From contig NZ_AUGR01000002.1 of the NCBI RefSeq assembly GCF_000422765.1, forward strand, positions 186,001 through 250,000: DNA of 64,000 nucleotides, given 5' to 3'. The notes under the pieces are model-generated. The model saw only the letters and a program-made list of their open reading frames with translations, had not been told where the DNA came from and ran no database searches. Positions 1 through 64,000 of this stretch are shown piece by piece. The stretch is from Neptunomonas japonica DSM 18939 (GTDB lineage: Bacteria; Pseudomonadota; Gammaproteobacteria; Pseudomonadales; Balneatricaceae). The position numbers and the translations under genes were made by a program. Numbering within the stretch: position 1 is the stretch's first letter; each line of letters starts with the position of its first letter.

Positions 1-530
1 AAGTAACCTGTACCAATATTACCAAAGGATACGCCTTGCCCATCAACTAAGCCGTCAGTGCCTACTTGTCCGTAACCGAGTAATAGTTCATCTCCCAGGA
101 TGTTGCTGCGGCCAAATAACGAGAAGTCTTTACCGATGAGAATTTGTCCCCACTCGCCGTCGACGGTGCCGTAAAATTGACGAACATCGATACCGGTAGA
201 GGTAAGGTTGGTATTTGCATCATTCACAGAGACCCAAAAAGAAGAGCGAGCACCGAGTTTAAGATCGTCTACCTGTTTTTTAAAGTTGAAACCAATATAG
301 TTAGGCAAGAAACCCATTTTTACACGTGACTGGCTACGGTCTAGTGTGTTGTCGATATCATCAATTTGGCTATTTACGTAAAAAGTGTTGATGAGTCCAT
401 CGGTGCTAAAAGTAGTTTCATCTTGATCATAAAGGTTAAGACCTGCTGATGCTTGGGTGCATAGGCCAACGGCCACCGCGCAGGTTAATAGCTTTAGATG
501 TGATTTGAGGTGTGACTTTTTATTTTTCAT
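1..530 (-). CDS. Outer-membrane porin, N-terminal part (cut by window edge)
   Basis: This reading frame is open from an ATG at 530 down to the window edge, so only about the first 176 residues are visible. A GGGGAC ribosome site lies just upstream of the start. The protein opens with a basic stretch, then a hydrophobic signal peptide ending in an A-S-A-like cleavage site near residue 29. What follows is rich in alternating polar/aromatic strands and Gly/Asn/Asp turns, with the pattern GxxxDVRQFYGTVDGEWGQILIGKD that is usual in proteobacterial porins (strand, small loop, strand). It would form a beta-barrel channel for small solutes in the outer membrane. The family is inferred from pattern only; the rest of the gene lies to the left of the window. 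Confidence 0.75.
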   Translation of the reverse strand, partial: MKNKKSHLKSHLKLLTCAVAVGLCTQASAGLNLYDQDETTFSTDGLINTFYVNSQIDDIDNTLDRSQSRVKMGFLPNYIGFNFKKQVDDLKLGARSSFWVSVNDANTNLTSTGIDVRQFYGTVDGEWGQILIGKDFSLFGRSNILGDELLLGYGQVGTDGLVDGQGVSFGNIGTGY

Positions 531-730
531 ATTGTCCCCGAAAGTGTGTGTTTAGCTTAGCGCTGTGACGTACATATCATCGGGGTTAGCGGCCCATTGG
601 CGAATGCCTCTTTGGCGCTGAATTGATCGGCTATTAGCCTTGTCGTACTCGTGTCTTAAAGAATCTAACTCTCTGTAATATAATGACTTAGTGCCATGGT
701 CGTGGGTCTAGGTGTAATACTGGGAGGGGC

Positions 731-750
731 TTTTAGTGGTAGTTTTTTGG
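731..750 (+). promoter_or_regulatory. AGTAGTAGTTTTT-like box upstream of ercA
   Basis: The 340-bp gap between the porin start and ercA holds no gene I can support. Inside it, TTTTAGTGGTAGTTTTTTGG closely matches boxes upstream of the ExaC-type dehydrogenase (22171), the PedABC/cupredoxin divergent region (14890) and pedF (15629, 15651). It is followed about 20 bp later by an AT-rich stretch that could be a -10 region. Reading: candidate operator for the ErbR/ErcS pathway. Only the similarity is seen; the regulator assignment is inference. Confidence 0.4.
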
Positions 751-870
751 GCAGGTGCAGCATAGCCCTAAATACCGGCTGGATTGTAAAAACTGTGTAA
801 ACTTCATATCCTCTCTAATACGCCAGATTCATTGCGGCGTCTAAGACAATAAGAAAGTTGAGTACAGTTC

Positions 871-2034
871 ATGAGCACTGATATTTCTAACTTACGTAAA
901 TTTGTATCACCGGAAATTATCTTCGGTGCAGGCGCACGCCACACTGTTGCAAATTATGCGCGAACCTTTGGTGCACGTAAGGTACTGATTGTTTCTGATC
1001 CAGGTGTGATGAAAGCTGGCTGGATTGAAGATGTTATCACCAGCTTAGAAGATCAGCAGATCCCCTATGCGGTGTTTACGGATGTATCGCCTAACCCTCG
1101 TTGTGAAGAGGTGATGAGCGGTGCTCAGTTTTACGAGCAGCAAGGCTGCAATGTTATTGTTGGTATTGGCGGTGGTAGTCCGATGGATTGCGCTAAAGGT
1201 ATCGGTATTGTTAGCGCGCATGGCCGTCATATTTTAGAGTTTGAGGGTGTAGATACCATCGATGTGGCCATCCCTCCGCTTATCTTTATACCCACTACTG
1301 CGGGGACCTCGGCGGATGTCTCTCAGTTTGCGATTATTTCTGATCAAAATGAGAAGGTGAAATTTTCCATTGTGAGCAAAGCTGTTGTGCCAGATGTGTC
1401 ACTTATTGACCCTGAAACAACAGCAACAATGGATGGTTTTTTGAGTGCCTGTACCGGTATTGATGCGCTTGTCCACGCGATCGAAGCTTTTGTGTCTACT
1501 GGTGCAGGCCCTTTAACGGATATGCATGCACTGGATGCTATCCGCTTGATCAATATGAACATTGTTCCCCTCGTAGAAGACCCCAAGGACATGCATCTGC
1601 GTGAGCAGATTATGTTGGGCTCAATGAAAGCAGGCTTAGCCTTTTCTAATGCTATTTTGGGGGCAGTACATGCAATGTCGCATAGCTTGGGTGGCTTTTT
1701 AGACCTGCCACATGGTTTATGTAATGCGATGTTGTTGGAGCACGTGATTGATTTTAACTACTCTGAAGCGACAGACCGATTTAAAGTTGTTGCCCAAACG
1801 ATGGGTATTGATACGCGTGGTTTAACCACTCCACAGATCAAGCAGCGCTTAATGCAACATGTCATCTCACTTAAAGCCGATGTAGGGCTGACGCAAAAAT
1901 TAGCTGCTCAAGGGGTGAGTCTCACCGATATACCAACCTTATCGTCTAAAGCGATGAAAGACCCTTGTATCGTGACAAATCCGCGTAAATCAAACCAGCG
2001 AGATGTTGAAGCGGTCTATGAAGAAGCGCTCTGA
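871..2034 (+). CDS. ercA: Iron-containing alcohol dehydrogenase, ErcA type
   Basis: A 387-residue group III (Fe-dependent) alcohol dehydrogenase. The N-terminal half has the NAD-binding Gly-rich stretch GIGGGSPMDCAKG (about residue 96). The metal site is visible as DALVHAIEAF (Asp and first His), then VHAMSH and LPHGLCNA with the last two His ligands; length is normal for the family. In Pseudomonas, ercA sits next to ercS and acts in regulating the PQQ-ethanol oxidation system rather than, or besides, bulk catalysis. Here it overlaps a downstream hybrid kinase gene by about 30 bp, the same order as in Pseudomonas, which supports the ErcA name. The start ATG at 871 follows an AAGAAAGTTGAG stretch. 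A shared regulatory box lies at 731-750. Confidence 0.9.
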   Translation: MSTDISNLRKFVSPEIIFGAGARHTVANYARTFGARKVLIVSDPGVMKAGWIEDVITSLEDQQIPYAVFTDVSPNPRCEEVMSGAQFYEQQGCNVIVGIGGGSPMDCAKGIGIVSAHGRHILEFEGVDTIDVAIPPLIFIPTTAGTSADVSQFAIISDQNEKVKFSIVSKAVVPDVSLIDPETTATMDGFLSACTGIDALVHAIEAFVSTGAGPLTDMHALDAIRLINMNIVPLVEDPKDMHLREQIMLGSMKAGLAFSNAILGAVHAMSHSLGGFLDLPHGLCNAMLLEHVIDFNYSEATDRFKVVAQTMGIDTRGLTTPQIKQRLMQHVISLKADVGLTQKLAAQGVSLTDIPTLSSKAMKDPCIVTNPRKSNQRDVEAVYEEAL

Positions 2035-3754
2035 TGATAACAACCCCTCTTTTGAAGACCTGATAGGTCTTGGGGATCACTCTGCTCGTAAGAACTATTA
2101 CCCTGAGCTGGCGCAAAAACTAGATGAGCTAGAAACCGAGCGTAACCGTTACAAATGGCTGTTTGAAAATGCCTTGCACGGTATTTTTCAGGCCGATCTT
2201 AGTGGGCGTTTTCGGGCGGCTAATCCCGCTATGGCAACCCTGTGTGGTTATTGCTCAGAAAGCCAGCTGGTTCACCGTATTCGTGCGATTGATCAGCAGT
2301 TATTTGTTGAGCCGCAGGACTACCAAGTACTGTTGGATCGATTGCGTCGTGACGGCAAAGTTTATCGTTATGAAACACGTTTACTCAAAGCGGATGGCGA
2401 AGCGCTGCATGTATCGATGAATGTCCTGCTAAAACAGGAAGAGGGCGACATCACTATTGAAGCATTCGTACAGGATATTAGTGAGCGTGTGCGAGATCAG
2501 GCTCGCTTAAAAAAGCTCAATGAAGAGCTTGAGCAGCGTGTAGAAGAGCGCACCAACGCCCTGGCTGCGGTGAATTCTAAGTTGTGGGAAGAGATTCGCG
2601 AGCGAGAAGTCGCGGAGCAACAGCTGACTGTCGCTAAAGATCAAGCTGAATCAGCCAATCTTAGTAAAGATAAATATTTAGCGGCGGCAAGCCATGATTT
2701 GTTACAGCCAATGAATGCCGCACGCTTGTTGGTTGCTGCGTTACGCGAGCGAGACATGGCAGCACAAGATAATCATTTGGTTGAGCGCGTTCATGTTGCT
2801 CTGGAAGGCGCTGAGAGCTTACTAACTGACCTACTTGATATCTCAAAGCTGGATCAAAATGCGGTGCAGTCTGACCCCACTGCATTTCACTTGTCACAGT
2901 TGATGAGTACTCTTGAGAGTGAGTTTAAACCTGTCGCTGAGAGTGCGGGGTTGCGGTTGAAAATACGAAGTACGGCGTGCGTTGTTAACTCGGATGCTCG
3001 TTTGTTGATGCGAGTACTTCGTAATTTTGTGAGCAATGCCTTGCGCTACACCAATAGTGGTGGAGTTTTAGTGGGCTGTCGAAAGCGGGGTGAGCATCTT
3101 GATATTCAGGTCTGGGACAGTGGCGAAGGTATCCCAGACGAGTGCCTTGTGGATATCTTTCAAGAGTTCAATCAGTTGGCTCAACATCGTAATGGGATGC
3201 GCACAGGAGTAGGGCTTGGCTTAGCCATTGTTGAGCGTACCGCCCGGGTACTTGAACATCCTATTTATGTTGAATCAAAAACCGATAAGGGATCTGTATT
3301 CTCTATAAGGGTGCCTTTGGCGGTAGCCAGTAATAGACCACCGCTGCCGGTTTCTCATGTACAGAGCAATAGCCATTTTTGTGATGAAGTTGTCTTGGTG
3401 GTCGATAATGATCGCGATATTTTGTTAAGTATGAGTACTTTGCTAAAGCAGTGGGGGCTTAGGCCTTATACCGTCACGGATGCCGCTAGTGCTATTAAAT
3501 TATGTCAGCAGTACAGTGTTATTCCGCGGGTGTTATTGCTGGATTATCACCTTGATAATGATGAAACCGGTATCGATGTGCTGGAGCAATTAGAACAACA
3601 CTTTGATGAAAGGGTACCCGCAGCAATGCTCACGGCAGAACGAGCAGATCAAAGTTTGAAGTTGTTTCGTGAACTAGGGCTACAAGTGCTAAATAAACCG
3701 GTTAAACCCGGAAAGTTGCGTGCGTTCTTAACGCATGTGTTATCAGTGCCCTGA
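2003..3754 (+). CDS. ercS: Hybrid sensor histidine kinase, ErcS-like (PAS-HK-REC)
   Basis: A soluble 583-residue kinase with no membrane segment. A PAS domain covers roughly residues 45-165, a coiled coil 165-220, and a dimerisation/phosphoacceptor domain has ASHDLLQPMNAARLL with the phospho-His at residue 231. A HATPase domain follows (N box LRNFVSNALRY, G box GVGLGLAIV), then a C-terminal receiver from about 465 with LLLDYHLDND holding the likely phospho-Asp and a conserved KPVKP near the end. The start overlaps the end of ercA by 32 bp; an ATG at 2018 is an alternative. Overlap with ercA means co-translation. By family knowledge it would pass phosphate towards the LuxR-type regulator ErbR (7554-8222) to control quinoprotein alcohol oxidation. 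Confidence 0.85.
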   Translation: MLKRSMKKRSDDNNPSFEDLIGLGDHSARKNYYPELAQKLDELETERNRYKWLFENALHGIFQADLSGRFRAANPAMATLCGYCSESQLVHRIRAIDQQLFVEPQDYQVLLDRLRRDGKVYRYETRLLKADGEALHVSMNVLLKQEEGDITIEAFVQDISERVRDQARLKKLNEELEQRVEERTNALAAVNSKLWEEIREREVAEQQLTVAKDQAESANLSKDKYLAAASHDLLQPMNAARLLVAALRERDMAAQDNHLVERVHVALEGAESLLTDLLDISKLDQNAVQSDPTAFHLSQLMSTLESEFKPVAESAGLRLKIRSTACVVNSDARLLMRVLRNFVSNALRYTNSGGVLVGCRKRGEHLDIQVWDSGEGIPDECLVDIFQEFNQLAQHRNGMRTGVGLGLAIVERTARVLEHPIYVESKTDKGSVFSIRVPLAVASNRPPLPVSHVQSNSHFCDEVVLVVDNDRDILLSMSTLLKQWGLRPYTVTDAASAIKLCQQYSVIPRVLLLDYHLDNDETGIDVLEQLEQHFDERVPAAMLTAERADQSLKLFRELGLQVLNKPVKPGKLRAFLTHVLSVP

Positions 3755-3788
3755 TAATTTCTGCAAGTGCGAAAATATTTAGGTCGCA

Positions 3789-3802
3789 AGTAGTATGTTC
3801 TC
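3789..3802 (+). promoter_or_regulatory. Weak AGTAGTA box upstream of nosP
   Basis: AGTAGTATGTTCTC lies about 60 bp upstream of nosP and resembles the core of the shared box (AGTAGTAGTTTTT), with an imperfect T run. If real it would put the nosP-nahK operon in the same regulon as ercA and the ped genes. This is the weakest member of the set apart from the one at 18942. Confidence 0.25.
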
Positions 3803-3860
3803 TACTTAATAGTCTGCCTAGACTGAAGAGAGATCTCATCAGATAAGGATAGTCATATTA

Positions 3861-5003
3861 ATGTCTGAACCAGCCGTGTCTTGTTTTTCCAATCAAAGCG
3901 ACCCGTTTTCTGCAGCCGCAGAGTTGCGCCAACAACTACGTTTTGATGATTTGAGCTTCGTGTTGTTCTTCTGCTCGACAGAATATGATTTAGAACAGCT
4001 AGCAGAGGCAATGAACTTTGCATTTCCTGATATAGCGTTAGCTGGCTGTACAACGGCAGGAGAGATAACCTCTGAAGGTTATGCGCAAGGGGCAATCAGT
4101 GCCATCGGTTTTAGTCGCGGCCATTTCACGGTAGAGACCTGTCTTATTGAGGCGATGGATAATTTCACGCTAACGCAAGCGCAGTCGGTGGTTGAATCCT
4201 TTATTAATAAAGGCAGGAAGAAGCAGCTAGCGCCGATTAAAGGTAATAGCTTTGTATTAACGCTACTTGATGGCTTGTCGGTTCAGGAGGAACAAGTATT
4301 AGCAACACTGAGCTCCGCACTGGGAAACATCCCACATTTTGGTGGATCGGCAGGTGACGATGTTCATTTAGCTCACACACATGTTTTTGCCCATGGTGCT
4401 TTTCACACAGGCGCAGCGGTAGTACTGCTATTTAATACGGATTGTGAGTTTGAAGTGTTTACCACGCATCACCTGGAGCCTTTAAGCGAAAAGCTGGTGG
4501 TGACAGCGGCAGAGCGAGATAGCCGTAGGGTGTTTGAGCTAAATGCAGAGCCTGCTGCTCAAGAATATGCCAACCTCATTGGTGTATCAGTCGATGAGTT
4601 AAACCCAGAAGTGTTCGCACTTAACCCCTTGGCGGTTAAAATTGGCGAAGTCTTCTATGTACGCGCGATTCAAAAGGTCAATCCTGACCTGAGCCTGACA
4701 TTTTACTGTGCGGTTGAAAATGGCATCGTACTCACACGGATGCAGCGTGGTGATATGTTGAGAAACCTGACAGTGCAGCTGGAACGCATCGAAGAGAAAG
4801 TCGGTTCACCGCAGCTAATTATTGGCTGTGACTGTTTTTTACGTCGTCTTGAAGTTGAGCACCTGGGTATATCAACACAAGCTTCTAATCTGTTACGTCA
4901 ACATAAAGTGGTTGGTTTTAATACGTACGGTGAACATCTAGAAGGTATGCATATCAACCAGACATTTACTGGTGTTGTCATAGGGAGACCTTGTGATGAT
5001 TGA
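3861..5003 (+). CDS. nosP: FIST-domain sensor, NosP-like (NO-sensing hemoprotein)
   Basis: A 380-residue soluble protein with an N-terminal FIST domain (about 30-215; GCTTAGEI and FGGSAGDD are typical FIST strings) and a FIST_C domain (about 225-365). The gene overlaps the next one by 8 bp (ATGATTGA), and that neighbour is a NahK-type hybrid kinase. In Pseudomonas aeruginosa the same pair, NosP (PA1975) and NahK (PA1976), senses nitric oxide through heme and modulates kinase activity and biofilm dispersal. The heme ligand cannot be identified from this sequence. Preceding gap 3755-3860 probably holds the promoter. The alternative is a FIST protein sensing another small ligand. Confidence 0.8.
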   Translation: MSEPAVSCFSNQSDPFSAAAELRQQLRFDDLSFVLFFCSTEYDLEQLAEAMNFAFPDIALAGCTTAGEITSEGYAQGAISAIGFSRGHFTVETCLIEAMDNFTLTQAQSVVESFINKGRKKQLAPIKGNSFVLTLLDGLSVQEEQVLATLSSALGNIPHFGGSAGDDVHLAHTHVFAHGAFHTGAAVVLLFNTDCEFEVFTTHHLEPLSEKLVVTAAERDSRRVFELNAEPAAQEYANLIGVSVDELNPEVFALNPLAVKIGEVFYVRAIQKVNPDLSLTFYCAVENGIVLTRMQRGDMLRNLTVQLERIEEKVGSPQLIIGCDCFLRRLEVEHLGISTQASNLLRQHKVVGFNTYGEHLEGMHINQTFTGVVIGRPCDD

Positions 5004-7557
5004 GGCAGAGCAAGCACGCTTGGCTCAGTTAGAAAAGGAGAACTACAAGCTCCAACGAATAAACCAAGCGTTGATTGAACGAGTGGAGTCCAGCACTGCT
5101 CAAGGGGCTAACCCGTATGCGGCTTTTGAGCATTCCGTTGTATTGGCTGATCAAGTACGTGAACGCACAGAAGCGTTAAACGAAGCGTTATCAGAGCTTA
5201 AAAGTAGCCATCGTGCCTTAAAAAGCGCTAATCAAATAGCAGATCTTGCCAACCAGCGTTTGGTAGATGCTATTGAAAGTATTTCTGATGCTTTTGTGCT
5301 GTTTGATCGTGAGCGGCGTATTGTTTTGTTTAATAGTCAGTTTCAGTCTGTTTGGAAAAATACAGGACAGGTTATTGCCACCGGAACCACCATTCAGGAT
5401 GTGCGTCGTTTAGCAGACGAACATGGCCTGATAGCAGAAGAGTATGGTGAAACGGGTGATGGCAATAAAGTGTTCCGCTTGTCTTCTGGGCAATGGGTAC
5501 AGATGAGCGAACGTCCTACAGCGGATGGCGGCATGGTTGTTTTATACACGGATATTAGCCAATTGAAGGCATCCGAAACACAACGTAGAGAAGCAGCCTT
5601 AGCGCAAAAGTCTGAGTTGTTACAGCGAACTGTGGATAACTTGTCACAAGGTGTGGCCTTGGTTAATGCCAGTGATCAGCTTGAGATTTGGAATGACCGT
5701 TTCTTGACGTTAACCGGTGTTTCTCGCTCTGAGGCTGAGTCTTATCCTCCGTTTCGAGCGTTAAATGTTAGGCACTTTCATGATATGAAAGCCAAAGGTG
5801 GCCAATCTGACACCTCAAATGTGATGCGTCATGATGAGCATATTATTGAAGTGAGGACACACGCCATGCCTGATGGCTGGTATGTGAATACTTACACCGA
5901 TATTGCTGAACGCTACCAATATGCAGAAACCTTAAAAGAAAGCGAGCAATGGATACGCTTAATTACCGACCACGTACCTGCACTGATTGCTTATGTGGGT
6001 GATGACCTTTGCTATCGCTTTACCAATAAAGTTTATGATGAGTGGTATGGCTGGGAGAGAGGGGCTTTAGCAGGAGAAAGTATTACTCAAGTGCACGGAG
6101 AGCAAAGCTTTCTCGAGCTACAACCTTATATCAAACAAGCTCTGTCTGGCGAAAATGTCACCTTTGATATAGCTGAACGTAACGGTGAAGGTGAGCAGCG
6201 TCACATGCTCAAATCCTATGTGCCTAATATAGGTGCGGATGGTAAAACGGTCGGTTTCTTTGTCATGATTCGAGATATCACTGATCGTCGTAAAGTGGCT
6301 CTAGAACTTGAAGCGGCCTATCAAAACCTTGAGCATCGTGTTGATGAGCGCACTTCAGAGCTCACGGCTGTGAATGAGCACTTACTCTTGGAAATAGAAG
6401 AGCGTACTCAAGTAGAAGCACGCCTACGTGAAGCTAAAAAAGATGCAGAGCAGGCGAACTTGTCGAAGACTAAGTTTTTGGCGGCGGTTAGCCATGACTT
6501 GCTACAACCGTTAAACGCAGCGCGCTTATTTACGGGGGCTCTTTCCGAAAAACAGCTAAGTGAAGCGACACGTCCTCTAGTTAATTCGGTGTCTCATGCA
6601 CTTAGCGATGTTGAATCATTACTCGGTACATTGGTGGATATTTCTAAGTTGGATGCCGGTGTTGTTACGCCAGATATAACCACATTTAGGGTGCAAGAGT
6701 TAATGGCGAATATCGCCAATGAGTTTGGTCAATTTGCACAGCAGGAAGGACTAAAGATGTCCTATATTCCATCATCTGCAGTGATATCCACAGACTCGCA
6801 ATTGTTGGCGCGTATTATTAGGAACTTTCTTTCAAACGCCATTCGCTACACCTCTTCTGGCCGTATCTTATTCGGCTGCAGGCGTAAGCAACACTCACTG
6901 ATCATTGAAGTGTGGGATACCGGTGTGGGTATTCATGAAACACAGCTGCTGGAGGTTTTTCAGGAGTTTAGACGGCTTAATCCCCAGGACCAAGGGCAAG
7001 ATAAAGGCCTTGGGTTAGGACTCGCTATTGTGGATAAGATTTCAAGAGTACTAGCGCATCCTATCTCAGTGCGGTCCATCAGGGGTAAGGGCTCAGTGTT
7101 CTCTGTAGAGGTGCCGTACGGTGAACTCGCTCTATACTCGGCCATTCCTGTATTAGGTCATGAGGTTGCTCAGGATTGCCTGCGAGGCGCGCATATATGG
7201 GTGATCGATAATGACCTAGCCATTTGTCAGGGAATGCAAACGTTACTGGAAGGCTGGGGTTGTTGTGTAACAACTGCTTTATCATCAGAGCATTTATTAG
7301 CTTTGGTTGATCCGGCTAGTGACCCCGTAGACCTGCTGATTGCAGACTATCACTTGGATGATGGTAAGAATGGTGTGGATGCAGCACGTTCGATCTCTCA
7401 AAGAATGGCAGGTGAGTTGTCCGTGTTAATGATTACGGCTAACTACAACAAGGATCTGAAACAAGAGATTCGTGAACTGGGCTATATTCTGATGAATAAG
7501 CCCGTTAAGCCGTTAAAACTAAAAACGACTCTGCTGCATCTATTGAAAAATCGCTAG
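4996..7557 (+). CDS. nahK: Hybrid sensor histidine kinase, NahK/ErcS' type
   Basis: An 853-residue cytoplasmic kinase starting at ATG 4996 (a GTG one codon upstream is possible), with AGGGAGA as ribosome site. It has a short N-terminal coiled coil, three PAS domains (about 85-200, 205-310 and 315-430), a second coiled coil, the H box [16 protein letters not shown] with His500, a HATPase domain ([21 protein letters not shown]) and a C-terminal receiver ([18 protein letters not shown]). The H box is nearly identical to that of the ErcS-like kinase at 2003, so the two are paralogues likely feeding one phosphotransfer pool. It is translationally coupled to nosP. Its 3' end overlaps the convergent erbR stop by 3-4 bp. 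Confidence 0.85.
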
Positions 7558-8222
7558 CGTTTTAGATATTCACTAAAATTGATATTACCTGCTGATAAAA
7601 CCGCCTGAATACGGTTGTGTACGTTCAGCTTGCGCAAAATAGCAGACACATGGGCTTTTACAGTTGTCTCTGCAATATTGAGATTATAGGCAATCTGCTT
7701 GTTTGACTCACCTGTGGACATTCTTTCTAAGACGAGTAGCTGACGACGGGTAAGTGATGACAACGCCTCAGGTGCAATACGGTTGTCGTCGTGACGTGGT
7801 TGGCGTCGTGTTTCCGGTGAGTTACTGCGAATAATGTCAGAAGGTAAATAAACATTACCGGCCAAAATTTGCTTTAAAGCATCGGTCATCTGCTCGCGTG
7901 AGGATGACTTAGTGATAAAGCCCACAGCACCGTAAGTAATTGCTTGAAGTACGATCTGTTTATCTTCTTCTGCTGAGACAATCACGACAGGAATAGTCGG
8001 GGATTCGTTGCGTAAGGTGATAAGGCCATTTAAACCATTCATACCCGGCATATTTAAATCTAATAGAATGAGATCTAAATCGTCATGCTCGAGTGTGGTC
8101 TCAAGTGCGCTTTCTAGGGTTTGGGTTTCAAGTAATTCACAGTCAGGAAAACTGGTATGAATGACATTGCTAATTGCTTCCCTAAACAGAGGATGATCAT
8201 CCGCAATCAGTATTTTATACAC
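7554..8222 (-). CDS. erbR: LuxR/NarL-type response regulator, ErbR/AgmR
   Basis: A 222-residue response regulator. The receiver domain (1-120) has the acidic pair DD at 8-9, phospho-Asp55 in LLDLNMPGM, and a Lys in FITKSS. The C-terminal LuxR helix-turn-helix is [43 protein letters not shown]. Family and position match ErbR/AgmR (PedR) of pseudomonads, which activates the PQQ alcohol dehydrogenase genes. It is transcribed towards nahK, overlapping its end, and lies 59 bp upstream of (5' side shared strand order after) the CXXCW gene, so both may be on one transcript. The natural partners are the ErcS and NahK kinases encoded just beside it. Confidence 0.85.
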
Positions 8223-8281
8223 AAGACTCTCCCTTACTTATAGTTATTATTGATCAGACAGCAAGGCTTACATGCTGAAGG

Positions 8282-8878
8282 TCAGGGTGTAAATTTTTCT
8301 GGTTTTCCTTTTGCTGTTTCTAAACCAGCTTCTTGCCAGCCATCGGAACCATCCCGGTACCAGTAAAGATGAGAGTATCCCCATTGTGCTGCACGCTTGA
8401 CTGCATTCCAAGACATCCAACAATCTGCAGTGCAGTAAATCACAATAGGGTAGTCTTGTCGTCCTCGTGATAAATCTTGTAAATACCGCAGAAAATAATC
8501 TGCCCAGGCCTCTTCTAACTCGCCTTGCCCGACATTGGGTAGCCAATGACTACCCGGAATGTGCAAGCGAGGCTCTTTCTCAATAAAAAAACCACTCTTC
8601 CAGGTCAATGGCTGCACATCTAGCAATATTGGTGTGGGCGTTTGTTTTAATAAAGTGACCAGCTGTTGGGTGGAAACCATTATTGCTTGAGCGTGCTGTT
8701 TGGGTGTTGGGCTGCGATAACGAAAAAGTCGATAGCCTTCCATGGTGTAAAGCTCACTTTCATCTTCTGGTGAGCTTGGCCAGGGTGTTGGCTCATTATG
8801 AACAGCCTGTTGTTCTTGCGCTGGTAGTGTTTGAGAGCATGAGAGCAGTAAACAAAACCAAGCGATCATTTTTTTCAT
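8282..8878 (-). CDS. PQQ-dependent catabolism-associated CXXCW-motif protein
   Basis: A 198-residue exported, rhodanese-like protein. A signal peptide is clear (basic start, hydrophobic WFCLLLSC, cleavage near residue 20, possibly a lipoprotein site at LLSC). The C-terminal part has IYCTADCWMSWNA, with cysteines 149 and 153 followed by Trp154, then GSDGW; these are the hallmark of the family found with quinoprotein dehydrogenases. The catalytic rhodanese loop is thus altered to hold two cysteines plus Trp. Its role is unknown; a redox or thiol function for periplasmic quinoprotein maturation is plausible. It is upstream of erbR on the same strand. Confidence 0.85.
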   Translation of the reverse strand: MKKMIAWFCLLLSCSQTLPAQEQQAVHNEPTPWPSSPEDESELYTMEGYRLFRYRSPTPKQHAQAIMVSTQQLVTLLKQTPTPILLDVQPLTWKSGFFIEKEPRLHIPGSHWLPNVGQGELEEAWADYFLRYLQDLSRGRQDYPIVIYCTADCWMSWNAVKRAAQWGYSHLYWYRDGSDGWQEAGLETAKGKPEKFTP

Positions 8879-8950
8879 ACAGATTCACTCTTTCTAACAG
8901 TCTGTATTACACCGTGCTATCGAGGGTGAGGTACATTCTGCATTGGAGTG

Positions 8951-8976
8951 AAAAAACCAGTACTAAAGTACTGGTT
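8951..8976 (-). terminator. Intrinsic terminator after the lysE-type gene
   Basis: Ten-base arms AACCAGTACT / AGTACTGGTT around a 2-base centre form a perfect hairpin. On the minus strand it is followed by a run of T, 28 bp beyond the stop codon of the exporter gene. Confidence 0.75.
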
Positions 8977-9003
8977 CTGAGCGTCAGGAGTAAAAAGAAG
9001 CGA

Positions 9004-9621
9004 CTAGTGGCGAGTAGCAAGGTAGGTGCCAGCACCTATCATAATAGACCCTGCTGAGCGGTTTAGGTTACGCATGGATTTTTCTGACTTAAAGAAGCTC
9101 CTGGCTTTAGACGCCATGTAAGCAATGATCATTAGCCCTAGCATGAGAGCGACAAGTTGCAGAGTGGAAGCTAATACAATATCGGTTGCACTTAGTGCCG
9201 ATAAGTCCATGAATGTAGGCAAGAAAGCAATATAGAATAGAATGACTTTAGGGTTTGAGGCAGAGATCAAAAAGCCTTGCACAAAGCTCATGATGCCATG
9301 TCGGGGCTTGGCCGCAGAAGAGTCATCCGATAAGTCTATCGGTGTAGTCCAGAGCTTCCAGCCGAGGTAACAAAGGTAGGCGGCGCCAGCAAAACGAATT
9401 ACAGTAAACACACCTCCCCAATGCTCAGCAATGGCCGCTAAACCAAAGCAGGCCAGCACTAGATAAATAATGTCACTGATGGTCATTCCTAAGGCGAGTG
9501 AAAAACATGAGCGGCTACCTTCCGTCATGGCTCGCGCTAAAATTGCGAAGATGCCAGGGCCTGGAGTAATGCCAAAAATAAAAATGGCGATAAAGAATGT
9601 AATAGCACTTTCGAAAGACAT
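9004..9621 (-). CDS. LysE/RhtB family amino-acid exporter
   Basis: A 205-residue inner-membrane exporter with about six hydrophobic segments. The family signature is present near the N-terminus as FGITPGPGIFAILARAMTEG, and later SNPKVILFYIAFLPTF. I take the ATG at 9621 (MSFESAITFF), which gives normal family length and has a GAGG ribosome site; an upstream extension to 9693 would add 24 residues unlike the family. It would export amino acids or similar small metabolites by proton exchange; the substrate is not predictable. It is divergent from the ABM protein at 9766, with a perfect 11-bp inverted repeat in between, and ends at a strong terminator. Confidence 0.85.
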   Translation of the reverse strand: MSFESAITFFIAIFIFGITPGPGIFAILARAMTEGSRSCFSLALGMTISDIIYLVLACFGLAAIAEHWGGVFTVIRFAGAAYLCYLGWKLWTTPIDLSDDSSAAKPRHGIMSFVQGFLISASNPKVILFYIAFLPTFMDLSALSATDIVLASTLQLVALMLGLMIIAYMASKARSFFKSEKSMRNLNRSAGSIMIGAGTYLATRH

Positions 9622-9694
9622 AGGGTTTAGCCTCGTTGGTGTTAGCTGGAGTGAGTTGCCAGCAACATAATATGAATTTATAACATGTATCAAA

Positions 9695-9722
9695 CACTAC
9701 TGACACAACGCTGTCAGTAGTG
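9695..9722. promoter_or_regulatory. Inverted repeat between divergent lysE-type and ABM genes
   Basis: CACTACTGACA and TGTCAGTAGTG form perfect 11-bp arms with a 6-bp spacer, midway between the two start codons. There is no T tract and the genes diverge, so an operator is more likely than a terminator. The broken YafY-type regulator at 10162 could have been its regulator. Confidence 0.5.
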
Positions 9723-9765
9723 GAGCCATATGCTGGGTACTTCAATTAGTTAAGGAGTAGACAGC

Positions 9766-10086
9766 ATGACAACAGTCGTTGAGATGGTAACCTTTAAATT
9801 AGCCGCAGGTATAAGCGAAGCACAGGTAGCAGAAACTTATGAGGGTGTGAATAATGTTCTAGTTGCGCAGCCAGGGTTTCACTATCGCTCTCAAAGTCAT
9901 GATGGGAAAGGGAATTGGTTTGATGTGATTTATTGGGAAAACATGGAGAAGGCTAAAGCAGGCTCTGCTGCCTTTATCGATAGTAGTGCTGGGCAAGCAT
10001 TGTGCGCTCTTATTGATGAAGAAAGCTGTAAAGTGCTTCATATGCCAGTTGCTACCTGCGCCATGGGATGTGACCCAGAGAACTAA
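9766..10086 (+). CDS. ABM-like (antibiotic biosynthesis monooxygenase fold) small protein
   Basis: A 106-residue protein beginning VVEMVTFKLAAGISEAQV and containing QPGFHYRSQSHDGKGNWFDVIYWENMEKAKAG, the alpha-beta plan of ABM/Dabb-type dimeric ferredoxin-like folds. Members include monooxygenases and small binding or stress proteins. The C-terminal tail has three cysteines (ATCAMGC and EESC), which is less usual. The start ATG follows TTAAGGAGTAGACAGC, a good ribosome site. No catalytic claim can be made. It is divergent from the exporter and followed by a long hairpin (10098-10126). Confidence 0.6.
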   Translation: MTTVVEMVTFKLAAGISEAQVAETYEGVNNVLVAQPGFHYRSQSHDGKGNWFDVIYWENMEKAKAGSAAFIDSSAGQALCALIDEESCKVLHMPVATCAMGCDPEN

Positions 10087-10097
10087 TCAAAACTAAA

Positions 10098-10126
10098 CAT
10101 AAGCAGCTCAAATAGAGCTGCTTATG
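10098..10126 (+). terminator. Hairpin after the ABM gene
   Basis: Twelve-base perfect arms CATAAGCAGCTC / GAGCTGCTTATG around AAATA begin 12 bp after the stop codon. There is no clear T tract, so termination is inferred from position and strength only. Confidence 0.5.
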
Positions 10127-10161
10127 TAGCTCATATTCGAGGCTAGGAGTAATTAAACAAG

Positions 10162-10721
10162 GTGAGAAAAGCGGAGCGTTTGTTTCAACTATTAACGATA
10201 TTACGTAGCCGGCGAACAGTGGTTACTGCCTGTTATCTTGCTGAGCGTTTACAGGTGTCGGAACGAACAATCTATCGTGATATACAGGCGTTATCGCTTT
10301 CCGGTGTGCCCATTGAAGGAGAGGCCGGTGTTGGATATCGATTACATCCTGGCTTTACTGTGCCTCCGATCATGTTTGATCAGGATGAATTGGAAGCATT
10401 ACTACTAGGGGTGCGAATGGTTCAGGGCTGGAGTGATGAAGCGCTTGGAAAAGCAGCGGATAGTGCTTTGCAAAAAATTCGTGCAGTACTCTCCGAGCGC
10501 CAGCACCAGGAGCATACGCTTAAACCTGAGTGGTTTGGCCGTTAGGGTTAGTCTTTTGGGGACGTGCATGGACTCTCGTTGCTTGGTGTGAGCTGCGACA
10601 GGCGTATCGGATGTTTCGGTTGGATAGAATTGGCCGTTTGCAGCTAGTCGCAAAAAATTTCGAGACGACTGACACTATCAGCTTGCAGCACTACCTAGAG
10701 CAGGTTAAATGTTCAGAATAA
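10162..10721 (+). pseudogene. YafY/DeoR-type HTH-WYL regulator, internally deleted
   Basis: The first open frame (GTG start 10162, stop 10543-10545) encodes an N-terminal helix-turn-helix, RRTVVTACYLAERLQVSERTIYRDIQAL, and the start of a WYL domain up to about residue 120. A second frame, shifted relative to the first, picks up around 10530 with PLGLVFWGRAWTLVAWCELR and RMFRLDRIG, the conserved end of the WYL domain, closing at 10719-10721. Family members are about 230 residues; roughly 50-60 residues that should lie between the halves are missing. A deletion plus frameshift therefore seems to have killed the gene. It probably once regulated the neighbouring ABM/exporter pair. Confidence 0.75.
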
Positions 10722-10808
10722 TCAACGAAGTGGTGGTTTAAGGGTAGTTGGTTATAGATCTGTGTGTGGTAAAATAGCGATATACTTTACAAAGATGACG
10801 GTACAACG

Positions 10809-10976
10809 ATGTTAGAAAAACCGACTCCTCCAGGGGATTATGAATGTTGCGAAAGCGCGTGTGAGCCATGCGTTTGGGATATATATTACGAAGATATGCG
10901 TGAATGGAAAGAGGAACAGGCGAAACTAAAAGCAGCTGAGAATACTGAAGGCAACAGCGAGATCGCCGAACCTTAG
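10809..10976 (+). CDS. Small oxidoreductase-like domain protein (cysteine-rich)
   Basis: A 55-residue protein with PPGDYECCESACEPCVWDIYYEDMREWKEE, the complete conserved core of the oxidoreductase-like N-terminal domain family (Cys-Cys, then CxxCVWDxY). The four cysteines may bind metal or be redox active; no function is established. In many proteobacteria it is a free-standing small gene as here. The start ATG at 10809 was chosen because it opens directly into the conserved core. The C-terminal 20 residues are a charged tail. Confidence 0.75.
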   Translation: MLEKPTPPGDYECCESACEPCVWDIYYEDMREWKEEQAKLKAAENTEGNSEIAEP

Positions 10977-11052
10977 TTGCATCCTCAATAGCTGTTATCT
11001 CACCCGCTGGATACGAATTAGATTAGATCACTATGACGGGGCAGCTTTGCTC

Positions 11053-11850
11053 TTATTTTCCTTTCGCGGCACGTTGTGGGTTAAATCCGTTAATGGCCAG
11101 CAAAGAGAAAAGTATCGTAGTACTTAGAGTAACGCTGAAGGCAAGCAGATCAAATTTCATATACAGCGCATGCCTTACTAGTTCGACTGCATAGGTAAAA
11201 GGATTGCTAGAACAGATCCAATAGAGCCATTCGCTTGCTTCTTGCATTTTCCATAACGGATAAAGTGCTGAGGAGAGGAAAAACATTGGGAAAATCACAA
11301 AGTTCATCACCCCTGCAAAGTTTTCTAGCTGCTTTATCCATGATGAAATAAACAGACCGATAGCGCCGAGCATAACAGCGACCAGCAAAAATGCGGGTAG
11401 AGCTGTAAGGTACCCCCACAATGGCGGTTCAACGTCTACTAAAAGTGCTATGAGTAAGAAAGCATAGACTTGCAGTAACGATACCAGCGCGATAGAAAGA
11501 AGCTTACAGACCAGCAAAAACCAGCGTGGTAAAGGGCTCATCAAGAGTACCCGCATGCTACCCATCTCGCGATCATAGACCATAGATAGCGAGCTTTGCA
11601 TGCCGTTAAATAGCAAGATCATGCAGCAAAGCCCTGGTGCAATATACACTTCATAAGTGATATAGGTTTCGTAGGGCTCAATAATCGCGATACCCAGTGC
11701 TGCACGAAACCCTGCTGCAAATACCACTAACCACAAAAGCGGACGAACCAATGCGCTAAAAAAGCGTGTACGTTGCTGTATAAAGCGCAGGTACTCGCGT
11801 ACCAAAACACCCCTAAAGCAGTGCCAATACTGTGCTGAACTCATATTCAT
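11053..11850 (-). CDS. pedC: ABC-2 type permease, PedC-like (alcohol/quinoprotein-associated)
   Basis: A 265-residue membrane protein with about six hydrophobic helices and the ABC-2 plan (cytoplasmic start with FIQQRTRFFSALVRPLLWLVVF, helices at roughly 35-55, 65-90, 110-135, 140-165, 175-195 and 235-255). It matches the permease that goes with PQQ alcohol dehydrogenase clusters in Pseudomonas (PedC). ABC-2 permeases usually export. Its ATG overlaps the stop of the ATPase gene (ATGA), so the two are translationally coupled. It is the last gene of a four-gene minus-strand operon 14794 to 11053. Confidence 0.85.
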   Translation of the reverse strand: MNMSSAQYWHCFRGVLVREYLRFIQQRTRFFSALVRPLLWLVVFAAGFRAALGIAIIEPYETYITYEVYIAPGLCCMILLFNGMQSSLSMVYDREMGSMRVLLMSPLPRWFLLVCKLLSIALVSLLQVYAFLLIALLVDVEPPLWGYLTALPAFLLVAVMLGAIGLFISSWIKQLENFAGVMNFVIFPMFFLSSALYPLWKMQEASEWLYWICSSNPFTYAVELVRHALYMKFDLLAFSVTLSTTILFSLLAINGFNPQRAAKGK

Positions 11851-12581
11851 GCGGCGGCTACCGTTTGTTGTGTTAGGTGCTCAAAAGCATGGGCTAATTG
11901 CTCCTTACCACTAAGCGTGCATAAGTTCTGCCCTGTACTAGAGGAAAGAAGTTTTCCTTGGTGTAACAATAAAGCACGATCATTAGCATGGATTTCGTCA
12001 ATCAGGTGGGTTGCCCACAACACCGTGAGTTGTTGATCTTCACAGAGTTGTCGGACATGTTGGTTTAATATTTTTCTGGTTTGTGGGTCGAGTCCAGAGG
12101 TGGGTTCGTCCAATAATAGTACGCTGGGTTGATGTAGTAGCGCTCTGGCAATCTCAACGCGCCTTCTGTGACCTCCATTGAGCGCTCTCACTTTTTCATT
12201 GGCTCTATCGGCCATCGACATACGATCAAGTTCTATTGCTATGCGTGCGTTCGCTTCAGCGCTGCTAAATCCATGTAATGCCGCATGGTAGACAAGGTTT
12301 TGTTGCACGCTAAGGTCAAGATCTAGTGTGCTTTGTTGAAAGACTACGCCTACTTGCTGCATGACTTGTGTGGGTGTCTTTTGCAGGTCTAATCCTTGCA
12401 ATTGAATACTGCCACTTTGTAATGAGAAAAGTCGTGTCAGTAGAGCAAATAAGGTGCTTTTACCTGCACCGTTTGGGCCGAGTAAAGCACTAAACTCTCC
12501 ACGCTCTAGTGTGAAGTTAAGGTCGCTTAGGGCCGTTTTTCTTCCGTAACTAAAGCTTAGTTGTTCAACGTTGATGCTCAT
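11847..12581 (-). CDS. pedB: ABC transporter ATP-binding protein, PedB-like
   Basis: A 244-residue ATPase with Walker A GPNGAGKST, Walker B VLLLDEPTSGLD and the switch His in WATHLIDE. The ABC signature loop reads LNGGHRRRVEIARAL, where LSGGQ is usual, a departure seen in this PQQ-associated subfamily as far as I recall. The start is taken at 12581, where ATGA overlaps the stop of the beta-propeller gene; an eight-residue upstream extension is possible but has no support. It powers the PedC-like permease. What is exported is unknown; a role in delivering or repairing quinoprotein components is speculative. Confidence 0.88.
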   Translation of the reverse strand: MSINVEQLSFSYGRKTALSDLNFTLERGEFSALLGPNGAGKSTLFALLTRLFSLQSGSIQLQGLDLQKTPTQVMQQVGVVFQQSTLDLDLSVQQNLVYHAALHGFSSAEANARIAIELDRMSMADRANEKVRALNGGHRRRVEIARALLHQPSVLLLDEPTSGLDPQTRKILNQHVRQLCEDQQLTVLWATHLIDEIHANDRALLLHQGKLLSSSTGQNLCTLSGKEQLAHAFEHLTQQTVAAA

Positions 12582-13558
12582 TGTGATTTCACAACAATGC
12601 CCCAAGGGTAGCGACCTACCTTGATGGATTTTATGGCTTTCATTTTAGCGACATCAACGACAGTCACATCACCACTAATGCCATTGGTAGTGAGTAGTAG
12701 TGATTGGTCTGCGTTAAACGCCATATGCCACACTCGGCGTCCTACCAGAATATATTCTAAGACTTTAAACGTTTTGGTATCGATTACGGCAATGTGATTG
12801 GCAGGACCCAGTGCAACAAAGGCATATTGTCCATCATCACTGAGTTTAATACCTACGGGTTGAATTTTATCAGGGTGAACGCCTCGAATTTTAAAAGTGA
12901 CCTTATGGGTGATTTGGCGACTGGCGACATCAATGATGGATACATTCCCGCCAATCTCTGAGCTGGCCCATAATACTTTGCTATCTTTTGAAAATTCCAC
13001 ATGACGGGGGCGTTGGTCAACTAGCGTGTTATCTACAAGCTGCATGGTTTCTGTATCGATCCAATGCACCATGTTAGTGGTTTCGCTGGTGTTAACTGCT
13101 ATTTTCCCGTCAGGGCTAACGGCCATGCCTTCGGGCTCAACACCGACATCTATTTGTGCCAGCACTTCACTCGTTTGTGTGTCCACAATGGTCGCTAGGG
13201 CATCATCTTCATTGGCAATATAGAGGTGGCGGTCATTGGGGTGTAAAGCAAACTGCTCAGGGTCTTCGCCAGAGGGTAGTTCTTTAATGATTTGATGTGT
13301 TGATAAGTCCATTACTTGAACGGTGTCAGAGTCTGAAGCGCAGATATAAAGCTTACTTTGATCTTTGGAGAGGATAATGCCGCGTGGCCGCTGCCCTACA
13401 TCAATCGTAGCGGTAACCTCATAGGTATCTAGGTTGATAACAGATAGCGTGTCATCTTTCTCATTAGACACGTAAGCTGTTTGAGCCTGTGCTGTTTGCA
13501 CACTTAATAGCAGGGCTGAGATGGCTAAAAACTGAGTTAGGCGCTGTGTTTTTTTCAT
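12578..13558 (-). CDS. YVTN beta-propeller protein, PQQ-dependent catabolism-associated
   Basis: A 326-residue exported protein: signal peptide MKKTQRLTQFLAISALLLSVQTAQA, then about seven repeats of the form aYVSNExxDTLSVINLDTYEVTATIDVGxxPRGI, each ending in a conserved DVG/PxG turn. This makes a seven-bladed periplasmic propeller. The family travels with quinoprotein alcohol dehydrogenases and the PedBC-like transporter, and here it is coupled to the ATPase gene by an ATGA overlap. Binding partner and function are unknown. Confidence 0.85.
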   Translation of the reverse strand: MKKTQRLTQFLAISALLLSVQTAQAQTAYVSNEKDDTLSVINLDTYEVTATIDVGQRPRGIILSKDQSKLYICASDSDTVQVMDLSTHQIIKELPSGEDPEQFALHPNDRHLYIANEDDALATIVDTQTSEVLAQIDVGVEPEGMAVSPDGKIAVNTSETTNMVHWIDTETMQLVDNTLVDQRPRHVEFSKDSKVLWASSEIGGNVSIIDVASRQITHKVTFKIRGVHPDKIQPVGIKLSDDGQYAFVALGPANHIAVIDTKTFKVLEYILVGRRVWHMAFNADQSLLLTTNGISGDVTVVDVAKMKAIKSIKVGRYPWGIVVKSQ

Positions 13559-13573
13559 GGTTTTTTCCTATCG

Positions 13574-14794
13574 CTAAAAGCGCTTCGCTAGACGGCATTG
13601 GCTCTCTGGCGCATCAAATCCCAGCGTATCTAGCTCAGATGATGGGTGCAAAAAACCAGCCTGTGGTGATTGTGAGACAAGAGAGCGTGGGTGGACCAAC
13701 GGTATTGGTTGTCTGAGCTGGCCATTCCACGTACGAAAATTAAGCTTGCGGCCTTTAAAGCCTGCCAGCTCGAACTTATCTGAAATAATGTATTGCTTTA
13801 ATGTGTTTGTATCTGCGGTATTGGTACGTGTGACTGCTTCAGCAATAGAGCGCACAGCCAGCCAACTGGCGTAGTCTTTGCTGTCCATCCAACGGCCGGT
13901 GAGTTTTTCAAAACGACTCTGCAGCTGGGCTGCTCCCCACTGCTCAACGACTCTATGCCAAGCAACAGGGGTGAGCCCTTGAGTGCCCACAACAGGGCGT
14001 GGATACCAGGTGTTATATAAGACGTACTCGCCAAAATCACCCAGCTCATCGGCTACAACAACGACATCGTATTCTTCTGTTTGTGTAAATAGAGGCATCT
14101 CTTTTTGTGCTAAACGCCGCAGGTCTGTATCAAAACTCCATTGTTTTTGTGCCACTATTTTATTGCCAAAGCGTTTTGCGGCTCTTTGCATTGATTGTGC
14201 ATAAGCGTGATCTGCCTCTGTACTGCCTTTAATCAGTAACCACTTATTCAATCGCTTCTCTGTTAGCCATTGGGCGAGTGCATCGGCCAACATGGCACGG
14301 CTAGGGATTGTGTGCAGTACATTGTCGATACATTGATTAACGCGTAGTGCGTTTTCTTTGGCTTGGGTGTTAAAAATTAGCACATCATCGGTTGTGCCAG
14401 TGTTCAGTGATGCTTTAGCCAACCACGTTGACGCTGTTTTGAGCGTATCGGCAGGCAGATCAAAAACAAATAAACGTATGCCTTGTTCGTAGCGGAACTG
14501 TATCTGTGTGAGGGTCTCTTCCGGGTTATCGCTAATGTCTGTCCTTAGGTGGAAAGTCTGCTTAAGAAATCGTCCTGTTGTGTTGCTATCTTGCAGGGCT
14601 AATTCAGCACCACGCAGGCCTGCATCCTTAGGCTCAGGAAGTATATTTGACAACACCGGACGGTGCTCTTGTTGTAGTTTTATATAGGCAATATCAACAT
14701 CGAGTTGTGCATGTGCAGAGTGCATAAAGAAAAGTAGCCCACTCAATAAATATCGCAACAGGTACGTGCCTGGCCAACCTATGTAATTATTCAT
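13574..14794 (-). CDS. ABC substrate-binding protein, PQQ alcohol dehydrogenase system
   Basis: A 406-residue periplasmic protein with a signal peptide (hydrophobic LLRYLLSGLLFFMHSAHA) and the two-lobed type I binding-protein plan: RGAELALQDSNTTGRFLKQTF in lobe one, LADALAQWLTEKRLNKWLLIKG and YDVVVVADELGDFGEY later. It matches the binding protein paired with PQQ-associated PedBC transporters. It is odd that an importer-type binding protein accompanies an exporter-type permease; this is typical for the cluster. It is the first gene of the operon, 15 bp ahead of the propeller gene, with a shared box at 14890 in its upstream region. Confidence 0.8.
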   Translation of the reverse strand: MNNYIGWPGTYLLRYLLSGLLFFMHSAHAQLDVDIAYIKLQQEHRPVLSNILPEPKDAGLRGAELALQDSNTTGRFLKQTFHLRTDISDNPEETLTQIQFRYEQGIRLFVFDLPADTLKTASTWLAKASLNTGTTDDVLIFNTQAKENALRVNQCIDNVLHTIPSRAMLADALAQWLTEKRLNKWLLIKGSTEADHAYAQSMQRAAKRFGNKIVAQKQWSFDTDLRRLAQKEMPLFTQTEEYDVVVVADELGDFGEYVLYNTWYPRPVVGTQGLTPVAWHRVVEQWGAAQLQSRFEKLTGRWMDSKDYASWLAVRSIAEAVTRTNTADTNTLKQYIISDKFELAGFKGRKLNFRTWNGQLRQPIPLVHPRSLVSQSPQAGFLHPSSELDTLGFDAPESQCRLAKRF

Positions 14795-14889
14795 GATGAC
14801 TCATTCTTATTTTTATTCGTAAAGTGGAGTACCCAGCATAAGCAGGAAGCACAGAGGGGGAAATATGAATAAAGTACAAAACTTTTAGT

Positions 14890-14909
14890 ACTGAAGTAGT
14901 ATTTTGTTG
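14890..14909 (+). promoter_or_regulatory. AGTAGTAGTTTTT-like box in the PedABC / cupredoxin divergent region
   Basis: ACTGAAGTAGTATTTTGTTG lies between the divergent binding-protein gene (start 14794) and the cupredoxin-like gene (start 14971). It matches ACTAAAGTAGTAGTTTTTCG at 22171. A TAGCAT -10-like hexamer follows about 15 bp downstream on the plus strand. Confidence 0.45.
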
Positions 14910-14970
14910 TTAGGCAGGCGCTTTAGCATAAGTAAGAGAAAATTAAAGATGCTATGCACGGGGTGATGAA

Positions 14971-15408
14971 ATGCGATTGATTAATAAGCTACTTACACCG
15001 GCCATTTGTGCCGCTATGTTATTGTCTGGTCAGCAGGCGCTTGCCGAAGGAGACTTAACGAGACGCCCAGTGAAGCTACCAAACTTGGTGTTAGGCACGG
15101 AAGATAATCGTTACCACTTATCGCAAACACGTTATGAATTAGTAACGGGTAAGTCTTATAAACTGAAAATAATTTCTAGCGGCCAAACCGAATATGCTAT
15201 TAAAGCACCGGGCTTTTTTCAGTCTATATTTCTTCGAAAAGTAGAAGCAGGCGATATGGAAATTAAAGCAATGAGCTTAACTGAACTGGAGTTTGAGCAG
15301 GAAGGAGAAGCCGAAATCTACTTTGTACCCGTAAAAACGGGTGAGTTTGAGTTTTACTCAGAAGGTTTGAAAGTAAAAGGTATGAAAGGGATTTTTAGTG
15401 TGAAGTAG
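14971..15408 (+). CDS. Cupredoxin-like periplasmic protein lacking copper ligands
   Basis: A 145-residue exported protein (signal peptide ending LSGQQALA, about residue 25). The middle reads YELVTGKSYKLKIISSGQTEYAIKAP and the end GEFEFYSEGLKVKGMKGIFSV, closely following the strand order and turns of cupredoxins, whose C-terminal loop is normally Cys-x(n)-His-x(n)-Met before GxxxV. Here the Cys position is Ser, no His is present in the loop, and the first His position is Tyr or Ala; only the GM is kept. A type 1 copper site therefore seems absent. It opens the pedF-exaA side of the alcohol cluster and is probably periplasmic. The function is unknown; a chaperone or electron-transfer scaffold role is speculation. 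Confidence 0.6.
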   Translation: MRLINKLLTPAICAAMLLSGQQALAEGDLTRRPVKLPNLVLGTEDNRYHLSQTRYELVTGKSYKLKIISSGQTEYAIKAPGFFQSIFLRKVEAGDMEIKAMSLTELEFEQEGEAEIYFVPVKTGEFEFYSEGLKVKGMKGIFSVK

Positions 15409-15445
15409 GGAGCCGCATTTCCTTATGGTTACAAATGCCAAGCTG

Positions 15446-15490
15446 CCCATACCCTCTGTGAGTTTTCTCGTAATCATAGAGGGTATGTGG
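15446..15490. repeat. Long inverted repeat downstream of the cupredoxin-like gene
   Basis: ATACCCTCT and AGAGGGTAT, flanked by CCC and GGG (one base slipped), face each other over a 20-bp loop, about 40 bp after the stop at 15408. No T tract follows on the plus strand. It may end the cupredoxin transcript or act in the pedF leader. The rest of the 355-bp gap 15409-15763 holds two copies of the shared box. Confidence 0.45.
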
Positions 15491-15628
15491 GTATCAAATG
15501 TCTCTCCCCAATACTCAAGCCCCGCTCGATCTAGTATCTCTATTTACTCAAGTAGCCCGTTGTTTATTAACAAAAAATACTCAGTTGTGATGGTGGACAC
15601 TGTTCTGGCATTGGCGTTAAAACCTAGT

Positions 15629-15670
15629 ACCAAGGAACTAGTTTTTGCGCGCCAAAGTACACTTTTTGGA
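15629..15670 (+). promoter_or_regulatory. Two shared boxes upstream of pedF
   Basis: ACCAAGGAACTAGTTTTTGC (15629-15648) and GCCAAAGTACACTTTTTGGA (15651-15670) are tandem relatives of the AGTAGTAGTTTTT box, centred about 22 bp apart, roughly two helical turns. A CATTAT -10-like element lies near 15686. They sit about 95-135 bp before the pedF start. Confidence 0.4.
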
Positions 15671-15763
15671 TTGCCAAGCTTACGTCATTATTTGATGAAG
15701 AGTGAAACACTGTCTATTTAAAACCGACAGATGTGTCGTGAAAACAAAAAAGTGGTGAATCTT

Positions 15764-16207
15764 ATGTTCCTGAAAAACAAACTATTACTATCGACGGCTG
15801 CACTAGTGTTTTGTGCGGGTCTTTCAACTCAAGCGATGGCACATGGAGATGTGACACCTCAAGGTGTTGATACACAGGGATTGGATCCACTGGGTGAAGA
15901 ATGGCTGGAAGAAAATCCATACCGCCCACCTTATGAAAAGAATGCACAGGCTATCAAGATTGGCTTCTCTGCCTATACTCAAAACTGTGCCCGTTGCCAT
16001 GGTTTGGAAGGTATTTCCGGCGGTATAGCGCCTGACTTGCGAATGCTTGAAACTGGTCTTGAGGGTGATGAGTGGTATCAGTATCGTGTTGTGAACGGTG
16101 CGGTACGAGATGGTGCTGTTTACATGCCAAAAATGGCAGATTATCTGAGCCAAGAAGCGCTATGGGCGATCCGCACTTGGTTAGAATCGGTGAGTGTTGA
16201 TGAGTAG
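15764..16207 (+). CDS. pedF: Cytochrome c550, PedF-like
   Basis: A 147-residue periplasmic monoheme cytochrome c. The signal peptide runs to AMA (about residue 25). The heme site is CARCH at residues 75-79 and the axial Met is in AVYMPKMADYL. The family takes electrons from the quinoprotein alcohol dehydrogenase. I choose ATG 15764 because it leads straight into a signal peptide; an upstream in-frame ATG at 15731 would add 11 charged residues. The last codons overlap the start of the next gene by 8 bp. Confidence 0.88.
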   Translation: MFLKNKLLLSTAALVFCAGLSTQAMAHGDVTPQGVDTQGLDPLGEEWLEENPYRPPYEKNAQAIKIGFSAYTQNCARCHGLEGISGGIAPDLRMLETGLEGDEWYQYRVVNGAVRDGAVYMPKMADYLSQEALWAIRTWLESVSVDE

Positions 16208-17108
16208 GCTCTGCGTACTGGCAATCAGTATCTGCTTGGTGTTATCCGGACAGGTGCAAGCGCGAGCCTACGATGACGTGATTGCTTCAAGATATCTTAC
16301 TGTTGGTGTTTATCATGATTTCCCTCCCTATTCTTATCTTGTCGATGGTCAGCCTAAAGGTGTTGATATCGAGCTTGGTAAAGCGATAGCCACCGCATTT
16401 GACCTTGAGCTGAAGTTACACTGGATCACGCCAGACGAAAATCTGGAAGATGACCTGCGCAATAATGTTTGGAAAGGTCATTATCTCGATAAGAATACAG
16501 AAAACCCGCTGGCGATGAAAAAGCTCGCTGATGTGATGATGCGGGTTCCGTATGACCGCGAGTTTGCATATCGACAAGATACCCAGACCGGTGAAATGGT
16601 GAATGAGCAGGTTGTTATGTTCGGGCCATATCAGCGTGAGTCTTGGCGGGTTTCGTTTGATGCAGAAAAAATTGAAGCAGTAAAAACTATGGCTATTTTT
16701 CAGTATTATCCGATTGGTGTTGAGATAGACAGCCTGCCTGATTTTTATCTGACATCAGGTTTTCGGGGCCGTATGCGCAAAAACGTTCATCATTATGGAA
16801 ATGCACGTAAAGCCTTTAGCGCCATGCAAGACGGTAAGGTTAATGCCGTGATGGCAATGCGCTCAGAGATTGATCATCTGTTATTTGAGGCGAATGACCC
16901 GCGTTATAAAGTGGCTGAAAATGGTTTTCCATCAATGGGTAAGCAAAAATGGGATGTGGGTATGGCTGTAAAAAGTACATATCGGCAACTGGGCTACGCC
17001 ATCGAGGAAGTTGTTGATGGCATGGTGCGCTCCGGTGAAATGGAAGCACTGTTTAGCCGCTATGGATTAACGTACGAACTACCAGGACTATATCAAGAAA
17101 TACAATAG
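16200..17108 (+). CDS. pedG: Quinoprotein dehydrogenase-associated binding protein (PedG/MoxJ-like)
   Basis: A 302-residue periplasmic solute-binding-fold protein. It has a signal peptide (MSRLCVLAISICLVLSGQVQA) and the type II binding-protein opening LTVGVYHDFPPYSYLVDGQPKGVDIELGKAIA, with later NVWKGHYLDKNT and DVMMRVPYDREFAYRQDT, which mark the PQQ-associated MoxJ/XoxJ branch. In methylotrophs such proteins help activate or assemble the quinoprotein. The start is the ATG in ATGAGTAG, overlapping the pedF stop; GTG 16194 is an alternative. Confidence 0.85.
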   Translation: MSRLCVLAISICLVLSGQVQARAYDDVIASRYLTVGVYHDFPPYSYLVDGQPKGVDIELGKAIATAFDLELKLHWITPDENLEDDLRNNVWKGHYLDKNTENPLAMKKLADVMMRVPYDREFAYRQDTQTGEMVNEQVVMFGPYQRESWRVSFDAEKIEAVKTMAIFQYYPIGVEIDSLPDFYLTSGFRGRMRKNVHHYGNARKAFSAMQDGKVNAVMAMRSEIDHLLFEANDPRYKVAENGFPSMGKQKWDVGMAVKSTYRQLGYAIEEVVDGMVRSGEMEALFSRYGLTYELPGLYQEIQ

Positions 17109-17155
17109 GAACGTCATTGATGGTTTCTAGTTCGAAGTGTTATTAGGAGGTGTAG

Positions 17156-17920
17156 ATGCGTTTTATTAATGTGATCTTGTGTCGTGTTACTTTACTACTC
17201 TGTTTTGTAGTTAGTCCGGCCCTGCACGCCTCTGATGACCCTCTTCAGTCTCCTATGTGGGACTATTTACGTAATGTTTTTTTAGGCGATACGCCTTATC
17301 AATTTGATGATCGTATTGTTGTTTCTGTGCCTCCTTTTGCTGAAGACCCAACGCAAGTACCGGTGACGGTTGATGCTACAGGGCTGTCTGAAAAAATAGA
17401 AAAAATCGTGGTATGGGCAGACCTAAACCCCATTCAACATATCTATACCTATTACCCACTTAAAGATGTAAAACCTAACGTTTCTTTACGCATCAAGGTG
17501 CAACAGGCTACGCCTATACGTGCGGCTGTCTTAACAAAAAAAGGCCATTGGTTAATAGGTACTAGCTATTTAGATGCAGCGGGTGGCGGTTGCACAACAC
17601 CTAGTGTGGCTAATGCCAGCCCATACTGGGAAAGTCATTTAGGTGAGATTAGCGCTAAGAAATTCCAACGAGAAGCGTTTGGTCGTTATAAGTTTAAAGT
17701 GGTGCACCCTATGGATACCGGGCTGGTGGATGCTATTCCAGAATTTTACCTGCAGCAGCTTGAGTTGCGTGATGCACAGGGAGATGCGCTGGTAAAAATG
17801 GACCTGTCACAACCGGTTAGTGAGAACCCGGTTTTTTCCTTTGATGTCACTCAACCGAGTGCACAGCACCGTTTATGGCTGCGCGATAATAATGGTAATG
17901 AGTTTGAGCAGCCGCTCTAG
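17156..17920 (+). CDS. Quinoprotein dehydrogenase-associated SoxYZ-like carrier
   Basis: A 254-residue exported protein with a clear TAGGAGGTG ribosome site. After the signal peptide (to about residue 25, ALHA) comes a SoxY-like domain ending in the carrier motif GGGCTTPS with Cys146 (SoxY carries GGCGG at its C-terminus), then a SoxZ-like immunoglobulin domain (FKVVHPMDTG to the end). In the SOX system the cysteine carries sulfur intermediates on a swinging arm; in this fusion family the bound group is not known, but the gene always travels with quinoproteins. It is 9 bp ahead of the metallohydrolase, its likely partner. Confidence 0.87.
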   Translation: MRFINVILCRVTLLLCFVVSPALHASDDPLQSPMWDYLRNVFLGDTPYQFDDRIVVSVPPFAEDPTQVPVTVDATGLSEKIEKIVVWADLNPIQHIYTYYPLKDVKPNVSLRIKVQQATPIRAAVLTKKGHWLIGTSYLDAAGGGCTTPSVANASPYWESHLGEISAKKFQREAFGRYKFKVVHPMDTGLVDAIPEFYLQQLELRDAQGDALVKMDLSQPVSENPVFSFDVTQPSAQHRLWLRDNNGNEFEQPL

Positions 17921-17929
17921 GAGAGATCA

Positions 17930-18865
17930 ATGAAAAAGATACAGTGCTTGCTATGTTTTTTACTGGTTGGTCTTTCTTATTCTGTATTTGCGGCCAAGCT
18001 TTCCTATTTGCTAGAACCCCAAAAAATTGCGGATGATACCTGGCTACTACAAGGCAAGTTGGAAGATTTTACGCGTAAAAATGGCGGTAACATAGTCAAT
18101 ACCGCCTTTATCGTTACAGAGGATGGCGTTGTGGTCTTTGATACTGGGCCCTCTAAGCGTTATGGCGAAGCAATGCGCCAAGTGATCTCCTCGATCACGG
18201 ATAAACCAGTTGTTCATGTGTTTAATAGCCATCATCACCCAGACCATTTTTTGGGAAATCAGGCCTTTAATGATACAAAAATTTGGGCGTTACCCGAAAC
18301 CGGTAAGCTCATAGCGCAACACGGTAATGCTTTCGCCGAAAATATGTATCGCTTGGTGGGAGACTGGATGCGCTCTACTGAGGTGCAGTTACCGACTGAG
18401 CCGCTAGATATAGCTGCTGTGCCGTTGATGGCGGTGGGTAAACATCATTTTCGGTTTTTCAAAATGGTAGGGCATAGCGGTGCCGACCTGCTGATGCTAG
18501 ATGAAACGACAGGGGTGCTTTTTGCCTCGGATATTGTGTTTTATCAACGCGCTTTAACAACACCGCATACACCTAGTTTAAGTGTGTGGATAGAGAATTT
18601 AGAGCAACTTAAAAACTGGCAATACAATACGATTGTGCCAGGCCATGGGCCTGTGGATACAACAGGCTTAGCGGTAGAGCAGATGATCGATTACTTGCAT
18701 TGGTTGGATAACACGTTAACCGCTGCAGCGTCACAAGGGCTTAGTATGAATGAGGTTATGGCGCTACCTATCGATGAACGTTTTAGTGGCATATCCCTGA
18801 CAAGATCAGAGTTTGTGCGTTCGGTATTTCATCTTTATAGCCGCTACGAAGAAGCCTCTTTTTAA
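17930..18865 (+). CDS. Quinoprotein relay-system zinc metallohydrolase (MBL fold)
   Basis: A 311-residue exported metallo-beta-lactamase-fold enzyme. The signal peptide ends near VFAA (residue 23). The metal site is visible as SHHHPDH (His101, His103, Asp105, His106 in the HxHxDH pattern), with VGHSGADLLMLD, the Asp in FASDIVFYQ and the His in PGHGPVDT. It is the SoxH-related partner of the SoxYZ-like carrier and is expected to hydrolyse a thiol-bound group from it. The AGGAGAG ribosome site lies right after the carrier stop codon. It ends at an intrinsic terminator. Confidence 0.87.
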   Translation: MKKIQCLLCFLLVGLSYSVFAAKLSYLLEPQKIADDTWLLQGKLEDFTRKNGGNIVNTAFIVTEDGVVVFDTGPSKRYGEAMRQVISSITDKPVVHVFNSHHHPDHFLGNQAFNDTKIWALPETGKLIAQHGNAFAENMYRLVGDWMRSTEVQLPTEPLDIAAVPLMAVGKHHFRFFKMVGHSGADLLMLDETTGVLFASDIVFYQRALTTPHTPSLSVWIENLEQLKNWQYNTIVPGHGPVDTTGLAVEQMIDYLHWLDNTLTAAASQGLSMNEVMALPIDERFSGISLTRSEFVRSVFHLYSRYEEASF

Positions 18866-18900
18866 ACACATTAATACGACCAAACATCTGCAAGACTTTT

Positions 18901-18924
18901 GGCGCCCTCGTGGCGTCTTTTTTT
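18901..18924 (+). terminator. Intrinsic terminator of the pedF-metallohydrolase operon
   Basis: GGCGCC pairs with GGCGTC (one G-T pair) over CTCGT, followed by seven T residues, 35 bp after the metallohydrolase stop. exaA beyond it therefore has its own promoter. Confidence 0.75.
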
Positions 18925-18941
18925 GCTTATTTGGAACAGGT

Positions 18942-18960
18942 AGTAGTACTAAGTAACGAG
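18942..18960 (+). promoter_or_regulatory. AGTAGTA element upstream of the PQQ alcohol dehydrogenase
   Basis: AGTAGTACTAAGTAACGAG shares the AGTAGTA half of the regulon box but lacks the T run. It lies 120 bp before exaA, directly after the terminator, where an activator site would be expected. The leader also contains a GC-rich hairpin, GGGGAAGCTTTCCCC-like, near 19024-19047. Confidence 0.3.
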
Positions 18961-19080
18961 AAAAGTTGTTCTGGGGTGTAATTGTTGGAATCTACTAAAA
19001 CTTCAAAATGAGGGACATGATTCGGGGAAGCTTTCCCGGCTCACCCCACAATAAAAAACGATTCCGTAAAGGAGCTAGTG

Positions 19081-20871
19081 ATGAACAAAACGACTTTAGG
19101 CACAGGTTTCGCGGTCAGCACGCTCGCCGCAGCTATCTCGTTCTCTGCTGTTGTTTCGGCCGGTGTAACTGATAAAGATATTATGAATGATCAGGCAACA
19201 ACGGGTGATGTTGTTTCCAATGGTATGGGTTTACGCGGACAGCGCTACAGCACATTGACGGCCGTTAACCCAAATACAGTTAAAGACCTTCGCCCAGTGT
19301 GGGCGTTCTCGTTTGGTGGTGAAAAACAACGCGGGCAAGAGTCTCAGCCTGTTGTTAAAGACGGTGTGATGTTTGTGACGGGTTCTTACTCACGTGTTTT
19401 TGCTATTGATGTTAAAACCGGCGATGAGTTGTGGCAGTATGATGCTCGCTTACCTGATGCCATCATGCCGTGCTGTGATGTCATCAACCGCGGTGTAGCT
19501 TTGTACGGTGATCTCGTTATCTTTGGTACCTTGGATGCCAAGCTGGTCGCCTTGAACAAAGATACCGGTAAAGTGGTGTGGAAAAAGAAAGTGGAAGATT
19601 ATAAAGCGGGTTATTCATTAACCGCGGCTCCCATTATTGTTAAAGGTAAAGTCATTACGGGTGTTTCCGGTGGTGAGTTCGGCGTTGTCGGTAAAGTAGA
19701 AGCTTACGATGCGAAAACAGGACAATTAGCGTGGACACGCCCTACGGTTGAAGGCCACATGGGTTATGTATGGAAAGATGGCAAAAAAGTTGAAAGCGGT
19801 ATTTCTGGTGGCGAAGCCGGTAAAACTTGGCCTGGCGACTTATGGAAAACCGGTGGTGCAGCCACATGGTTAGGCGGCACCTATGATGCTGACGTAGATC
19901 TACTCTTCTTTGGTACAGGTAACCCAGCACCATGGAACTCTCACTTGCGCCCTGGGGATAACCTGTTCTCTTCTTCACGTTTAGGTATTGATCCTGATGA
20001 TGGGAAAATCGTATGGCACTTCCAAACTACACCGCATGATGGTTGGGATTACGATGGTGTAAACGAGCTAATCTCTTTTGACTACAAAGCTGACGGAAAA
20101 ACCATTAAGGCGGCAGGGACTGCTGACCGTAACGGTTTTTTCTATGTCTTGAATCGCGAGAACGGCGGCTTTATTCGTGGTTTCCCGTTTGTGGATAAAA
20201 TGACATGGGCTAAAGGACTGGATGAAAACGGACGTCCGATTTATAACGAGGCATTTCGTCCGGGAAATCCGGCAGCGTCAGCTGATGGTAAACAGGGTAG
20301 CTCAGTTGCAGCAGCACCGGCGTTCTTAGGCGGTAAGAACTGGATGCCGATGTCATACAGTAAGGACACGGGTTTGTTCTATGTGCCTTCCAATGAGTGG
20401 GAAATGGATATCTGGAATGAGCCAGTATCGTACAAGAAAGGGGCGGCATACCTAGGTGCAGGCTTTACTATCAAAGCCGTTAATGAAGACTACATTGGTG
20501 TGTTGCGTGCGATAGATCCTAAGACCGGGAAAGTGGTTTGGGATTACAAGAACTACTCACCATTGTGGGGTGGCACTATGGTTACTAAGGGTAACCTAGT
20601 GTTTATGGGTACGCCAGAAGGTTACCTGAAAGCATTTAATGCGAAAACAGGCGAAGAGATGTACAAGTTCAATACAGGCTCCGGGATTGTCGGTACGCCA
20701 ATTACCTGGGATATGGGTGGAGAGCAGTATGTTTCCGTTGTGTCCGGTTGGGGTGGCGCGGTTCCATTGTGGGGCGGTGAAGTGGCTAAACGTATTAAAA
20801 ACTTAAACCAAGGCGGCATGGTTTGGACGTTTAAGCTACCAAAACAGAACGCGAACCTAGCAAGTAACTAA
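19081..20871 (+). CDS. exaA: PQQ-dependent alcohol dehydrogenase, lanthanide-type motif (ExaA/PedH family)
   Basis: A 596-residue periplasmic quinoprotein with a signal peptide to VVSAG (about residue 27) and eight-bladed propeller repeats rich in AxDxxTGxxxW. The vicinal disulfide pair Cys131-Cys132 (MPCCD) that stacks on PQQ is present. The catalytic Asp323 is in [10 protein letters not shown], and Asp325 two residues later is the residue that coordinates a lanthanide in XoxF and PedH; MxaF has Ala there. I infer a lanthanide-dependent enzyme oxidising primary alcohols to aldehydes, passing electrons to PedF. The start is ATG 19081 behind AAAGGAG (GTG 19078 is an alternative). No pqq biosynthesis gene is in the window. 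Confidence 0.9.
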
Positions 20872-20919
20872 TTGATTTAGGGACTAGCTCTTTAAATTCA
20901 ATCCTTGAAATAGGAATGC

Positions 20920-20955
20920 AAAAAAGCCTGAACTCGTAAGAGCCAGGCTTTTTTT
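20920..20955. terminator. Bidirectional terminator between exaA and lysR
   Basis: AAAAAGCCTG and CAGGCTTTTT face each other across a 13-bp loop, with T runs on both strands. It overlaps the LysR stop codon and ends both convergent genes. Confidence 0.75.
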
Positions 20956-21850
20956 AACGTTCTAATAATGCTTTACAGCGTTGGCGCAACATATCACGAA
21001 ACATGATTACTGCGGGTGTGACCTGTTTTCTATTGGGGCAGACCAGCCATAAATTAGCCGCTTCTGTTGAGTATCCTTGCATTAATTCGACAACCCTCCC
21101 TGCTTGAAGGTCTTCTGCCATATCTAGTCTAGATTTGAATGCAACTCCTTGGCCTGATACGGCCCAACGGTGAACGAGGTCAGCATCATTGCAAATACGG
21201 TTGCCTTGTACCCTGATACGCATTAGCTCTTGGTCATCGCGAAAACTCCACAAATCGTATGTGCGGTCTCCTAACAAGTATAAAAGACAGTTGTGTTCGG
21301 CAAGGTCGTTAGGATGCTTTGGCTGGCCATGACGCTCAACATATTCGGGTGATGCGCATACCACCCGATCAGATTCGCAGATGGGGAATGCGATGAGGGA
21401 AGAGTCTTCGGGTTTCCCGTAGCGTAATGCGATATCCACGCGGTCATGGTAAAAGTCTGAGAGGCTATCGCTGGCATTTAGGCTTATCGAAAGCTGAGGA
21501 TGTTGTTGCATAAAATCATCGAGCCAAGGCAGTAAAACGTTTCTTCCAAAATCGGAAGAAACAGATATGCGCAACGCACCATTGAGTCGTGTTTTGTCTT
21601 GTTCAAGAGCTTCTTGAGCTTCTTTAAGTTCAGAGAGTGCACGCCGACAGTGAGGAAGGTAGCGCTCTCCAGCCTCTGTTAAGCGTAGCTTGCGAGTGGA
21701 GCGGATAAAGAGGCTGGTATCTAATTGTTGTTCTAAACGTTTCAGTGCGGCACTGGCAGTGGCGGGTGATAAGTCTAGTTCTCGGGCAGCTGCTGTAATA
21801 TTCCCGCTATCGGCAGTGCGAATAAAAAGATCAAGATCAGATAGCTTCAT
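20954..21850 (-). CDS. LysR-family transcriptional regulator
   Basis: A 298-residue LysR protein: N-terminal winged helix-turn-helix (LDLFIRTADSGNITAAARELDLSPATASAALKRLEQQLDTSLF) and a type II effector-binding domain from about residue 90 (LNGALRISVSSDFGRNVLLPWL, SDRVVCASPEYVERHG). It is convergent with exaA and divergent from the aldehyde dehydrogenase gene at 22305 across a 454-bp region, so it may regulate that gene. The effector is unknown. Length and start are normal for the family. Confidence 0.87.
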   Translation of the reverse strand: MKLSDLDLFIRTADSGNITAAARELDLSPATASAALKRLEQQLDTSLFIRSTRKLRLTEAGERYLPHCRRALSELKEAQEALEQDKTRLNGALRISVSSDFGRNVLLPWLDDFMQQHPQLSISLNASDSLSDFYHDRVDIALRYGKPEDSSLIAFPICESDRVVCASPEYVERHGQPKHPNDLAEHNCLLYLLGDRTYDLWSFRDDQELMRIRVQGNRICNDADLVHRWAVSGQGVAFKSRLDMAEDLQAGRVVELMQGYSTEAANLWLVCPNRKQVTPAVIMFRDMLRQRCKALLER

Positions 21851-22170
21851 GAAAAAAGGTGCCCATAAATATAATAAAAATTACCCTGCTTATTTTATGC
21901 CTTTTATAATAAAGACACCTTAACTATTGAGCCAGCTGGCTTGTTAGAAAATTATTTTCGGGGTTCGAAAATGTCATAAATAGAGATATGAAAATGCTTA
22001 AATGTGCTTTTTCAGAGCAAAAAATGAGGATGCGACAATAAGTAATATTAAAATAAAATATGACAGTAATAATGGTTTTAATTTTTATAAATTGTTGATT
22101 ATTAAGTTTAATTTAAATATTTTTATGTTTTTTCTGTGTGGTTTTCTAATGCCTCGCTCTCATTATAAGC

Positions 22171-22207
22171 ACTAAAGTAGTAGTTTTTCGCTTCCAAAGG
22201 GTGATAC
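22171..22207 (+). promoter_or_regulatory. Shared box and -10 upstream of the aldehyde dehydrogenase
   Basis: ACTAAAGTAGTAGTTTTTCG (22171-22190) is the best copy of the regulon box, followed at 22202-22207 by TGATAC, a plausible -10. The 454-bp gap 21851-22304 is otherwise very AT-rich between about 21860 and 22140 and holds no gene I can support; LysR sites could lie there. Confidence 0.45.
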
Positions 22208-22304
22208 CTGACTTGGCTTGTGAGTCGCTAATATCGAACTGTGATTAATTGAATGGCGCCTGCTGGTTGGGCAGGGCTGATATAACAAGAAAGAGGCCAA
22301 GAAG

Positions 22305-23825
22305 ATGATTTATGCACAGCCAGGAGCTGAAGGCTCAGTTGTTACTTTTCAAGAGCGCTATGGTAACTACATCGGTGGCGAATGGGTTGCACCGGTTAAT
22401 GGACAATACTTTAAAAACGTATCACCCGTAGATGGTGAGTCTTTTTGTGAAATCCCTCGCTCAACAGAAGCCGATATTAATTTAGCACTGGATGCAGCAC
22501 ATGCAGCCAAAGATGCATGGGCGGGAACTTCTGTTACAGCGCGTTCAAATATCTTATTAAAAATTGCTGACAGAATTGAAGCTAATCTCGAAAGGTTGGC
22601 TGTAGCAGAAACATGGGACAACGGTAAAGCTGTACGTGAAACCCTAAATGCTGATGTACCTTTATGTGTGGATCATTTCCGTTATTACGCAGGTTGTATT
22701 CGTGCACAAGAAGGTTCTATTGGCGAAATTGATGGTAATACTGTTGCCTACCATTTCCATGAGCCGCTTGGGGTTGTTGGTCAGATCATTCCTTGGAACT
22801 TCCCGTTATTGATGGCTGCTTGGAAGCTTGCTCCTGCACTTGTCGCGGGTAACTGTGTTGTGCTTAAGCCAGCTGAGCAGACGCCAGCGTCAATTCTTGT
22901 GTTAATGGAAGTCATTGGTGACTTATTACCAGCGGGTGTTTTGAATGTTGTAAATGGTTACGGTGCTGAAGCAGGGCAAGCACTAGCGACTAGCAAGCGT
23001 ATTGCCAAGATTGCTTTCACTGGATCAACGCCAGTCGGTTCGCATATTTTAAAATGTGCAGCTGAAAACATTATTCCTTCAACAGTAGAGCTAGGTGGTA
23101 AGTCTCCGAATATCTACTTCGAAGATATCATGAACCATGAAGATGAATTCATTAGTAAGTGTGTCGAAGGAACAGTACTCGCATTCTTTAACCAAGGTGA
23201 AGTATGTACTTGCCCATCACGCTTGTTGGTTCAGGAATCTATTTACGACAAGTTCATCGAGATGGTCATTAAGCGTATTGGCCAGATTAAACGTGGTAAC
23301 CCTCTTGATACTGAAGTTATGGTGGGTGCTCAGGCCTCACAAGAACAGTTTGATAAGATCTTGAGCTACTTCGAAATCGGTCGTGAAGAAGGTGCAGAAG
23401 TATTGATAGGTGGCGGTGCTGAAAGCTTAAGTGATGGCTTAAATAATGGTTACTATATTCAGCCAACGTTACTGAAAGGTAACAACAGCATGCGTGTATT
23501 CCAGGAAGAAATTTTTGGCCCAGTCGTCTCTGTGACAACCTTTAAAGATGAAGCAGAAGCGTTGGAAATTGCTAACGATACTGAGTTTGGTTTAGGTGCA
23601 GGGTTATGGACACGTGATATGAATCGTTCATACCGCATGGGTCGTGGTATTCAAGCCGGTCGTGTATGGACTAACTGTTATCACCATTATCCAGCACATT
23701 CTGCATTCGGTGGTTACAAGAAATCGGGTGTTGGCCGTGAAACACATAAAATGATGTTGGATCATTATCAGCAGACCAAGAATATGTTGGTTAGCTACGA
23801 TATTAATCCGATGGGCTTCTTCTAA
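22305..23825 (+). CDS. exaC: NAD-dependent (acet)aldehyde dehydrogenase, ExaC type
   Basis: A 506-residue aldehyde dehydrogenase. It opens with [22 protein letters not shown], typical of the ExaC/AldB branch. The NAD-binding [18 protein letters not shown], the catalytic Glu in [10 protein letters not shown], and the catalytic Cys301 in [10 protein letters not shown] are all present; the second Cys303 is also usual for this branch. It would oxidise the aldehyde made by the periplasmic quinoprotein once it enters the cytoplasm, yielding the acid and NADH. A shared box and -10 lie upstream, and a perfect terminator follows 25 bp after the stop. Confidence 0.92.
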
Positions 23826-23849
23826 GCTTACGATCTACTTGGGTCTTTT

Positions 23850-23872
23850 AGAGGGCTTCGGCCCTCTTTTTT
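23850..23872 (+). terminator. Intrinsic terminator of exaC
   Basis: AGAGGGC-TTCG-GCCCTCT hairpin with a UUCG tetraloop, followed by TTTTT. Confidence 0.9.
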
Positions 23873-23881
23873 GTTTAAAGG

Positions 23882-24832
23882 CTATCGTGGTAATTCCATT
23901 CCTTTTTTGACGGATACCTTGTCCCTATTAGCTAGCTTAGATTGGTAAAGGGCTTGATCGACGTTATAGAGGGATTCTTTAATCGTGACAGATGGCAAAA
24001 AGTTTGAGACTCCTGCACTGGCCGTCATTTTTCCAATATGTTTGTAGGAATGTTCGCGTATTTTGGCCAGTAGTTTTTCTGCTAGATTTCTCCCTTCTTC
24101 AACATCGATGTGAGGGCAGACAATAATGAATTCTTCTCCTCCCCATCGGCCAACGTAATCGGTGCTACGAACGTTTTCTTGTAAAACGTTAGAGAGTTCA
24201 ACTAATACAGCATCACCAACAGCATGCCCGTAGGTATCATTTACACGTTTAAAGAAATCTATATCAAGCAAGATAATGGAGGCATTAACGTTATAACGGT
24301 CTACCTCTGCTTTTTGTTCGATCAGAACATCATCCATTTTTACTCGGTTATAAAGCCCTGTTAACTTGTCTGTAACAGATAGCTTTTTAAGGCGCTGGTT
24401 CAGCCTTCTGAGCTGATGGTAGTGATAGATAAAACCGAGTGATAATAAGAATAAGCCAATGATAATCTTCCACATGAGAGAATAATCAAAAGAGACTTCT
24501 TGCTTAACAGGTACCCACTTATTGAATGTCGCCTGTTTAAATTCAGGATCAATATTGTGTATGAGTTTTTGAAATATCTCCTGCAGCAGGGGCTCATCAT
24601 TTCGTGTGGCGATTGATAGGTTGATATCATTCTCTAATCTAGATGATATCTTTAAGCTGCCGGTATAATCTTTCTGTATGGCTGTCGCAATCGTCATGAG
24701 GTTATCAATGTAGCCATAGAGTTGGCCATTCTCTACTTGCTGTAACCCGTCATTGATAGATTCGACCTCTATAATATTGATTCCCGGGACTTCTTTACGC
24801 AAACTTTCTTCTACGGAATAGCCTTTTACCAC
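23882..24832 (-). CDS. GGDEF diguanylate cyclase, 3' part of a frameshifted gene
   Basis: A 316-residue frame holding the end of a periplasmic binding domain (VVKGYSVEESLRKEVPGINIIEVES), one membrane helix (MWKIIIGLFLLSLGFIYHY, about 118-140) and a GGDEF domain. The active-site loop is WGGEEF with an RSTD inhibitory site five residues before it, so a catalytic, feedback-inhibited cyclase is expected. The frame overlaps the preceding one by 7 bp. The junction reads TTGGCGTGGTAAAAGGC, and one extra G after GCG would fuse both into a single protein of about 770 residues (NMT1 domain, second binding domain, membrane helix, GGDEF). The apparent GTG start lies inside a conserved domain and is probably not a real start. 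Confidence 0.8.
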   Translation of the reverse strand: MVKGYSVEESLRKEVPGINIIEVESINDGLQQVENGQLYGYIDNLMTIATAIQKDYTGSLKISSRLENDINLSIATRNDEPLLQEIFQKLIHNIDPEFKQATFNKWVPVKQEVSFDYSLMWKIIIGLFLLSLGFIYHYHQLRRLNQRLKKLSVTDKLTGLYNRVKMDDVLIEQKAEVDRYNVNASIILLDIDFFKRVNDTYGHAVGDAVLVELSNVLQENVRSTDYVGRWGGEEFIIVCPHIDVEEGRNLAEKLLAKIREHSYKHIGKMTASAGVSNFLPSVTIKESLYNVDQALYQSKLANRDKVSVKKGMELPR

Positions 24833-26199
24833 GCCAATTTTTTATCTTTAATGTCAGCAATGTCACTGATGAAAAACTTATCTGTAGTCGTTGCCATCAC
24901 GACAGGAAAGGTTGTGTAAGCGGTGGTAAAATCCATATAGCGCGAGCGCTCTGGTGTGATTGATGCCATTGAAAAAATATCACATTGTCTACTTTTGGCT
25001 TTTTGAATAGACTCTTGCCAGCTTTGAGTCGGTATCAGATGAATAGGTATGGGTAGTTGCTTAGCTAAAGAGGAGATGATATCGGCGGCAATGCCGACAT
25101 GCTTGCCGTTTTGAATACTTTCAAATGGCATCCAGTCGGGGTCTACACAAAGGTTAATGAATTTTTTCTTTTGTAAGTACAGTTGCTGTTTTTCATTAAA
25201 GATTACAGTGTGGTTGTATTTTAAGAGCAGGTCGTCAAACAGAAAGGTGCCCAGTTCTTGGGTGGAGGGTAATAGGCCGCTATGGTGTAGTTGCTTTACT
25301 GCTCTAAGGCTTAAATCGGTATTAATGGCGCCTACTTCAAAAAAGTCTAATAGCATCATCTTTTTAGTGACAGCAACCTCATAAGTGAGTGCGTCGACAG
25401 TTTTTTCCTGGGAATATTTTTGGTAAATAGTGGCAATAGTTTCTCGTGGGTTTTTTAAGGCGTAGGCCCAACCTTGATTAGATGCATCGATAAACTTCTG
25501 CGTTCTTTCTGGGTGCTGTAATGCTTCAGTTTGTGATGTGAACAAATTAACGGCACTCATAAAGAAGCCATAATCGGCAGGGTCAATAATATTGTATTCA
25601 ATCCCTTGTTTGTCGAGTTCAAATAACTGATTGGTTCTAAAGGCACTCATGGCATCAGTTTTGTGGTTAATAAAGTCTTCGATGTTAAAAGAGTGTTCAA
25701 CTAGTTCTGCATTGTCTTTGGTTATAAAAAAATGGTCTAACATCAGTGCTAATGAGCTGTATTTAAGCTCATCTTTAGTACCCATAATTGTTTTACCTAT
25801 CAGGTCCTTCGGTGTTTTTATCTCTTTAGAAGTGACAAATATAAGCGGCGACTGTTGGTAATAGGTCGCTAGTAAAATGATGGGTTGAAGCTCACCTTCG
25901 TGGATAATGACACTGGAGTTATGTATACCGTAATTATTTTCTTGAGAAAGCACTTTTTCAACGGTATCAAAGCCTGCTTGGTATTCTAGTAGCTCTACAT
26001 CTAATCCTGCGTCTTGATAAAAACCTTTCTCTTTTGCCATGATGAAGCCGGCAAACTCAAATTGAAATTTCCAGTCTAGTTGTAAAGAAACTTTTTCCAG
26101 GGCAAACGCTTTAGTACTAATGATCAGCATTACTGCAAGAGTAATGAGAGGGAGTAAGAAAAGACGATGTTTAATGTCTAGTAAATGCAGAGTTCGCAT
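24826..26199 (-). CDS. NMT1/THI5-like plus SBP3 sensor, 5' part of a frameshifted gene
   Basis: A 457-residue frame. After a signal peptide (LLPLITLAVMLIISTKAFA) comes an NMT1/THI5-type binding domain (VSLQLDWKFQFEFAGFIMAKEKGFYQDAGLDVELLEY, about 35-270) and then a second, amino-acid-binding-like domain (FINLCVDPDWMPFESIQNGKHVGIAADII) that stops short at DIKDKKLAW. The remainder of that second domain continues in another frame in the downstream entry. Intact relatives are periplasmic sensors tethered to a cytoplasmic GGDEF domain. The intact protein would couple a pyrimidine-like or amino-acid ligand to c-di-GMP; the ligand is inference. Confidence 0.8.
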   Translation of the reverse strand: MRTLHLLDIKHRLFLLPLITLAVMLIISTKAFALEKVSLQLDWKFQFEFAGFIMAKEKGFYQDAGLDVELLEYQAGFDTVEKVLSQENNYGIHNSSVIIHEGELQPIILLATYYQQSPLIFVTSKEIKTPKDLIGKTIMGTKDELKYSSLALMLDHFFITKDNAELVEHSFNIEDFINHKTDAMSAFRTNQLFELDKQGIEYNIIDPADYGFFMSAVNLFTSQTEALQHPERTQKFIDASNQGWAYALKNPRETIATIYQKYSQEKTVDALTYEVAVTKKMMLLDFFEVGAINTDLSLRAVKQLHHSGLLPSTQELGTFLFDDLLLKYNHTVIFNEKQQLYLQKKKFINLCVDPDWMPFESIQNGKHVGIAADIISSLAKQLPIPIHLIPTQSWQESIQKAKSRQCDIFSMASITPERSRYMDFTTAYTTFPVVMATTTDKFFISDIADIKDKKLAW

Positions 26200-26343
26200 C
26201 GATAATCATATCCCTATGTTATTTAGCATGTGGTTTTCTAACAGTGTTGAAAGAAAACGGCTTATGAGGTTTTAGCTAATTTAATATTAGCACAGGAAAA
26301 ATTTACCTCCTTTTTATGTAGAAAGAGGGAGTCTGTAAGAGTA

Positions 26344-28392
26344 TCAAACTGACTCTGAAGGTAGGGGGCGGGAATAAAGGTACCCTTGTGCAGAAAAGCA
26401 ACCAAGCGACAGTAGAAGGTTCTTCTGGTCTTGTGTCTCAACACCCTCAGCAATAACCTCTAGGCCAAGTGCTTGCCCCAGTGCGATCACGGTTTGTACG
26501 ATAGCTCTGTCTTTATGCGAGCCTGGAAGATGTTGAATGAAAGATCGATCAATTTTTAGTTTATCAATGGGCAACTGTTTTAGATAGTTCAGTGATGAAT
26601 AACCTGTGCCGAAGTCATCAATGGCGATATGTATGCCCATGTTGCGTAAATGACTTAACACTCGGGTGGCTTCTAGCTCGTTGCCCATCAAGAATGACTC
26701 AGTTATTTCTATCTCAAGCTTATTGGCAGGGAACCCTGTTTCTGAGAGTGCCGTTTTTACTGACGAGAGAAAGTCACCTTTTTTCAGTTGCGGGACCGAT
26801 ACGTTGATAGCGATGTAATCAAATGACTTCCCTGATTCGAGTAATTGCTTTCCTTTTCGACAGGCTTCGAAAAGTACCCACTCACCCAGCGCTAAAATAA
26901 TATTGCTCTCTTCTGCAATAGCAATAAATTTATCAGGCATCACTAGCCCTAAACTTGGATGCTGCCAGCGAATTAGTGCTTCGTAACCAACGAGTTTCTC
27001 ATCGGCTAAGCGAATTTGAGGCTGATAGTAGAGCGTAAAGTCGTTTGCTTGTAATGATTGTCTCATCATTGCTTCAAAGCTTAAGCGCTCGAAAGCCAAG
27101 CTAGTCATCTCTTTTGAATAGTATTGGTAAGTGTTGCGCCCTTCTGCTTTTGCTTGAAACATGGCGGCATCAGCGTTGCTGATAAGCTCGTCATAGGTTT
27201 CATTGTTTTTAGAGGTGAGGCTAATACCGATACTCACTGAAATATAAACTTCTTGGTTAACAATGGTGAAGGGAAGAGAGAACTGGTTAATAATTTTTTC
27301 AGCCATTACCGCTGATTCTTTTACTTGGTGTATATCTTCCATAACAAAGACAAACTCATCTCCGCCCAGTCTTGCTAGCGTGTCATCTTTGCGAATACAT
27401 TTTTGTAGTCTTTCTGTCACAGCGACTAATAACGTGTCGCCAGCGACGTGGCCGAGACTATCATTAATATTTTTAAAGTGATCAAGATCAAGAAACAAGA
27501 CGGCAAACTGTCCGCCTGCACGCTGTAGGTGTTCCAGAAGATGTAAAACACGCGCTTCTAATAGAAGCTTGTTTGGCAACCCTGTTAGTGAGTCATAATG
27601 GGCTTGATGCTCTAAAGCTTGCTGAGACTCCTTAAGCGCTGAGACATCTGAAAAAACCGCTACATAGTTCTGTACATCGCCTTGTTTGTCGACAATGGCG
27701 GTAATTGTTAATAACTGCGGGTATACCTCACCATTTTTACGGCGGTTCCATACTTCGCCAGTCCATTTCCTGTTACGTCGGACTTCGGACCACATAGCAT
27801 GATAAAAAGCAGCATTATGACGACCAGAGCGCAGAATGGCGGGCTTTTGGCCGAGTGCATCTTTTTCTGAATAACCCGTAATATTTTCGAATGCTTTATT
27901 GATAGAAATAATGCGCGTGAAAGCGTCAGTAATAATCACGCCTTCCAAGCTGTTTTCAAACACTACGGCAGATTGTTGTAAGCGTTCCTCTGCGTCAACT
28001 TGGAAGCTCTGATCATGTAGGGTGGCAATGACCATTTCCTGATTTTGAACAGTAAGCTGTGTTGCTGATACTTCAACAGGTATGCGCTGCCCCGAGCAAG
28101 AGACGCAATAGCCATGACCGCGATAGCTTGTATCTCCCTTAATAAAGGCCGCCTGCATATTATCAAATACAGTGTTTTTGAAAGGGCTTAGCTCAGTGAT
28201 AATGACCTTGGACTTAAATTGTCTATCTTTAGGTCGCGTGTTCGTAGGCTGTTCTATGGGTGAGGAAAAACCGAACATCTGCGTTGCTTTTGGGTTTACT
28301 TCAAAAATACTCCAATCGTTTGGGTTCAAAACAAGAATTGCGTCGTTAGAATCTTCAAAGAATGTTTGGTACTTATGCTCGCTGTCTTCCAA
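26344..28392 (-). CDS. PAS-GGDEF-EAL protein, 3' part of an interrupted gene
   Basis: This frame gives 682 residues from a TTG codon, but that TTG lies in phase with, and 213 bp after, the stop codon of the upstream frame, and the 71 codons between are clean PAS coding sequence. It holds PAS domains (about 5-120 and 135-255), a GGDEF domain with intact RLGGDEF and an RKDD inhibitory site, and an EAL domain with GYEALIRW and conserved DDFGTGYSSLNYL. Both c-di-GMP synthesis and hydrolysis sites therefore look complete. If translation restarts near here the catalytic half could still be made; otherwise it is a remnant of a protein of about 1,394 residues running from 30528. Confidence 0.8.
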   Translation of the reverse strand: MEDSEHKYQTFFEDSNDAILVLNPNDWSIFEVNPKATQMFGFSSPIEQPTNTRPKDRQFKSKVIITELSPFKNTVFDNMQAAFIKGDTSYRGHGYCVSCSGQRIPVEVSATQLTVQNQEMVIATLHDQSFQVDAEERLQQSAVVFENSLEGVIITDAFTRIISINKAFENITGYSEKDALGQKPAILRSGRHNAAFYHAMWSEVRRNRKWTGEVWNRRKNGEVYPQLLTITAIVDKQGDVQNYVAVFSDVSALKESQQALEHQAHYDSLTGLPNKLLLEARVLHLLEHLQRAGGQFAVLFLDLDHFKNINDSLGHVAGDTLLVAVTERLQKCIRKDDTLARLGGDEFVFVMEDIHQVKESAVMAEKIINQFSLPFTIVNQEVYISVSIGISLTSKNNETYDELISNADAAMFQAKAEGRNTYQYYSKEMTSLAFERLSFEAMMRQSLQANDFTLYYQPQIRLADEKLVGYEALIRWQHPSLGLVMPDKFIAIAEESNIILALGEWVLFEACRKGKQLLESGKSFDYIAINVSVPQLKKGDFLSSVKTALSETGFPANKLEIEITESFLMGNELEATRVLSHLRNMGIHIAIDDFGTGYSSLNYLKQLPIDKLKIDRSFIQHLPGSHKDRAIVQTVIALGQALGLEVIAEGVETQDQKNLLLSLGCFSAQGYLYSRPLPSESV

Positions 28393-28605
28393 AGCTTTGA
28401 GGGCTGCTTTACTTGCGGTTACATCTTTTTGAACACCTATAAAGTGCGTCAGTTCGCCAATATCATTATAGACAGGGGATATACTTATTCTTACCCAAAA
28501 CAGTTGGCCATTCTTTTTATAGTTTCGTAGCTCGACTGAGCAAGAGTCACCTTTTTCTATTGCTTCTCTAATGGTATCTAAAGAGGGCTGGTCTCGGTCT
28601 TCGTT

Positions 28606-30528
28606 TTACATAAATCTCGAGTTTCTTCCCAGCAACTCCTCTTGAGAGTAGCCTGTCATCTCTTCAATTGCTGGGTTAGCATAAATAATGGGTAAGTCGC
28701 CCTGTGCTGAAGTAATAAGAATGCCATCTTCAGTAGAACGAACGGCGCGATCCTTTATCAGCAACTCATTTTCAATAAGGTTTTGTTGGGTAATATCAGT
28801 AATTACTGCAAGAAAGCCTGTTAAGCCCCCTTGTTGGTCATATTGATAAGACCAGTTAAGGCGTATATCAACTGGGCTTCCATTTTTATGAGCTTTGGTT
28901 GTTTCAATGGGAAAAGGGAACGGTTGTTCCGCTAGAACTTTGCTGAAGAGCGCTTTGGTTTTTTTTCGCTCTTTTGTATCGAACCCTAGGTCCCACACAT
29001 ATTTACCGATGAGCTCCCCTGCGTCATACCCGAGTATTTTATGATATGCAGGGTTGCTGAAAGTAATACGTCCATTAAGATCATGTTCTTGGATACCGTG
29101 AGGTAATGTATTCAGAATTGCTTGTAAATGCTGTTCAGTGGCTTTTCTTGTTTTAATATCTTGTGCTAAGCGTTCTTGTAAATATTGGCTCGTCATGGCT
29201 GAAGAGAAATAGGCTGTAAATTCTTGTAACAAACGTAGTTCTGATGAAGACGGTTGGCGTATTTCTTTACAGAAATGTACAGACAGAAAAGCTGGGTTTG
29301 TCCGTGGGATGCGAAGAGGCGCATTAAATAACGTTTTTATTTTCCACTGTTGATAAATGCTGTGTAGAGGCGAGGTGGGAGAGTCATGGTCAATGAATAT
29401 ACTCTGTTGTTCAATTGTTCTCTGCACCGCTTCTTTCATTGCTTCTGTAAAGGGTAGCTGGCTTGATTGGGCAAGTGCGCCAGGAAAGTTAGGAGAGCAA
29501 CTTTCATAAAGAATGGTAGCAGATGAGAGCTCGGTGTCGTTCGCCAGTAATAGGCTTACGCGGTCTGCACAGAGCACTCTGCATAGGTCTGTAATAGACT
29601 CAGATAAAAGAGTATTGATGTCTGTGGCACTTAGCATACGAGCAGCAACATGCTCCAAAGCTTGGGCAAAGTGGCTCTCCTGAATCTCCTTTTCTGCAAC
29701 GTCTAGCTGGTGGTTTAATTTGAGAACGGACTCTTGTAATAGTGCTATATAACGTGACTCAATGCCGCTTATTAACCCTTTTCGGGTAATTATACCGGCG
29801 GCAAAGCCGTGTTCATCTGTTACGAGTAGCCGGTGACAACCTTGGGCAATCATTTGTTCTCGAGCTTCACTTAATGGAGTGCCATAGCGAACATTAAAAA
29901 CAGGTGTATTCATTACCGTTTGGGCAGTTGTGGTATCGAGATCTATCTTTTCATCGAGTAAGCGTACAATATCCTTTTCAGTCAGTATGCCTTGTACGTT
30001 CGTACGTGAACCGATAAGAAGGCAGTTAGCTTTGTTTTTTGAGAATAACCGGAATGTTTCTTTGAGACTGGCATTGGCAGGTACAAATTGAAGTTTGTGG
30101 TCAATGACATTATCGACATATTTTACCTCCATTAGATATTCAATACCCAGATGATGAATAAAGTCAGTCGGTGTGGCTATACCTATAGGCTGCTCTTCAT
30201 TATTGACGACCACTAGGTGTCTAATGTCATGCTGAGTGAGCAAATGATAAGCTTCGTGGTATGGCATATCGGAGGGAGCAGAGATAACAGGGGATGTCAT
30301 AATATCTGCGGCTAGTAGCGAACTGATATCTGTAGAGCTGGCTACATGGATAATATTACTTTCAGTGACTATTCCAACCAGTTTTTTTGATAAATCGAGC
30401 ACAATAAGAGAGCTCAACCGCTGTTCTCTCATGATGCGGATAATGTCTGACGCGAAGGTATCGGTAGCTATTGATACTAACGAGCAAGAGCAAATAGATT
30501 GTAATGTGAGCCTGTGAAAGTTATCCAT
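28606..30528 (-). CDS. CBS(x4)-GAF-PAS sensor, 5' part of a gene interrupted by TAA
   Basis: A 640-residue frame: four CBS motifs in two Bateman pairs (about 1-135 and 150-265), a short coiled coil, a GAF domain (about 295-445), a PAS domain (465-590) and the start of another PAS that ends abruptly at LLGRNSRFM. The next codon is TAA, where relatives usually have a codon such as CAA (Gln), and the same frame then continues NEDRDQPSLDTIREAIEKG and on into the GGDEF-EAL entry. A single C-to-T change explains the break. CBS pairs bind adenosine nucleotides, so the intact protein would tie energy state to c-di-GMP. No membrane segment is seen. Confidence 0.82.
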   Translation of the reverse strand: MDNFHRLTLQSICSCSLVSIATDTFASDIIRIMREQRLSSLIVLDLSKKLVGIVTESNIIHVASSTDISSLLAADIMTSPVISAPSDMPYHEAYHLLTQHDIRHLVVVNNEEQPIGIATPTDFIHHLGIEYLMEVKYVDNVIDHKLQFVPANASLKETFRLFSKNKANCLLIGSRTNVQGILTEKDIVRLLDEKIDLDTTTAQTVMNTPVFNVRYGTPLSEAREQMIAQGCHRLLVTDEHGFAAGIITRKGLISGIESRYIALLQESVLKLNHQLDVAEKEIQESHFAQALEHVAARMLSATDINTLLSESITDLCRVLCADRVSLLLANDTELSSATILYESCSPNFPGALAQSSQLPFTEAMKEAVQRTIEQQSIFIDHDSPTSPLHSIYQQWKIKTLFNAPLRIPRTNPAFLSVHFCKEIRQPSSSELRLLQEFTAYFSSAMTSQYLQERLAQDIKTRKATEQHLQAILNTLPHGIQEHDLNGRITFSNPAYHKILGYDAGELIGKYVWDLGFDTKERKKTKALFSKVLAEQPFPFPIETTKAHKNGSPVDIRLNWSYQYDQQGGLTGFLAVITDITQQNLIENELLIKDRAVRSTEDGILITSAQGDLPIIYANPAIEEMTGYSQEELLGRNSRFM

Positions 30529-30605
30529 CCGGCCATTCAGTTTCCGTTCAGAAATAAAGCCCCATATACTATATTAACAACCTAATCGCATAGTTGATGA
30601 GAGTC

Positions 30606-30632
30606 AATAACTTAGTATTTAGCTAGGTTATT
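30606..30632 (-). terminator. Hairpin downstream of the YcjF-like gene
   Basis: AATAACTTAG and CTAGGTTATT pair with one G-T, about 18 bp after the stop at 30650. It is AU-rich and lacks a proper T tract, so this is a weak call. Confidence 0.35.
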
Positions 30633-30649
30633 AGTGGTATCTACTTATA

Positions 30650-31672
30650 TTATTTGAGATCACGCAGTATGGATTGCGTCACGGAAGAGAGTTGCAGTTG
30701 CTCGCTTTGCTCTTGTGGAAGAGGACGGCAAAGTTTTATGGCCTGTAAACCCGACCGTGCGGTGAACAAGCCCGCGCCTATCCCTTGTCCTGCTCTTGCC
30801 GAAATAGTGGAGGTTAACGAGCTTCCTAATATGTGTGAGCTAGCGTGTATAGTCATCTCACTCAAGCCAGCAAAAGCAATATTATGTAATACTTTCTTCA
30901 GTAAGCTCCACTGTGTGGTTGCTCCGGCAGAGATGCCATAAATATTTGTTATCTCACGTAGCATTTTAAGGTTCCGCCAACCGACTAGCCACATATCAAA
31001 TGTAGCGTAGGGGCTTAGCGCTACCATGATGCCTGACTGTACACTGTAGCGGTGAACGCATTGGCGAGCAGCTTCGTCTTGCTCTTTTAGTGCATGTTGG
31101 GAAATATAGCTGATAATTTCGCCATCATTGTAGGCGGAATCTACTTGTCGAACGGCTTCTTTAAAGGGCTTATTAACCGGCGTATTTTCGTAATATGCGT
31201 CTAACTTCTTGAGTAAGGGCTGGGCTTGCCCGTGAGTTTTTTGTCCTCGCAATGCTTCTGCTTGAGCATGTAGCTCTTCGGTTTTTTTGAGTTGACGTAG
31301 TCCTTTAAAACCCTGCCATACCCAGAATAGACCACTGATAATGGTTACACCGGTTAGTGTACTAAAGGCGATACCCAGTGCCGGGTGTATAACAAATCCC
31401 CAGTTAATAAGGCGGTATATTTCACCAATAACACCTGCCGATAACAGTAGGGCAATGGATGTCATAAAGACAGTTGTCCAGCGGCTGCTTTTTTTATCTG
31501 TATGGAGCGGTTTGTCAGCCTGCAGAGTGCTGTTGTTGTCTTCTGTTACCACAGATACTGATTGCAGAGGAATCTCTTGCGCCTTGGGTGCTTCTTGTTC
31601 TTTGTCTGTGTGACTTTGCAGCTTGTCAGGGTCGATCAATACAGGCTCTTTCCATTCTGTTTGCTTGCTCAT
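30650..31672 (-). CDS. ycjF: YcjF-like inner-membrane protein (DUF697)
   Basis: A 340-residue protein with a charged, coil-like N-terminus, two membrane helices (about 66-90 VFMTSIALLLSAGVIGEIY and 96-120 PALGIAFSTLTGVTIISGLFWVW), and a C-terminal DUF697 domain (AARQCVHRYSVQSGIMVALSPYATFDMWLVGWRNLKMLREITNIYG). Its start overlaps the YcjX stop by one base (TGATG), the universal ycjX-ycjF arrangement. YcjF relatives are conserved stress-linked inner-membrane proteins of unknown mechanism working with the YcjX GTPase-like partner. Confidence 0.88.
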   Translation of the reverse strand: MSKQTEWKEPVLIDPDKLQSHTDKEQEAPKAQEIPLQSVSVVTEDNNSTLQADKPLHTDKKSSRWTTVFMTSIALLLSAGVIGEIYRLINWGFVIHPALGIAFSTLTGVTIISGLFWVWQGFKGLRQLKKTEELHAQAEALRGQKTHGQAQPLLKKLDAYYENTPVNKPFKEAVRQVDSAYNDGEIISYISQHALKEQDEAARQCVHRYSVQSGIMVALSPYATFDMWLVGWRNLKMLREITNIYGISAGATTQWSLLKKVLHNIAFAGLSEMTIHASSHILGSSLTSTISARAGQGIGAGLFTARSGLQAIKLCRPLPQEQSEQLQLSSVTQSILRDLK

Positions 31673-33108
31673 CAGAATATATCTCCTGTTAAGTACTCTA
31701 GTGCTTGGTCTAAACGAATATGGTGCGCAGGTTTTAAGTTAGTTTGTGGAAGCTTTTGAGGTGCAAAGTCAAGGAAGCGGAAACGGCTACTATTCCAATC
31801 GAGCTGAGTTGGTAGTTCAGTCGGTACTTCGCCAGGGAACAAGGCTATTGCTTCACCTGTTTGTTTGTTGATTCCTTTCAAGCAGGAAATGGTCTGTCCA
31901 TCGAGCACTGCTTCAGCTGCTTCAGTTGAGCGGATAGATGCCAGTGCCATGCAACGGGTCTCTATGCCTTCAAAGCGAATATCGCGTTGAGCATCTTGGA
32001 TAATTAGTTCAAGAAACTTGTCTAAATTATGGTGTTGGTTCGACGTTACATGATCCGCTTTAGAGGACGCAAACAGGACTTTATCAATACGCGGGCTGAA
32101 GAGGCGACGTAAGAAGCCTGACGGCCCATAGTTGAAGCTCTGGAGTATATCGGTGAGTGCTAGTTTCATGTCATCAAAGCAGGGCTTGCCATGATTCAAT
32201 GCTTTGAGACAATCAACGAGAACGACTTGTCGGTCAAAACGTGAAAAGTGCTCGCGATAAAAGCGTTTAACAATGTCTTCACGATAGGTTTCATAGCGTT
32301 GTTCCAATAGCTGATACATTGATCCTTCGGGGACAGACTTTAGATCACTAGGAGGTTGCAGGACCGGAAATAACTGCAATAAGGGGCTAGATGCTAAGTC
32401 GCCGGGTAAAACGCAGCGCCCCGGTTGAATCAGGCTTAATGCGTTCTCATTATTGCGAAGTAGGTGTAAAAGCTTGGTGTATTCGTCACTCAAAACGGAC
32501 AATAGCTGCTCATCAGCAGGAGCGCACCAGTCGATTGTGTTTTGTGCCGTTACCCAGTTTTTAGCCAGCGTTGCTCTAGGTTCAAGCAAGAATAGTTTTT
32601 GCTGCTTACTGCACCACTGCTCAAAGTTCAAGTGAAGTAACGGTAGGTCTAGTAGCCACTCTCCGGGGTAATCAATAATGTCGAGGTACAAGGTGGCTGT
32701 ATCATTTACTAGGCGTTTCAGGCGGCTAGCGGGTTTGTATTTTATAGCGAGCTTTACTTCAGATAAGCCTGTTGTCGATTCTGGCCAGTTTGGCGGTTCC
32801 TGCCCTAATGCTTGAATTGATTGGGTTAAAGGAAAAGGACTATCTGATGAACGGCTGAGGTTTTTAACGCTGATAATTCGCTGTTCACTAGCGACTTCAA
32901 AAAAAGGTAAAGAACGGCTTTGGCTCGCTTCCAATAAGTGATGGACCAAGGAAGTAATAAAGACGGTCTTGCCACTACGACTAAGCCCTGTTACGGCAAT
33001 TTTCACATGCTTGTCTAAGCCCTGGGTAGCAACTTCTTTAAGTTGATGTTGGATATCATCCAGTAGTTCTTCACCAATAAGGTTTTTTAATTTGGAGCCC
33101 AAACCCAT
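31672..33108 (-). CDS. ycjX: YcjX-like P-loop NTPase (DUF463)
   Basis: A 478-residue protein with a P-loop in VTGLSRSGKTVFITSLVHHLL (about 40-60) and the DUF463 landmarks LYLDIIDYPGEWLLDLPLL (with a DxxG-like DYPG) and VLFASSKADHV (a TKxD-like specificity string). It is a dynamin/GTPase-related protein of enterics and other gammaproteobacteria, often induced by heat or envelope stress. It is translationally coupled to the YcjF-like gene. The 108-bp gap before it contains no recognisable gene. Confidence 0.9.
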   Translation of the reverse strand: MGLGSKLKNLIGEELLDDIQHQLKEVATQGLDKHVKIAVTGLSRSGKTVFITSLVHHLLEASQSRSLPFFEVASEQRIISVKNLSRSSDSPFPLTQSIQALGQEPPNWPESTTGLSEVKLAIKYKPASRLKRLVNDTATLYLDIIDYPGEWLLDLPLLHLNFEQWCSKQQKLFLLEPRATLAKNWVTAQNTIDWCAPADEQLLSVLSDEYTKLLHLLRNNENALSLIQPGRCVLPGDLASSPLLQLFPVLQPPSDLKSVPEGSMYQLLEQRYETYREDIVKRFYREHFSRFDRQVVLVDCLKALNHGKPCFDDMKLALTDILQSFNYGPSGFLRRLFSPRIDKVLFASSKADHVTSNQHHNLDKFLELIIQDAQRDIRFEGIETRCMALASIRSTEAAEAVLDGQTISCLKGINKQTGEAIALFPGEVPTELPTQLDWNSSRFRFLDFAPQKLPQTNLKPAHHIRLDQALEYLTGDIF

Positions 33109-33216
33109 GCTTTATATCCCCAATAATAACGATACTCTAGTGTGACAGAATAAAGCTGAATCAGTGCCAACAAAAGTACTGGTGATGAGTTTTTAAGGTG
33201 TCGGCTTAGCGCTCCT

Positions 33217-33630
33217 TTATATACTAAGGAGCAAGCCAATCAAAAGAATGTAGGGAAAAGCGATAGTAGGACGAGCTGCTTGGCATAAGTACTCTTTTAT
33301 AAGTCCAACAAACCCTGAACGTTTCGCTAACCATTCTGAATTTAGCTGACAGGGCGGGACATTATGAAGCGAACTCGTATCTCGCAAAGCGGTTTCTATT
33401 TTAATTAGACGCTCAGAAATCCTTGCTTGAAAGGTTTTCCAGATGGCGTCTTGTAGCCATAAAATTGCCAGAATGATGACAATGTATAAATTAGTTTGAG
33501 CTATTAATAAAGCTGCACTAGCCGTAATCGCAATGGCTAATAGCTTGATATAAAGCGAGTGCTTTTCATAAGAGTCTGATTGGTTCTGTAGGGTATTCCA
33601 CTCATTGACCAATGTATTAGATATATCCAT
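33217..33630 (-). CDS. Hypothetical small membrane protein
   Basis: A 137-residue protein I do not recognise. It has two close hydrophobic helices near residues 28-62 (LLAIAITASAALLIAQ and LYIVIILAILWLQDAIW), a soluble middle with RISERLIKIETALRD, and a final hydrophobic segment at the C-terminus (TIAFPYILLIGLLLSI). It lies 44 bp downstream of the DUF3087 gene on the same strand, so the two probably form one transcript. No function can be given. Confidence 0.6.
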   Translation of the reverse strand: MDISNTLVNEWNTLQNQSDSYEKHSLYIKLLAIAITASAALLIAQTNLYIVIILAILWLQDAIWKTFQARISERLIKIETALRDTSSLHNVPPCQLNSEWLAKRSGFVGLIKEYLCQAARPTIAFPYILLIGLLLSI

Positions 33631-33674
33631 ATTGCTTTCCCTTTATGATTTTCATTACAAATAAAAAACGATGA

Positions 33675-34178
33675 TTAATATTCTTTAACCCATTCCGCTT
33701 GATAAGGCGCTAAATCTTCGATATTGAATTTCTGTTGTAATGTTAGTAAATCATTCTGATTTTTAGTGAGGTCATCGAGTGTGATGGTGTTGTTGTCTAA
33801 TTCAAAAACATGCCTAGAGGCACGGTAGCTGAAATCTAAAATTGCCATGGCTCGTGCATCGCCTGCGGCTGCAGCTTCCTTGATTTTTCGCTGCTTTCGA
33901 TAGATACGGTTCAGCTCAGCTTTTACTTTACGCATATACACCGCTTCGTAAAGAAAGGGGTGTTGTTTGTAAGCAGTGAGTATTTTCGCTAGCAAAAGAG
34001 CAGCGATGATGACTCCCGCTATATTCCAATGTAGGTTTTCTCCTTCAGGGCCTCCCCAAAAATGGATGAGTAGGGAGGATACCGTTAAAGATACGGCGAG
34101 CATGAAAATGCAGATAGCAATAAATGTGATTTTTATATGCTTGTTGTAACGGGCTTTATCAATATCTTCCAACTGCAT
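33675..34178 (-). CDS. DUF3087 family membrane protein
   Basis: A 167-residue protein with two membrane helices (about 16-40 ITFIAICIFMLAVSLTVSSLLIHFW and 52-68 NIAGVIIAALLLAKILTAY) followed by a cytoplasmic helical domain containing PFLYEAVYMRKVKAELNRIYRKQRKIKEAA and AILDFSYRASRHVFELDNNTITL. This pattern fits the DUF3087 family of gammaproteobacteria, of unknown role. The family name is from memory of the pattern and not checked. Confidence 0.6.
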   Translation of the reverse strand: MQLEDIDKARYNKHIKITFIAICIFMLAVSLTVSSLLIHFWGGPEGENLHWNIAGVIIAALLLAKILTAYKQHPFLYEAVYMRKVKAELNRIYRKQRKIKEAAAAGDARAMAILDFSYRASRHVFELDNNTITLDDLTKNQNDLLTLQQKFNIEDLAPYQAEWVKEY

Positions 34179-34403
34179 TGGTTTAGTAATTCCGGTTTAT
34201 GTGTGAATGAAGTGGGCAGAAATAAAACAGGTAGCAATGTTATACAAGTATAAAGTAAAGCATTTATACACAGGTACTTATTTGATTATTTGTATTTATT
34301 GGCAGCGCATTATTGTGAATATAGCAAGCGATGTCCCGCTTTTGTGAAAGTGGCGAAGCATTGCAATTGTTAACGAAACAGGATTAAAGCAGTGTACGCT
34401 AGT

Positions 34404-34435
34404 ACCTTCTAAGGCGTTTATTAACCTTAAAAGGT
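34404..34435 (-). terminator. Hairpin after the chemoreceptor gene
   Basis: ACCTTCTAAGG and CCTTAAAAGGT form an 11-bp stem with one mismatch, 16 bp beyond the chemoreceptor stop. The T tract is poor. The rest of the 272-bp gap 34179-34450 shows no gene. Confidence 0.45.
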
Positions 34436-34450
34436 AGCATAGGAGTGAGC

Positions 34451-35989
34451 CTAGAACGCTTTGACTGTAGATTTAAGATCTAATATGAGTTCGCTTAAGT
34501 CTTTAGATGCGTCGGCAGTTTTACCCGCAGCAGCTAGGTTGTTAGAAGAAATATTCCTGATATTGTGAATATTACGATTGACCTCTTCTGACACTGCACT
34601 TTGTTCTTCTGAAGCTGCTGCTACTTGAGTGCTTCGATCAGAAATTTCTACCATGGCCATATTGGCTTTTTGGAAAGCATCTCCTGCTTCTTCAGCGCAT
34701 TGAATATTGGTAGCCGCATGTCGGTGACAGCGCTCCATGGCTTGTGCAGTAAGGTCTACTTTGTCCTGGATAGATTCAACGGTTTGTCTTATTTCGCTCG
34801 TTGACTGTTGAGTGCGTTGTGCCAGTACGCGGACTTCATCTGCGACAACAGAAAAACCTCGGCCTTGCTCTCCTGCCCGTGCAGCCTCAATGGCAGCATT
34901 AAGTGCTAAGAGGTTGGTTTGGTCAGCAATGCCGTTAATAATGTTTACAACATCTTCAATTGAGATGGCTTCTTTCTTTAATTCTAAAGATGCATGGCTA
35001 GCGTTTTGTACATCTTCTACAAGTAGCTGGATACCAGATACCATTTCTTCCACTTTGCTTTTTCCAGTTTTAGCCAGTGCCGCTGTTTTTTTCGTGGCTT
35101 CTGATGTTTGCGCCGTATTTTTGGCAACTTCATGTGCGGTTGATGACATCTGGTTAGCGGCCGTTGCTAACATATCGCTTTCTTGGTCCTGTTGCTCAAT
35201 ACCTGATGTGGTTTGGTCGATAGACTCATTGGTATGCTGCATGACATCTGCCAGTGTGTTGATGCTGTCTTCTACTCGTCCTATCACTGTTCTTAAGCGG
35301 GCCCTCATCATTAATAGTGATAACTCCACCGCTCCAGACTCATTCATATTGTCTGTCATTACCCACTGGGCAAGCTTATTGTCATAAACTTCGTCGGCGA
35401 AGGAGGATGCTTTTCTGAAAGGCGTAGTGAACCAGGCAATGCTTATAACTAGCATTAATGCTAAAACTATAATCAGAGAATGTTGTAAAAGTGCTGCTAT
35501 AGGTGCGAAGTGGGTGATGACTAATAGGGCTGCTAAGATACTTGTAATAATTGTGAGTTTGTTAGCCGTATTGGTGCGTTGTATTTTGATATTAGGATTG
35601 TTGTTGATTTTGGCATATACGCTTTCAGCGTGTGCTATTTTTTCATCTGTAGGGCGTGTGCGTACAGACTGATAGCCAATTTTTTTGCCGTTGATATCAA
35701 AAAGCGGCATAACGTAAGCTTGTACCCAATAATGCTCTTTGTTTTTACAAAGGTTCTTAACCATGCCCATCCAAGGTTGGTCATTTTTTAGGTGTGCCCA
35801 TAGATCGGCAAAAGCAGCAGGTGGCATATCTGGATGTCTTACCATACTGTGAGGTTGACCGATTAGCTCTTCAGAAGAGTAGCCAGAAACTTCACAGAAT
35901 TCGGGGTTGGCATAAATAATATGTCCACGTAAATCGGTTGTTGAAATTAACCTTACATCATTTGAAAATTTACGTTCAATGCTGGCCAT
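34451..35989 (-). CDS. PAS-containing methyl-accepting chemotaxis protein (Aer-like)
   Basis: A 512-residue receptor of the Aer type. The N-terminal PAS domain (about 10-120: [38 protein letters not shown]) faces the cytoplasm, there is no signal peptide, and a helical hairpin (about 145-190) anchors it. A HAMP-like linker and the signalling domain follow, with the highly conserved hairpin tip [41 protein letters not shown] domains of this class often bind FAD or heme and sense oxygen or redox state; the cofactor is inference. Its start lies about 70 bp from an array of 17 nine-base repeats, which may affect expression. Confidence 0.88.
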
Positions 35990-36060
35990 TTTCTCTGCTT
36001 CCTTTAGAGATTTTTCTGGGTGTGCTGAGGTGCTTAAAGTTCAGAGTAATACTGCTATGT

Positions 36061-36213
36061 ACGATAAGTACGATAAGTACGATAAGTACGATAAGTACGA
36101 TAAGTACGATAAGTACGATAAGTACGATAAGTACGATAAGTACGATAAGTACGATAAGTACGATAAGTACGATAAGTACGATAAGTACGATAAGTACGAT
36201 AAGTACGATAAGT
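36061..36213. repeat. Perfect 17-copy tandem repeat of ACGATAAGT
   Basis: The nine-base unit ACGATAAGT repeats exactly 17 times without a single change (153 bp), flanked by GT and then ACTATACG. It lies in the 438-bp gap between the chemoreceptor start (35989) and the end of the next gene (36428), 72 bp upstream of the chemoreceptor. All frames through it are open (DKY, IST, LIV or RTY repeats), but these are by-products of the repeat. A perfect array suggests recent expansion by slippage; length variation could tune the promoter. The remainder of the gap (36214-36427) holds no gene I can support. Confidence 0.95.
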
Positions 36214-36427
36214 ACTATACGTGCAATGCTGCGGTGCAGCAATCATATATTCCGTTGCTTATGTATCTTGGCTGAACAATGCGCTTATTGTAGTCATTAA
36301 TTATAGATTATGTATTAAATAACTAAAGATTAAGAAAATGAGCGCTAAACGCGCATGCTTTGAGCGGGTGAGGTTCCCCATGAACTTGGCTAAAGTCTAC
36401 AGAAGAAAGGTTAAAAGCCGTTTGTCT

Positions 36428-38923
36428 TTAGCTATCCACTATTGCGCGGTATTTATATGTTAAGTCAGTTAGAGATAGTGGTTTATCAAAATAGTAGCCC
36501 TGAGCAATATGGCAGTGGTAATTGCTTAGTTTAGCGAGTTGTTCAGCGGTCTCAACACCTTCCGCTACCATCGTGAGTCGGTATGACTCACCAATAGCAA
36601 TGATGGCTCTCACCAAATTATCGCTTTCACTATTAGTTAATAACTTATTCACAAATGAGCGGTCTATTTTTATTTCATTGATGGGTAAATTGCTTAAGTA
36701 GCTGAGTGATGAGTACCCTGTACCAAAGTCATCTAAAGATAGGTTGAAACCATGATCCCTTAACTGCTTCAATATTGGAGATACATAGGTTAAGTCTTCA
36801 ATGAGAAGGTTCTCAGTTATTTCTAAAGTAATCAATTGATTATCTATATTGTGTTTTGACACAGTAGCAACGAGACTTTCCACGAATTGGGGTGCATTTA
36901 ACTGCCGTGGAGAAAGATTCACAGAAAGAGCAATAGTGTGATCTTGATCGAGATTGAAATAGCTAATGTCTGCTAAGGATTGCTCTAATACGAACATGCC
37001 TATTTCATGAATGAGCCCCGTATCTTCGGCAATACCAATAAAGTCTACGGGGGAGATATGCCCTAGCTGCTCACTGTGCCAGCGCACGAGTGCCTCTACA
37101 CCATGTATCTCACCACTTTGGATCATAATTTGTGGTTGGTAAACCACGCTGATTTCGTTTCTTTTCAATGCTAGCCGCAGTGCGGACTCTATTTTTAGGT
37201 CCTTATGTACTTGTTGGTTGATCTGGGGATTAAAAAACAGAACCCCTCCCTTTTGTCGTTCCTTAGACTTGTACAGTACGATATCGGATTTGCTAATCAG
37301 TTTTTCTGGGTCATCACCATCATCGGGGTACATAGTCACACCAATGCTACAACTGGAATGAATGACTTTTCCCGCAATAGAAAATGAGTTTCTAAAAATA
37401 CTCTGAATGCGCTCTACTTTTTTCTCAGCTGCTCTTAAATCTTGTAACTCAGGAAAGCAAAAAATAAACTCATCACCACCAAATCGGGTAATACTGTCGC
37501 CTGTTTGTAAGATGCTTTCAAATTCATGACTAAGCGCTTGAAGTAATTTGTCGCCGATAGAATGCCCATAAAGGTCGTTGATTTTCTTGAAGTCATCAAG
37601 ATCAACAAACATTAAAGCAAACTGAGTGTTGTTAAGTTTTGAACGTTCGATACCTTGTGTAATTCGTTCTTTCAATAATAGGCGGTTTGGCAATTGAGTA
37701 AGAGCGTCATGGTGGGCAACATAGTGAAGCTGATCTTTGGTGCGCTGCAATTCATCAATATTGCTGCTGATGTGTTGTTGAAACTTATCGAACCTTCTAG
37801 AAATACTGCGGCCTAAATAAACTAATACCAAAATTAGAATGAGTGTAGCTAAAAAACTGAGTAATAAGATTTTCTGTAGTTCATCCTTATTTTGGTCGCG
37901 AACAATGGCTTCTCGCTTCATTAAGTAGTTTTCGACTTCTTTAATATACACGCCAGTGCCAATAACCCAGTTCCAGTCTGTAATCCCTTTTACATAGCTA
38001 ATTTTTTTAGCAGGCAGGCCTGTTGTGGGCATAACTGAACCAATGTATTGAACATAATCACCACCTTGCTGTGCTGTATTAATGATTTTCCTAACAAAGG
38101 GGAAGCCATTAGCCCCTCTTCCATCGAGGTTGTTTGTACCCACAAGTGACTTTTTGAAATGTGACAGGTAGTTACCTTGGTAATCAATCACAAAAACATA
38201 GCCATTATCGCCGTAGCGGATATTACTGATCCTTTTTAGTAGTCGTGCTTTGATATCATTTTCAACATCGACAAGGTATTCACCTGTACCTATGAACCAG
38301 TCATAAGGAGCAAAATACTTTCCAAAGCCTATTTTCTCGAATTGATGATTTTTATCTTGAGGCTTAACAAACCACCAATGATAAAAGCTTTCGCCATTGG
38401 TTTTAACTAACTCTCCCATCTCCCGGACGATATAACGGCCTCTTATATCTTTCAGGTCCCATTTTGATGTGCCTTCCATCTGAGGGAGTAGAGGGTGCAT
38501 CACATTGATGCCATTAGTTTTATAGATAAAGAAGTAGCCACGGCCACCATTGAAGGAGATTCGGCGTAAGCTGTCAGTTATTAGTTGGGTTACTTCTGCT
38601 TCTGGTTTATCTTGATTTTGTTGATAAATGCTTTCAGTAATTGCATAAGCTTCATTAACACGTTGCTTAATGTCATTTTTAAGGGTGTTTTTAGTTTGGT
38701 TTTTCTCGAACTGGATATCTTGAAAAACTTGATCGATCTGGCTTTTAGCAACTGCTTTTTGAAGAGCCATAAAGTTATCGCGTAGCGAGGCGATATCACT
38801 TTTTGCTTTCGTATGATTGTTATAAATGATGATAGTACTAAGCAATATGATAAAAACCCCAACGACCAGAACTGGAGCCACTTTGATAAGACGGATAAGT
38901 TTCTGATCGGATATTATTTTCAT
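36428..38923 (-). CDS. dCACHE-GGDEF-EAL c-di-GMP signalling protein
   Basis: An 831-residue inner-membrane protein with helix one near 16-36 (VLVVGVFIILLSTIIIYNN), a large periplasmic double-CACHE region (about 40-340) with two GGRGYFFIYKTNG / NGYVFVIDYQG type modules and W-x-IGTG endings, and helix two near 353-375. A GGDEF domain follows with intact RFGGDEF, then an EAL domain with GVEALVRW and DDFGTGYSSLSYL. The RxxD inhibitory site is absent (QTGD at that place). It would sense a small periplasmic ligand and both make and break c-di-GMP, the balance being unknown. Its promoter lies in 38924-38998. Confidence 0.9.
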   Translation of the reverse strand: MKIISDQKLIRLIKVAPVLVVGVFIILLSTIIIYNNHTKAKSDIASLRDNFMALQKAVAKSQIDQVFQDIQFEKNQTKNTLKNDIKQRVNEAYAITESIYQQNQDKPEAEVTQLITDSLRRISFNGGRGYFFIYKTNGINVMHPLLPQMEGTSKWDLKDIRGRYIVREMGELVKTNGESFYHWWFVKPQDKNHQFEKIGFGKYFAPYDWFIGTGEYLVDVENDIKARLLKRISNIRYGDNGYVFVIDYQGNYLSHFKKSLVGTNNLDGRGANGFPFVRKIINTAQQGGDYVQYIGSVMPTTGLPAKKISYVKGITDWNWVIGTGVYIKEVENYLMKREAIVRDQNKDELQKILLLSFLATLILILVLVYLGRSISRRFDKFQQHISSNIDELQRTKDQLHYVAHHDALTQLPNRLLLKERITQGIERSKLNNTQFALMFVDLDDFKKINDLYGHSIGDKLLQALSHEFESILQTGDSITRFGGDEFIFCFPELQDLRAAEKKVERIQSIFRNSFSIAGKVIHSSCSIGVTMYPDDGDDPEKLISKSDIVLYKSKERQKGGVLFFNPQINQQVHKDLKIESALRLALKRNEISVVYQPQIMIQSGEIHGVEALVRWHSEQLGHISPVDFIGIAEDTGLIHEIGMFVLEQSLADISYFNLDQDHTIALSVNLSPRQLNAPQFVESLVATVSKHNIDNQLITLEITENLLIEDLTYVSPILKQLRDHGFNLSLDDFGTGYSSLSYLSNLPINEIKIDRSFVNKLLTNSESDNLVRAIIAIGESYRLTMVAEGVETAEQLAKLSNYHCHIAQGYYFDKPLSLTDLTYKYRAIVDS

Positions 38924-38998
38924 CGTTCTAATAGGGTTCCAGCATCACTCAAAATTGTCTGCGCTACTAACACGCAAAAACGTATAACTAGCATGTAA

Positions 38999-39018
38999 TA
39001 AAAAGCATCCGATGCTTC
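38999..39018 (-). terminator. Minus-strand terminator before the CACHE-GGDEF-EAL gene
   Basis: AAGCATC-C-GATGCTT palindrome followed on the minus strand by TTTTTA. It would stop read-through from the DsbA-like gene into the next. Confidence 0.5.
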
Positions 39019-39170
39019 TTTGACTATAGACTAGGTTATAAGAATTCACATTGAGATAACTCGCACTATTTTTAGGTATTTGCAGGAATACCTATTCTTG
39101 AACAATAGGTTAGGTTTTATTAGGACGGTGTTGTGTATGCTCGGGTGCTTCGGGCTATTAGCGAGAGTGG

Positions 39171-39214
39171 GCTAGACTCTGCATATTAAAAAGCTGAGTC
39201 TAGCTGATTTTTTT
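39171..39214 (+). terminator. Plus-strand hairpin-T-tract with no known plus-strand gene
   Basis: GCTAGACTC and GAGTCTAGC form a perfect 9-bp stem (16-nt loop), followed by TGATTTTTTT on the plus strand. All nearby genes are on the minus strand, so what it terminates is unclear; see findings for a possible small RNA. Confidence 0.5.
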
Positions 39215-39216
39215 AT

Positions 39217-39921
39217 TTAAATTGAACATCCTTGACTATTACACACATTGGTGTTTTTCTTCGAGATAACCGTCGGTTGATTAGATTCACTTCTAGCCCA
39301 ATTGAGAGCGGTTTGAAGTTCTTCCAAAGGAGCGTATCCAGCAGCGAGACTGTAGGCACGTTTTTGATGTTGATAAATAAGAGCAGGAAACCCTTGAACG
39401 CCCATTTTGTTAGCCAGAGCGTATTCATTGTGAGTTGCTTCAAGACTAGTAGGATCATTGAAAGATGCTATAAAGCTGCCTTTCTCAATACCCGATTGTT
39501 CAGCTATTGATGATAAGTTGTCAGTGATATTCGGGTTGATACCGTCAATAAACACAGCGCGTTGTAGGGCGTGGATAAATTGGCGCATGTGGGTTTCATC
39601 TGTGAGGGATTTGACTACCACCGATGCCCTTGCGCTAGGCTCTGTGTCGTATCGAAACCCCTGAGTCTCTAAAAGCGACCAAAAAGATTTACTAAACACT
39701 TGCCCCGTTTTGGCCGTTACATGTTGAGCTGCGTTTTTTAAGTATTCACGAAATTCTATATCAGTCACTCTTGCTCGTGAGTCAGGAAAAAGACCGCCGT
39801 TGATTGTGATACAGTTAAGCTCATCGGGTAGGTTGTTATAAAAAGAATCTAATGCAGGAGCCATTCCGTAGCACCAAAGGCAGAGCGGGTCTGTAACATA
39901 TATCAGCTGAGATGGAGTCAT
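39217..39921 (-). CDS. DsbA-family protein (FrnE-like) with CLWC motif
   Basis: A 234-residue thioredoxin-fold protein without a signal peptide, so cytoplasmic. The motif DPLCLWCYG places cysteines 14 and 17 at the active site, and PALIYQHQKRAYSLAAGY contains the cis-Pro loop (GFPAL). The C-terminal NVCNSQGCSI adds two more cysteines, which is unusual and may form a second redox or metal site. FrnE-like proteins are oxidoreductases or isomerases linked to disulfide stress. It lies downstream of the DUF1641/SQR genes, though separated by about 170 bp and a hairpin, and may help with persulfide or disulfide handling (inference). Confidence 0.82.
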   Translation of the reverse strand: MTPSQLIYVTDPLCLWCYGMAPALDSFYNNLPDELNCITINGGLFPDSRARVTDIEFREYLKNAAQHVTAKTGQVFSKSFWSLLETQGFRYDTEPSARASVVVKSLTDETHMRQFIHALQRAVFIDGINPNITDNLSSIAEQSGIEKGSFIASFNDPTSLEATHNEYALANKMGVQGFPALIYQHQKRAYSLAAGYAPLEELQTALNWARSESNQPTVISKKNTNVCNSQGCSI

Positions 39922-40048
39922 GATTGCCTCTTAGTAAATAGCTTATGTGTTGGATAGGGAGTGAGTTAAAAACTGGTTTAAGAATATCTGCGTAGAGTTG
40001 TTTGAGCGTTTATAAAACTAACGCTAGGGAAGGTAATGAGATAACTGA

Positions 40049-40077
40049 ATGAGCCAAAATTTTTTATATTGGCTCAT
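40049..40077 (-). terminator. Hairpin after the DUF1641 gene
   Basis: ATGAGCCAA and TTGGCTCAT form a 9-bp perfect stem just beyond the DUF1641 stop. There is no T tract after the stem on the minus strand (the T-rich part is in the loop), so this is a tentative call. Confidence 0.4.
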
Positions 40078-40092
40078 CATAGCTAAATTCCT

Positions 40093-40515
40093 TCAATCAT
40101 ATTCTGGCAAAGGTTGGTTCATTTGCTTACCTATTCCTCTGGCCATCATCAACATGAATGCCAAGCCGCGACGAACTTCAGGGTCTTTGGCGGTTTTTAG
40201 AAGCGACCATAGAGTAGGAGGCTCCTCCATTTGTCGAACTTCATTTCCAGCCATACGCACGATGTTGCCAGCAGTCCAAGCACCACCAATGACCTCTTCA
40301 TAGCTTTTGCAAAGCTTCTCAATCATATAGTCGTCGGTCATATCAACAACATCAGCGGTGACTGACATAAGGTCAACAATCCTGTTGAGCCGACGGCCTG
40401 CTAATAGAGGCTCTAGCTTTTGAATTAATTCCACCAATCCTTCCTGTGCGTCAGGGTTAGTAAGAAGGTTGTTAGTGTTAGTTATATCTTCGATATTTTC
40501 ATTTTGGGTGTTCAT
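40093..40515 (-). CDS. DUF1641 protein, partner of SQR-like flavoprotein
   Basis: A 140-residue soluble helical protein with the DUF1641 pattern: EGLVELIQKLEPLLAGRRLNRIVDLMSVTADVVDMTDD in the first half and a C-terminal DPEVRRGLAFMLMMARGIGKQM. DUF1641 genes are commonly found beside sulfide:quinone oxidoreductase-like genes; function unknown. It starts 20 bp after the flavoprotein stop and so is in the same operon, under the TetR-type control described at 41792-41871. Confidence 0.8.
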   Translation of the reverse strand: MNTQNENIEDITNTNNLLTNPDAQEGLVELIQKLEPLLAGRRLNRIVDLMSVTADVVDMTDDYMIEKLCKSYEEVIGGAWTAGNIVRMAGNEVRQMEEPPTLWSLLKTAKDPEVRRGLAFMLMMARGIGKQMNQPLPEYD

Positions 40516-40535
40516 TTTTTGTCTCCGTCAATCAC

Positions 40536-41726
40536 TTAAACCAAACCGCGAGCTACAGACCAATAGACGCCTCTATTAAAGCTTTTGCGCATGAGTCCAC
40601 CGAGTTTATTAGGAGGTGTTGGCTGAACGTCTGAAGAGTAGTCATACCAAAGTGGCATGCCATCTTCTAGGCCCATTTGTGCAATTGCGACCACTCGTCC
40701 ATCGTATTGATCGCATAGTCGTCCTAAGCGGATATGTGAGGCAATGTTATTGACGATGACTGGTGATTGGCTATGACAAGAGCCGCCGGCTTTGCTGACG
40801 GGAAGGTCGACAGTATCACCCAGTACAAATACATTATTTAAACCATAAACTTCCATGGTTTCATGGTCTGTTGGTAGCCAGCCTTCATTATTTTGAGCTT
40901 GAGATACGCCTGAATTAATCACCGCATCAACGGCGCGGATAGGCGGAGTAGCCATCAAAATGTCGAAGTTTTCTTCTTTGCCTTCATGTGAGTATGCAAT
41001 TTTCTTATCAGGGTCAACGTGAGATAGAGAAAAGCCGTGTTGATATTTAATATCACGCTGCTCAAAAATTGTGGGTAGAACCTCACATGTATCTTTTTGC
41101 ATAAATAAGCAATTGCGTAGCAGCTGAGAGACGGTAGGATAAGTATAAACAATTTCTACTTTGTCTCTAACGCCTCTTTTACGTAATAAATCATCGAGCA
41201 TTAATGTGGTCTCGATCGGCGCAATACCACATTGATGGGGTACATTAGGTGTCTGAGGAAAGTTAACAGTAACAAAAATTCGACCTTTTTTAATTGTTGT
41301 TAATTTCTCAGCTAAGGCTTTAGCAGGCGCATATTGGTAAAAGTGATCGCCAGCTTCTTTTAGCCCTTCGATTCTTTCTGGTGCGGGTAGACAACCTGTA
41401 GATATTACTAAGTAATCGTAATCGTAGAATTTTCCGCTGGAGCAGCGCACCCTGTTTGCATTGAACTCAAAAGATTCAACCTCGTCGACAATGAAGTTAA
41501 TTTCGGGTCTTAACAGGCTCTGCTGTGGGCGACGCAATTCATCTTTAAAAAACTTATTAAAGGCAACGTACATAAATGCAGGTTTGTAGTAGTGCCATGG
41601 CGAGTTTGAAAGTAGAGAGACCTCAACTTTGTTTCTGCTTATCTCTGGGTAGAGTTTGCTTACAAGATGGTTAGCGGTCATGGTGCCGCCAATACCTCCT
41701 CCAATAACGAGAATGCGTTTTTTCAT
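40536..41726 (-). CDS. SQR-like FAD/NAD-binding oxidoreductase
   Basis: A 396-residue flavoprotein of the disulfide-reductase superfamily. The FAD dinucleotide motif is ILVIGGGIGGTMTANHL at the N-terminus; DYDYLVISTGCLPAPERIEG marks the second. Cysteines fit a sulfide:quinone oxidoreductase plan: Cys in STGC, in PHQCGIAPIE, and in GGSCHSQSP. The likely reaction is sulfide oxidation to sulfane sulfur with quinone as acceptor, at the membrane face. It leads an operon with DUF1641, downstream of two AACGAA(Y)RTTC palindromes and a TetR gene. Alternative: a related NADH or rubredoxin-type oxidoreductase. Confidence 0.85.
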   Translation of the reverse strand: MKKRILVIGGGIGGTMTANHLVSKLYPEISRNKVEVSLLSNSPWHYYKPAFMYVAFNKFFKDELRRPQQSLLRPEINFIVDEVESFEFNANRVRCSSGKFYDYDYLVISTGCLPAPERIEGLKEAGDHFYQYAPAKALAEKLTTIKKGRIFVTVNFPQTPNVPHQCGIAPIETTLMLDDLLRKRGVRDKVEIVYTYPTVSQLLRNCLFMQKDTCEVLPTIFEQRDIKYQHGFSLSHVDPDKKIAYSHEGKEENFDILMATPPIRAVDAVINSGVSQAQNNEGWLPTDHETMEVYGLNNVFVLGDTVDLPVSKAGGSCHSQSPVIVNNIASHIRLGRLCDQYDGRVVAIAQMGLEDGMPLWYDYSSDVQPTPPNKLGGLMRKSFNRGVYWSVARGLV

Positions 41727-41791
41727 GCTGCGTACTCCATTTTATATTTTTTATTGATGGCAACGGTTGAATGTGAATACAACTAAAACAA

Positions 41792-41805
41792 AACGAACGT
41801 TCATT
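41792..41805. promoter_or_regulatory. TetR operator candidate 1
   Basis: AACGAACGTTCATT lies in the 167-bp gap between the TetR gene and the SQR-like gene, 66 bp before the SQR-like start. It matches the second site 53 bp away in 11 of 14 positions and is palindromic at its core (GAACGTTC). Confidence 0.55.
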
Positions 41806-41820
41806 CTGTTTGGTGGATAT

Positions 41821-41846
41821 AAAAAAGCACTCGAAAAGCGCTTTTT
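41821..41846 (-). terminator. Intrinsic terminator of the TetR gene
   Basis: On the minus strand AAAAAGCGC pairs with GTGCTTTTT over TTTTCGA and runs into six Ts, about 48 bp beyond the TetR stop. It separates the TetR transcript from the SQR-like operon. Confidence 0.55.
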
Positions 41847-41857
41847 ATACAAAACAG

Positions 41858-41871
41858 AACGAATATTCGTT
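41858..41871. promoter_or_regulatory. TetR operator candidate 2
   Basis: AACGAATATTCGTT is a perfect 14-bp palindrome, 23 bp after the TetR stop codon. Together with AACGAACGTTCATT at 41792 it suggests a common operator for the adjacent TetR protein. Confidence 0.55.
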
Positions 41872-41893
41872 TTTAATGTTATGTTAGAAAAAA

Positions 41894-42493
41894 TTACGGG
41901 TCAAGCCCGCCCCAAGTGTTCACCCATAGATCATCTAACATGTCGGGAAGTGGCACTTCTATGACATTATCAAGGCGTAGACAGATCATTCTGATAGCAC
42001 CACCATAAACAATCATGGCTGCTACAAGAGGGTCCATTTCACGAATTTCTTTGCTTTCAATACCTTGAAATACGAAGGATCTCATGCGCACAAAAGCGGA
42101 AGCTGAGCAAATAGACTTCTCATTTGGGAGAAACTCTTTGTGGCGAGCATGAATGATAAACTGCATCACCTCCGGCTCCTTTTCTGTTAAATCAAACAAT
42201 GTTCGAATAATGGCATAGCTGCGTTCTTTCGCCGTTTGAAAAGAGGCTTCAATGTGGTCTATAAGTACATTCATGTGCTCAAGCAAGTGATTATATAAAG
42301 CCCTCGCGATGCCTTCTTTATCTTTAAAATGATGGTAAATGAAACCGATAGAAACTTGAGCGTGCTCCGCAATGTCGTGCACAGATGTTTTAAAAAAGCC
42401 TTTAGCGGTGAAGAGGTGTAAAGCGGTTGTGAGGGTTTGTGCGTTACGAAGCGGTAGTTCATTAAAGAAAACGGATTGTACAGGTGCGGTCAT
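41894..42493 (-). CDS. TetR/AcrR-family regulator
   Basis: A 199-residue TetR protein. The N-terminal helix-turn-helix reads LFTAKGFFKTSVHDIAEHAQVSIGFIYHHFKDKEGIARAL; the C-terminal domain binds an unknown ligand (conserved-looking FIIHARHKEFLPNEKSICSAS and AAMIVYGGAIRMICLRLD). One Cys in KSICSAS might respond to sulfur species, which is only a guess. It lies directly upstream of the SQR-like/DUF1641 operon and two matching palindromes are in the gap, so it most likely represses that operon. Confidence 0.85.
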   Translation of the reverse strand: MTAPVQSVFFNELPLRNAQTLTTALHLFTAKGFFKTSVHDIAEHAQVSIGFIYHHFKDKEGIARALYNHLLEHMNVLIDHIEASFQTAKERSYAIIRTLFDLTEKEPEVMQFIIHARHKEFLPNEKSICSASAFVRMRSFVFQGIESKEIREMDPLVAAMIVYGGAIRMICLRLDNVIEVPLPDMLDDLWVNTWGGLDP

Positions 42494-42647
42494 CGTTGTT
42501 CCATATACACTTTAAACGTAGCAATAATTGATAGTGCAAGATTGTAGCATGCTTTCCTTGTGTTGATCTGCTGTCCAATACCCACATATCATACAAAACG
42601 ACTATGTTATGTGAGCATTAAAATAGCAAAATGAGTTAGATATATAA

Positions 42648-44273
42648 TTAGAAATTGAATATTTTGTCTGAGCTGCTTATCAATGATGAGTCATGGCTGT
42701 TGATGATGACAAGCTTTCCTGCCCAGTGTTGATGTAGTTTGTTGAGTATGCGTGTTGCTCGTGGCTGGTCAATACCAGCCGTAGGCTCGTCTAATAATAA
42801 TATACGGCTATCTTGGAGTAGCAATCGCGCAATACCGAGCCGCTTTAACTCCCCTCCCGATGGCATGCGCTCACCATGGCCAAGCCAGGTGTTGAGCCCG
42901 TCGGGCAACTGTTGTAGCCAATCATCTAGTTCTACCAGCGTAAGTGCTTTAATCAGGGCTTCATCAGTATGAGTCTGGTGCAAGCAGAGGTTGTATCGCA
43001 CAGTACCACGTAAAAGGTCGATTTTTTGAGGCATGCTGTTGATTTGCTCAGCATGACTACCGTGAATATTTATATTTCCAGAGCTAGGTGTAAGGCGTCC
43101 TGTTAGCAAGTGCTGCAATGTTGTTTTTCCATGCCCGCTAGGCGCTGTTAACCAATACCAATGGGGAGCGGTTAGTGTGCCGCTGAGCTGCGAAATGACT
43201 GCTGGAGTTTGTTGAGGGTATTGATAGTTTAGATTAGAGAATTGTACTGAAATATTTTGTGTATCAATAAATTGCCTAGACCCATATTCACTCTCAGGTT
43301 GGGCGTGAGAGGGAGAAAGGTTATCAATTCTTTCTAGCGCGGCGTACCCCAGCCCAAAATTTGCCAATGCACTGGTGCCGTTTAAGATGATTTCTTGTGT
43401 GCCCAGCGTCAATAACAGCAACATAAATAGTTGGGAACCTTCAATTTGTGCTGCTGATAAAGCGAGCAGCCCTTGCCAGAGAACAACGAGCGTGAGTATG
43501 GCTAAAATGGCTTGATTGATTGAAAGTACGGCTTCTCGGGCAAGGCTGGTTTGTTTTTCGGTAGAGTCGGCAATACTTGCTTGATCCAGTAGCGCAGAGC
43601 CTGTTTTTTCAAGGCGCTGATGCAGGATGAGTAAGCGTAGGTTATTGAATATAGAGCTTGCGGTGCTCCATTGTAGGTTACGTTCTCGATGGAGTTTGTT
43701 TTGCGGTGCCAGTACTTTACGCAGGTATAGCCAAGGCATGAATAAGATTGAGGTGAGTACTAATGGCACTAACCAAATACCGCTATTAGGTAAAAAAACA
43801 GCCATGGCGAAAAGATACAGCAGACAACACAAGAGCATCACCAAGCCTGGAACGAGTGCTGACAAATACAGTGCCTCGGCATGTTTAATATCTTCTAATA
43901 AGCGACTGCTGGTTTCGTGGCTATTGAGTGGGTTTTCTTGCCAGTTTTGCTTGGCTATTGTTTTGAACAGTTCTGCTCTGAGCTTGGATATCACACGTAA
44001 CGTCGCTTCATGAGTTGTGACTCGTTCGCCATAACGGCCCACGGTACGTGTTATCGATAAGCCCCTGACAATAGCGCCCGGAGCAAAGTAGTTAAAGCTG
44101 TGGGCTCCTGCGATACTCAACCCTGCCAATGCTGTGGCGCTAATAAACCAACCTGATACTGCCAGCAGTGCAATCCCTGCGATAGCGGTAATGGTTGCCA
44201 GTAATAGTCCAATAACGGCCATTGAACGTTGTTCCCACAATAAGCTGAAATAGCGTGCTACTAACCTAGGCAT
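42648..44273 (-). CDS. cydC: Heterodimeric ABC transporter subunit CydC
   Basis: A 541-residue half-transporter with six N-terminal membrane helices and an ATPase domain: Walker A LTAPSGHGKTT, signature MPSGGELKRLGIARLLL, Walker B ILLLDEPTAGID and the switch His in INSHDSS. With CydD it exports glutathione/cysteine (or handles heme) to allow cytochrome bd assembly. I start it at the ATG at 44273, which overlaps the cydD end by 8 bp behind AGAGGAAG; the longer frame to 44330 has no support. The signature and P-loop sequences are complete, if divergent (APSGHGKT). Confidence 0.92.
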   Translation of the reverse strand: MPRLVARYFSLLWEQRSMAVIGLLLATITAIAGIALLAVSGWFISATALAGLSIAGAHSFNYFAPGAIVRGLSITRTVGRYGERVTTHEATLRVISKLRAELFKTIAKQNWQENPLNSHETSSRLLEDIKHAEALYLSALVPGLVMLLCCLLYLFAMAVFLPNSGIWLVPLVLTSILFMPWLYLRKVLAPQNKLHRERNLQWSTASSIFNNLRLLILHQRLEKTGSALLDQASIADSTEKQTSLAREAVLSINQAILAILTLVVLWQGLLALSAAQIEGSQLFMLLLLTLGTQEIILNGTSALANFGLGYAALERIDNLSPSHAQPESEYGSRQFIDTQNISVQFSNLNYQYPQQTPAVISQLSGTLTAPHWYWLTAPSGHGKTTLQHLLTGRLTPSSGNINIHGSHAEQINSMPQKIDLLRGTVRYNLCLHQTHTDEALIKALTLVELDDWLQQLPDGLNTWLGHGERMPSGGELKRLGIARLLLQDSRILLLDEPTAGIDQPRATRILNKLHQHWAGKLVIINSHDSSLISSSDKIFNF

Positions 44274-46002
44274 CAGTGGCTTCCTCTTTACTATGTAGGG
44301 TGATGACTTGCTGAAAAAATGCCGTATCACTGATGCGGTGGCTTGCCATGATTAGCATGCCTCCTTGCTGGGTAAATTGTTGCAGAGCTTTTAAAAACAG
44401 GTCGGCGGTATCGTCATCCAAGTTGGCTGTCGGCTCATCCAGTAAGAGCAGGTCTGGCTGGTGCAAAAATATACGTGCCAACGCAATACGCTGCGCCTGT
44501 CCTCCTGATAAGTAACCGCCGCTGTCACTGATCTGATAATCCAGCTGCTTAGGAAGCCCTCTTACCAGAGCACCAGCTTGTGCCGCCTCTAGAGCGTCAA
44601 ATAACTGTTCATCAGTAAATGCTCTGCCCAGACAAAGGTTGTGACGAACGCTGTCAAACAACAATTCTGGTTGCTGTGCCATATAGCCTATTCTGCTTTG
44701 CCATGACGCATGATTAAAAACGTCGCTAGCCTGCTGATTTATGAGCAGTTGGCCTGCTGCTATCGGTAAAAAACCCGCTAACGTATCCAGCAAGGTGCTT
44801 TTTCCTATACCAGAAGGGCCGCGTAATAGAACACTTTGTCCGGGTGTTAGCGTTAGGTTAAGCGGTTTATTAAGGAGTTGGCCGTGTCGTGCTGCTTGTA
44901 AGTTGCGAAGCGTAATGATGTGGATTTGTATTGGTAAACTTTTATGGTGGCTGTCTGTAAGTGGATGTTTTGCAGGGGTATTGTTGTTAGACGGATTATT
45001 GCTAAATAAACGCAACAAGTGCTCAGCGACACTCATGGCATCGGCGCGGGCATGGTATAGTGTACCTAAGCGGCGAAGTGGTAAGTAAAATTCGGGCGCT
45101 AGCATCAGCAAAAATATACCGTGCCCAAGTGATATCTCGCCACTCCAAGTACCTATTTGATACTTCCCAAGAAACAATAACCCTAGATAGACTGCGACCA
45201 GAGCGACGCTAATAGCACTAAAGAACTCAAGTAACGTCCCTGATAAGAACGCTAATCGTAGCACTTGCATAGTAGAGCGTCGGTAAGACTCGGAATGCTC
45301 ATAGACACTCTGTTGTTCGTGAGCTGTTGCCCTGGCTAGCTGCAGAGCGTTGAGCCCTTTTATGCGATCAGCAAGTAAGTTTCCTAGACGGTTGAGTTGT
45401 GTCAGGCTTCGTTGGCTGGCCTCTGCTGCTTTATGGCCGGCGATGATCATAAATAATGGAACCAATGGCGCTGTCAGTGCAAAAATGAGCGGCACTAGCC
45501 AGTTAATGCTGCTGCAAGCAATGATAATTAACAAAGGAGCCAGTACGGCGAGTCGTTGCTGCGGGAGAAACTCTGCAAAGTAGTCTCGAGTGCTATCAAT
45601 TTCAGTACTGATTAAGCTGCTTAGCTCAGCAGCACTAAAGGCCGGAAATAAGTGAATGTGATGTTGTTGGCAATGTTTAAATGTAGCTGTGCGTAAGGCA
45701 TTACGTATTTTTCCGCTGGCTTTATCGGCCAACCGAGATTGAACGAGTGGCAAAAGCGCTTTAATACTGAGTACTAATGTTAATAGCCACCACCAGTGAG
45801 TTTGCTGCCAAATGCTTTGTTGCAGGTAAACCGCACTATTAATGAGTAGCGCAATGATGGTGGCAAAAACAATAGTGCATAAAGTTTGGATCATGCCGAT
45901 GCAGGTGAGCCAAAAGCTCTCGTGGTACGCGATCTTGCCAGCGTTACGCAATAGCGTTTTTGCATCAGGGCTGTCACATAAAAGTGCTGTGCTGTTCTTC
46001 AT
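44266..46002 (-). CDS. cydD: Heterodimeric ABC transporter subunit CydD
   Basis: A 578-residue half-transporter: six membrane helices in the first 330 residues (with the CydD-like SALLIIIACSSINWLVPLIFALTAPLVPLFMIIAGHKAA), then an ATPase domain with Walker A LRGPSGIGKST, signature LSGGQAQRIALARIFL and Walker B LLLLDEPTANLD. It is coupled to cydC by overlap. It is divergent from the fisR-like regulator over a 154-bp intergenic region that contains TTTTGTCA and GACAAAA half-sites. It supports maturation of the cytochrome bd encoded at 47532-50340. Confidence 0.92.
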   Translation of the reverse strand: MKNSTALLCDSPDAKTLLRNAGKIAYHESFWLTCIGMIQTLCTIVFATIIALLINSAVYLQQSIWQQTHWWWLLTLVLSIKALLPLVQSRLADKASGKIRNALRTATFKHCQQHHIHLFPAFSAAELSSLISTEIDSTRDYFAEFLPQQRLAVLAPLLIIIACSSINWLVPLIFALTAPLVPLFMIIAGHKAAEASQRSLTQLNRLGNLLADRIKGLNALQLARATAHEQQSVYEHSESYRRSTMQVLRLAFLSGTLLEFFSAISVALVAVYLGLLFLGKYQIGTWSGEISLGHGIFLLMLAPEFYLPLRRLGTLYHARADAMSVAEHLLRLFSNNPSNNNTPAKHPLTDSHHKSLPIQIHIITLRNLQAARHGQLLNKPLNLTLTPGQSVLLRGPSGIGKSTLLDTLAGFLPIAAGQLLINQQASDVFNHASWQSRIGYMAQQPELLFDSVRHNLCLGRAFTDEQLFDALEAAQAGALVRGLPKQLDYQISDSGGYLSGGQAQRIALARIFLHQPDLLLLDEPTANLDDDTADLFLKALQQFTQQGGMLIMASHRISDTAFFQQVITLHSKEEATDA

Positions 46003-46109
46003 ATAAAATGGCTCTTATGTAGATATTCTCTTCGTAGGATCGCTAATACAAGCTGATCAGCACGGCTACTTTGCAAGCTAGGGCAAGATTTCTGGTAGAA
46101 CGTTATGTT

Positions 46110-46140
46110 TTTTGTCATTATCGTCATACATAAGACAAAA
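46110..46140. promoter_or_regulatory. TTTTGTCA / GACAAAA half-sites between cydD and the regulator
   Basis: TTTTGTCA (46110-46117) and GACAAAA (46134-46140), with TTATCGTCAT in between, resemble the perfect TTTTGTCA-N5-TGACAAAA repeat upstream of cydA. They could be an autoregulatory or cydDC activator site for the sigma-54 regulator. No good -24/-12 element was found here. Confidence 0.35.
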
Positions 46141-46156
46141 TTGACGGGGCACGATT

Positions 46157-47491
46157 ATGACCAATGCTAGCTGGTTGGAAACAATGCGCAATGTATTGGA
46201 TAGCTATAACGACCCTGCGGTTTTGGTGGATGCTGATTACAACGTGGTGGCTACTAATAGCAACTATGATTTTCGCTTTGGTGAGCTGGATGGTCGTGGC
46301 CCTGCAAAATGTTATTACCTCTCGCATGGTTACCAGCGCCCTTGCGATTTGGAGGGTGAAACATGCCCAATGCAAGAAGCGCGCGATACCGGTAAGCGTG
46401 CCAGTGTGCTGCATATTCATAATACGCCTCAAGGAAAAGAGCATGTTGGGATAGAGACTATCCCGATTGTTGATGAAGAGCAGCGTGCTTACTTCATCGA
46501 AGTTATGAAACCGATTCTTGAGGTGAGTGCTGAGCCCATTGCCAATAAGATGATTGGGCGTAGTAAAGCTTTTAACGGGCTGGTTGATTTGATTCAGCGC
46601 GTGGGTAAAACCAACACTAATGTTCTTTTGATGGGCGCTTCGGGAACGGGTAAAGAGTTGGCTGCTCAAGCCATTCACTCGGCAAGTCCTCGAGCAAACA
46701 AGCCATTTGTCACTGTTGAGTGTTCTGGTTTGACAGACACTCTGTTTGAAAGTGAGCTGTTTGGTCATATGAAGGGTGCTTTTACAGGTGCTACGTACAC
46801 ACGAACAGGGCTGGTGAAGTCGGCTCATGGTGGCACCTTGTTTCTTGATGAGGTTGGAGATGTGCCTCTGCATCTTCAAGTTAAGCTGCTGCGCTTGATT
46901 GAAACTAAAACTTTTCGCCCAGTGGGGGACAGTAAGCCGACAGCCGCTGACTTCAGGCTGGTATGTGCCACGCATAAAGATTTGCTGGATATGGTTGAAC
47001 AAGGCGAATTTCGTGAAGACCTTTATCACCGAATCAGTACTTTTCCTATTCGTTTGCCTGCACTGGCACAGCGAAAAGAAGACCTGCCATTGCTGGTAAA
47101 GAGCATTTTGTTGCGCATCGCTGAGAATCAACCTTTGAGTTTGACCGAAGCGGCGCAAGCGTTGCTTTCCCAGCAGGCGTTTAAGGGTAATATCCGGGAG
47201 CTGAAAAACATTCTTGAGCGTGCGGTTGTATTGCGTAATGATGATCAGATAGATGTGGATGTTATACAGCAAAGCTTGCACCTATTGCCGGTAAAAAATG
47301 TGACACGGCATGATGAAGTGGAGGCAACGTCAGAAAGCGCTTTTCAGCTTTTAGCTGAGAAGAAACTGAGCCTAGAGCAGTTAGAGCAAACATATTTACA
47401 TACATTGTTACAAACATACCCGGATAAGGGGCTGGTGGCCGACATTGCCGGCTGTAGTTTGCGTACTTTGTATCGCAAATTGGAACCGTAA
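46157..47491 (+). CDS. fisR: Sigma-54-dependent activator, FisR-like (sulfane-sulfur sensor)
   Basis: A 444-residue bacterial enhancer-binding protein. The N-terminal PAS-like sensor (1-130) has Cys52, Cys63 and Cys70 in [22 protein letters not shown]. This spacing (11 then 7) is the same as Cys53/64/71 of FisR from Cupriavidus, which senses polysulfide. The AAA+ domain has Walker A GASGTGKE, the sigma-54 contact loop GAFTGA in full ([14 protein letters not shown]) and Walker [12 protein letters not shown]. The C-terminal Fis-type helix-turn-helix is [18 protein letters not shown]. It sits between cydDC and cydABX, and promoters of sigma-54 type lie before cydA and the FCSD-like gene, so I infer sulfane-sulfur control of both. 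Confidence 0.85.
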
Positions 47492-47511
47492 ACGGGTAAG
47501 TGCCCGTTTAC
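47488..47511. terminator. Hairpin between fisR and cydX
   Basis: GTAAACGGG and CCCGTTTAC are perfect 9-bp arms over a 6-nt loop, overlapping the fisR stop codon and 20 bp beyond the convergent cydX stop. The T content after it is moderate. It probably ends both transcripts. Confidence 0.6.
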
Positions 47512-47531
47512 GGTTGTTTATGTACACGGCT

Positions 47532-47630
47532 TTATTCTTCATCTTCCATCTGGCTTTCTAACCACATGGCGTTAATAATGCCAAAACTGCAGGCGAGTAA
47601 AACCCCTAAAACCCAAGCGAAATACCACAT
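47532..47630 (-). CDS. cydX: Cytochrome bd small subunit CydX
   Basis: A 32-residue single-span protein, MWYFAWVLGVLLACSFGIIN and then an acidic tail ending EDEE; this is the CydX signature and length. It begins 13 bp after the cydB stop with GGAGAAC as ribosome site. CydX stabilises the bd hemes. Confidence 0.93.
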   Translation of the reverse strand: MWYFAWVLGVLLACSFGIINAMWLESQMEDEE

Positions 47631-47642
47631 GCTGTTCTCCTA

Positions 47643-48779
47643 TTAATAAAATGAAATGCTGTTGCTTTCGATCGCTTCTGGTTCAACACGGCCCCACATT
47701 TTGTAGTAACTCCAAACGGTGTAAGCCAAAATCAGCGGCACAAAAAAGATCACCACCCACAGCATTATTTCTAACGTAAGCTGGCTAGATGTTGCGTCCC
47801 ACAGGGTTAAACTACTGGCTAAGTCCAGCGATGATGGCATCAAGAAAGGAAACAGCGTAGTGCCTGCCAGTAAAATGATGGCCGTTATTGATAGCGCGCT
47901 ACTTAGAAACGCCCAGCCGTAGAGTGCTAGTTTTGTTAATAAACTCGTTAACAAAGGTAAGACGACTGCGAAAGCGGGCAGTAACCAGAGTTGTGGATAA
48001 GTCGCAAAGTTTGCAAACCAGTCATCGGTGCGAGCTACCGTTTTACTTAATGGATTCGAGCTGGCATCGCTTATAACGGCACTACTAATTTCGTACCCGG
48101 GGATCGCCGTTACTAGCCAAACGCCAGCAAAGATAAGTAATAGGCTTAGCATTGGGGCAGTTAAGGCGGCGGTTGTTCTGGCGCGCATTTGTACCTCGCC
48201 TCCCGCGCGCATTTGTAACCAGGTAGCGCCATGTGAAATAAGCATGACCACACTGGTTAGGCCGCACAACAAAGCAAATGGATTGAGTAGTGCCCAAAAA
48301 GATCCACTATAAGTTGGGCGGGTAAATTCATCAAAGCTAAAAGGTACGCCTAGGAACAAGTTCCCAAAGGCTACGCCAAACACTAAAGCGGGTACAAAAG
48401 AACCTATACACAGGCCACGGTCCCAATTGTTACGCCAGCGCTGACTAGGCATTTTACTGCGATATTCAAAGCCAATGGGGCGAAAAAACAGTGCAAATAA
48501 TACCAATAGCATTGCCCAGTAGAAGCCAGAAAATGCTGTGGCATAGACAAGTGGCCAGGCTGCAAAAAGCGCACCGCCGGCTGTCACGAACCATACTTGG
48601 TTACCGTCCCAGTGTGGCGCTATGGTGTTGATAATGACACGGCGTTCTGTATCCGTTTTACCGAGCAAAGGTAGCAACATGGCTGCGCCCAGATCAAAAC
48701 CGTCGGTAACAGCAAAACCAATCAGTAAGACGCCAACAAGTAGCCACCACACTAGTCGCAGAGTTTCGTAATCAAACAT
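47643..48779 (-). CDS. cydB: Cytochrome bd ubiquinol oxidase subunit II
   Basis: A 378-residue polytopic protein (about eight helices) with the family start [75 protein letters not shown]. With CydA it reduces oxygen to water using ubiquinol. The start overlaps the cydA stop by 8 bp, so translation is coupled. Length agrees with E. coli CydB (379). Confidence 0.96.
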
Positions 48780-50340
48780 GCTGCAGTCCTCCCTGCTGTT
48801 CGTTGTCGTAACGGCCGGTTTCTAATGCACTTGGGCCTTTGCGGATATACTTCATCATTAGGTAAACTTCGATAACTAGAAATAGTGAGTAGAGGCTGGC
48901 AAAGCCTGCGATGCTCATCCATAAATCGGCTTCAGTGAGGTTTGATGTGGCTACGTAGGTCGGTAGAATTTCACCAATAGCCCAAGGTTGGCGGCCAAAC
49001 TCAGCGATAAACCAGCCCGTTTCAATCGCAATCCACGGTAGAGGCAGGCTGAAAAGGCAGAGCTTTAATAACCATGGAGTCTTGTGCTCACGACGACGCG
49101 CTGTGTAGTAAAACGCAGTGGCAAAGGTTAGCAGCATGATAAAACCGGAAGCCACCATAATACGGAAGGTCCAAAAGATCGGTGCCACCTGTGGAATAGT
49201 GTCCCGGGCCGCTGCTTTGATCTGTTCTTCGTTTGCATCAACAACATTTTCGGTAAAGCGCTTCAATAGCAAGCCATAGCCGAGATCATCACTTACGGCG
49301 CTAAATGCGGCACGGTTTTCTGCATTGTCTTCACCATTTCGTAGTTTCTGTAGCAAACCATAGGCGATCATTCCGTTACGAATGCGTACTTCACTGGCAG
49401 TGATTAAATCTTTGATCCCAGTGACTTCTGTATCAGTTGAACGGGTGGCTATCAGACCGAGCAAATAGGGAATACGCACCGCGTAATCTGTAGTTTGGTT
49501 TTCTTGATCGGGCAATCCAATCAACGTAAAGGCAGCAGGCGCCGGGTGTGTTTCCCATTCAGATTCGATGGCCGCTAATTTTACTTTCTGTACATCGCCT
49601 ACTTCATAGCCACTTTCATCGCCCAGAATGATGACCGATATGATAGAGGCTAGGCCAAAGGCTGAGGCAATCGCAAAGGAGCGTCTTGCAAAGCCTACGT
49701 CTTTATTGAGTAGTAGGTAGAGAGCGCTAATCGACAACACAAACATGGCACCGGTCACATAGCCTGCTGAAACGGTATGTACAAACTTGACCTGCGCAAC
49801 CGGATTAAAAATCACCTCTGTAAAGCTGTCCATCTCCATGCGCATGGTTTCGAAATTGAAATAAGCACCGACCGGGTTTTGCATCCAGCCATTAGCAATA
49901 AGAATCCACAAGGCAGAGAAGTTTGAGCCGATAGCAACTAGCCAGGTTACTGAAAGATGCTGCACCCGAGAGAGGCGGTCCCAACCGAAGAAGAATAAGC
50001 CGATAAAGGTCGACTCTAAAAAGAAAGCCATTAGCCCTTCTATGGCCAGTGGTGCACCAAAAACATCACCCACATAATGTGAGTAATAGGCCCAATTCGT
50101 ACCAAATTGAAACTCCATAGTCAGGCCTGTTGTCACGCCTAATGCGAAGTTGATACCAAAGAGCTTCCCCCAAAAACGGGTCATGTCTTTGTAAATTTGC
50201 TTGTTGGTCATCACGTAAACGGACTCCATGATGGCCAACATGAATGACAACCCTAAAGTCAGGGGGACAAATAAAAAGTGATACAGCGCCGTTAGGGCAA
50301 ACTGCCAGCGGGATAGCTCCACAACTGTTTCGGAAACCAT
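48772..50340 (-). CDS. cydA: Cytochrome bd ubiquinol oxidase subunit I
   Basis: A 522-residue, nine-helix quinol oxidase subunit. It has the N-terminal [21 protein letters not shown] with the axial His, the [19 protein letters not shown] helix, and a long quinol-binding Q loop ([13 protein letters not shown] through the insert [22 protein letters not shown]) like that of E. coli, so it is the long-loop type. Binds heme b558, b595 and d and is resistant to sulfide and NO compared with heme-copper oxidases (family knowledge). A TGGCAT-N5-GTGCT sigma-54-type promoter lies about 80-96 bp upstream and a perfect TTTTGTCA inverted repeat about 190 bp upstream. Confidence 0.96.
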
Positions 50341-50420
50341 AAACCACGACCTTTGTTAAATGTAAAACCGGCTTATGCCGGAAGTAATGAACAATAAGCT
50401 GAGTAACTTACTCAGGTATT

Positions 50421-50436
50421 AGCACAAGCTATGCCA
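50421..50436 (-). promoter_or_regulatory. Sigma-54 (-24/-12) promoter of cydABX
   Basis: On the minus strand TGGCATAGCTTGTGCT keeps GG and GC at the exact 10-bp spacing of the consensus TGGCAC-N5-TTGCW. It lies 80-96 bp before the cydA start. Confidence 0.6.
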
Positions 50437-50525
50437 GGTTTTTATCTACACAAAAGTGCTTAAAAGCCTGCTAATAATGGCTTATTGATAGCAGGAACAT
50501 AGATTTTTGATATTCACGATGTAAG

Positions 50526-50546
50526 TTTTGTCATTTATTGACAAAA
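50526..50546. promoter_or_regulatory. Enhancer-like inverted repeat upstream of cydA
   Basis: TTTTGTCA and TGACAAAA are perfect 8-bp arms with a 5-bp spacer, about 90 bp upstream of the -24/-12 element, where an activator's enhancer is expected. A third half-site (GTGACAAAT) follows. The likely binder is the adjacent FisR-like protein. Confidence 0.6.
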
Positions 50547-50577
50547 GTGACAAATGAGTAAAAGTTTTTACGAACAG

Positions 50578-51891
50578 CTAAATAGGTGTGTAGCCTTCAA
50601 GCATTACGTCGTAAACAGGCCTTATTAATGACTTTTCCATTACCCAAGCCAGTTGGCTTTTTTCCAAAGGGTCAACAACTTCAAAAGGTAGTGCGGTGAC
50701 AGGCTGCATGCTGTAATCGAACTCCCAAAGCATCGCGTGTCCGACATCAAGAATCATTGGGCAGGAGGTGTAGCCATTCCACCGGGCAGTCACTTTTTCT
50801 TCACGCAAGAGTGATAAGAGGTTTTTTGCAACAACAGGGAGTTGTGCTTTCACTGACGCAGCAGTTTTTCCTATGGGAGTGCCAACCGTGTCACCTAAAC
50901 CGAAAACGTTGTGATAGCGTTTGTGTTGCAAGCTGTATTGATCGACCTCAAGGTAGCCTTTGAACCTGTCGTTGTCTGCCAGTGCGGAATTACGCACAAC
51001 AGGAATAGGCGACATGGGAGGTACAATATGTATGAAGTTCCACGGTTGCTGGGCTTGGGTGCCATCGGGCGTTGAAAACCATGCTTTCTGACTCTGGGTG
51101 TCAATTGCTTTAAGCTCGTGTTGGTAGTGCGCAGTTATTTGCCTTTCTTGCCAGATATCTTGAAGACGTTTGTTAAATACTTTGACGGCAAACAGGCTGT
51201 TTTCGGCGGTCATGTAATGAACGTTAAACTGCTCTCTTTTACCCCCTTTACGAACGAAATACTCTACTAAATTAGCTGCTTTCATCGGAGCGCCAGCACA
51301 CTTCATCGCACCATGTGGGCGGGTGAAAACGGCCTCTCCACCGTTTGATTGTGCAAATTTCAACGCTTGCTGGTGGCTAGCAACCCCTGCCTCAGGACTT
51401 AAATAAATGCTGGCAATACCATCCTTGCCTATCTGTTGGGTATCCAGGCCTTCTATTAAGTCGTAGCGTAGTTCTAAGCCGGTAGCGACAATGAGGTAGT
51501 CGTAGCTAAGAGCATCGTTTTTACTGGTACGCACCTGATTATGCTCAGGATCAAACTCACTAATTTCTGCGGTTATCCATTTTATATCAGAGTTTATGTA
51601 TTGTTGGTTGCTGCTTACAACATCGGCTTGGGTCTTATAAGCCCCGGCTAACAAAAGCGTTTGCCCAGGTTGATACCAATGATACGGGCGAGGATCAACG
51701 ACAGTTATGTGAGCACCTTTTAAGTACATTTGGAGTTTGTTGGCGATACCTATGCCAGCAGCACCACCTCCGGCGATGAGTATGCGGGCTTGAGTTTCTA
51801 ATTTGCTTAGCTCCCAGCCTAAAATACCTGCAGCTGATGCGGCGCCAAGCGAAGCACCTGTTATAAGAAGATTGCGTCGGCTAATTGACAT
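50578..51891 (-). CDS. Exported SQR/FCSD-like flavoprotein
   Basis: A 437-residue flavoprotein. The N-terminus MSISRRNLLITGASLGAASAAG has the twin-arginine signal, so it is folded and exported. FAD binding is by ARILIAGGGAAGIGIANKL. Cys in GAMKCAGAPMKAANL and in TSCPMILDVGHAMLWEFDYSMQP are in positions typical of flavocytochrome c / SQR-type sulfide dehydrogenases. It would oxidise sulfide in the periplasm, passing electrons to quinone or a cytochrome. It has its own good sigma-54 promoter (51966-51981) and lies upstream of cydABX, separated by 237 bp with the cyd promoter. Confidence 0.85.
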   Translation of the reverse strand: MSISRRNLLITGASLGAASAAGILGWELSKLETQARILIAGGGAAGIGIANKLQMYLKGAHITVVDPRPYHWYQPGQTLLLAGAYKTQADVVSSNQQYINSDIKWITAEISEFDPEHNQVRTSKNDALSYDYLIVATGLELRYDLIEGLDTQQIGKDGIASIYLSPEAGVASHQQALKFAQSNGGEAVFTRPHGAMKCAGAPMKAANLVEYFVRKGGKREQFNVHYMTAENSLFAVKVFNKRLQDIWQERQITAHYQHELKAIDTQSQKAWFSTPDGTQAQQPWNFIHIVPPMSPIPVVRNSALADNDRFKGYLEVDQYSLQHKRYHNVFGLGDTVGTPIGKTAASVKAQLPVVAKNLLSLLREEKVTARWNGYTSCPMILDVGHAMLWEFDYSMQPVTALPFEVVDPLEKSQLAWVMEKSLIRPVYDVMLEGYTPI

Positions 51892-51965
51892 AATTGTTCA
51901 CCCTTTAGGTTTGTGCAATAAAATGGGGTGTGAGTTGTTAGATTATTCACCCTAACTAAAAGACA

Positions 51966-51981
51966 AGCATGTGTTGTGCCA
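51966..51981 (-). promoter_or_regulatory. Sigma-54 (-24/-12) promoter of the FCSD-like gene
   Basis: On the minus strand TGGCACAACACATGCT matches TGGCAC-N5-TTGCW in all but one consensus base with exact spacing. It lies 75-90 bp before the start codon of the flavoprotein gene. Confidence 0.65.
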
Positions 51982-52070
51982 TAAAATTGATTGTTATAGC
52001 TTGTTGATAATAATGATTTATTTTGTTTTTCAGGGGCTTGTGAATATATGTTCAGTAGATTTGAGCTAGA

Positions 52071-52105
52071 AATGACACAATTAATGCCAGTTATGACTAA
52101 TGACA
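52071..52105 (-). promoter_or_regulatory. TGTCATT repeats upstream of the FCSD-like gene
   Basis: Two copies of TGTCATT (minus strand; 52071-52077 and 52099-52105), 28 bp apart, share the core of the enhancer upstream of cydA (TTTTGTCATT). They lie about 90-125 bp upstream of the sigma-54 element, as an enhancer should. Confidence 0.4.
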
Positions 52106-52142
52106 GTGAGTGCTGTTTTCTGAGTGAATTATTTCGATGAGG

Positions 52143-52165
52143 AGGGCTCTGTGATACAGAGCCCT
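52143..52165 (-). terminator. Hairpin after the rhodanese gene
   Basis: AGGGCTCTGT and ACAGAGCCCT form perfect 10-bp arms over three bases, 7 bp beyond the rhodanese stop. The stem is strong but the T tract is missing. Confidence 0.55.
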
Positions 52166-52172
52166 TGTGGTG

Positions 52173-52727
52173 TTATCTATCTGTTCTGTATATTTTGGCA
52201 GGGTTTGGCTTGGCTTTCCAAGGAAGGCCTGCGTTTTGCCAACCATTTTTAATTCGTAGGCCGGATTTCTCTCCCTCTTTCACTTTTCCACCCTGAAAAC
52301 CATTAATAACATAGTGGGCATTAGCAAAGCCGTTCTCTTTTAAAAATTTAGCACTGGGCAAACCGCGTTCACTTCCTGAGCGACACATGGTAATGATAGT
52401 GGCATTTTCATCCAGCCCTTGTGCTGTTAAGGCTGCCTTCACTTGAGAGATAAAGTCAGGGTTCTTATAAAGACGAAAGCGCTTTTTTTGTTTATCCCAT
52501 TGTGAGCGGTCTACCATTAAGTAGGGGATGTTAAGGTCTACTTCGTCAGTAAAACCAATAAACATAATCTCTACTGGATCACGAACGTCGATAAATAGGA
52601 CGTTCTCATTTTGTTTGATTAACGCTTGAGTGTCTTGTGGGTTAATGCCTATTTCATCGGCGCTTGCTAAGCCCAGTGGTGCAGCGAGTAACGTGGCGAG
52701 CACGGTGCGTATGATGATGCTTTTCAT
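52173..52727 (-). CDS. Periplasmic rhodanese-domain protein
   Basis: A 184-residue exported single-rhodanese protein. The signal peptide is IIIRTVLATLLAAPLGLASA; the domain has VLFIDVRDPVEIMFIGF and the active-site loop MCRSGSERG with Cys115. It would move sulfane sulfur between thiols. The ATG at 52727 gives the normal signal peptide; the frame extends 6 codons further without reason. The long tail (GLRIKNGWQNAGLPWKAKPNPAKIYR) is unlike short rhodaneses. It is 23 bp downstream of the DsrE-like gene and forms an operon with it. Likely sulfur partner of the FCSD-like flavoprotein. Confidence 0.85.
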   Translation of the reverse strand: MKSIIIRTVLATLLAAPLGLASADEIGINPQDTQALIKQNENVLFIDVRDPVEIMFIGFTDEVDLNIPYLMVDRSQWDKQKKRFRLYKNPDFISQVKAALTAQGLDENATIITMCRSGSERGLPSAKFLKENGFANAHYVINGFQGGKVKEGEKSGLRIKNGWQNAGLPWKAKPNPAKIYRTDR

Positions 52728-52750
52728 GATAAAACTCACTTTCAAACGGG

Positions 52751-53197
52751 TTAGAAGTTGTATACACGCACATTGCTTGACGACATCATGCTTGCCATTT
52801 GTGGCGGTGTAGCAACACTGACATCTTGACGTAAATCTTGTTTATTGTGGGTGCTATTTGGTAAGTAAAGAGCGCATACGCTGATATTACCGCCACTTTT
52901 TTGCAACTTAAGCATAAGCTGCTCTGGCGTGACATTACGTGGTTTTAAGGTTGTGCTTGTGGTGGTTTTCAGGGCTAAATCGCCAGCTTTATCACACAAA
53001 AGAACATCGACAGAGACTCCTTTTGCCTGCATTGCATTACCTAAAACCATCGCCATTCCTTGCGTTTGTAATGATGGGCTAGTGAGTATTATGAGCGCTT
53101 GATCTGCTTGCGTGGCGCTATCTTCTGCTTGTACTGCTGTGATAGATAAGGATCCGACAACTAGGCATGCTGCAGCAATGTGTTTGATTGATTTCAT
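52751..53197 (-). CDS. Periplasmic DsrE-like sulfur carrier
   Basis: A 148-residue exported protein. After a signal peptide (ACLVVGSLSITAVQA) comes a DsrE/DsrF-like fold: ALIILTSPSLQTQGMAMVLGNAMQAKGVSVDVLLCDKAG with Cys68, and a second Cys in NISVCALYLPN. DsrE-type proteins bind persulfide on a cysteine. The start ATG at 53197 was chosen to begin the signal peptide at once. It leads the operon with the rhodanese; an ATTAGAT-TT-ATCTAAT palindrome lies 50-65 bp upstream. Confidence 0.75.
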   Translation of the reverse strand: MKSIKHIAAACLVVGSLSITAVQAEDSATQADQALIILTSPSLQTQGMAMVLGNAMQAKGVSVDVLLCDKAGDLALKTTTSTTLKPRNVTPEQLMLKLQKSGGNISVCALYLPNSTHNKQDLRQDVSVATPPQMASMMSSSNVRVYNF

Positions 53198-53245
53198 ATC
53201 AGTTCTCACTATAAAGGGAAGGAGTAATAAATTAGATGATATTAA

Positions 53246-53261
53246 ATTAGATTTATCTAAT
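53246..53261. promoter_or_regulatory. Palindrome upstream of the DsrE-like/rhodanese operon
   Basis: ATTAGATTTATCTAAT is a perfect 16-bp palindrome, with a further AATTAGAT 14 bp nearer the gene. Size and symmetry fit an ArsR-type (for example BigR/SqrR-like) operator, but the regulator is not in the window. Confidence 0.45.
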
Positions 53262-53366
53262 ATATTGAATTAAAATAGATATGTAAAGAACATAAAGTGA
53301 AATGCTTATATGGCTAACAGGTTGGTGTAGGTTTTCTGTGTCAAAAGAAAAGGGTATGAAATGTAC

Positions 53367-53396
53367 AAAAAAAGACCGCTCTCTGAGAAAGCGGCC
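53367..53396 (-). terminator. Intrinsic terminator of the ATP-grasp gene
   Basis: On the minus strand GGCCGCTTTCTC pairs with GAGAGCGGTC, followed by seven Ts; about 50 bp after the gene's stop codon. Confidence 0.8.
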
Positions 53397-53446
53397 AAAG
53401 GACTAGCTCTAAAGGACTGGTTTAAAAGAACCTAATTGACCGGTAA

Positions 53447-54901
53447 CTAGATCATTTTTCGAACGTTATCAGTTGGAATATGTGGGATTTCTAGTTCATC
53501 CAGTGTTTTGTATTCAAACTCTGCGTTAATGGCTCTTACCCATTTGTGAGCGCGGGGTAACAATTGGCGGTCATCTGTTTGCATGCGCCCACGTGCAACT
53601 AGGATTCCCATATCTGCACCTAAATACGCATAATCACCGGCATTATAAACACGTATATAAAAAGCATCCTGACCGTCACTTACATTGTTCCAGTCGATGC
53701 TGTTACGGACAAAAGTGATATTGCCATCATCAAGCATACGCCAGATGCCTGATTGCGGCGCTTTTGTGATTGAGCGTACTTCATCGGTCGTGTGCTTGAG
53801 TACAAGTTGTGTCCAGCTGCCAAAGTCTGACCAGCGCTTTTGAATCTCATCAACATCAATTTCAAAGTCGACATCCATAAATTCAAGTAGATGAAACAGC
53901 ATTAATGGTATGCCGCCATATTTTGATGTCACTAAGTTTGTAAGTGGGCTGGCACCACTGATGCGTGGGTTGATTTCACCTAGGTAGACTTCGCCATCAT
54001 CGGTATCGACGAGGTAATCAAAGCAGAAGGTACCGCGATAACCTGTTTCGTAGAGCTTGTCTCCCATGGCTTTAACCATGCCGATGATCTTGTCGCGCTG
54101 TGCTCCTTCTAGGATCTCAGGGAAAATATCATTTCCACACCAGCCGCCTTTATAGGGTGTTAGTTCTTGATAACCTGTGATGTCTGTTTGTAATGGCCCA
54201 ACCATGGTACCGCAACGTGTGGCAACAGCTTCAACTGTGCCCGGTATGTGATTGATGTACTTCATCACCTTTAGCGTTTCGCCAATAACCTTATCGGCTA
54301 CTTTTTCCCAGTCAGCTTCGTTGCTAATGAAGTAGGTAGTTTTGCCGGAGTCGCCATAAGGGGTTTGTACAACGAGTTTCTCTCCAAGATTATTTTCAGC
54401 CGCTAAGGCACGCAGCTCTTGATAGCTTGATGCTTTAACATCAACAATGTTGGGAGCACTGGCAACGCCTGCTTCATTAGCGAGTTGAGTAGTGACAATT
54501 TTAGAGTCTAGGCGAGTACGTAGTTCTGCAGGAGGCAACGCAATATCAACCCCTAGCTTCTTGGCAATCTCTTCTGTTTTTTCATCGAACATAACGGTAA
54601 GTATTTTGCCTTTACCGCCGTTTCTCTGAAATAGGTCGACAGATTCTTTATGGCTTAATAGGTAATTAACCATATCTTCCATCGACTGAAATTCTCTTTC
54701 AGTATTCTGTTCCGGGTTGGTAACGCGAAAGTGACCGCCATCAAACGAGTCGAAATGGGTAATATATTTAAACCCCTGAACCCACTGTCCCAAGCCAAGA
54801 ATGTTATAGGCAGTAGGTGAAACGAAGTAAATAGGTGTGGTGTTCTTACGGAAAAAACGATAAATATCGGATAAACCGCGAAGCTTTTCTGGCGTACTCA
54901 T
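53447..54901 (-). CDS. ATP-grasp ligase of unknown substrate
   Basis: A 484-residue ATP-grasp enzyme. The central lid and ATP region carry LVVQTPYGDSGKTTYFI (Gly-rich loop) and the metal-binding strand DYLVDTDDGEVYLGEINPRISGASPLTN with the Glu/Asn-Pro-Arg trio. Such enzymes join a carboxylate to an amine or thiol using ATP; this looks distantly biotin-carboxylase/carbamoyl-phosphate-like. I chose ATG 54901 with GAGGA in front; the frame stays open to an ATG at 55033 adding 44 residues of low-complexity sequence. It is downstream of C45 hydrolase and amidase genes on the same strand, so the trio may make and break one amide. The substrate cannot be predicted. Confidence 0.75.
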   Translation of the reverse strand: MSTPEKLRGLSDIYRFFRKNTTPIYFVSPTAYNILGLGQWVQGFKYITHFDSFDGGHFRVTNPEQNTEREFQSMEDMVNYLLSHKESVDLFQRNGGKGKILTVMFDEKTEEIAKKLGVDIALPPAELRTRLDSKIVTTQLANEAGVASAPNIVDVKASSYQELRALAAENNLGEKLVVQTPYGDSGKTTYFISNEADWEKVADKVIGETLKVMKYINHIPGTVEAVATRCGTMVGPLQTDITGYQELTPYKGGWCGNDIFPEILEGAQRDKIIGMVKAMGDKLYETGYRGTFCFDYLVDTDDGEVYLGEINPRISGASPLTNLVTSKYGGIPLMLFHLLEFMDVDFEIDVDEIQKRWSDFGSWTQLVLKHTTDEVRSITKAPQSGIWRMLDDGNITFVRNSIDWNNVSDGQDAFYIRVYNAGDYAYLGADMGILVARGRMQTDDRQLLPRAHKWVRAINAEFEYKTLDELEIPHIPTDNVRKMI

Positions 54902-55084
54902 AATTTCGTCCTCATTATTATTATCTTTTGCATCGGTTGTGTTTTCTTCCAGTTTTCTTTCATCTCTTTTTGAGAAAATAGATCTGAAAATATAGGTCGG
55001 TAGTGATGTTATTTTTGTTATTAAAGAGGTCATTCAGCTCCAGCAGTGTTCTTTAATTTTTTTAAAAAGTAGGGGCTTAGCTTA

Positions 55085-56056
55085 CTAGGCATACTTTATA
55101 TCCAGTGTTTGTTCAGGGAAATGGTCGAATGTTAGGTTTAGCATGTGTTGCGGCCAAATGTAGCTAACATGCCCAGCTGCTGGCTTATACACTACTGTGT
55201 ACAAAGTCCCTGACTCATTACTGTCGTGCGGACGGTATAGCGGCGGGTGTAAAAACTGTGTGACAGTATTTGTTAAAGAGGTTTCATGGTTGGCATTAAT
55301 CCAGTTAAGTGCATCTAATCTGGTACCTGAGTCTTTAAGAAACAGCGGCTTACCTATTTCAATAGGGTCTTGGTGGTTAGTAGATGTCATTTCCTGAGTA
55401 ACCGATGGCTTCCTATCTGGCGCGATCATCACAGTGGCATGATTGCCGTGTTTGTCGAGCAAGGCAATGTTGTAGTCCAGATGTACAGGCACTCTTTTCA
55501 GAACGGCAACGGCATCCTCAATTGTGAGGCAGGTTTCCAAAATGTATCGAACGACAAGCGTAATAGCAAAGCCTTTTCCTTCGATTAAACGGCCACCGTA
55601 ATTGATAGAAACCGCTAGGCCTGCATCGTTAATACCGTCTAATACTCCCCATACGCAGTCCGCCATGGCTATTACCTGCTTGTCGAGCCATTTTGTACGG
55701 AAAATGGTGCCTTCGCATAAAAATGCAGGAAAATCGTAGTTGCGGATTAGTGCCGTTTGCTCCTTTTTATAGATAAGCTGGGAACAGGCGGAGTAGAAGG
55801 TTGGAGGGCAGTACAAGCTAAGAAATCTGGCTTGCAAGTCATCGCAATCTAATAGTTTGAGAATCTCCTGATAGACGGGAACAAGCTCTGGCATATGCTC
55901 TTGTAATGCAGATATACACTCTAAATAACTAGGGCGTGCTTCTTCCCCATCATCCAAGTACCAGGCCCGATAAGCTGGCCAGTTTTTGTTAAATAACTGG
56001 CCAAATTTCTTACCGATGGTTGCTTCATCGATCACGTCAAACTGCAGGTTTCTCAC
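55085..56056 (-). CDS. C45 family Ntn-hydrolase / acyltransferase-like protein
   Basis: A 323-residue protein similar to acyl-CoA:6-aminopenicillanate acyltransferases (peptidase C45). The signature nucleophile region is FYSACSQLIY with an RNYDF shortly after, and WGVLDGINDAGLAVSINYGGR follows. In true C45 enzymes the Cys becomes the N-terminus after self-cleavage; here it is near residue 90, so maturation would remove about 90 residues. It probably hydrolyses or transfers an amide/acyl group. It is 72 bp downstream of the amidase and upstream of the ATP-grasp gene. Confidence 0.75.
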   Translation of the reverse strand: MRNLQFDVIDEATIGKKFGQLFNKNWPAYRAWYLDDGEEARPSYLECISALQEHMPELVPVYQEILKLLDCDDLQARFLSLYCPPTFYSACSQLIYKKEQTALIRNYDFPAFLCEGTIFRTKWLDKQVIAMADCVWGVLDGINDAGLAVSINYGGRLIEGKGFAITLVVRYILETCLTIEDAVAVLKRVPVHLDYNIALLDKHGNHATVMIAPDRKPSVTQEMTSTNHQDPIEIGKPLFLKDSGTRLDALNWINANHETSLTNTVTQFLHPPLYRPHDSNESGTLYTVVYKPAAGHVSYIWPQHMLNLTFDHFPEQTLDIKYA

Positions 56057-56128
56057 TAAGATACTATCTCCGTACGTGTTGCTTGGCTTATTGAACGTGC
56101 TGGCAATTGCATACTCATAGGGCGGCTG

Positions 56129-57556
56129 CTATTTAGAACCTAGCTCGTTCTTCTCTTTTAAAGAATCTTTTGGAGAATTATCCCAGCCGATGATGCTTTC
56201 GAGCTGCTCTGCGATATCTAATACCGAAGCATCGCTACCAACAGGCGCGGCTACTTGGATGGATAAAGGGAGGTTCTCATCACCTAGCCCCATCGGTAGT
56301 GCGCAGGCAGGCATTCCAGTGAGGTTGGCATCATAGAGAAAAGAGACCCAATCTAACCACGGATTAGTAATTTTTGTCGATCCCACGTATTTAGGGTAAC
56401 GGCGAGTATGTTTAAATGCTTCAATGCCTAGTGTCGGTGTTATAAAAAACGAGCTTGCGTTTCTTTCAAACATAGTTGTGTAGGCTGTATGGATAACCTC
56501 ACGATGATCTTCTGCCGCGTTAAACTCCTCTTCTGTAAGGCTCGCACCAAAGTGCAATGTATCCAGAGTGCCTTTCTCTAAGTCTTTTAGAGGAGAATCT
56601 TTTTTCTTTTGGAAACTCCATGAGTCGTAGTGAGCAGATGTTGCCCAAGCAACAACGGATGAAGGCAGGTGCGGGTGGTCGTAAACGATTTCTGCACCGG
56701 CTTCTTTTAGCTTTCTAACTATCTCGCGAAAGGTCAGGCGCACATCATCATCGATGGGTGCAAAGCCAAGGTCTTCGGAGACAATTATTTTTTGACCAGA
56801 CAGCGTTAAAGGATTATGTGCATGAGCAGCAAGATCATCTACATAGGCTTTGTCATCATTATTAGCTGCAACCACAGAATACATTAAGCGTACATCTGCT
56901 ACGCTGCGCGCCATTGGGCCGTAGGAAACAATGGTGCTCCATGAAGGAAAGCAGGGTTCACGAGGTACCGCTTTGAATGAAGGCTTGAAGCCCACAATGC
57001 CACAAAATGCAGCAGGAATACGAATCGACCCGCCGCCATCGCCACCAAGAGATAACGTACCCGCTCCAGCGGCCACGGCCACACCAGCGCCGCCTGAAGA
57101 GCCTCCACAGGTGCGCTCAGTATTCCAAGGATTAGAGGTTGTACCGTAAAGTTCGGATGAGGTTGTACCCGTTAAACAAAACTCTGGACAAGTCGTTTTA
57201 GCGAAGATAACAGCGCCGGCTTCTTCTAAGCGTTGAACTGCAGCGCTAGTGGCGTGAGGAGCAAAGTCTTGTTGTGTGCGCGAGCCATTAGTGCAGGGAA
57301 CACCTTCCAGCCATTGAGAGTCTTTAATCGTAATAGGTAGGCCGCATAACGGCCCTCCTAAGCCTTTGGCTAATAGCTCGTCTGCATGAGCCGCTGCTTT
57401 GCGTGCTCGCTCATAGAGTTTGATAGAAAATGGATTATAAGCTTGTGCGACATGCTCTGCATGTAGGATTGTTTCTTCGAGAAGCTCTGTCGCTGAGATA
57501 TGGTGAGCGCGCAGATCTGCAACGAGTTCAACAGCCGTTTTATTGCCCAGTTTCAT
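56129..57556 (-). CDS. Amidase signature family hydrolase
   Basis: A 475-residue amidase. The catalytic Ser-cisSer-Lys residues are visible: Lys in GLPITIKDSQW, the Gly-Ser stretch CGGSSGGAGVAVAAG, and the nucleophile Ser in GGDGGGSIRIPAAFCG. It cleaves a carboxamide to acid and ammonia. ATG 57556 with AAAGGAC is chosen; a frame extending to 57673 adds 39 unlike residues. It is first in the amidase/C45/ATP-grasp row and divergent from the short gene at 57701. Confidence 0.88.
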   Translation of the reverse strand: MKLGNKTAVELVADLRAHHISATELLEETILHAEHVAQAYNPFSIKLYERARKAAAHADELLAKGLGGPLCGLPITIKDSQWLEGVPCTNGSRTQQDFAPHATSAAVQRLEEAGAVIFAKTTCPEFCLTGTTSSELYGTTSNPWNTERTCGGSSGGAGVAVAAGAGTLSLGGDGGGSIRIPAAFCGIVGFKPSFKAVPREPCFPSWSTIVSYGPMARSVADVRLMYSVVAANNDDKAYVDDLAAHAHNPLTLSGQKIIVSEDLGFAPIDDDVRLTFREIVRKLKEAGAEIVYDHPHLPSSVVAWATSAHYDSWSFQKKKDSPLKDLEKGTLDTLHFGASLTEEEFNAAEDHREVIHTAYTTMFERNASSFFITPTLGIEAFKHTRRYPKYVGSTKITNPWLDWVSFLYDANLTGMPACALPMGLGDENLPLSIQVAAPVGSDASVLDIAEQLESIIGWDNSPKDSLKEKNELGSK

Positions 57557-57700
57557 CAAGAGTCCTTTATTAGACTTATTATTAATGGCTTCTGTATACC
57601 CGCTTGAAGTGCATAGATACTTCGTATTCGCCGGTTGTCGAGCCTTACAACATGGCTCATAATGTAAAATCATCTCGCTAAAAAAGCAACACTATGAATC

Positions 57701-58084
57701 ATGATGTATGACAATGAGAGTCTGGAGGCTTTCCTCCAAATAGCAGGAAATATTACTCAAGCCGAACTTTCTTTTGTACGTGACCAAGGGAGGATAGGTG
57801 ATTATGCAGTAGCTTATCGAGTCTATAGAAATAAGCAGGGTGGTGGTTTTGGTGACCCTGATAAGCACCCGTTTGCTTGGGCTGCGATTGTGTATGTTGA
57901 TGGTGTGCCATTGCGCCTAAACAGTGCTCGTGGTGATTGTCGTGAGTGGTCAACATTAGACAGGATGGCACAATGGATGCTGGATAACGGCTTTACCTAT
58001 TGGTGGGCGCGCAATGATTTAGAAATCGGCAGTGTAGAGCCGCTGGATACCGCAGCCGAATCACTTGGGTTTCCACAAGGCTAA
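57701..58084 (+). CDS. Hypothetical conserved-looking protein
   Basis: A 127-residue soluble protein I do not recognise. It is rich in aromatic residues (QGGGFGDPDKHPFAWAAIVYVDG; FTYWWARNDLEIG) with a single Cys (GDCREW) and looks well folded. Codon use is like the neighbours. The alternative start is the second ATG (57704). It is divergent from the amidase, and a 468-bp gap follows before the TRAP operon. No function is proposed. Confidence 0.55.
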   Translation: MMYDNESLEAFLQIAGNITQAELSFVRDQGRIGDYAVAYRVYRNKQGGGFGDPDKHPFAWAAIVYVDGVPLRLNSARGDCREWSTLDRMAQWMLDNGFTYWWARNDLEIGSVEPLDTAAESLGFPQG

Positions 58085-58260
58085 AGGCTAATAGTCGGTA
58101 GTGGATAACAGAGTAGTTTTTGATGATTGCTAAAACAGGATTGTCTTATGTTCGATATATTAAACATTGGTTGAGTGTGCGTTTTTCATCAAAGTAGGTG
58201 AAAGCAGCGAAATATAGAGTTTGAAAAATAAGTGATCATCACTGTTATTTTATATTTTAT

Positions 58261-58286
58261 TTAACATAAACAACGACTTATGTTAA
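58261..58286. promoter_or_regulatory. Inverted repeat in the 468-bp gap before the TRAP operon
   Basis: TTAACATAA and TTATGTTAA face each other over eight bases, 270 bp upstream of dctP. A smaller ACACC-AAAC-GGTGT repeat lies near 58391, and GAGTAGTTTTTGA at 58110 resembles the shared box of the alcohol island. Gap 58085-58552 contains no gene I can support; these are likely control sites. Confidence 0.4.
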
Positions 58287-58552
58287 TTTTTCTTCGTTGT
58301 TTCTTTCATCTGGGTTCTTGAGTTTTTTTCATGCACTTCGGTTGAATCTATCAAATTTTACAAAACAGCATGCAAACGTAGCTTTTAATTTACACCAAAC
58401 GGTGTTAAAAATACCGCACAGCTACCCGGTCGTAGGTAGAGACGTTATCAGAGAGCTTCTGGTAGAGCATAGATAGAATGAGTTTATACAGTTCTTAAGT
58501 GTTTCTGCCTAAAATAAGCTATCAATACATATAAGAAAAAAGGAATCAGATA

Positions 58553-59569
58553 GTGAAAAGAAGAGACTTACTGAAAGCAGCTGCCACCGGTATCGCTGCA
58601 GCACCACTCGCCCTAACAGCAACATCTGCACATGCTGGCGATAAAGTTAACCTAAGAATGCAAACGCTGTACGGAACAGAAACTGATGATCTGTACAAAG
58701 CTTTTGCAAACGATATCAAAACAAGTTCTAACAAAAGTGTTCGTATAACGCGTTTTCGTGGTAGCGAACTTGTAGCAAATGACCAGATGCTAGATGCCGT
58801 ATCTAAAGGTACTTTGGATATGTGTCAGGGTTATGGTGGCTACTGGGCTGGCCAGCTAGATATCGCTAAGATTGAAAGTGGTATTCCAGGCGCTTGGACT
58901 AGCTATGATGAAGCTATGTACCTGCACCAAGCTAAAGGTCTGGGTGATCTGCTTACAGAAGCTTATGCTGAAAAAGGCGTACATTACTTAGGTCCAGTAT
59001 TTGGTGGTCCGTACGACCTGCTAACAACTAAGCCTGTTAAGAGCTTGGATGATCTGAAAAACATGAAGATTCGCGCAACAGCTACTGTGGCTGCGATTCT
59101 TGAAAAGTTCGGTATTCCAACCGTATACCTACCAAGCCAAGAGCTCTATATTGCACTGTCTACTGGTGCGATTGATGGTGTGATTTATGGCGGATCTTTG
59201 GAATATAAAGCACTAAAACTGCACGAAGCAGCTAAACATTACACTTACCTAAACATGATCAACCCTGGTTATGCTGATGGTATGTTGATCAATAAGAAAA
59301 AGTGGGACTCTATGTCTCCTGATCAGCAAAAAGTTATTGAACTAGCTACCGCTAAGCATTCAACTAACATGCATGCTTGGAATGTTAACGGTTGTCTTGA
59401 TGTGAACGGCGAAGGCATCTTCGAATTTGCTTCTTTACCTGCTGAAGACTCTAAAGCGTTGACGGTTGCAGCCATGGATGTGTGGAAAGAAGAAGCTAAA
59501 AAATCTGAGCGTAACAGCAAGGCGGTTGATGCAATCATCGCAACAGCTAAGGCTACCGGGAGAGCTTAA
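58553..59569 (+). CDS. dctP: TRAP transporter solute-binding protein DctP
   Basis: A 338-residue periplasmic binding protein with a twin-arginine-like signal (KRRDLLKAAATGIAAAPLALTATSAHA). The conserved selectivity stretch KNMKIRATATVAAILEKFGIPTVYLPSQELYIALSTGAIDGVIYGGSLEY contains the Arg that usually grips a carboxylate. The start is GTG, with AAAAGGAATC ahead. It binds an organic acid; because mmsA lies downstream, a branched or C3-C4 acid is conceivable. It is 1-base overlapped by dctQ. Confidence 0.93.
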   Translation: MKRRDLLKAAATGIAAAPLALTATSAHAGDKVNLRMQTLYGTETDDLYKAFANDIKTSSNKSVRITRFRGSELVANDQMLDAVSKGTLDMCQGYGGYWAGQLDIAKIESGIPGAWTSYDEAMYLHQAKGLGDLLTEAYAEKGVHYLGPVFGGPYDLLTTKPVKSLDDLKNMKIRATATVAAILEKFGIPTVYLPSQELYIALSTGAIDGVIYGGSLEYKALKLHEAAKHYTYLNMINPGYADGMLINKKKWDSMSPDQQKVIELATAKHSTNMHAWNVNGCLDVNGEGIFEFASLPAEDSKALTVAAMDVWKEEAKKSERNSKAVDAIIATAKATGRA

Positions 59570-60090
59570 TGTCAACACTCTCTCAATATCTTGCTTTTCA
59601 AGACAGGGTATCTGAGTGGGTGGGCAAGACCGTCTCCTGGATGTGTCTTGCCATGATTGCTGTGCTTGCTTATGAGGTGGCGGCCCGTTATTTGTTTAAT
59701 AGCCCTACCTCATGGGCGCATGAAAGTACCACGATGTTATATGGTACTTTCTGCATACTGGCGGGTGTCTATACTCATAGACACCACAGCCATGTGAAAA
59801 GTGAAGTGATCTATAACCTGTTCTCAGTTCGCACCAGAGCCATTATGGATGTGATAACCGGCTCGATTGGCTTGGTTGTATTCGGCGTTTTCTTTGTGAT
59901 TACCTTTAATTATGCTGCGGAATCATGGGCAATTAAAGAGGTCTCATCAAAGAGTACTTGGGGACCCATTGTTTACCCTTTTAAATCCGTTCTCCCTCTG
60001 GCCATCGCTCTGATGATGTTGCAAAGCTTAGCAGGCTTGATTCGTAGCCTGATTGTCGCTCTGGGTATGCAACTAGAAGAAAAAAGCTAG
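59569..60090 (+). CDS. dctQ: TRAP transporter small permease DctQ
   Basis: A 173-residue four-helix membrane protein of the DctQ family (AMIAVLAYEVAARYLFNSPTSWAHESTTMLYGTFCILAGVYTHRHHSHVKSEVIYNLFSVRTRAIMDVI). TAATG overlaps the dctP stop, so it is translationally coupled. With DctM it forms the sodium-driven import complex for the ligand of DctP. Confidence 0.9.
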   Translation: MSTLSQYLAFQDRVSEWVGKTVSWMCLAMIAVLAYEVAARYLFNSPTSWAHESTTMLYGTFCILAGVYTHRHHSHVKSEVIYNLFSVRTRAIMDVITGSIGLVVFGVFFVITFNYAAESWAIKEVSSKSTWGPIVYPFKSVLPLAIALMMLQSLAGLIRSLIVALGMQLEEKS

Positions 60091-60239
60091 TTCGCAATAG
60101 TGTGATACTTGGCTGGTTTTCGAAGGGGTTAATTGCTCTGTTAGTTTTATATATCTGTGATTTTTGTCAGAGAACCTTGTTTGGCTAAGAGGTCGATAAG
60201 AATAGTGCAGTTGTATACTGAAAAAACGAAGGTGTATCC

Positions 60240-61562
60240 GTGTTAGATCTAGATCCTTTATTGGTTACCGCAGGCATGTTTTGCTCCATGCTGGTGCTTT
60301 TGGCGATGGGGGCTCCGCTCACTTGGGCGTTGCTTACCGTGGGCACAGGTTCCGCCTATTTTCTTTGGGGGCCAGCAGGCCTCGAATTGATGGCTCACAG
60401 TGCTTTCGGGGCGATGGATAATTTCCTGCTGGTAGCACTCCCAATGTTTATTTTTATGGGATTAATGCTGCAGCGATCCGGCATCACTGATGACCTGTTT
60501 GAAATGATTAATAAGCTCATGGGCGGCGTTCCTGGTGGTTTGGGAATGGGAACTGTGATTGTCTGTGCGATTATCGCAGCGCTTGCTGGGGTTTCAGGGG
60601 CTGCAACCGTTAGCTTAGGCATTATTGCATTGCCCGCGATGCTCAAACGAGGCTACGACAAGAAGCTAGTCACCGGTACTATTATGGCGGGTGGCGCATT
60701 AGGGTTTTTGATTCCACCTAGCGTATTGATGATCGTATACGCATTTCTTGCCCGAGAGTCGGTAGGTAAATTGTTTGCAGCAGGTTTGATGCCTGGCTTA
60801 ATGTTGGCCGGTATCTACATGCTTTACATCTACCTGTTTGCGAAAAAGAATCCGGAAAAAGCGCCACCAATTCCTCTAGAAGAGCGAGTGAGTGGTTTTG
60901 GTAAAATTAAAGCGCTTAAGGCTTTGGTTCTGCCGGGTATTCTTATTGGTACTGTGTTGGGTTTCATCGTCGGTGGTGTGACATCGCCTTCAGAAGCATC
61001 AGCTATTGGTGCAGCGGGCTCACTCATCTGTGCGGCAATATATCGCACATTGAATATGAAAATGCTTAAAGAAGTACTCATGAGCACTACGCAGCTAATG
61101 GGTATGTTGATCTGGATTACCGTAGCAGCGGTATTCTTCAGTAAAGTCTATATTGGTTTGGGGGCTGGATCACTGCTTACCGAGCTAGTAGAAGACGCGA
61201 ATCTTTCGCCTTACTGGGTCATTATCGCGATGCTGGTAACGTACTTCGTGTTGGGTATGTTTCTGGATGACTTTGCGATTGTCTTTATTACTGTTCCTTT
61301 GTTCGTACCGATTGTTCAGGAGCTGGGATTCGATACAGTGTGGTTTGCAGTACTGTTTATTATCAGTATGCAAACGGCCTATCTCACGCCCCCCTTTGGG
61401 TACAATCTGTTTTACATGCGATCGGTGGCGCCTCCTTCAATAACCATATATGACCTGTATAAAGCGGTAATCCCGTTCATTATTTTGCAGGTTATCGGAT
61501 TGGCACTGGTGGTTGCGTTTCCACAGATAGCGCTCTGGTTACCTGGAGTGATATTTGGATAG
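60240..61562 (+). CDS. dctM: TRAP transporter large permease DctM
   Basis: A 440-residue polytopic permease (12 helices expected) with the family motifs VALPMFIFMGLMLQRSG, IAALAGVSGAATVSLGIIALPAMLKRGYD and GALGFLIPPSVLMIVYAFLARESVGKLFAAGLMPGL. Starts at GTG behind GAAGG, after an unusual 150-bp gap from dctQ, which is normally tight. The gap holds no gene I can support. It ends with a strong terminator. Confidence 0.92.
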   Translation: MLDLDPLLVTAGMFCSMLVLLAMGAPLTWALLTVGTGSAYFLWGPAGLELMAHSAFGAMDNFLLVALPMFIFMGLMLQRSGITDDLFEMINKLMGGVPGGLGMGTVIVCAIIAALAGVSGAATVSLGIIALPAMLKRGYDKKLVTGTIMAGGALGFLIPPSVLMIVYAFLARESVGKLFAAGLMPGLMLAGIYMLYIYLFAKKNPEKAPPIPLEERVSGFGKIKALKALVLPGILIGTVLGFIVGGVTSPSEASAIGAAGSLICAAIYRTLNMKMLKEVLMSTTQLMGMLIWITVAAVFFSKVYIGLGAGSLLTELVEDANLSPYWVIIAMLVTYFVLGMFLDDFAIVFITVPLFVPIVQELGFDTVWFAVLFIISMQTAYLTPPFGYNLFYMRSVAPPSITIYDLYKAVIPFIILQVIGLALVVAFPQIALWLPGVIFG

Positions 61563-61591
61563 TTGGCATTAATAAATCGATGCTCTTTTAT

Positions 61592-61630
61592 ACACCCGCA
61601 GACTGTGAACAGTCATGCGGGTGTTTTTTT
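61592..61630 (+). terminator. Intrinsic terminator of the TRAP operon
   Basis: ACACCCGCA and TGCGGGTGT (with an inner GACTGT/CAGTC stem) then seven Ts, 30 bp after the dctM stop. Confidence 0.9.
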
Positions 61631-61686
61631 ATGTAGCCCTGAGAAACCTGAAGGGGGAGGCCTCTCAAGGCTAGATCTGCATGCGT

Positions 61687-61872
61687 TTAAAACTTAAGCT
61701 GCATTCCTGCCAAGTAGCCAATGCTGCTATCGTCTTCATTGTTATCGCCAATTTCGGCAAATACACTGAAGTTTTTCTTTTCTGGAAACTTATAGGTTAC
61801 GTTTGCGTACCAGCCAGTCACGTCATCTTTGCTTTTATCTTCGTTTGAATACCAAGGGCTGCTCTTAGAGCG
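61687..61872 (-). pseudogene. 3' end of an outer-membrane porin (remnant)
   Basis: On the minus strand about 61 codons read GWYANVTYKFPEKKNFSVFAEIGDNNEDDSSIGYLAGMQLKF and stop; the C-terminal Phe and strand pattern are those of porins. A stop codon lies just before it at about 61873-61875, so no start or upstream body is left. It is a truncated remnant. Whether it belongs to the same porin family as the gene at 1-530 cannot be told. Confidence 0.7.
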
Positions 61873-61889
61873 CTACCTTAAGCATTTAG

Positions 61890-62078
61890 ACAAGCTGCTG
61901 GCTTGTGCAAAGTGATGTAGATACCTTCTTGCCTCATAGTAACGTTGGTCAGCGTATTGGCGCTAGCCGTACTACTGCGCGACGATATCTGGATTTTTTG
62001 GTAAGCAATAACGAGCTTTTTGCAGAAGTGAGCTACGGTAGCGTTGGTAGGCCAGAAAGAAAATATAAAAGTGTTTAA
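61890..62078 (+). pseudogene. 3' end of a CitB/DcuR-type response regulator (remnant)
   Basis: A plus-strand frame, open only from 61890, gives VGQRIGASRTTARRYLDFL and then VSYGSVGRPERKYKSV and stop. The helix-turn-helix SRTTARRYL plus YGSVGRPER ending is diagnostic of the CitB/DcuR/DctR family of response regulators that control organic-acid transport. The receiver and linker are gone. It lies head-to-head against the porin remnant (61687-61872), which marks a deletion scar. The regulator may once have controlled the adjacent TRAP operon. Confidence 0.7.
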
Positions 62079-62157
62079 GGCAGGTCTTCGTTGTCGGTAT
62101 TGAGGAGAGCTTTGTAGCGCTTGTGAAAGCAGAGGTTTCCCTCCGCTGTCATACATT

Positions 62158-62182
62158 CTTGCCAGCAATGTTTGCTGGCAAG
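62158..62182 (-). terminator. Hairpin after mmsA
   Basis: CTTGCCAGCAA and TTGCTGGCAAG are perfect 11-bp arms over three bases, 12 bp beyond the mmsA stop. There is no T tract. Confidence 0.55.
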
Positions 62183-62194
62183 AAAAGTCACTTA

Positions 62195-63694
62195 TTACTT
62201 CATAGAAATAGTAGTGTGGACTTTATTAGACGTTGTACCAGGTTCAAACCATCGAGCAGATACTGTCTTTGTTTGAGTCCAGAACTGAACGGCTTGTTGG
62301 CCGTTAGGCCCTAAGTCGCCAAGCTTAGATGCACGTGACCCAGTAAAGCTGAAGTAGGCAACAGGTACTGCAATTGGGATATTGATACCCACTTGCCCTA
62401 CATCTACGTTATTTTCGAACCAGCGAGCGTTCCAGCCTGAGTTGGTAAAGATGGCAGTACCATTACCATTTTCGTTAGCGTTGATAATATCAGTAGCACT
62501 CTCTAGATCATCAGCGCCCATCACACACATGACAGGACCGAAGATTTCCTGAGTGTAGATATCCATTTCAGTAGTGACATCTGAAAACAAGGTAGGGCCG
62601 ACGAAGTTTCCTTGTGGATAACCTTCAACAGCGACACCGCGGCCATCGAGTAATAAGGATGCACCTTGCTGAACACCTGTTTCAATAAGCCCTTCAACAC
62701 GTGCTTGTGCTTGTGGAGAAACAAGCGGGCCTAAATCTGCGTCGCGATTGCTACCAGGGCCTATGATCATGCTTTTGGCGCGCTCAACCATTTCTGGTAA
62801 CCACTCACGTGCTTCACCCACTAAAATTACAATGGAGTTAGCCATGCAGCGTTGACCTGCAGCACCAAAGCAAGAACCCAGCATATGGTTAATTGCTTGG
62901 TCTTTATTGGCGTCAGGCATGATAACTGCGTGATTTTTTGCCCCCATCATGCACTGTGCACGTTTACCTGTGCTGCTAGCGCGATTATAAAGAGATGTGC
63001 CGACATGAGTAGAACCGATAAAAGACAGCGCCTTAACATCAGGATGCTCTGCAAGACGGTTAGCAACATCGGCGCCACCGTGCACGACATTCAATACACC
63101 AGCAGGAACACCCGCTTCCATCGCCAACTCAACTAAGCGCATAGTTGATGTAGGGTCTTGTTCAGAAGGCTTTAAAACAAATGTGTTACCGCATGCGATT
63201 GCTATCGGGAACATAAAGCAAGGCAGCATAATTGGGAAGTTAAACGCAGTAATACCCACACCAACACCTAGTGGTTTGTTGAGCGTATATACATTAACGT
63301 CACCCGCAACATTGTCAGCTATCTCGCCCAGCTGGAGTTTAGTGATGAGGCAAGCATTCTCGATGGCTTCTAGTCCACGGCCAACTTCACCTTCGGCATC
63401 AGGTAGTGTTTTACCGTGTTCTAAGCTTATTAGCTCAGCGATTTCTTTGGTGTTGTCGCGTACCAATTGCTGGAATCGCAGCATAATCGCTTGGCGTTTG
63501 GCGACGGACACTTTACGCCAGCTTTTGAAAGCTTCTTTTGCGCTAGCAACGGCAGTATCGACTTCATCAAGTGTTGCAAACGGTACTTGGGCAACAACTT
63601 CTTGAGTGGCTGGATTAAGTACATCAGCCCAAATGCCGCTGGTGGTTTCAACTTTTTCGCCGTTAATAATCATAGATACTTGGGGAATGCTCAT
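62195..63694 (-). CDS. mmsA: CoA-acylating methylmalonate-semialdehyde dehydrogenase
   Basis: A 499-residue aldehyde dehydrogenase of the MmsA type. It has NAD-binding TAFNFPIMLPCFMFPIAIACGNTFVLKPSEQDP and the catalytic Cys283 in GQRCMAN. MmsA converts (methyl)malonate semialdehyde plus CoA to propionyl- or acetyl-CoA, in valine, inositol or beta-alanine breakdown. ATG 63694 follows GGAGGTAATA; the frame extends seven codons upstream. It is divergent from a LysR gene. Confidence 0.9.
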   Translation of the reverse strand: MSIPQVSMIINGEKVETTSGIWADVLNPATQEVVAQVPFATLDEVDTAVASAKEAFKSWRKVSVAKRQAIMLRFQQLVRDNTKEIAELISLEHGKTLPDAEGEVGRGLEAIENACLITKLQLGEIADNVAGDVNVYTLNKPLGVGVGITAFNFPIMLPCFMFPIAIACGNTFVLKPSEQDPTSTMRLVELAMEAGVPAGVLNVVHGGADVANRLAEHPDVKALSFIGSTHVGTSLYNRASSTGKRAQCMMGAKNHAVIMPDANKDQAINHMLGSCFGAAGQRCMANSIVILVGEAREWLPEMVERAKSMIIGPGSNRDADLGPLVSPQAQARVEGLIETGVQQGASLLLDGRGVAVEGYPQGNFVGPTLFSDVTTEMDIYTQEIFGPVMCVMGADDLESATDIINANENGNGTAIFTNSGWNARWFENNVDVGQVGINIPIAVPVAYFSFTGSRASKLGDLGPNGQQAVQFWTQTKTVSARWFEPGTTSNKVHTTISMK

Positions 63695-63879
63695 TATTAC
63701 CTCCAGAGACATCATTAATAGATATCTGGGTTATGTTGCGCTGCATATAAAACTGCATTTATGCAAACAGTGTATTTATATTGATATCGAGGATAGCGGC
63801 AGGGTATCTTGTTAACAATAGACAGTTTGGCAATACAGCCTTGCATAATTGCAAAGCTATGATCATAAAGAGAATAGAT

Positions 63880-64000
63880 ATGAACTGGGATGACTTAAAG
63901 GTCTTTTTAGAAGTCGCGCGTACTGAGAAGCTATCACAAGCCGCTAAGCGCTTGGGTATAGATGCATCGACCGTTTCGCGGCGCTTACACCGTCTAGAGG
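63880..64000 (+). CDS. LysR-family regulator, N-terminal part (cut by window edge)
   Basis: The frame from ATG 63880 runs open to the window edge and encodes a LysR helix-turn-helix: DDLKVFLEVARTEKLSQAAKRLGIDASTVSRRLHRLE. It is divergent from mmsA (gap about 185 bp), so it probably regulates mmsA. The effector domain is outside the window. Confidence 0.85.
   Translation, partial: MNWDDLKVFLEVARTEKLSQAAKRLGIDASTVSRRLHRLE

Follow-up and report, generated by a model that had tools for sequence, protein, structure and literature searches.

A FisR-like sigma-54 activator as the probable joint switch of cytochrome bd-I oxidase and sulfide:quinone oxidoreductase genes in Neptunomonas japonica

Introduction

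Cytochrome bd oxidases resist sulfide, and bd oxidase genes are sulfide-induced in several bacteria. In Escherichia coli, cydABX has a sigma-70 promoter under oxygen control. A regulator of sulfide oxidation genes, FisR of Cupriavidus pinatubonensis JMP134, was reportedly described by Li et al. in 2017. According to excerpts of two reviews (PMC9774590, PMC12170894), Cupriavidus FisR is a sigma-54 activator whose three sensor cysteines are modified by reactive sulfane sulfur. In Acinetobacter baumannii, FisR activates a sulfide-oxidation operon with sigma-54, and cydAB expression is raised by sulfide; the available part of that report (PMC7315123) does not connect FisR with cydAB. Dedicated regulators beside bd oxidase genes that confer sulfide resistance are described, in the sections available, for Alishewanella (CydE, which responds to sulfate; PMC6096048) and Chromobacterium violaceum (CioR, which loses binding with zinc or iron; PMC11837568). 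Within the literature as excerpted, no direct sensor-to-promoter link is given for the sulfide induction of a bd oxidase.

Herein, we analyzed a 64-kb stretch of the Neptunomonas japonica genome (the window), in which a FisR-like activator gene adjoins genes for a bd-I oxidase and a sulfide:quinone oxidoreductase (SQR). As far as the excerpts on C. pinatubonensis FisR go, the two systems share a sigma-54 activator with three sensor cysteines and, in part, a nearby sulfide-oxidation gene with a -24/-12 box, whereas in the window the nearby targets would include a bd oxidase operon, the cluster has no PDO gene and SQR appears to have its own promoter. The window activator has the three cysteines that A. 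baumannii FisR, though sulfide-responsive, lacks (PMC7315123, in part). Unlike CydE and CioR, which the excerpts assign to the GbsR/MarR-type repressors (PMC6096048, PMC11837568), it is a predicted sigma-54 activator.

Results

The window operon encodes a cytochrome bd-I: a bd-I-type cydA (48772..50340, - strand; Pfam PF01654, E 6e-173; E. coli bd-I CydA, E 3.5e-244) is followed by cydB (47643..48779, - strand; Pfam PF02322, E 8e-104) and by cydX of 32 aa (47532..47630, - strand; NCBIfam TIGR02106, E 5.9e-19). Two overlapping ORFs (42648..46002, - strand) were assigned to cydDC from their position and similarity within the family, without use of Pfam. As originally predicted, the activator gene, fisR (46157..47491, + strand; Pfam Sigma54_activat, E 7e-65; PAS_4, E 1e-6), lies between cydDC and cydABX. 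It is convergent with cydX, and a terminator-like hairpin of 14 pairs (47484..47515) separates the two.

From Pfam and the sequence, the activator consists of a PAS-like sensor, an AAA+ domain with GAFTGA and a C-terminal Fis-type helix-turn-helix, in this order. The structure model of the sensor domain (pLDDT 87.7) matched PAS/LOV folds. C52, C63 and C70 lie inside this domain with the FisR spacing C-x10-C-x6-C, bearing out the predicted likeness to FisR. A C. metallidurans homologue (C53/C64/C71; 45.5% identity), whose gene is divergent from PDO and SQR, served for the comparison of spacing. All 158 activator homologues (158/158) carried the three-cysteine pattern, a count that is partly built in because the named loci, the best 80 of 383, were retrieved with peptide patterns that include two of the three cysteines. 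Directly upstream of fisR, a TTTTGTCATTATCGTCA...GACAAAATTGACG repeat region (46110..46145) is a possible autoregulatory site, and the same kind of site was found upstream of fisR in relatives.

Two -24/-12 boxes had been predicted, before cydA and before SQR. Both were found on the - strand upstream of their genes with the GG-N10-GC spacing kept in a TGGCAY-N-TGCW context: TGGCATAGCTTGTGCT at 50421..50436, ending 80 bp before the cydA start codon, and TGGCACAACACATGCT at 51966..51981, ending 74 bp before that of SQR. The pattern TGGCAYRN5TGCW occurred three times in the window (0.47 expected; three copies were reached in 2/100 shuffles) and 28 times in the whole genome, compared with 8 for the pattern read backwards.

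Repeats about 90 bp upstream of both boxes were also part of the original prediction, and this held fully for cydA only. There, two copies of TTTTGTCA are arranged as a perfect inverted repeat at 50526-50546 (TTTTGTCA-N5-TGACAAAA), located 90-110 bp upstream of the box; together with one more TGACA they make up a putative activator site (50526..50552). Upstream of the SQR box lie two TGTCA-type sites, also of putative function, at 52073-52077 and 52101-52105 (92-124 bp away); they are degenerate compared with those of cydA, and no exact TTTTGTCA was found upstream of SQR. In the whole window TTTTGTCA was not enriched (4 copies, 4.5 expected); three of the four copies fall in the cyd/fisR/SQR cluster, one of them preceding fisR (46110).

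The gene at 50578..51891 (- strand) had been labelled SQR/FCSD-like. Its best PDB match was human SQOR (E 1e-72), whereas FCSD chains matched at E 9e-17 to 2e-11, so the FCSD identity was dropped. With a Tat-like start, SRRNLL, and with C198 and C377 in contexts matching those of the human SQOR cysteines, the product is a type II (SQOR-like) SQR. Its gene, with its own box, lies four genes from the activator. The box precedes this SQR in 8/10 loci, L039 and L054 being without it. For the PDO gene elsewhere in the N. japonica genome, no sigma-54 box was found.

A broader set of sulfur genes had been noted in the cluster. Rhodanese (52173-52745, - strand) was confirmed by Pfam, while the product of 52751-53209 (- strand), small and exported-looking, had been read as DsrE but had no Pfam, NCBIfam or PDB sequence match and is only putatively named; both genes are treated here as neighbours of the circuit. 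The second SQR-like operon is present, comprising an SQR-like gene and DUF1641 with a TetR gene adjoining, and has no sigma-54 box within 350 bp upstream. In the window, no convincing box was found for cydDC, fisR, the DsrE-rhodanese pair or the second SQR. The circuit claim covers cydABX and the neighbouring SQR.

Conservation of the -24/-12 elements in relatives, which the original prediction had named as helpful, supports the wiring, since box and linkage go together. Among 43 genomes of the window's family holding both a three-cysteine activator and a bd-I cydA, the two lie within 12 kb in 40. With our own box weights, built on the sigma-54 consensus, and a cut-off of 12.5 (maximum 14.2) set after a first listing of boxes, a box was found before 39/40 linked cydA vs 0/15 unlinked bd-I cydA; 4.8% of 20000 random 400-mers reached this score, and at a looser cut-off of 11.9, 2/15 unlinked bd-I cydA also passed. 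The 40 exclude the named loci L076-L096, all of which but L083 repeat genomes already counted. Adding the two distinct genomes outside the 40, L083 (box 11.9) and L135 (no box of at least 11), gave 39/42 at 12.5 and 41/42 at 11.9. Of 43 unlinked places, 24 were examined (15 bd-I and 9 CIO-type, with a box in 1/9 of the latter); the remaining 19, a partial bd-I match in G036 and 18 that are mostly CIO-type, stand outside the counts. On the family cydA tree linkage changes only twice (2 independent pairs, sign test p 0.5), so the linked and unlinked counts are not independent.

TGTCA/TGACA half-sites were enriched upstream of linked promoters only. Against single-base shuffles, TGWCA occurred 34 vs 4.5 times in 16 window-type loci, 79 vs 6.5 times in 24 divergent bd-I loci and 38 vs 4.9 times in 17 CIO loci (140 bp upstream of the box). 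For the 15 unlinked loci, covered over 240 bp before the start codon, the count was 7 vs 6.7. In 3/16 window-type loci the region examined held no half-site, and a de novo search for 4-mer dyads yielded no single operator common to the locus groups. A genome-wide operator search for a regulon was abandoned, TGWCA-N4-TGWCA being hardly enriched (23 places vs 19 in the reversed control). One close TGTCA-N4-TGACA palindrome pair (C9:114985 and 115022), flanked by a Rieske oxygenase gene and an ORF of unknown family, is close to the PDO gene without preceding it and was therefore dropped as regulon evidence.

Outside the family, again within the best 80 of 383 loci, cioAB (CIO-type) clusters accompanied the activator in 22/59 named loci, and 20 of those 22 held both PDO and SQR. 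The box preceded cioA in 17/22; among the other five, it stood in three before PDO, the gene adjoining the activator. As a positive control, a box was found before PDO in 23/26 PDO-first loci. In the activator tree, the window clade (24) and the PDO-SQR/CIO clade (56) are sister clades on one branch (support 0.978). With related activators heading cioAB-PDO-SQR clusters in other gammaproteobacteria, a second bd-oxidase type appears to have joined the FisR-type system. The cioAB-PDO-SQR-SulP clusters of Zhongshania and relatives have the same kind of activator and the same box before the oxidase gene, but their oxidase is CIO-type and apparently shares an operon with PDO and SQR, and their activator is divergent, whereas that of the window is convergent with the oxidase operon. 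At Pseudoalteromonas loci with the activator beside cydAB, a box of at least 12.5 was absent in 2/2. A phylum-wide sample comprised 46 places (one the window itself, 39 examined, the 6 weakest left out); 32/39 loci held none of the genes sought, and some of these 32 loci may be cut off because several contigs are short.

Discussion

We propose that a FisR-type enhancer-binding protein activates two separate sigma-54 promoters, those of cydABX and the type II SQR. The three cysteines in its PAS-like sensor would be modified by reactive sulfane sulfur, as described for Cupriavidus FisR; the AAA+ domain would then hydrolyse ATP and, acting from TGTCA/TGACA sites about 90-120 bp upstream, open both promoters. 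Electrons from sulfide would reach quinone through SQR, and the quinol would be re-oxidised by the sulfide-resistant bd oxidase. Taken whole, this circuit seems to us reasonably likely. The wiring from activator to the two boxes is well supported by the comparison of genomes, while DNA binding by the activator, use of sigma-54, the inducer and the physiology are predicted from sequence. The regulator resembles a known sensor of reactive sulfur and adjoins both genes, whose switches are of the matching kind. Since many relatives show this pairing too, the oxidase and SQR are probably turned on together by sulfur stress.

Homology is what points to sulfane sulfur as the presumed signal; the same three cysteines also occur in activators beside unrelated genes. 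The wiring could be right and the cysteine-bearing PAS domain read another oxidase poison or redox state instead, such as NO, cyanide, low oxygen, electrophiles or metals, which we regard as rather unlikely. The unrelated neighbours include genes for FixG-like proteins, an MnhE-type antiporter subunit, SelO, molybdopterin oxidoreductase, a cation efflux protein and an SLAC1 channel; most family loci with the divergent bd-I arrangement have no PDO or SQR nearby, and the protection given by bd oxidases extends to NO and cyanide, according to the sections available of PMC11837568. A sulfur signal is favoured over these by the joining of the window activator clade with the clade that heads PDO-SQR operons, and by the SQR next door with its own box.

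That both promoters are real but served by another enhancer-binding protein, the adjoining FisR-like protein acting elsewhere, is very improbable. The genome has 18 further matches to sigma-54 activators, and direct binding of the FisR-like protein is a prediction; yet the box tracks the adjacent activator in the family and does so again in the CIO loci. We give equally little credence to the boxes being chance or relics, with cydABX driven by an oxygen-controlled sigma-70 promoter as in E. coli. Chance copies do exist, since one further exact box, the third in the window, sits inside an ORF, and the linked cydA of L135 has none. Against this, the box is kept in nearly all linked loci, and neither a sigma-70-type site upstream of cydA on the - strand (scan of 46000-53400) nor an FNR-like site with at most two mismatches in the cydA promoter region was found.

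The circuit proposed here is probably real, as a variant of the FisR circuit whose targets would include a bd oxidase. In the comparison of genomes, one sensor type is joined to two different bd-family oxidases. On a wider view, which we lean towards only slightly, FisR-type sensors serve repeatedly as respiratory switches, with a sulfane-sulfur activator controlling a bd-family oxidase directly via sigma-54 in at least three lineages: the window-type bd-I loci, the divergent bd-I loci and the CIO clusters that also hold PDO and SQR. If true, one sensor type would switch on both sulfide oxidation and an oxidase that survives sulfide. The N. japonica locus provides a concrete candidate for a sensor-to-promoter link, in which promoters and sites have defined coordinates. 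The re-routing of respiration under sulfide would become directly testable in culturable marine Neptunomonas, Amphritea and Zhongshania.

Predicted sigma-54 promoter elements before cydA and the SQR gene

In the window (G000:C2:186001-250000 of its genome), cydC and cydD (-) are followed by the fisR-like activator gene (46157-47491, +), cydX, cydB and cydA (-), the SQR gene (50578-51891, -), and genes for a rhodanese and a small exported-looking protein (-). A 14-pair hairpin (47484-47515) marks the point where fisR and cydX converge. Both -24/-12 boxes of the original prediction, at 50421-50436 (-) before cydA and 51966-51981 (-) before SQR, were exact in the sequence. The strict pattern (TGGCAYRN5TGCW) had 28 copies in 4.39 Mb, compared with 8 for the reversed pattern, indicating that two boxes heading two neighbouring genes are beyond chance. 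The TTTTGTCA-type repeats proposed before both boxes were borne out in part: an inverted arrangement, the notable feature, precedes cydA, but the sites upstream of SQR are degenerate; the word by itself was not enriched within the window.

The predicted cydA leader (50368-50415, -) contains two hairpins, CTGAGTAAGTTACTCAG and CCGGCATAAGCCGG followed by TTTT, which could act on the transcript. Elsewhere in the window, genes for an SQR-like protein, a DUF1641 protein, a DsbA-like protein and a TetR regulator (39217-42493) make up a second sulfur unit, which the TetR protein may control, and a long microsatellite-like run was located at 35938-36300, whose translation in two frames gives STI or YDK repeats. 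On another contig, two TGTCA-N4-TGACA palindromes 37 bp apart (G000:C9:114985-115035; L279 4986-5036) have a Rieske oxygenase gene on one side and an ORF with no known family on the other; the PDO gene of the genome is approximately 2.5 kb away. The sole close PDO of this genome (C9:117527, 56% identity) had no sigma-54 box.

The SQR product, predicted to be exported and originally called FCSD-like, is instead SQOR-like; its sequence opens in a Tat-like manner (MSISRRNLL, by eye) and contains just two cysteines. Its box was present in 8 of the 10 loci carrying this SQR gene, one of the eight having an SQR of 41% identity, and was absent at L039 and L054.

The cysteine sensor of the activator

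The window activator matched PAS_4 weakly and the sigma-54 domain strongly, and its end is of Fis type. The modeled sensor domain (pLDDT 87.7) resembles PAS/LOV structures (best E 1.6e-6, TM 0.62). The three FisR-matching cysteines were located as predicted, at 52, 63 and 70 within the motif CY-x2-SHGY-x2-PCD-x2-GE-x-CP. The C-x10-C-x6-C spacing was found in 41/41 family-set proteins and 158/158 of the wider set, whose named loci were retrieved via patterns holding two of the three cysteines, so the family set alone is an independent check. The C. metallidurans homologue (45.5% identity; cysteines 53, 64 and 71) is divergent from genes that similarity identifies as PDO-like and SQR, the record being unannotated. 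The cysteines of C. pinatubonensis FisR are also 53/64/71. According to a review, three conserved cysteines, joined through disulfide and tetrasulfide links, let FisR sense reactive sulfur (PMC9774590). Unlike the window activator, A. baumannii FisR lacks these three cysteines.

Linkage of activator, bd-I cydA and box in the family

Among 116 family genomes, 61 had the sensor domain, 56 had bd-I cydA, and 43 had both. The two genes were no more than 12 kb apart in 40 of these 43 genomes (no more than 2.4 kb in 39 of the 40), counts to be read with relatedness in mind, as the cydA tree shows no more than two changes of linkage. In 16 genomes the activator was convergent with cydABX as in the window, and in 24 it was mostly divergent and more distant, with a 7.5 kb gap in one. 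The suggested conservation of the -24/-12 element was clear: the box headed 39 of the 40 linked cydA genes, the remaining one scoring 11.9 (cut-off 12.5), whereas it headed 0/15 unlinked bd-I cydA. Four of the boxless unlinked cydA (L176-L179), at 79-81% identity, resemble that of the window more closely than do the divergent linked cydA, at 73-76%. TGWCA half-sites upstream of linked promoters occurred at approximately 8 to 12 times the shuffle frequency, compared with shuffle level for unlinked ones; 3 of the 16 window-type loci had none.

Neptunomonas sp. OB1 (G076, L037) had no cydA match, and its activator is kept between a TetR-SQR2-DUF1641 operon and a DsrE-rhodanese pair; the sole nearby box (score 12.6) lies partly within the DsrE gene, at its 3' end.

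CIO-type oxidases and PDO-SQR loci

A sensor-alignment scan of species genomes was carried out, and the best 80 of 383 loci were taken, 59 of them outside the family group. Among these best 80, CIO-type cioAB was in the cluster at 22 of the 59 outside loci, 20 of the 22 with both PDO and SQR; the rest comprised 24 with PDO and/or SQR without cioAB, one with bd-I cydA and 12 with none of these. Pfam and PDB sequence searches of the Zhongshania locus (L104) revealed bd subunits I and II, an ETHE1-like metallo-beta-lactamase (PDO-like), a BLH-SQR fusion and a SulP transporter. The box headed cioA in 17 of the 22 CIO loci; in L141, L145 and L148 PDO adjoins the activator and the box sits before PDO, and L100 and L128 had no box reaching 12.5. 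In PDO-first loci the box preceded PDO in 23/26, the exceptions being L100, L147 and C. metallidurans (score 11.9). Two Pseudoalteromonas loci with the activator adjoining cydAB had no box of 12.5.

In the midpoint-rooted activator tree (156 sequences), the window clade (24) and the PDO-SQR/CIO clade (56; support 0.868 by itself) formed a single branch (support 0.978), and the divergent bd-I activators were placed elsewhere.

A probable FisR variant and the breadth of its sensor

The sources searched, mostly outside the subscription literature, contained no account of cyd or cio genes as targets of a FisR-type or sigma-54 activator, though one may exist elsewhere. Published work reports that sulfide induces cydAB (PMC7315123) and that bd oxidase genes can have repressors (PMC6096048, PMC11837568). 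The Alishewanella bd oxidase is reported constitutive on sulfide addition, and one base substitution, 210 bp upstream of cydA2B2 in Cupriavidus necator, increases both the operon's expression and CO tolerance (PMC10164946).

The sensor was found in 34 of 398 sampled phylum genomes, the window's own counted. Of 39 fetched loci, three had bd-I cydA, two PDO and SQR, two a weak SQR match, and 32 none of the genes sought. A Pfam scan of 10 neighbouring proteins gave FixG-like, MnhE-like, SelO, molybdopterin oxidoreductase, FeMo-cofactor-type, cation efflux and SLAC1 families, and no family for three. The cysteine sensor thus extends beyond sulfide oxidation. Activators of other lineages (L200-L238) share the three cysteines and adjoin genes of quite different kinds.

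Wiring from the activator through the sigma-54 box to cydABX and SQR is likely; this wiring with sulfane sulfur as its signal is probable, with less assurance. The locus probably represents a new form of the FisR system, in which the oxidase is a recurrent target, and the three-cysteine sensor domain may be the hallmark of a larger group of thiol-based sigma-54 activators.
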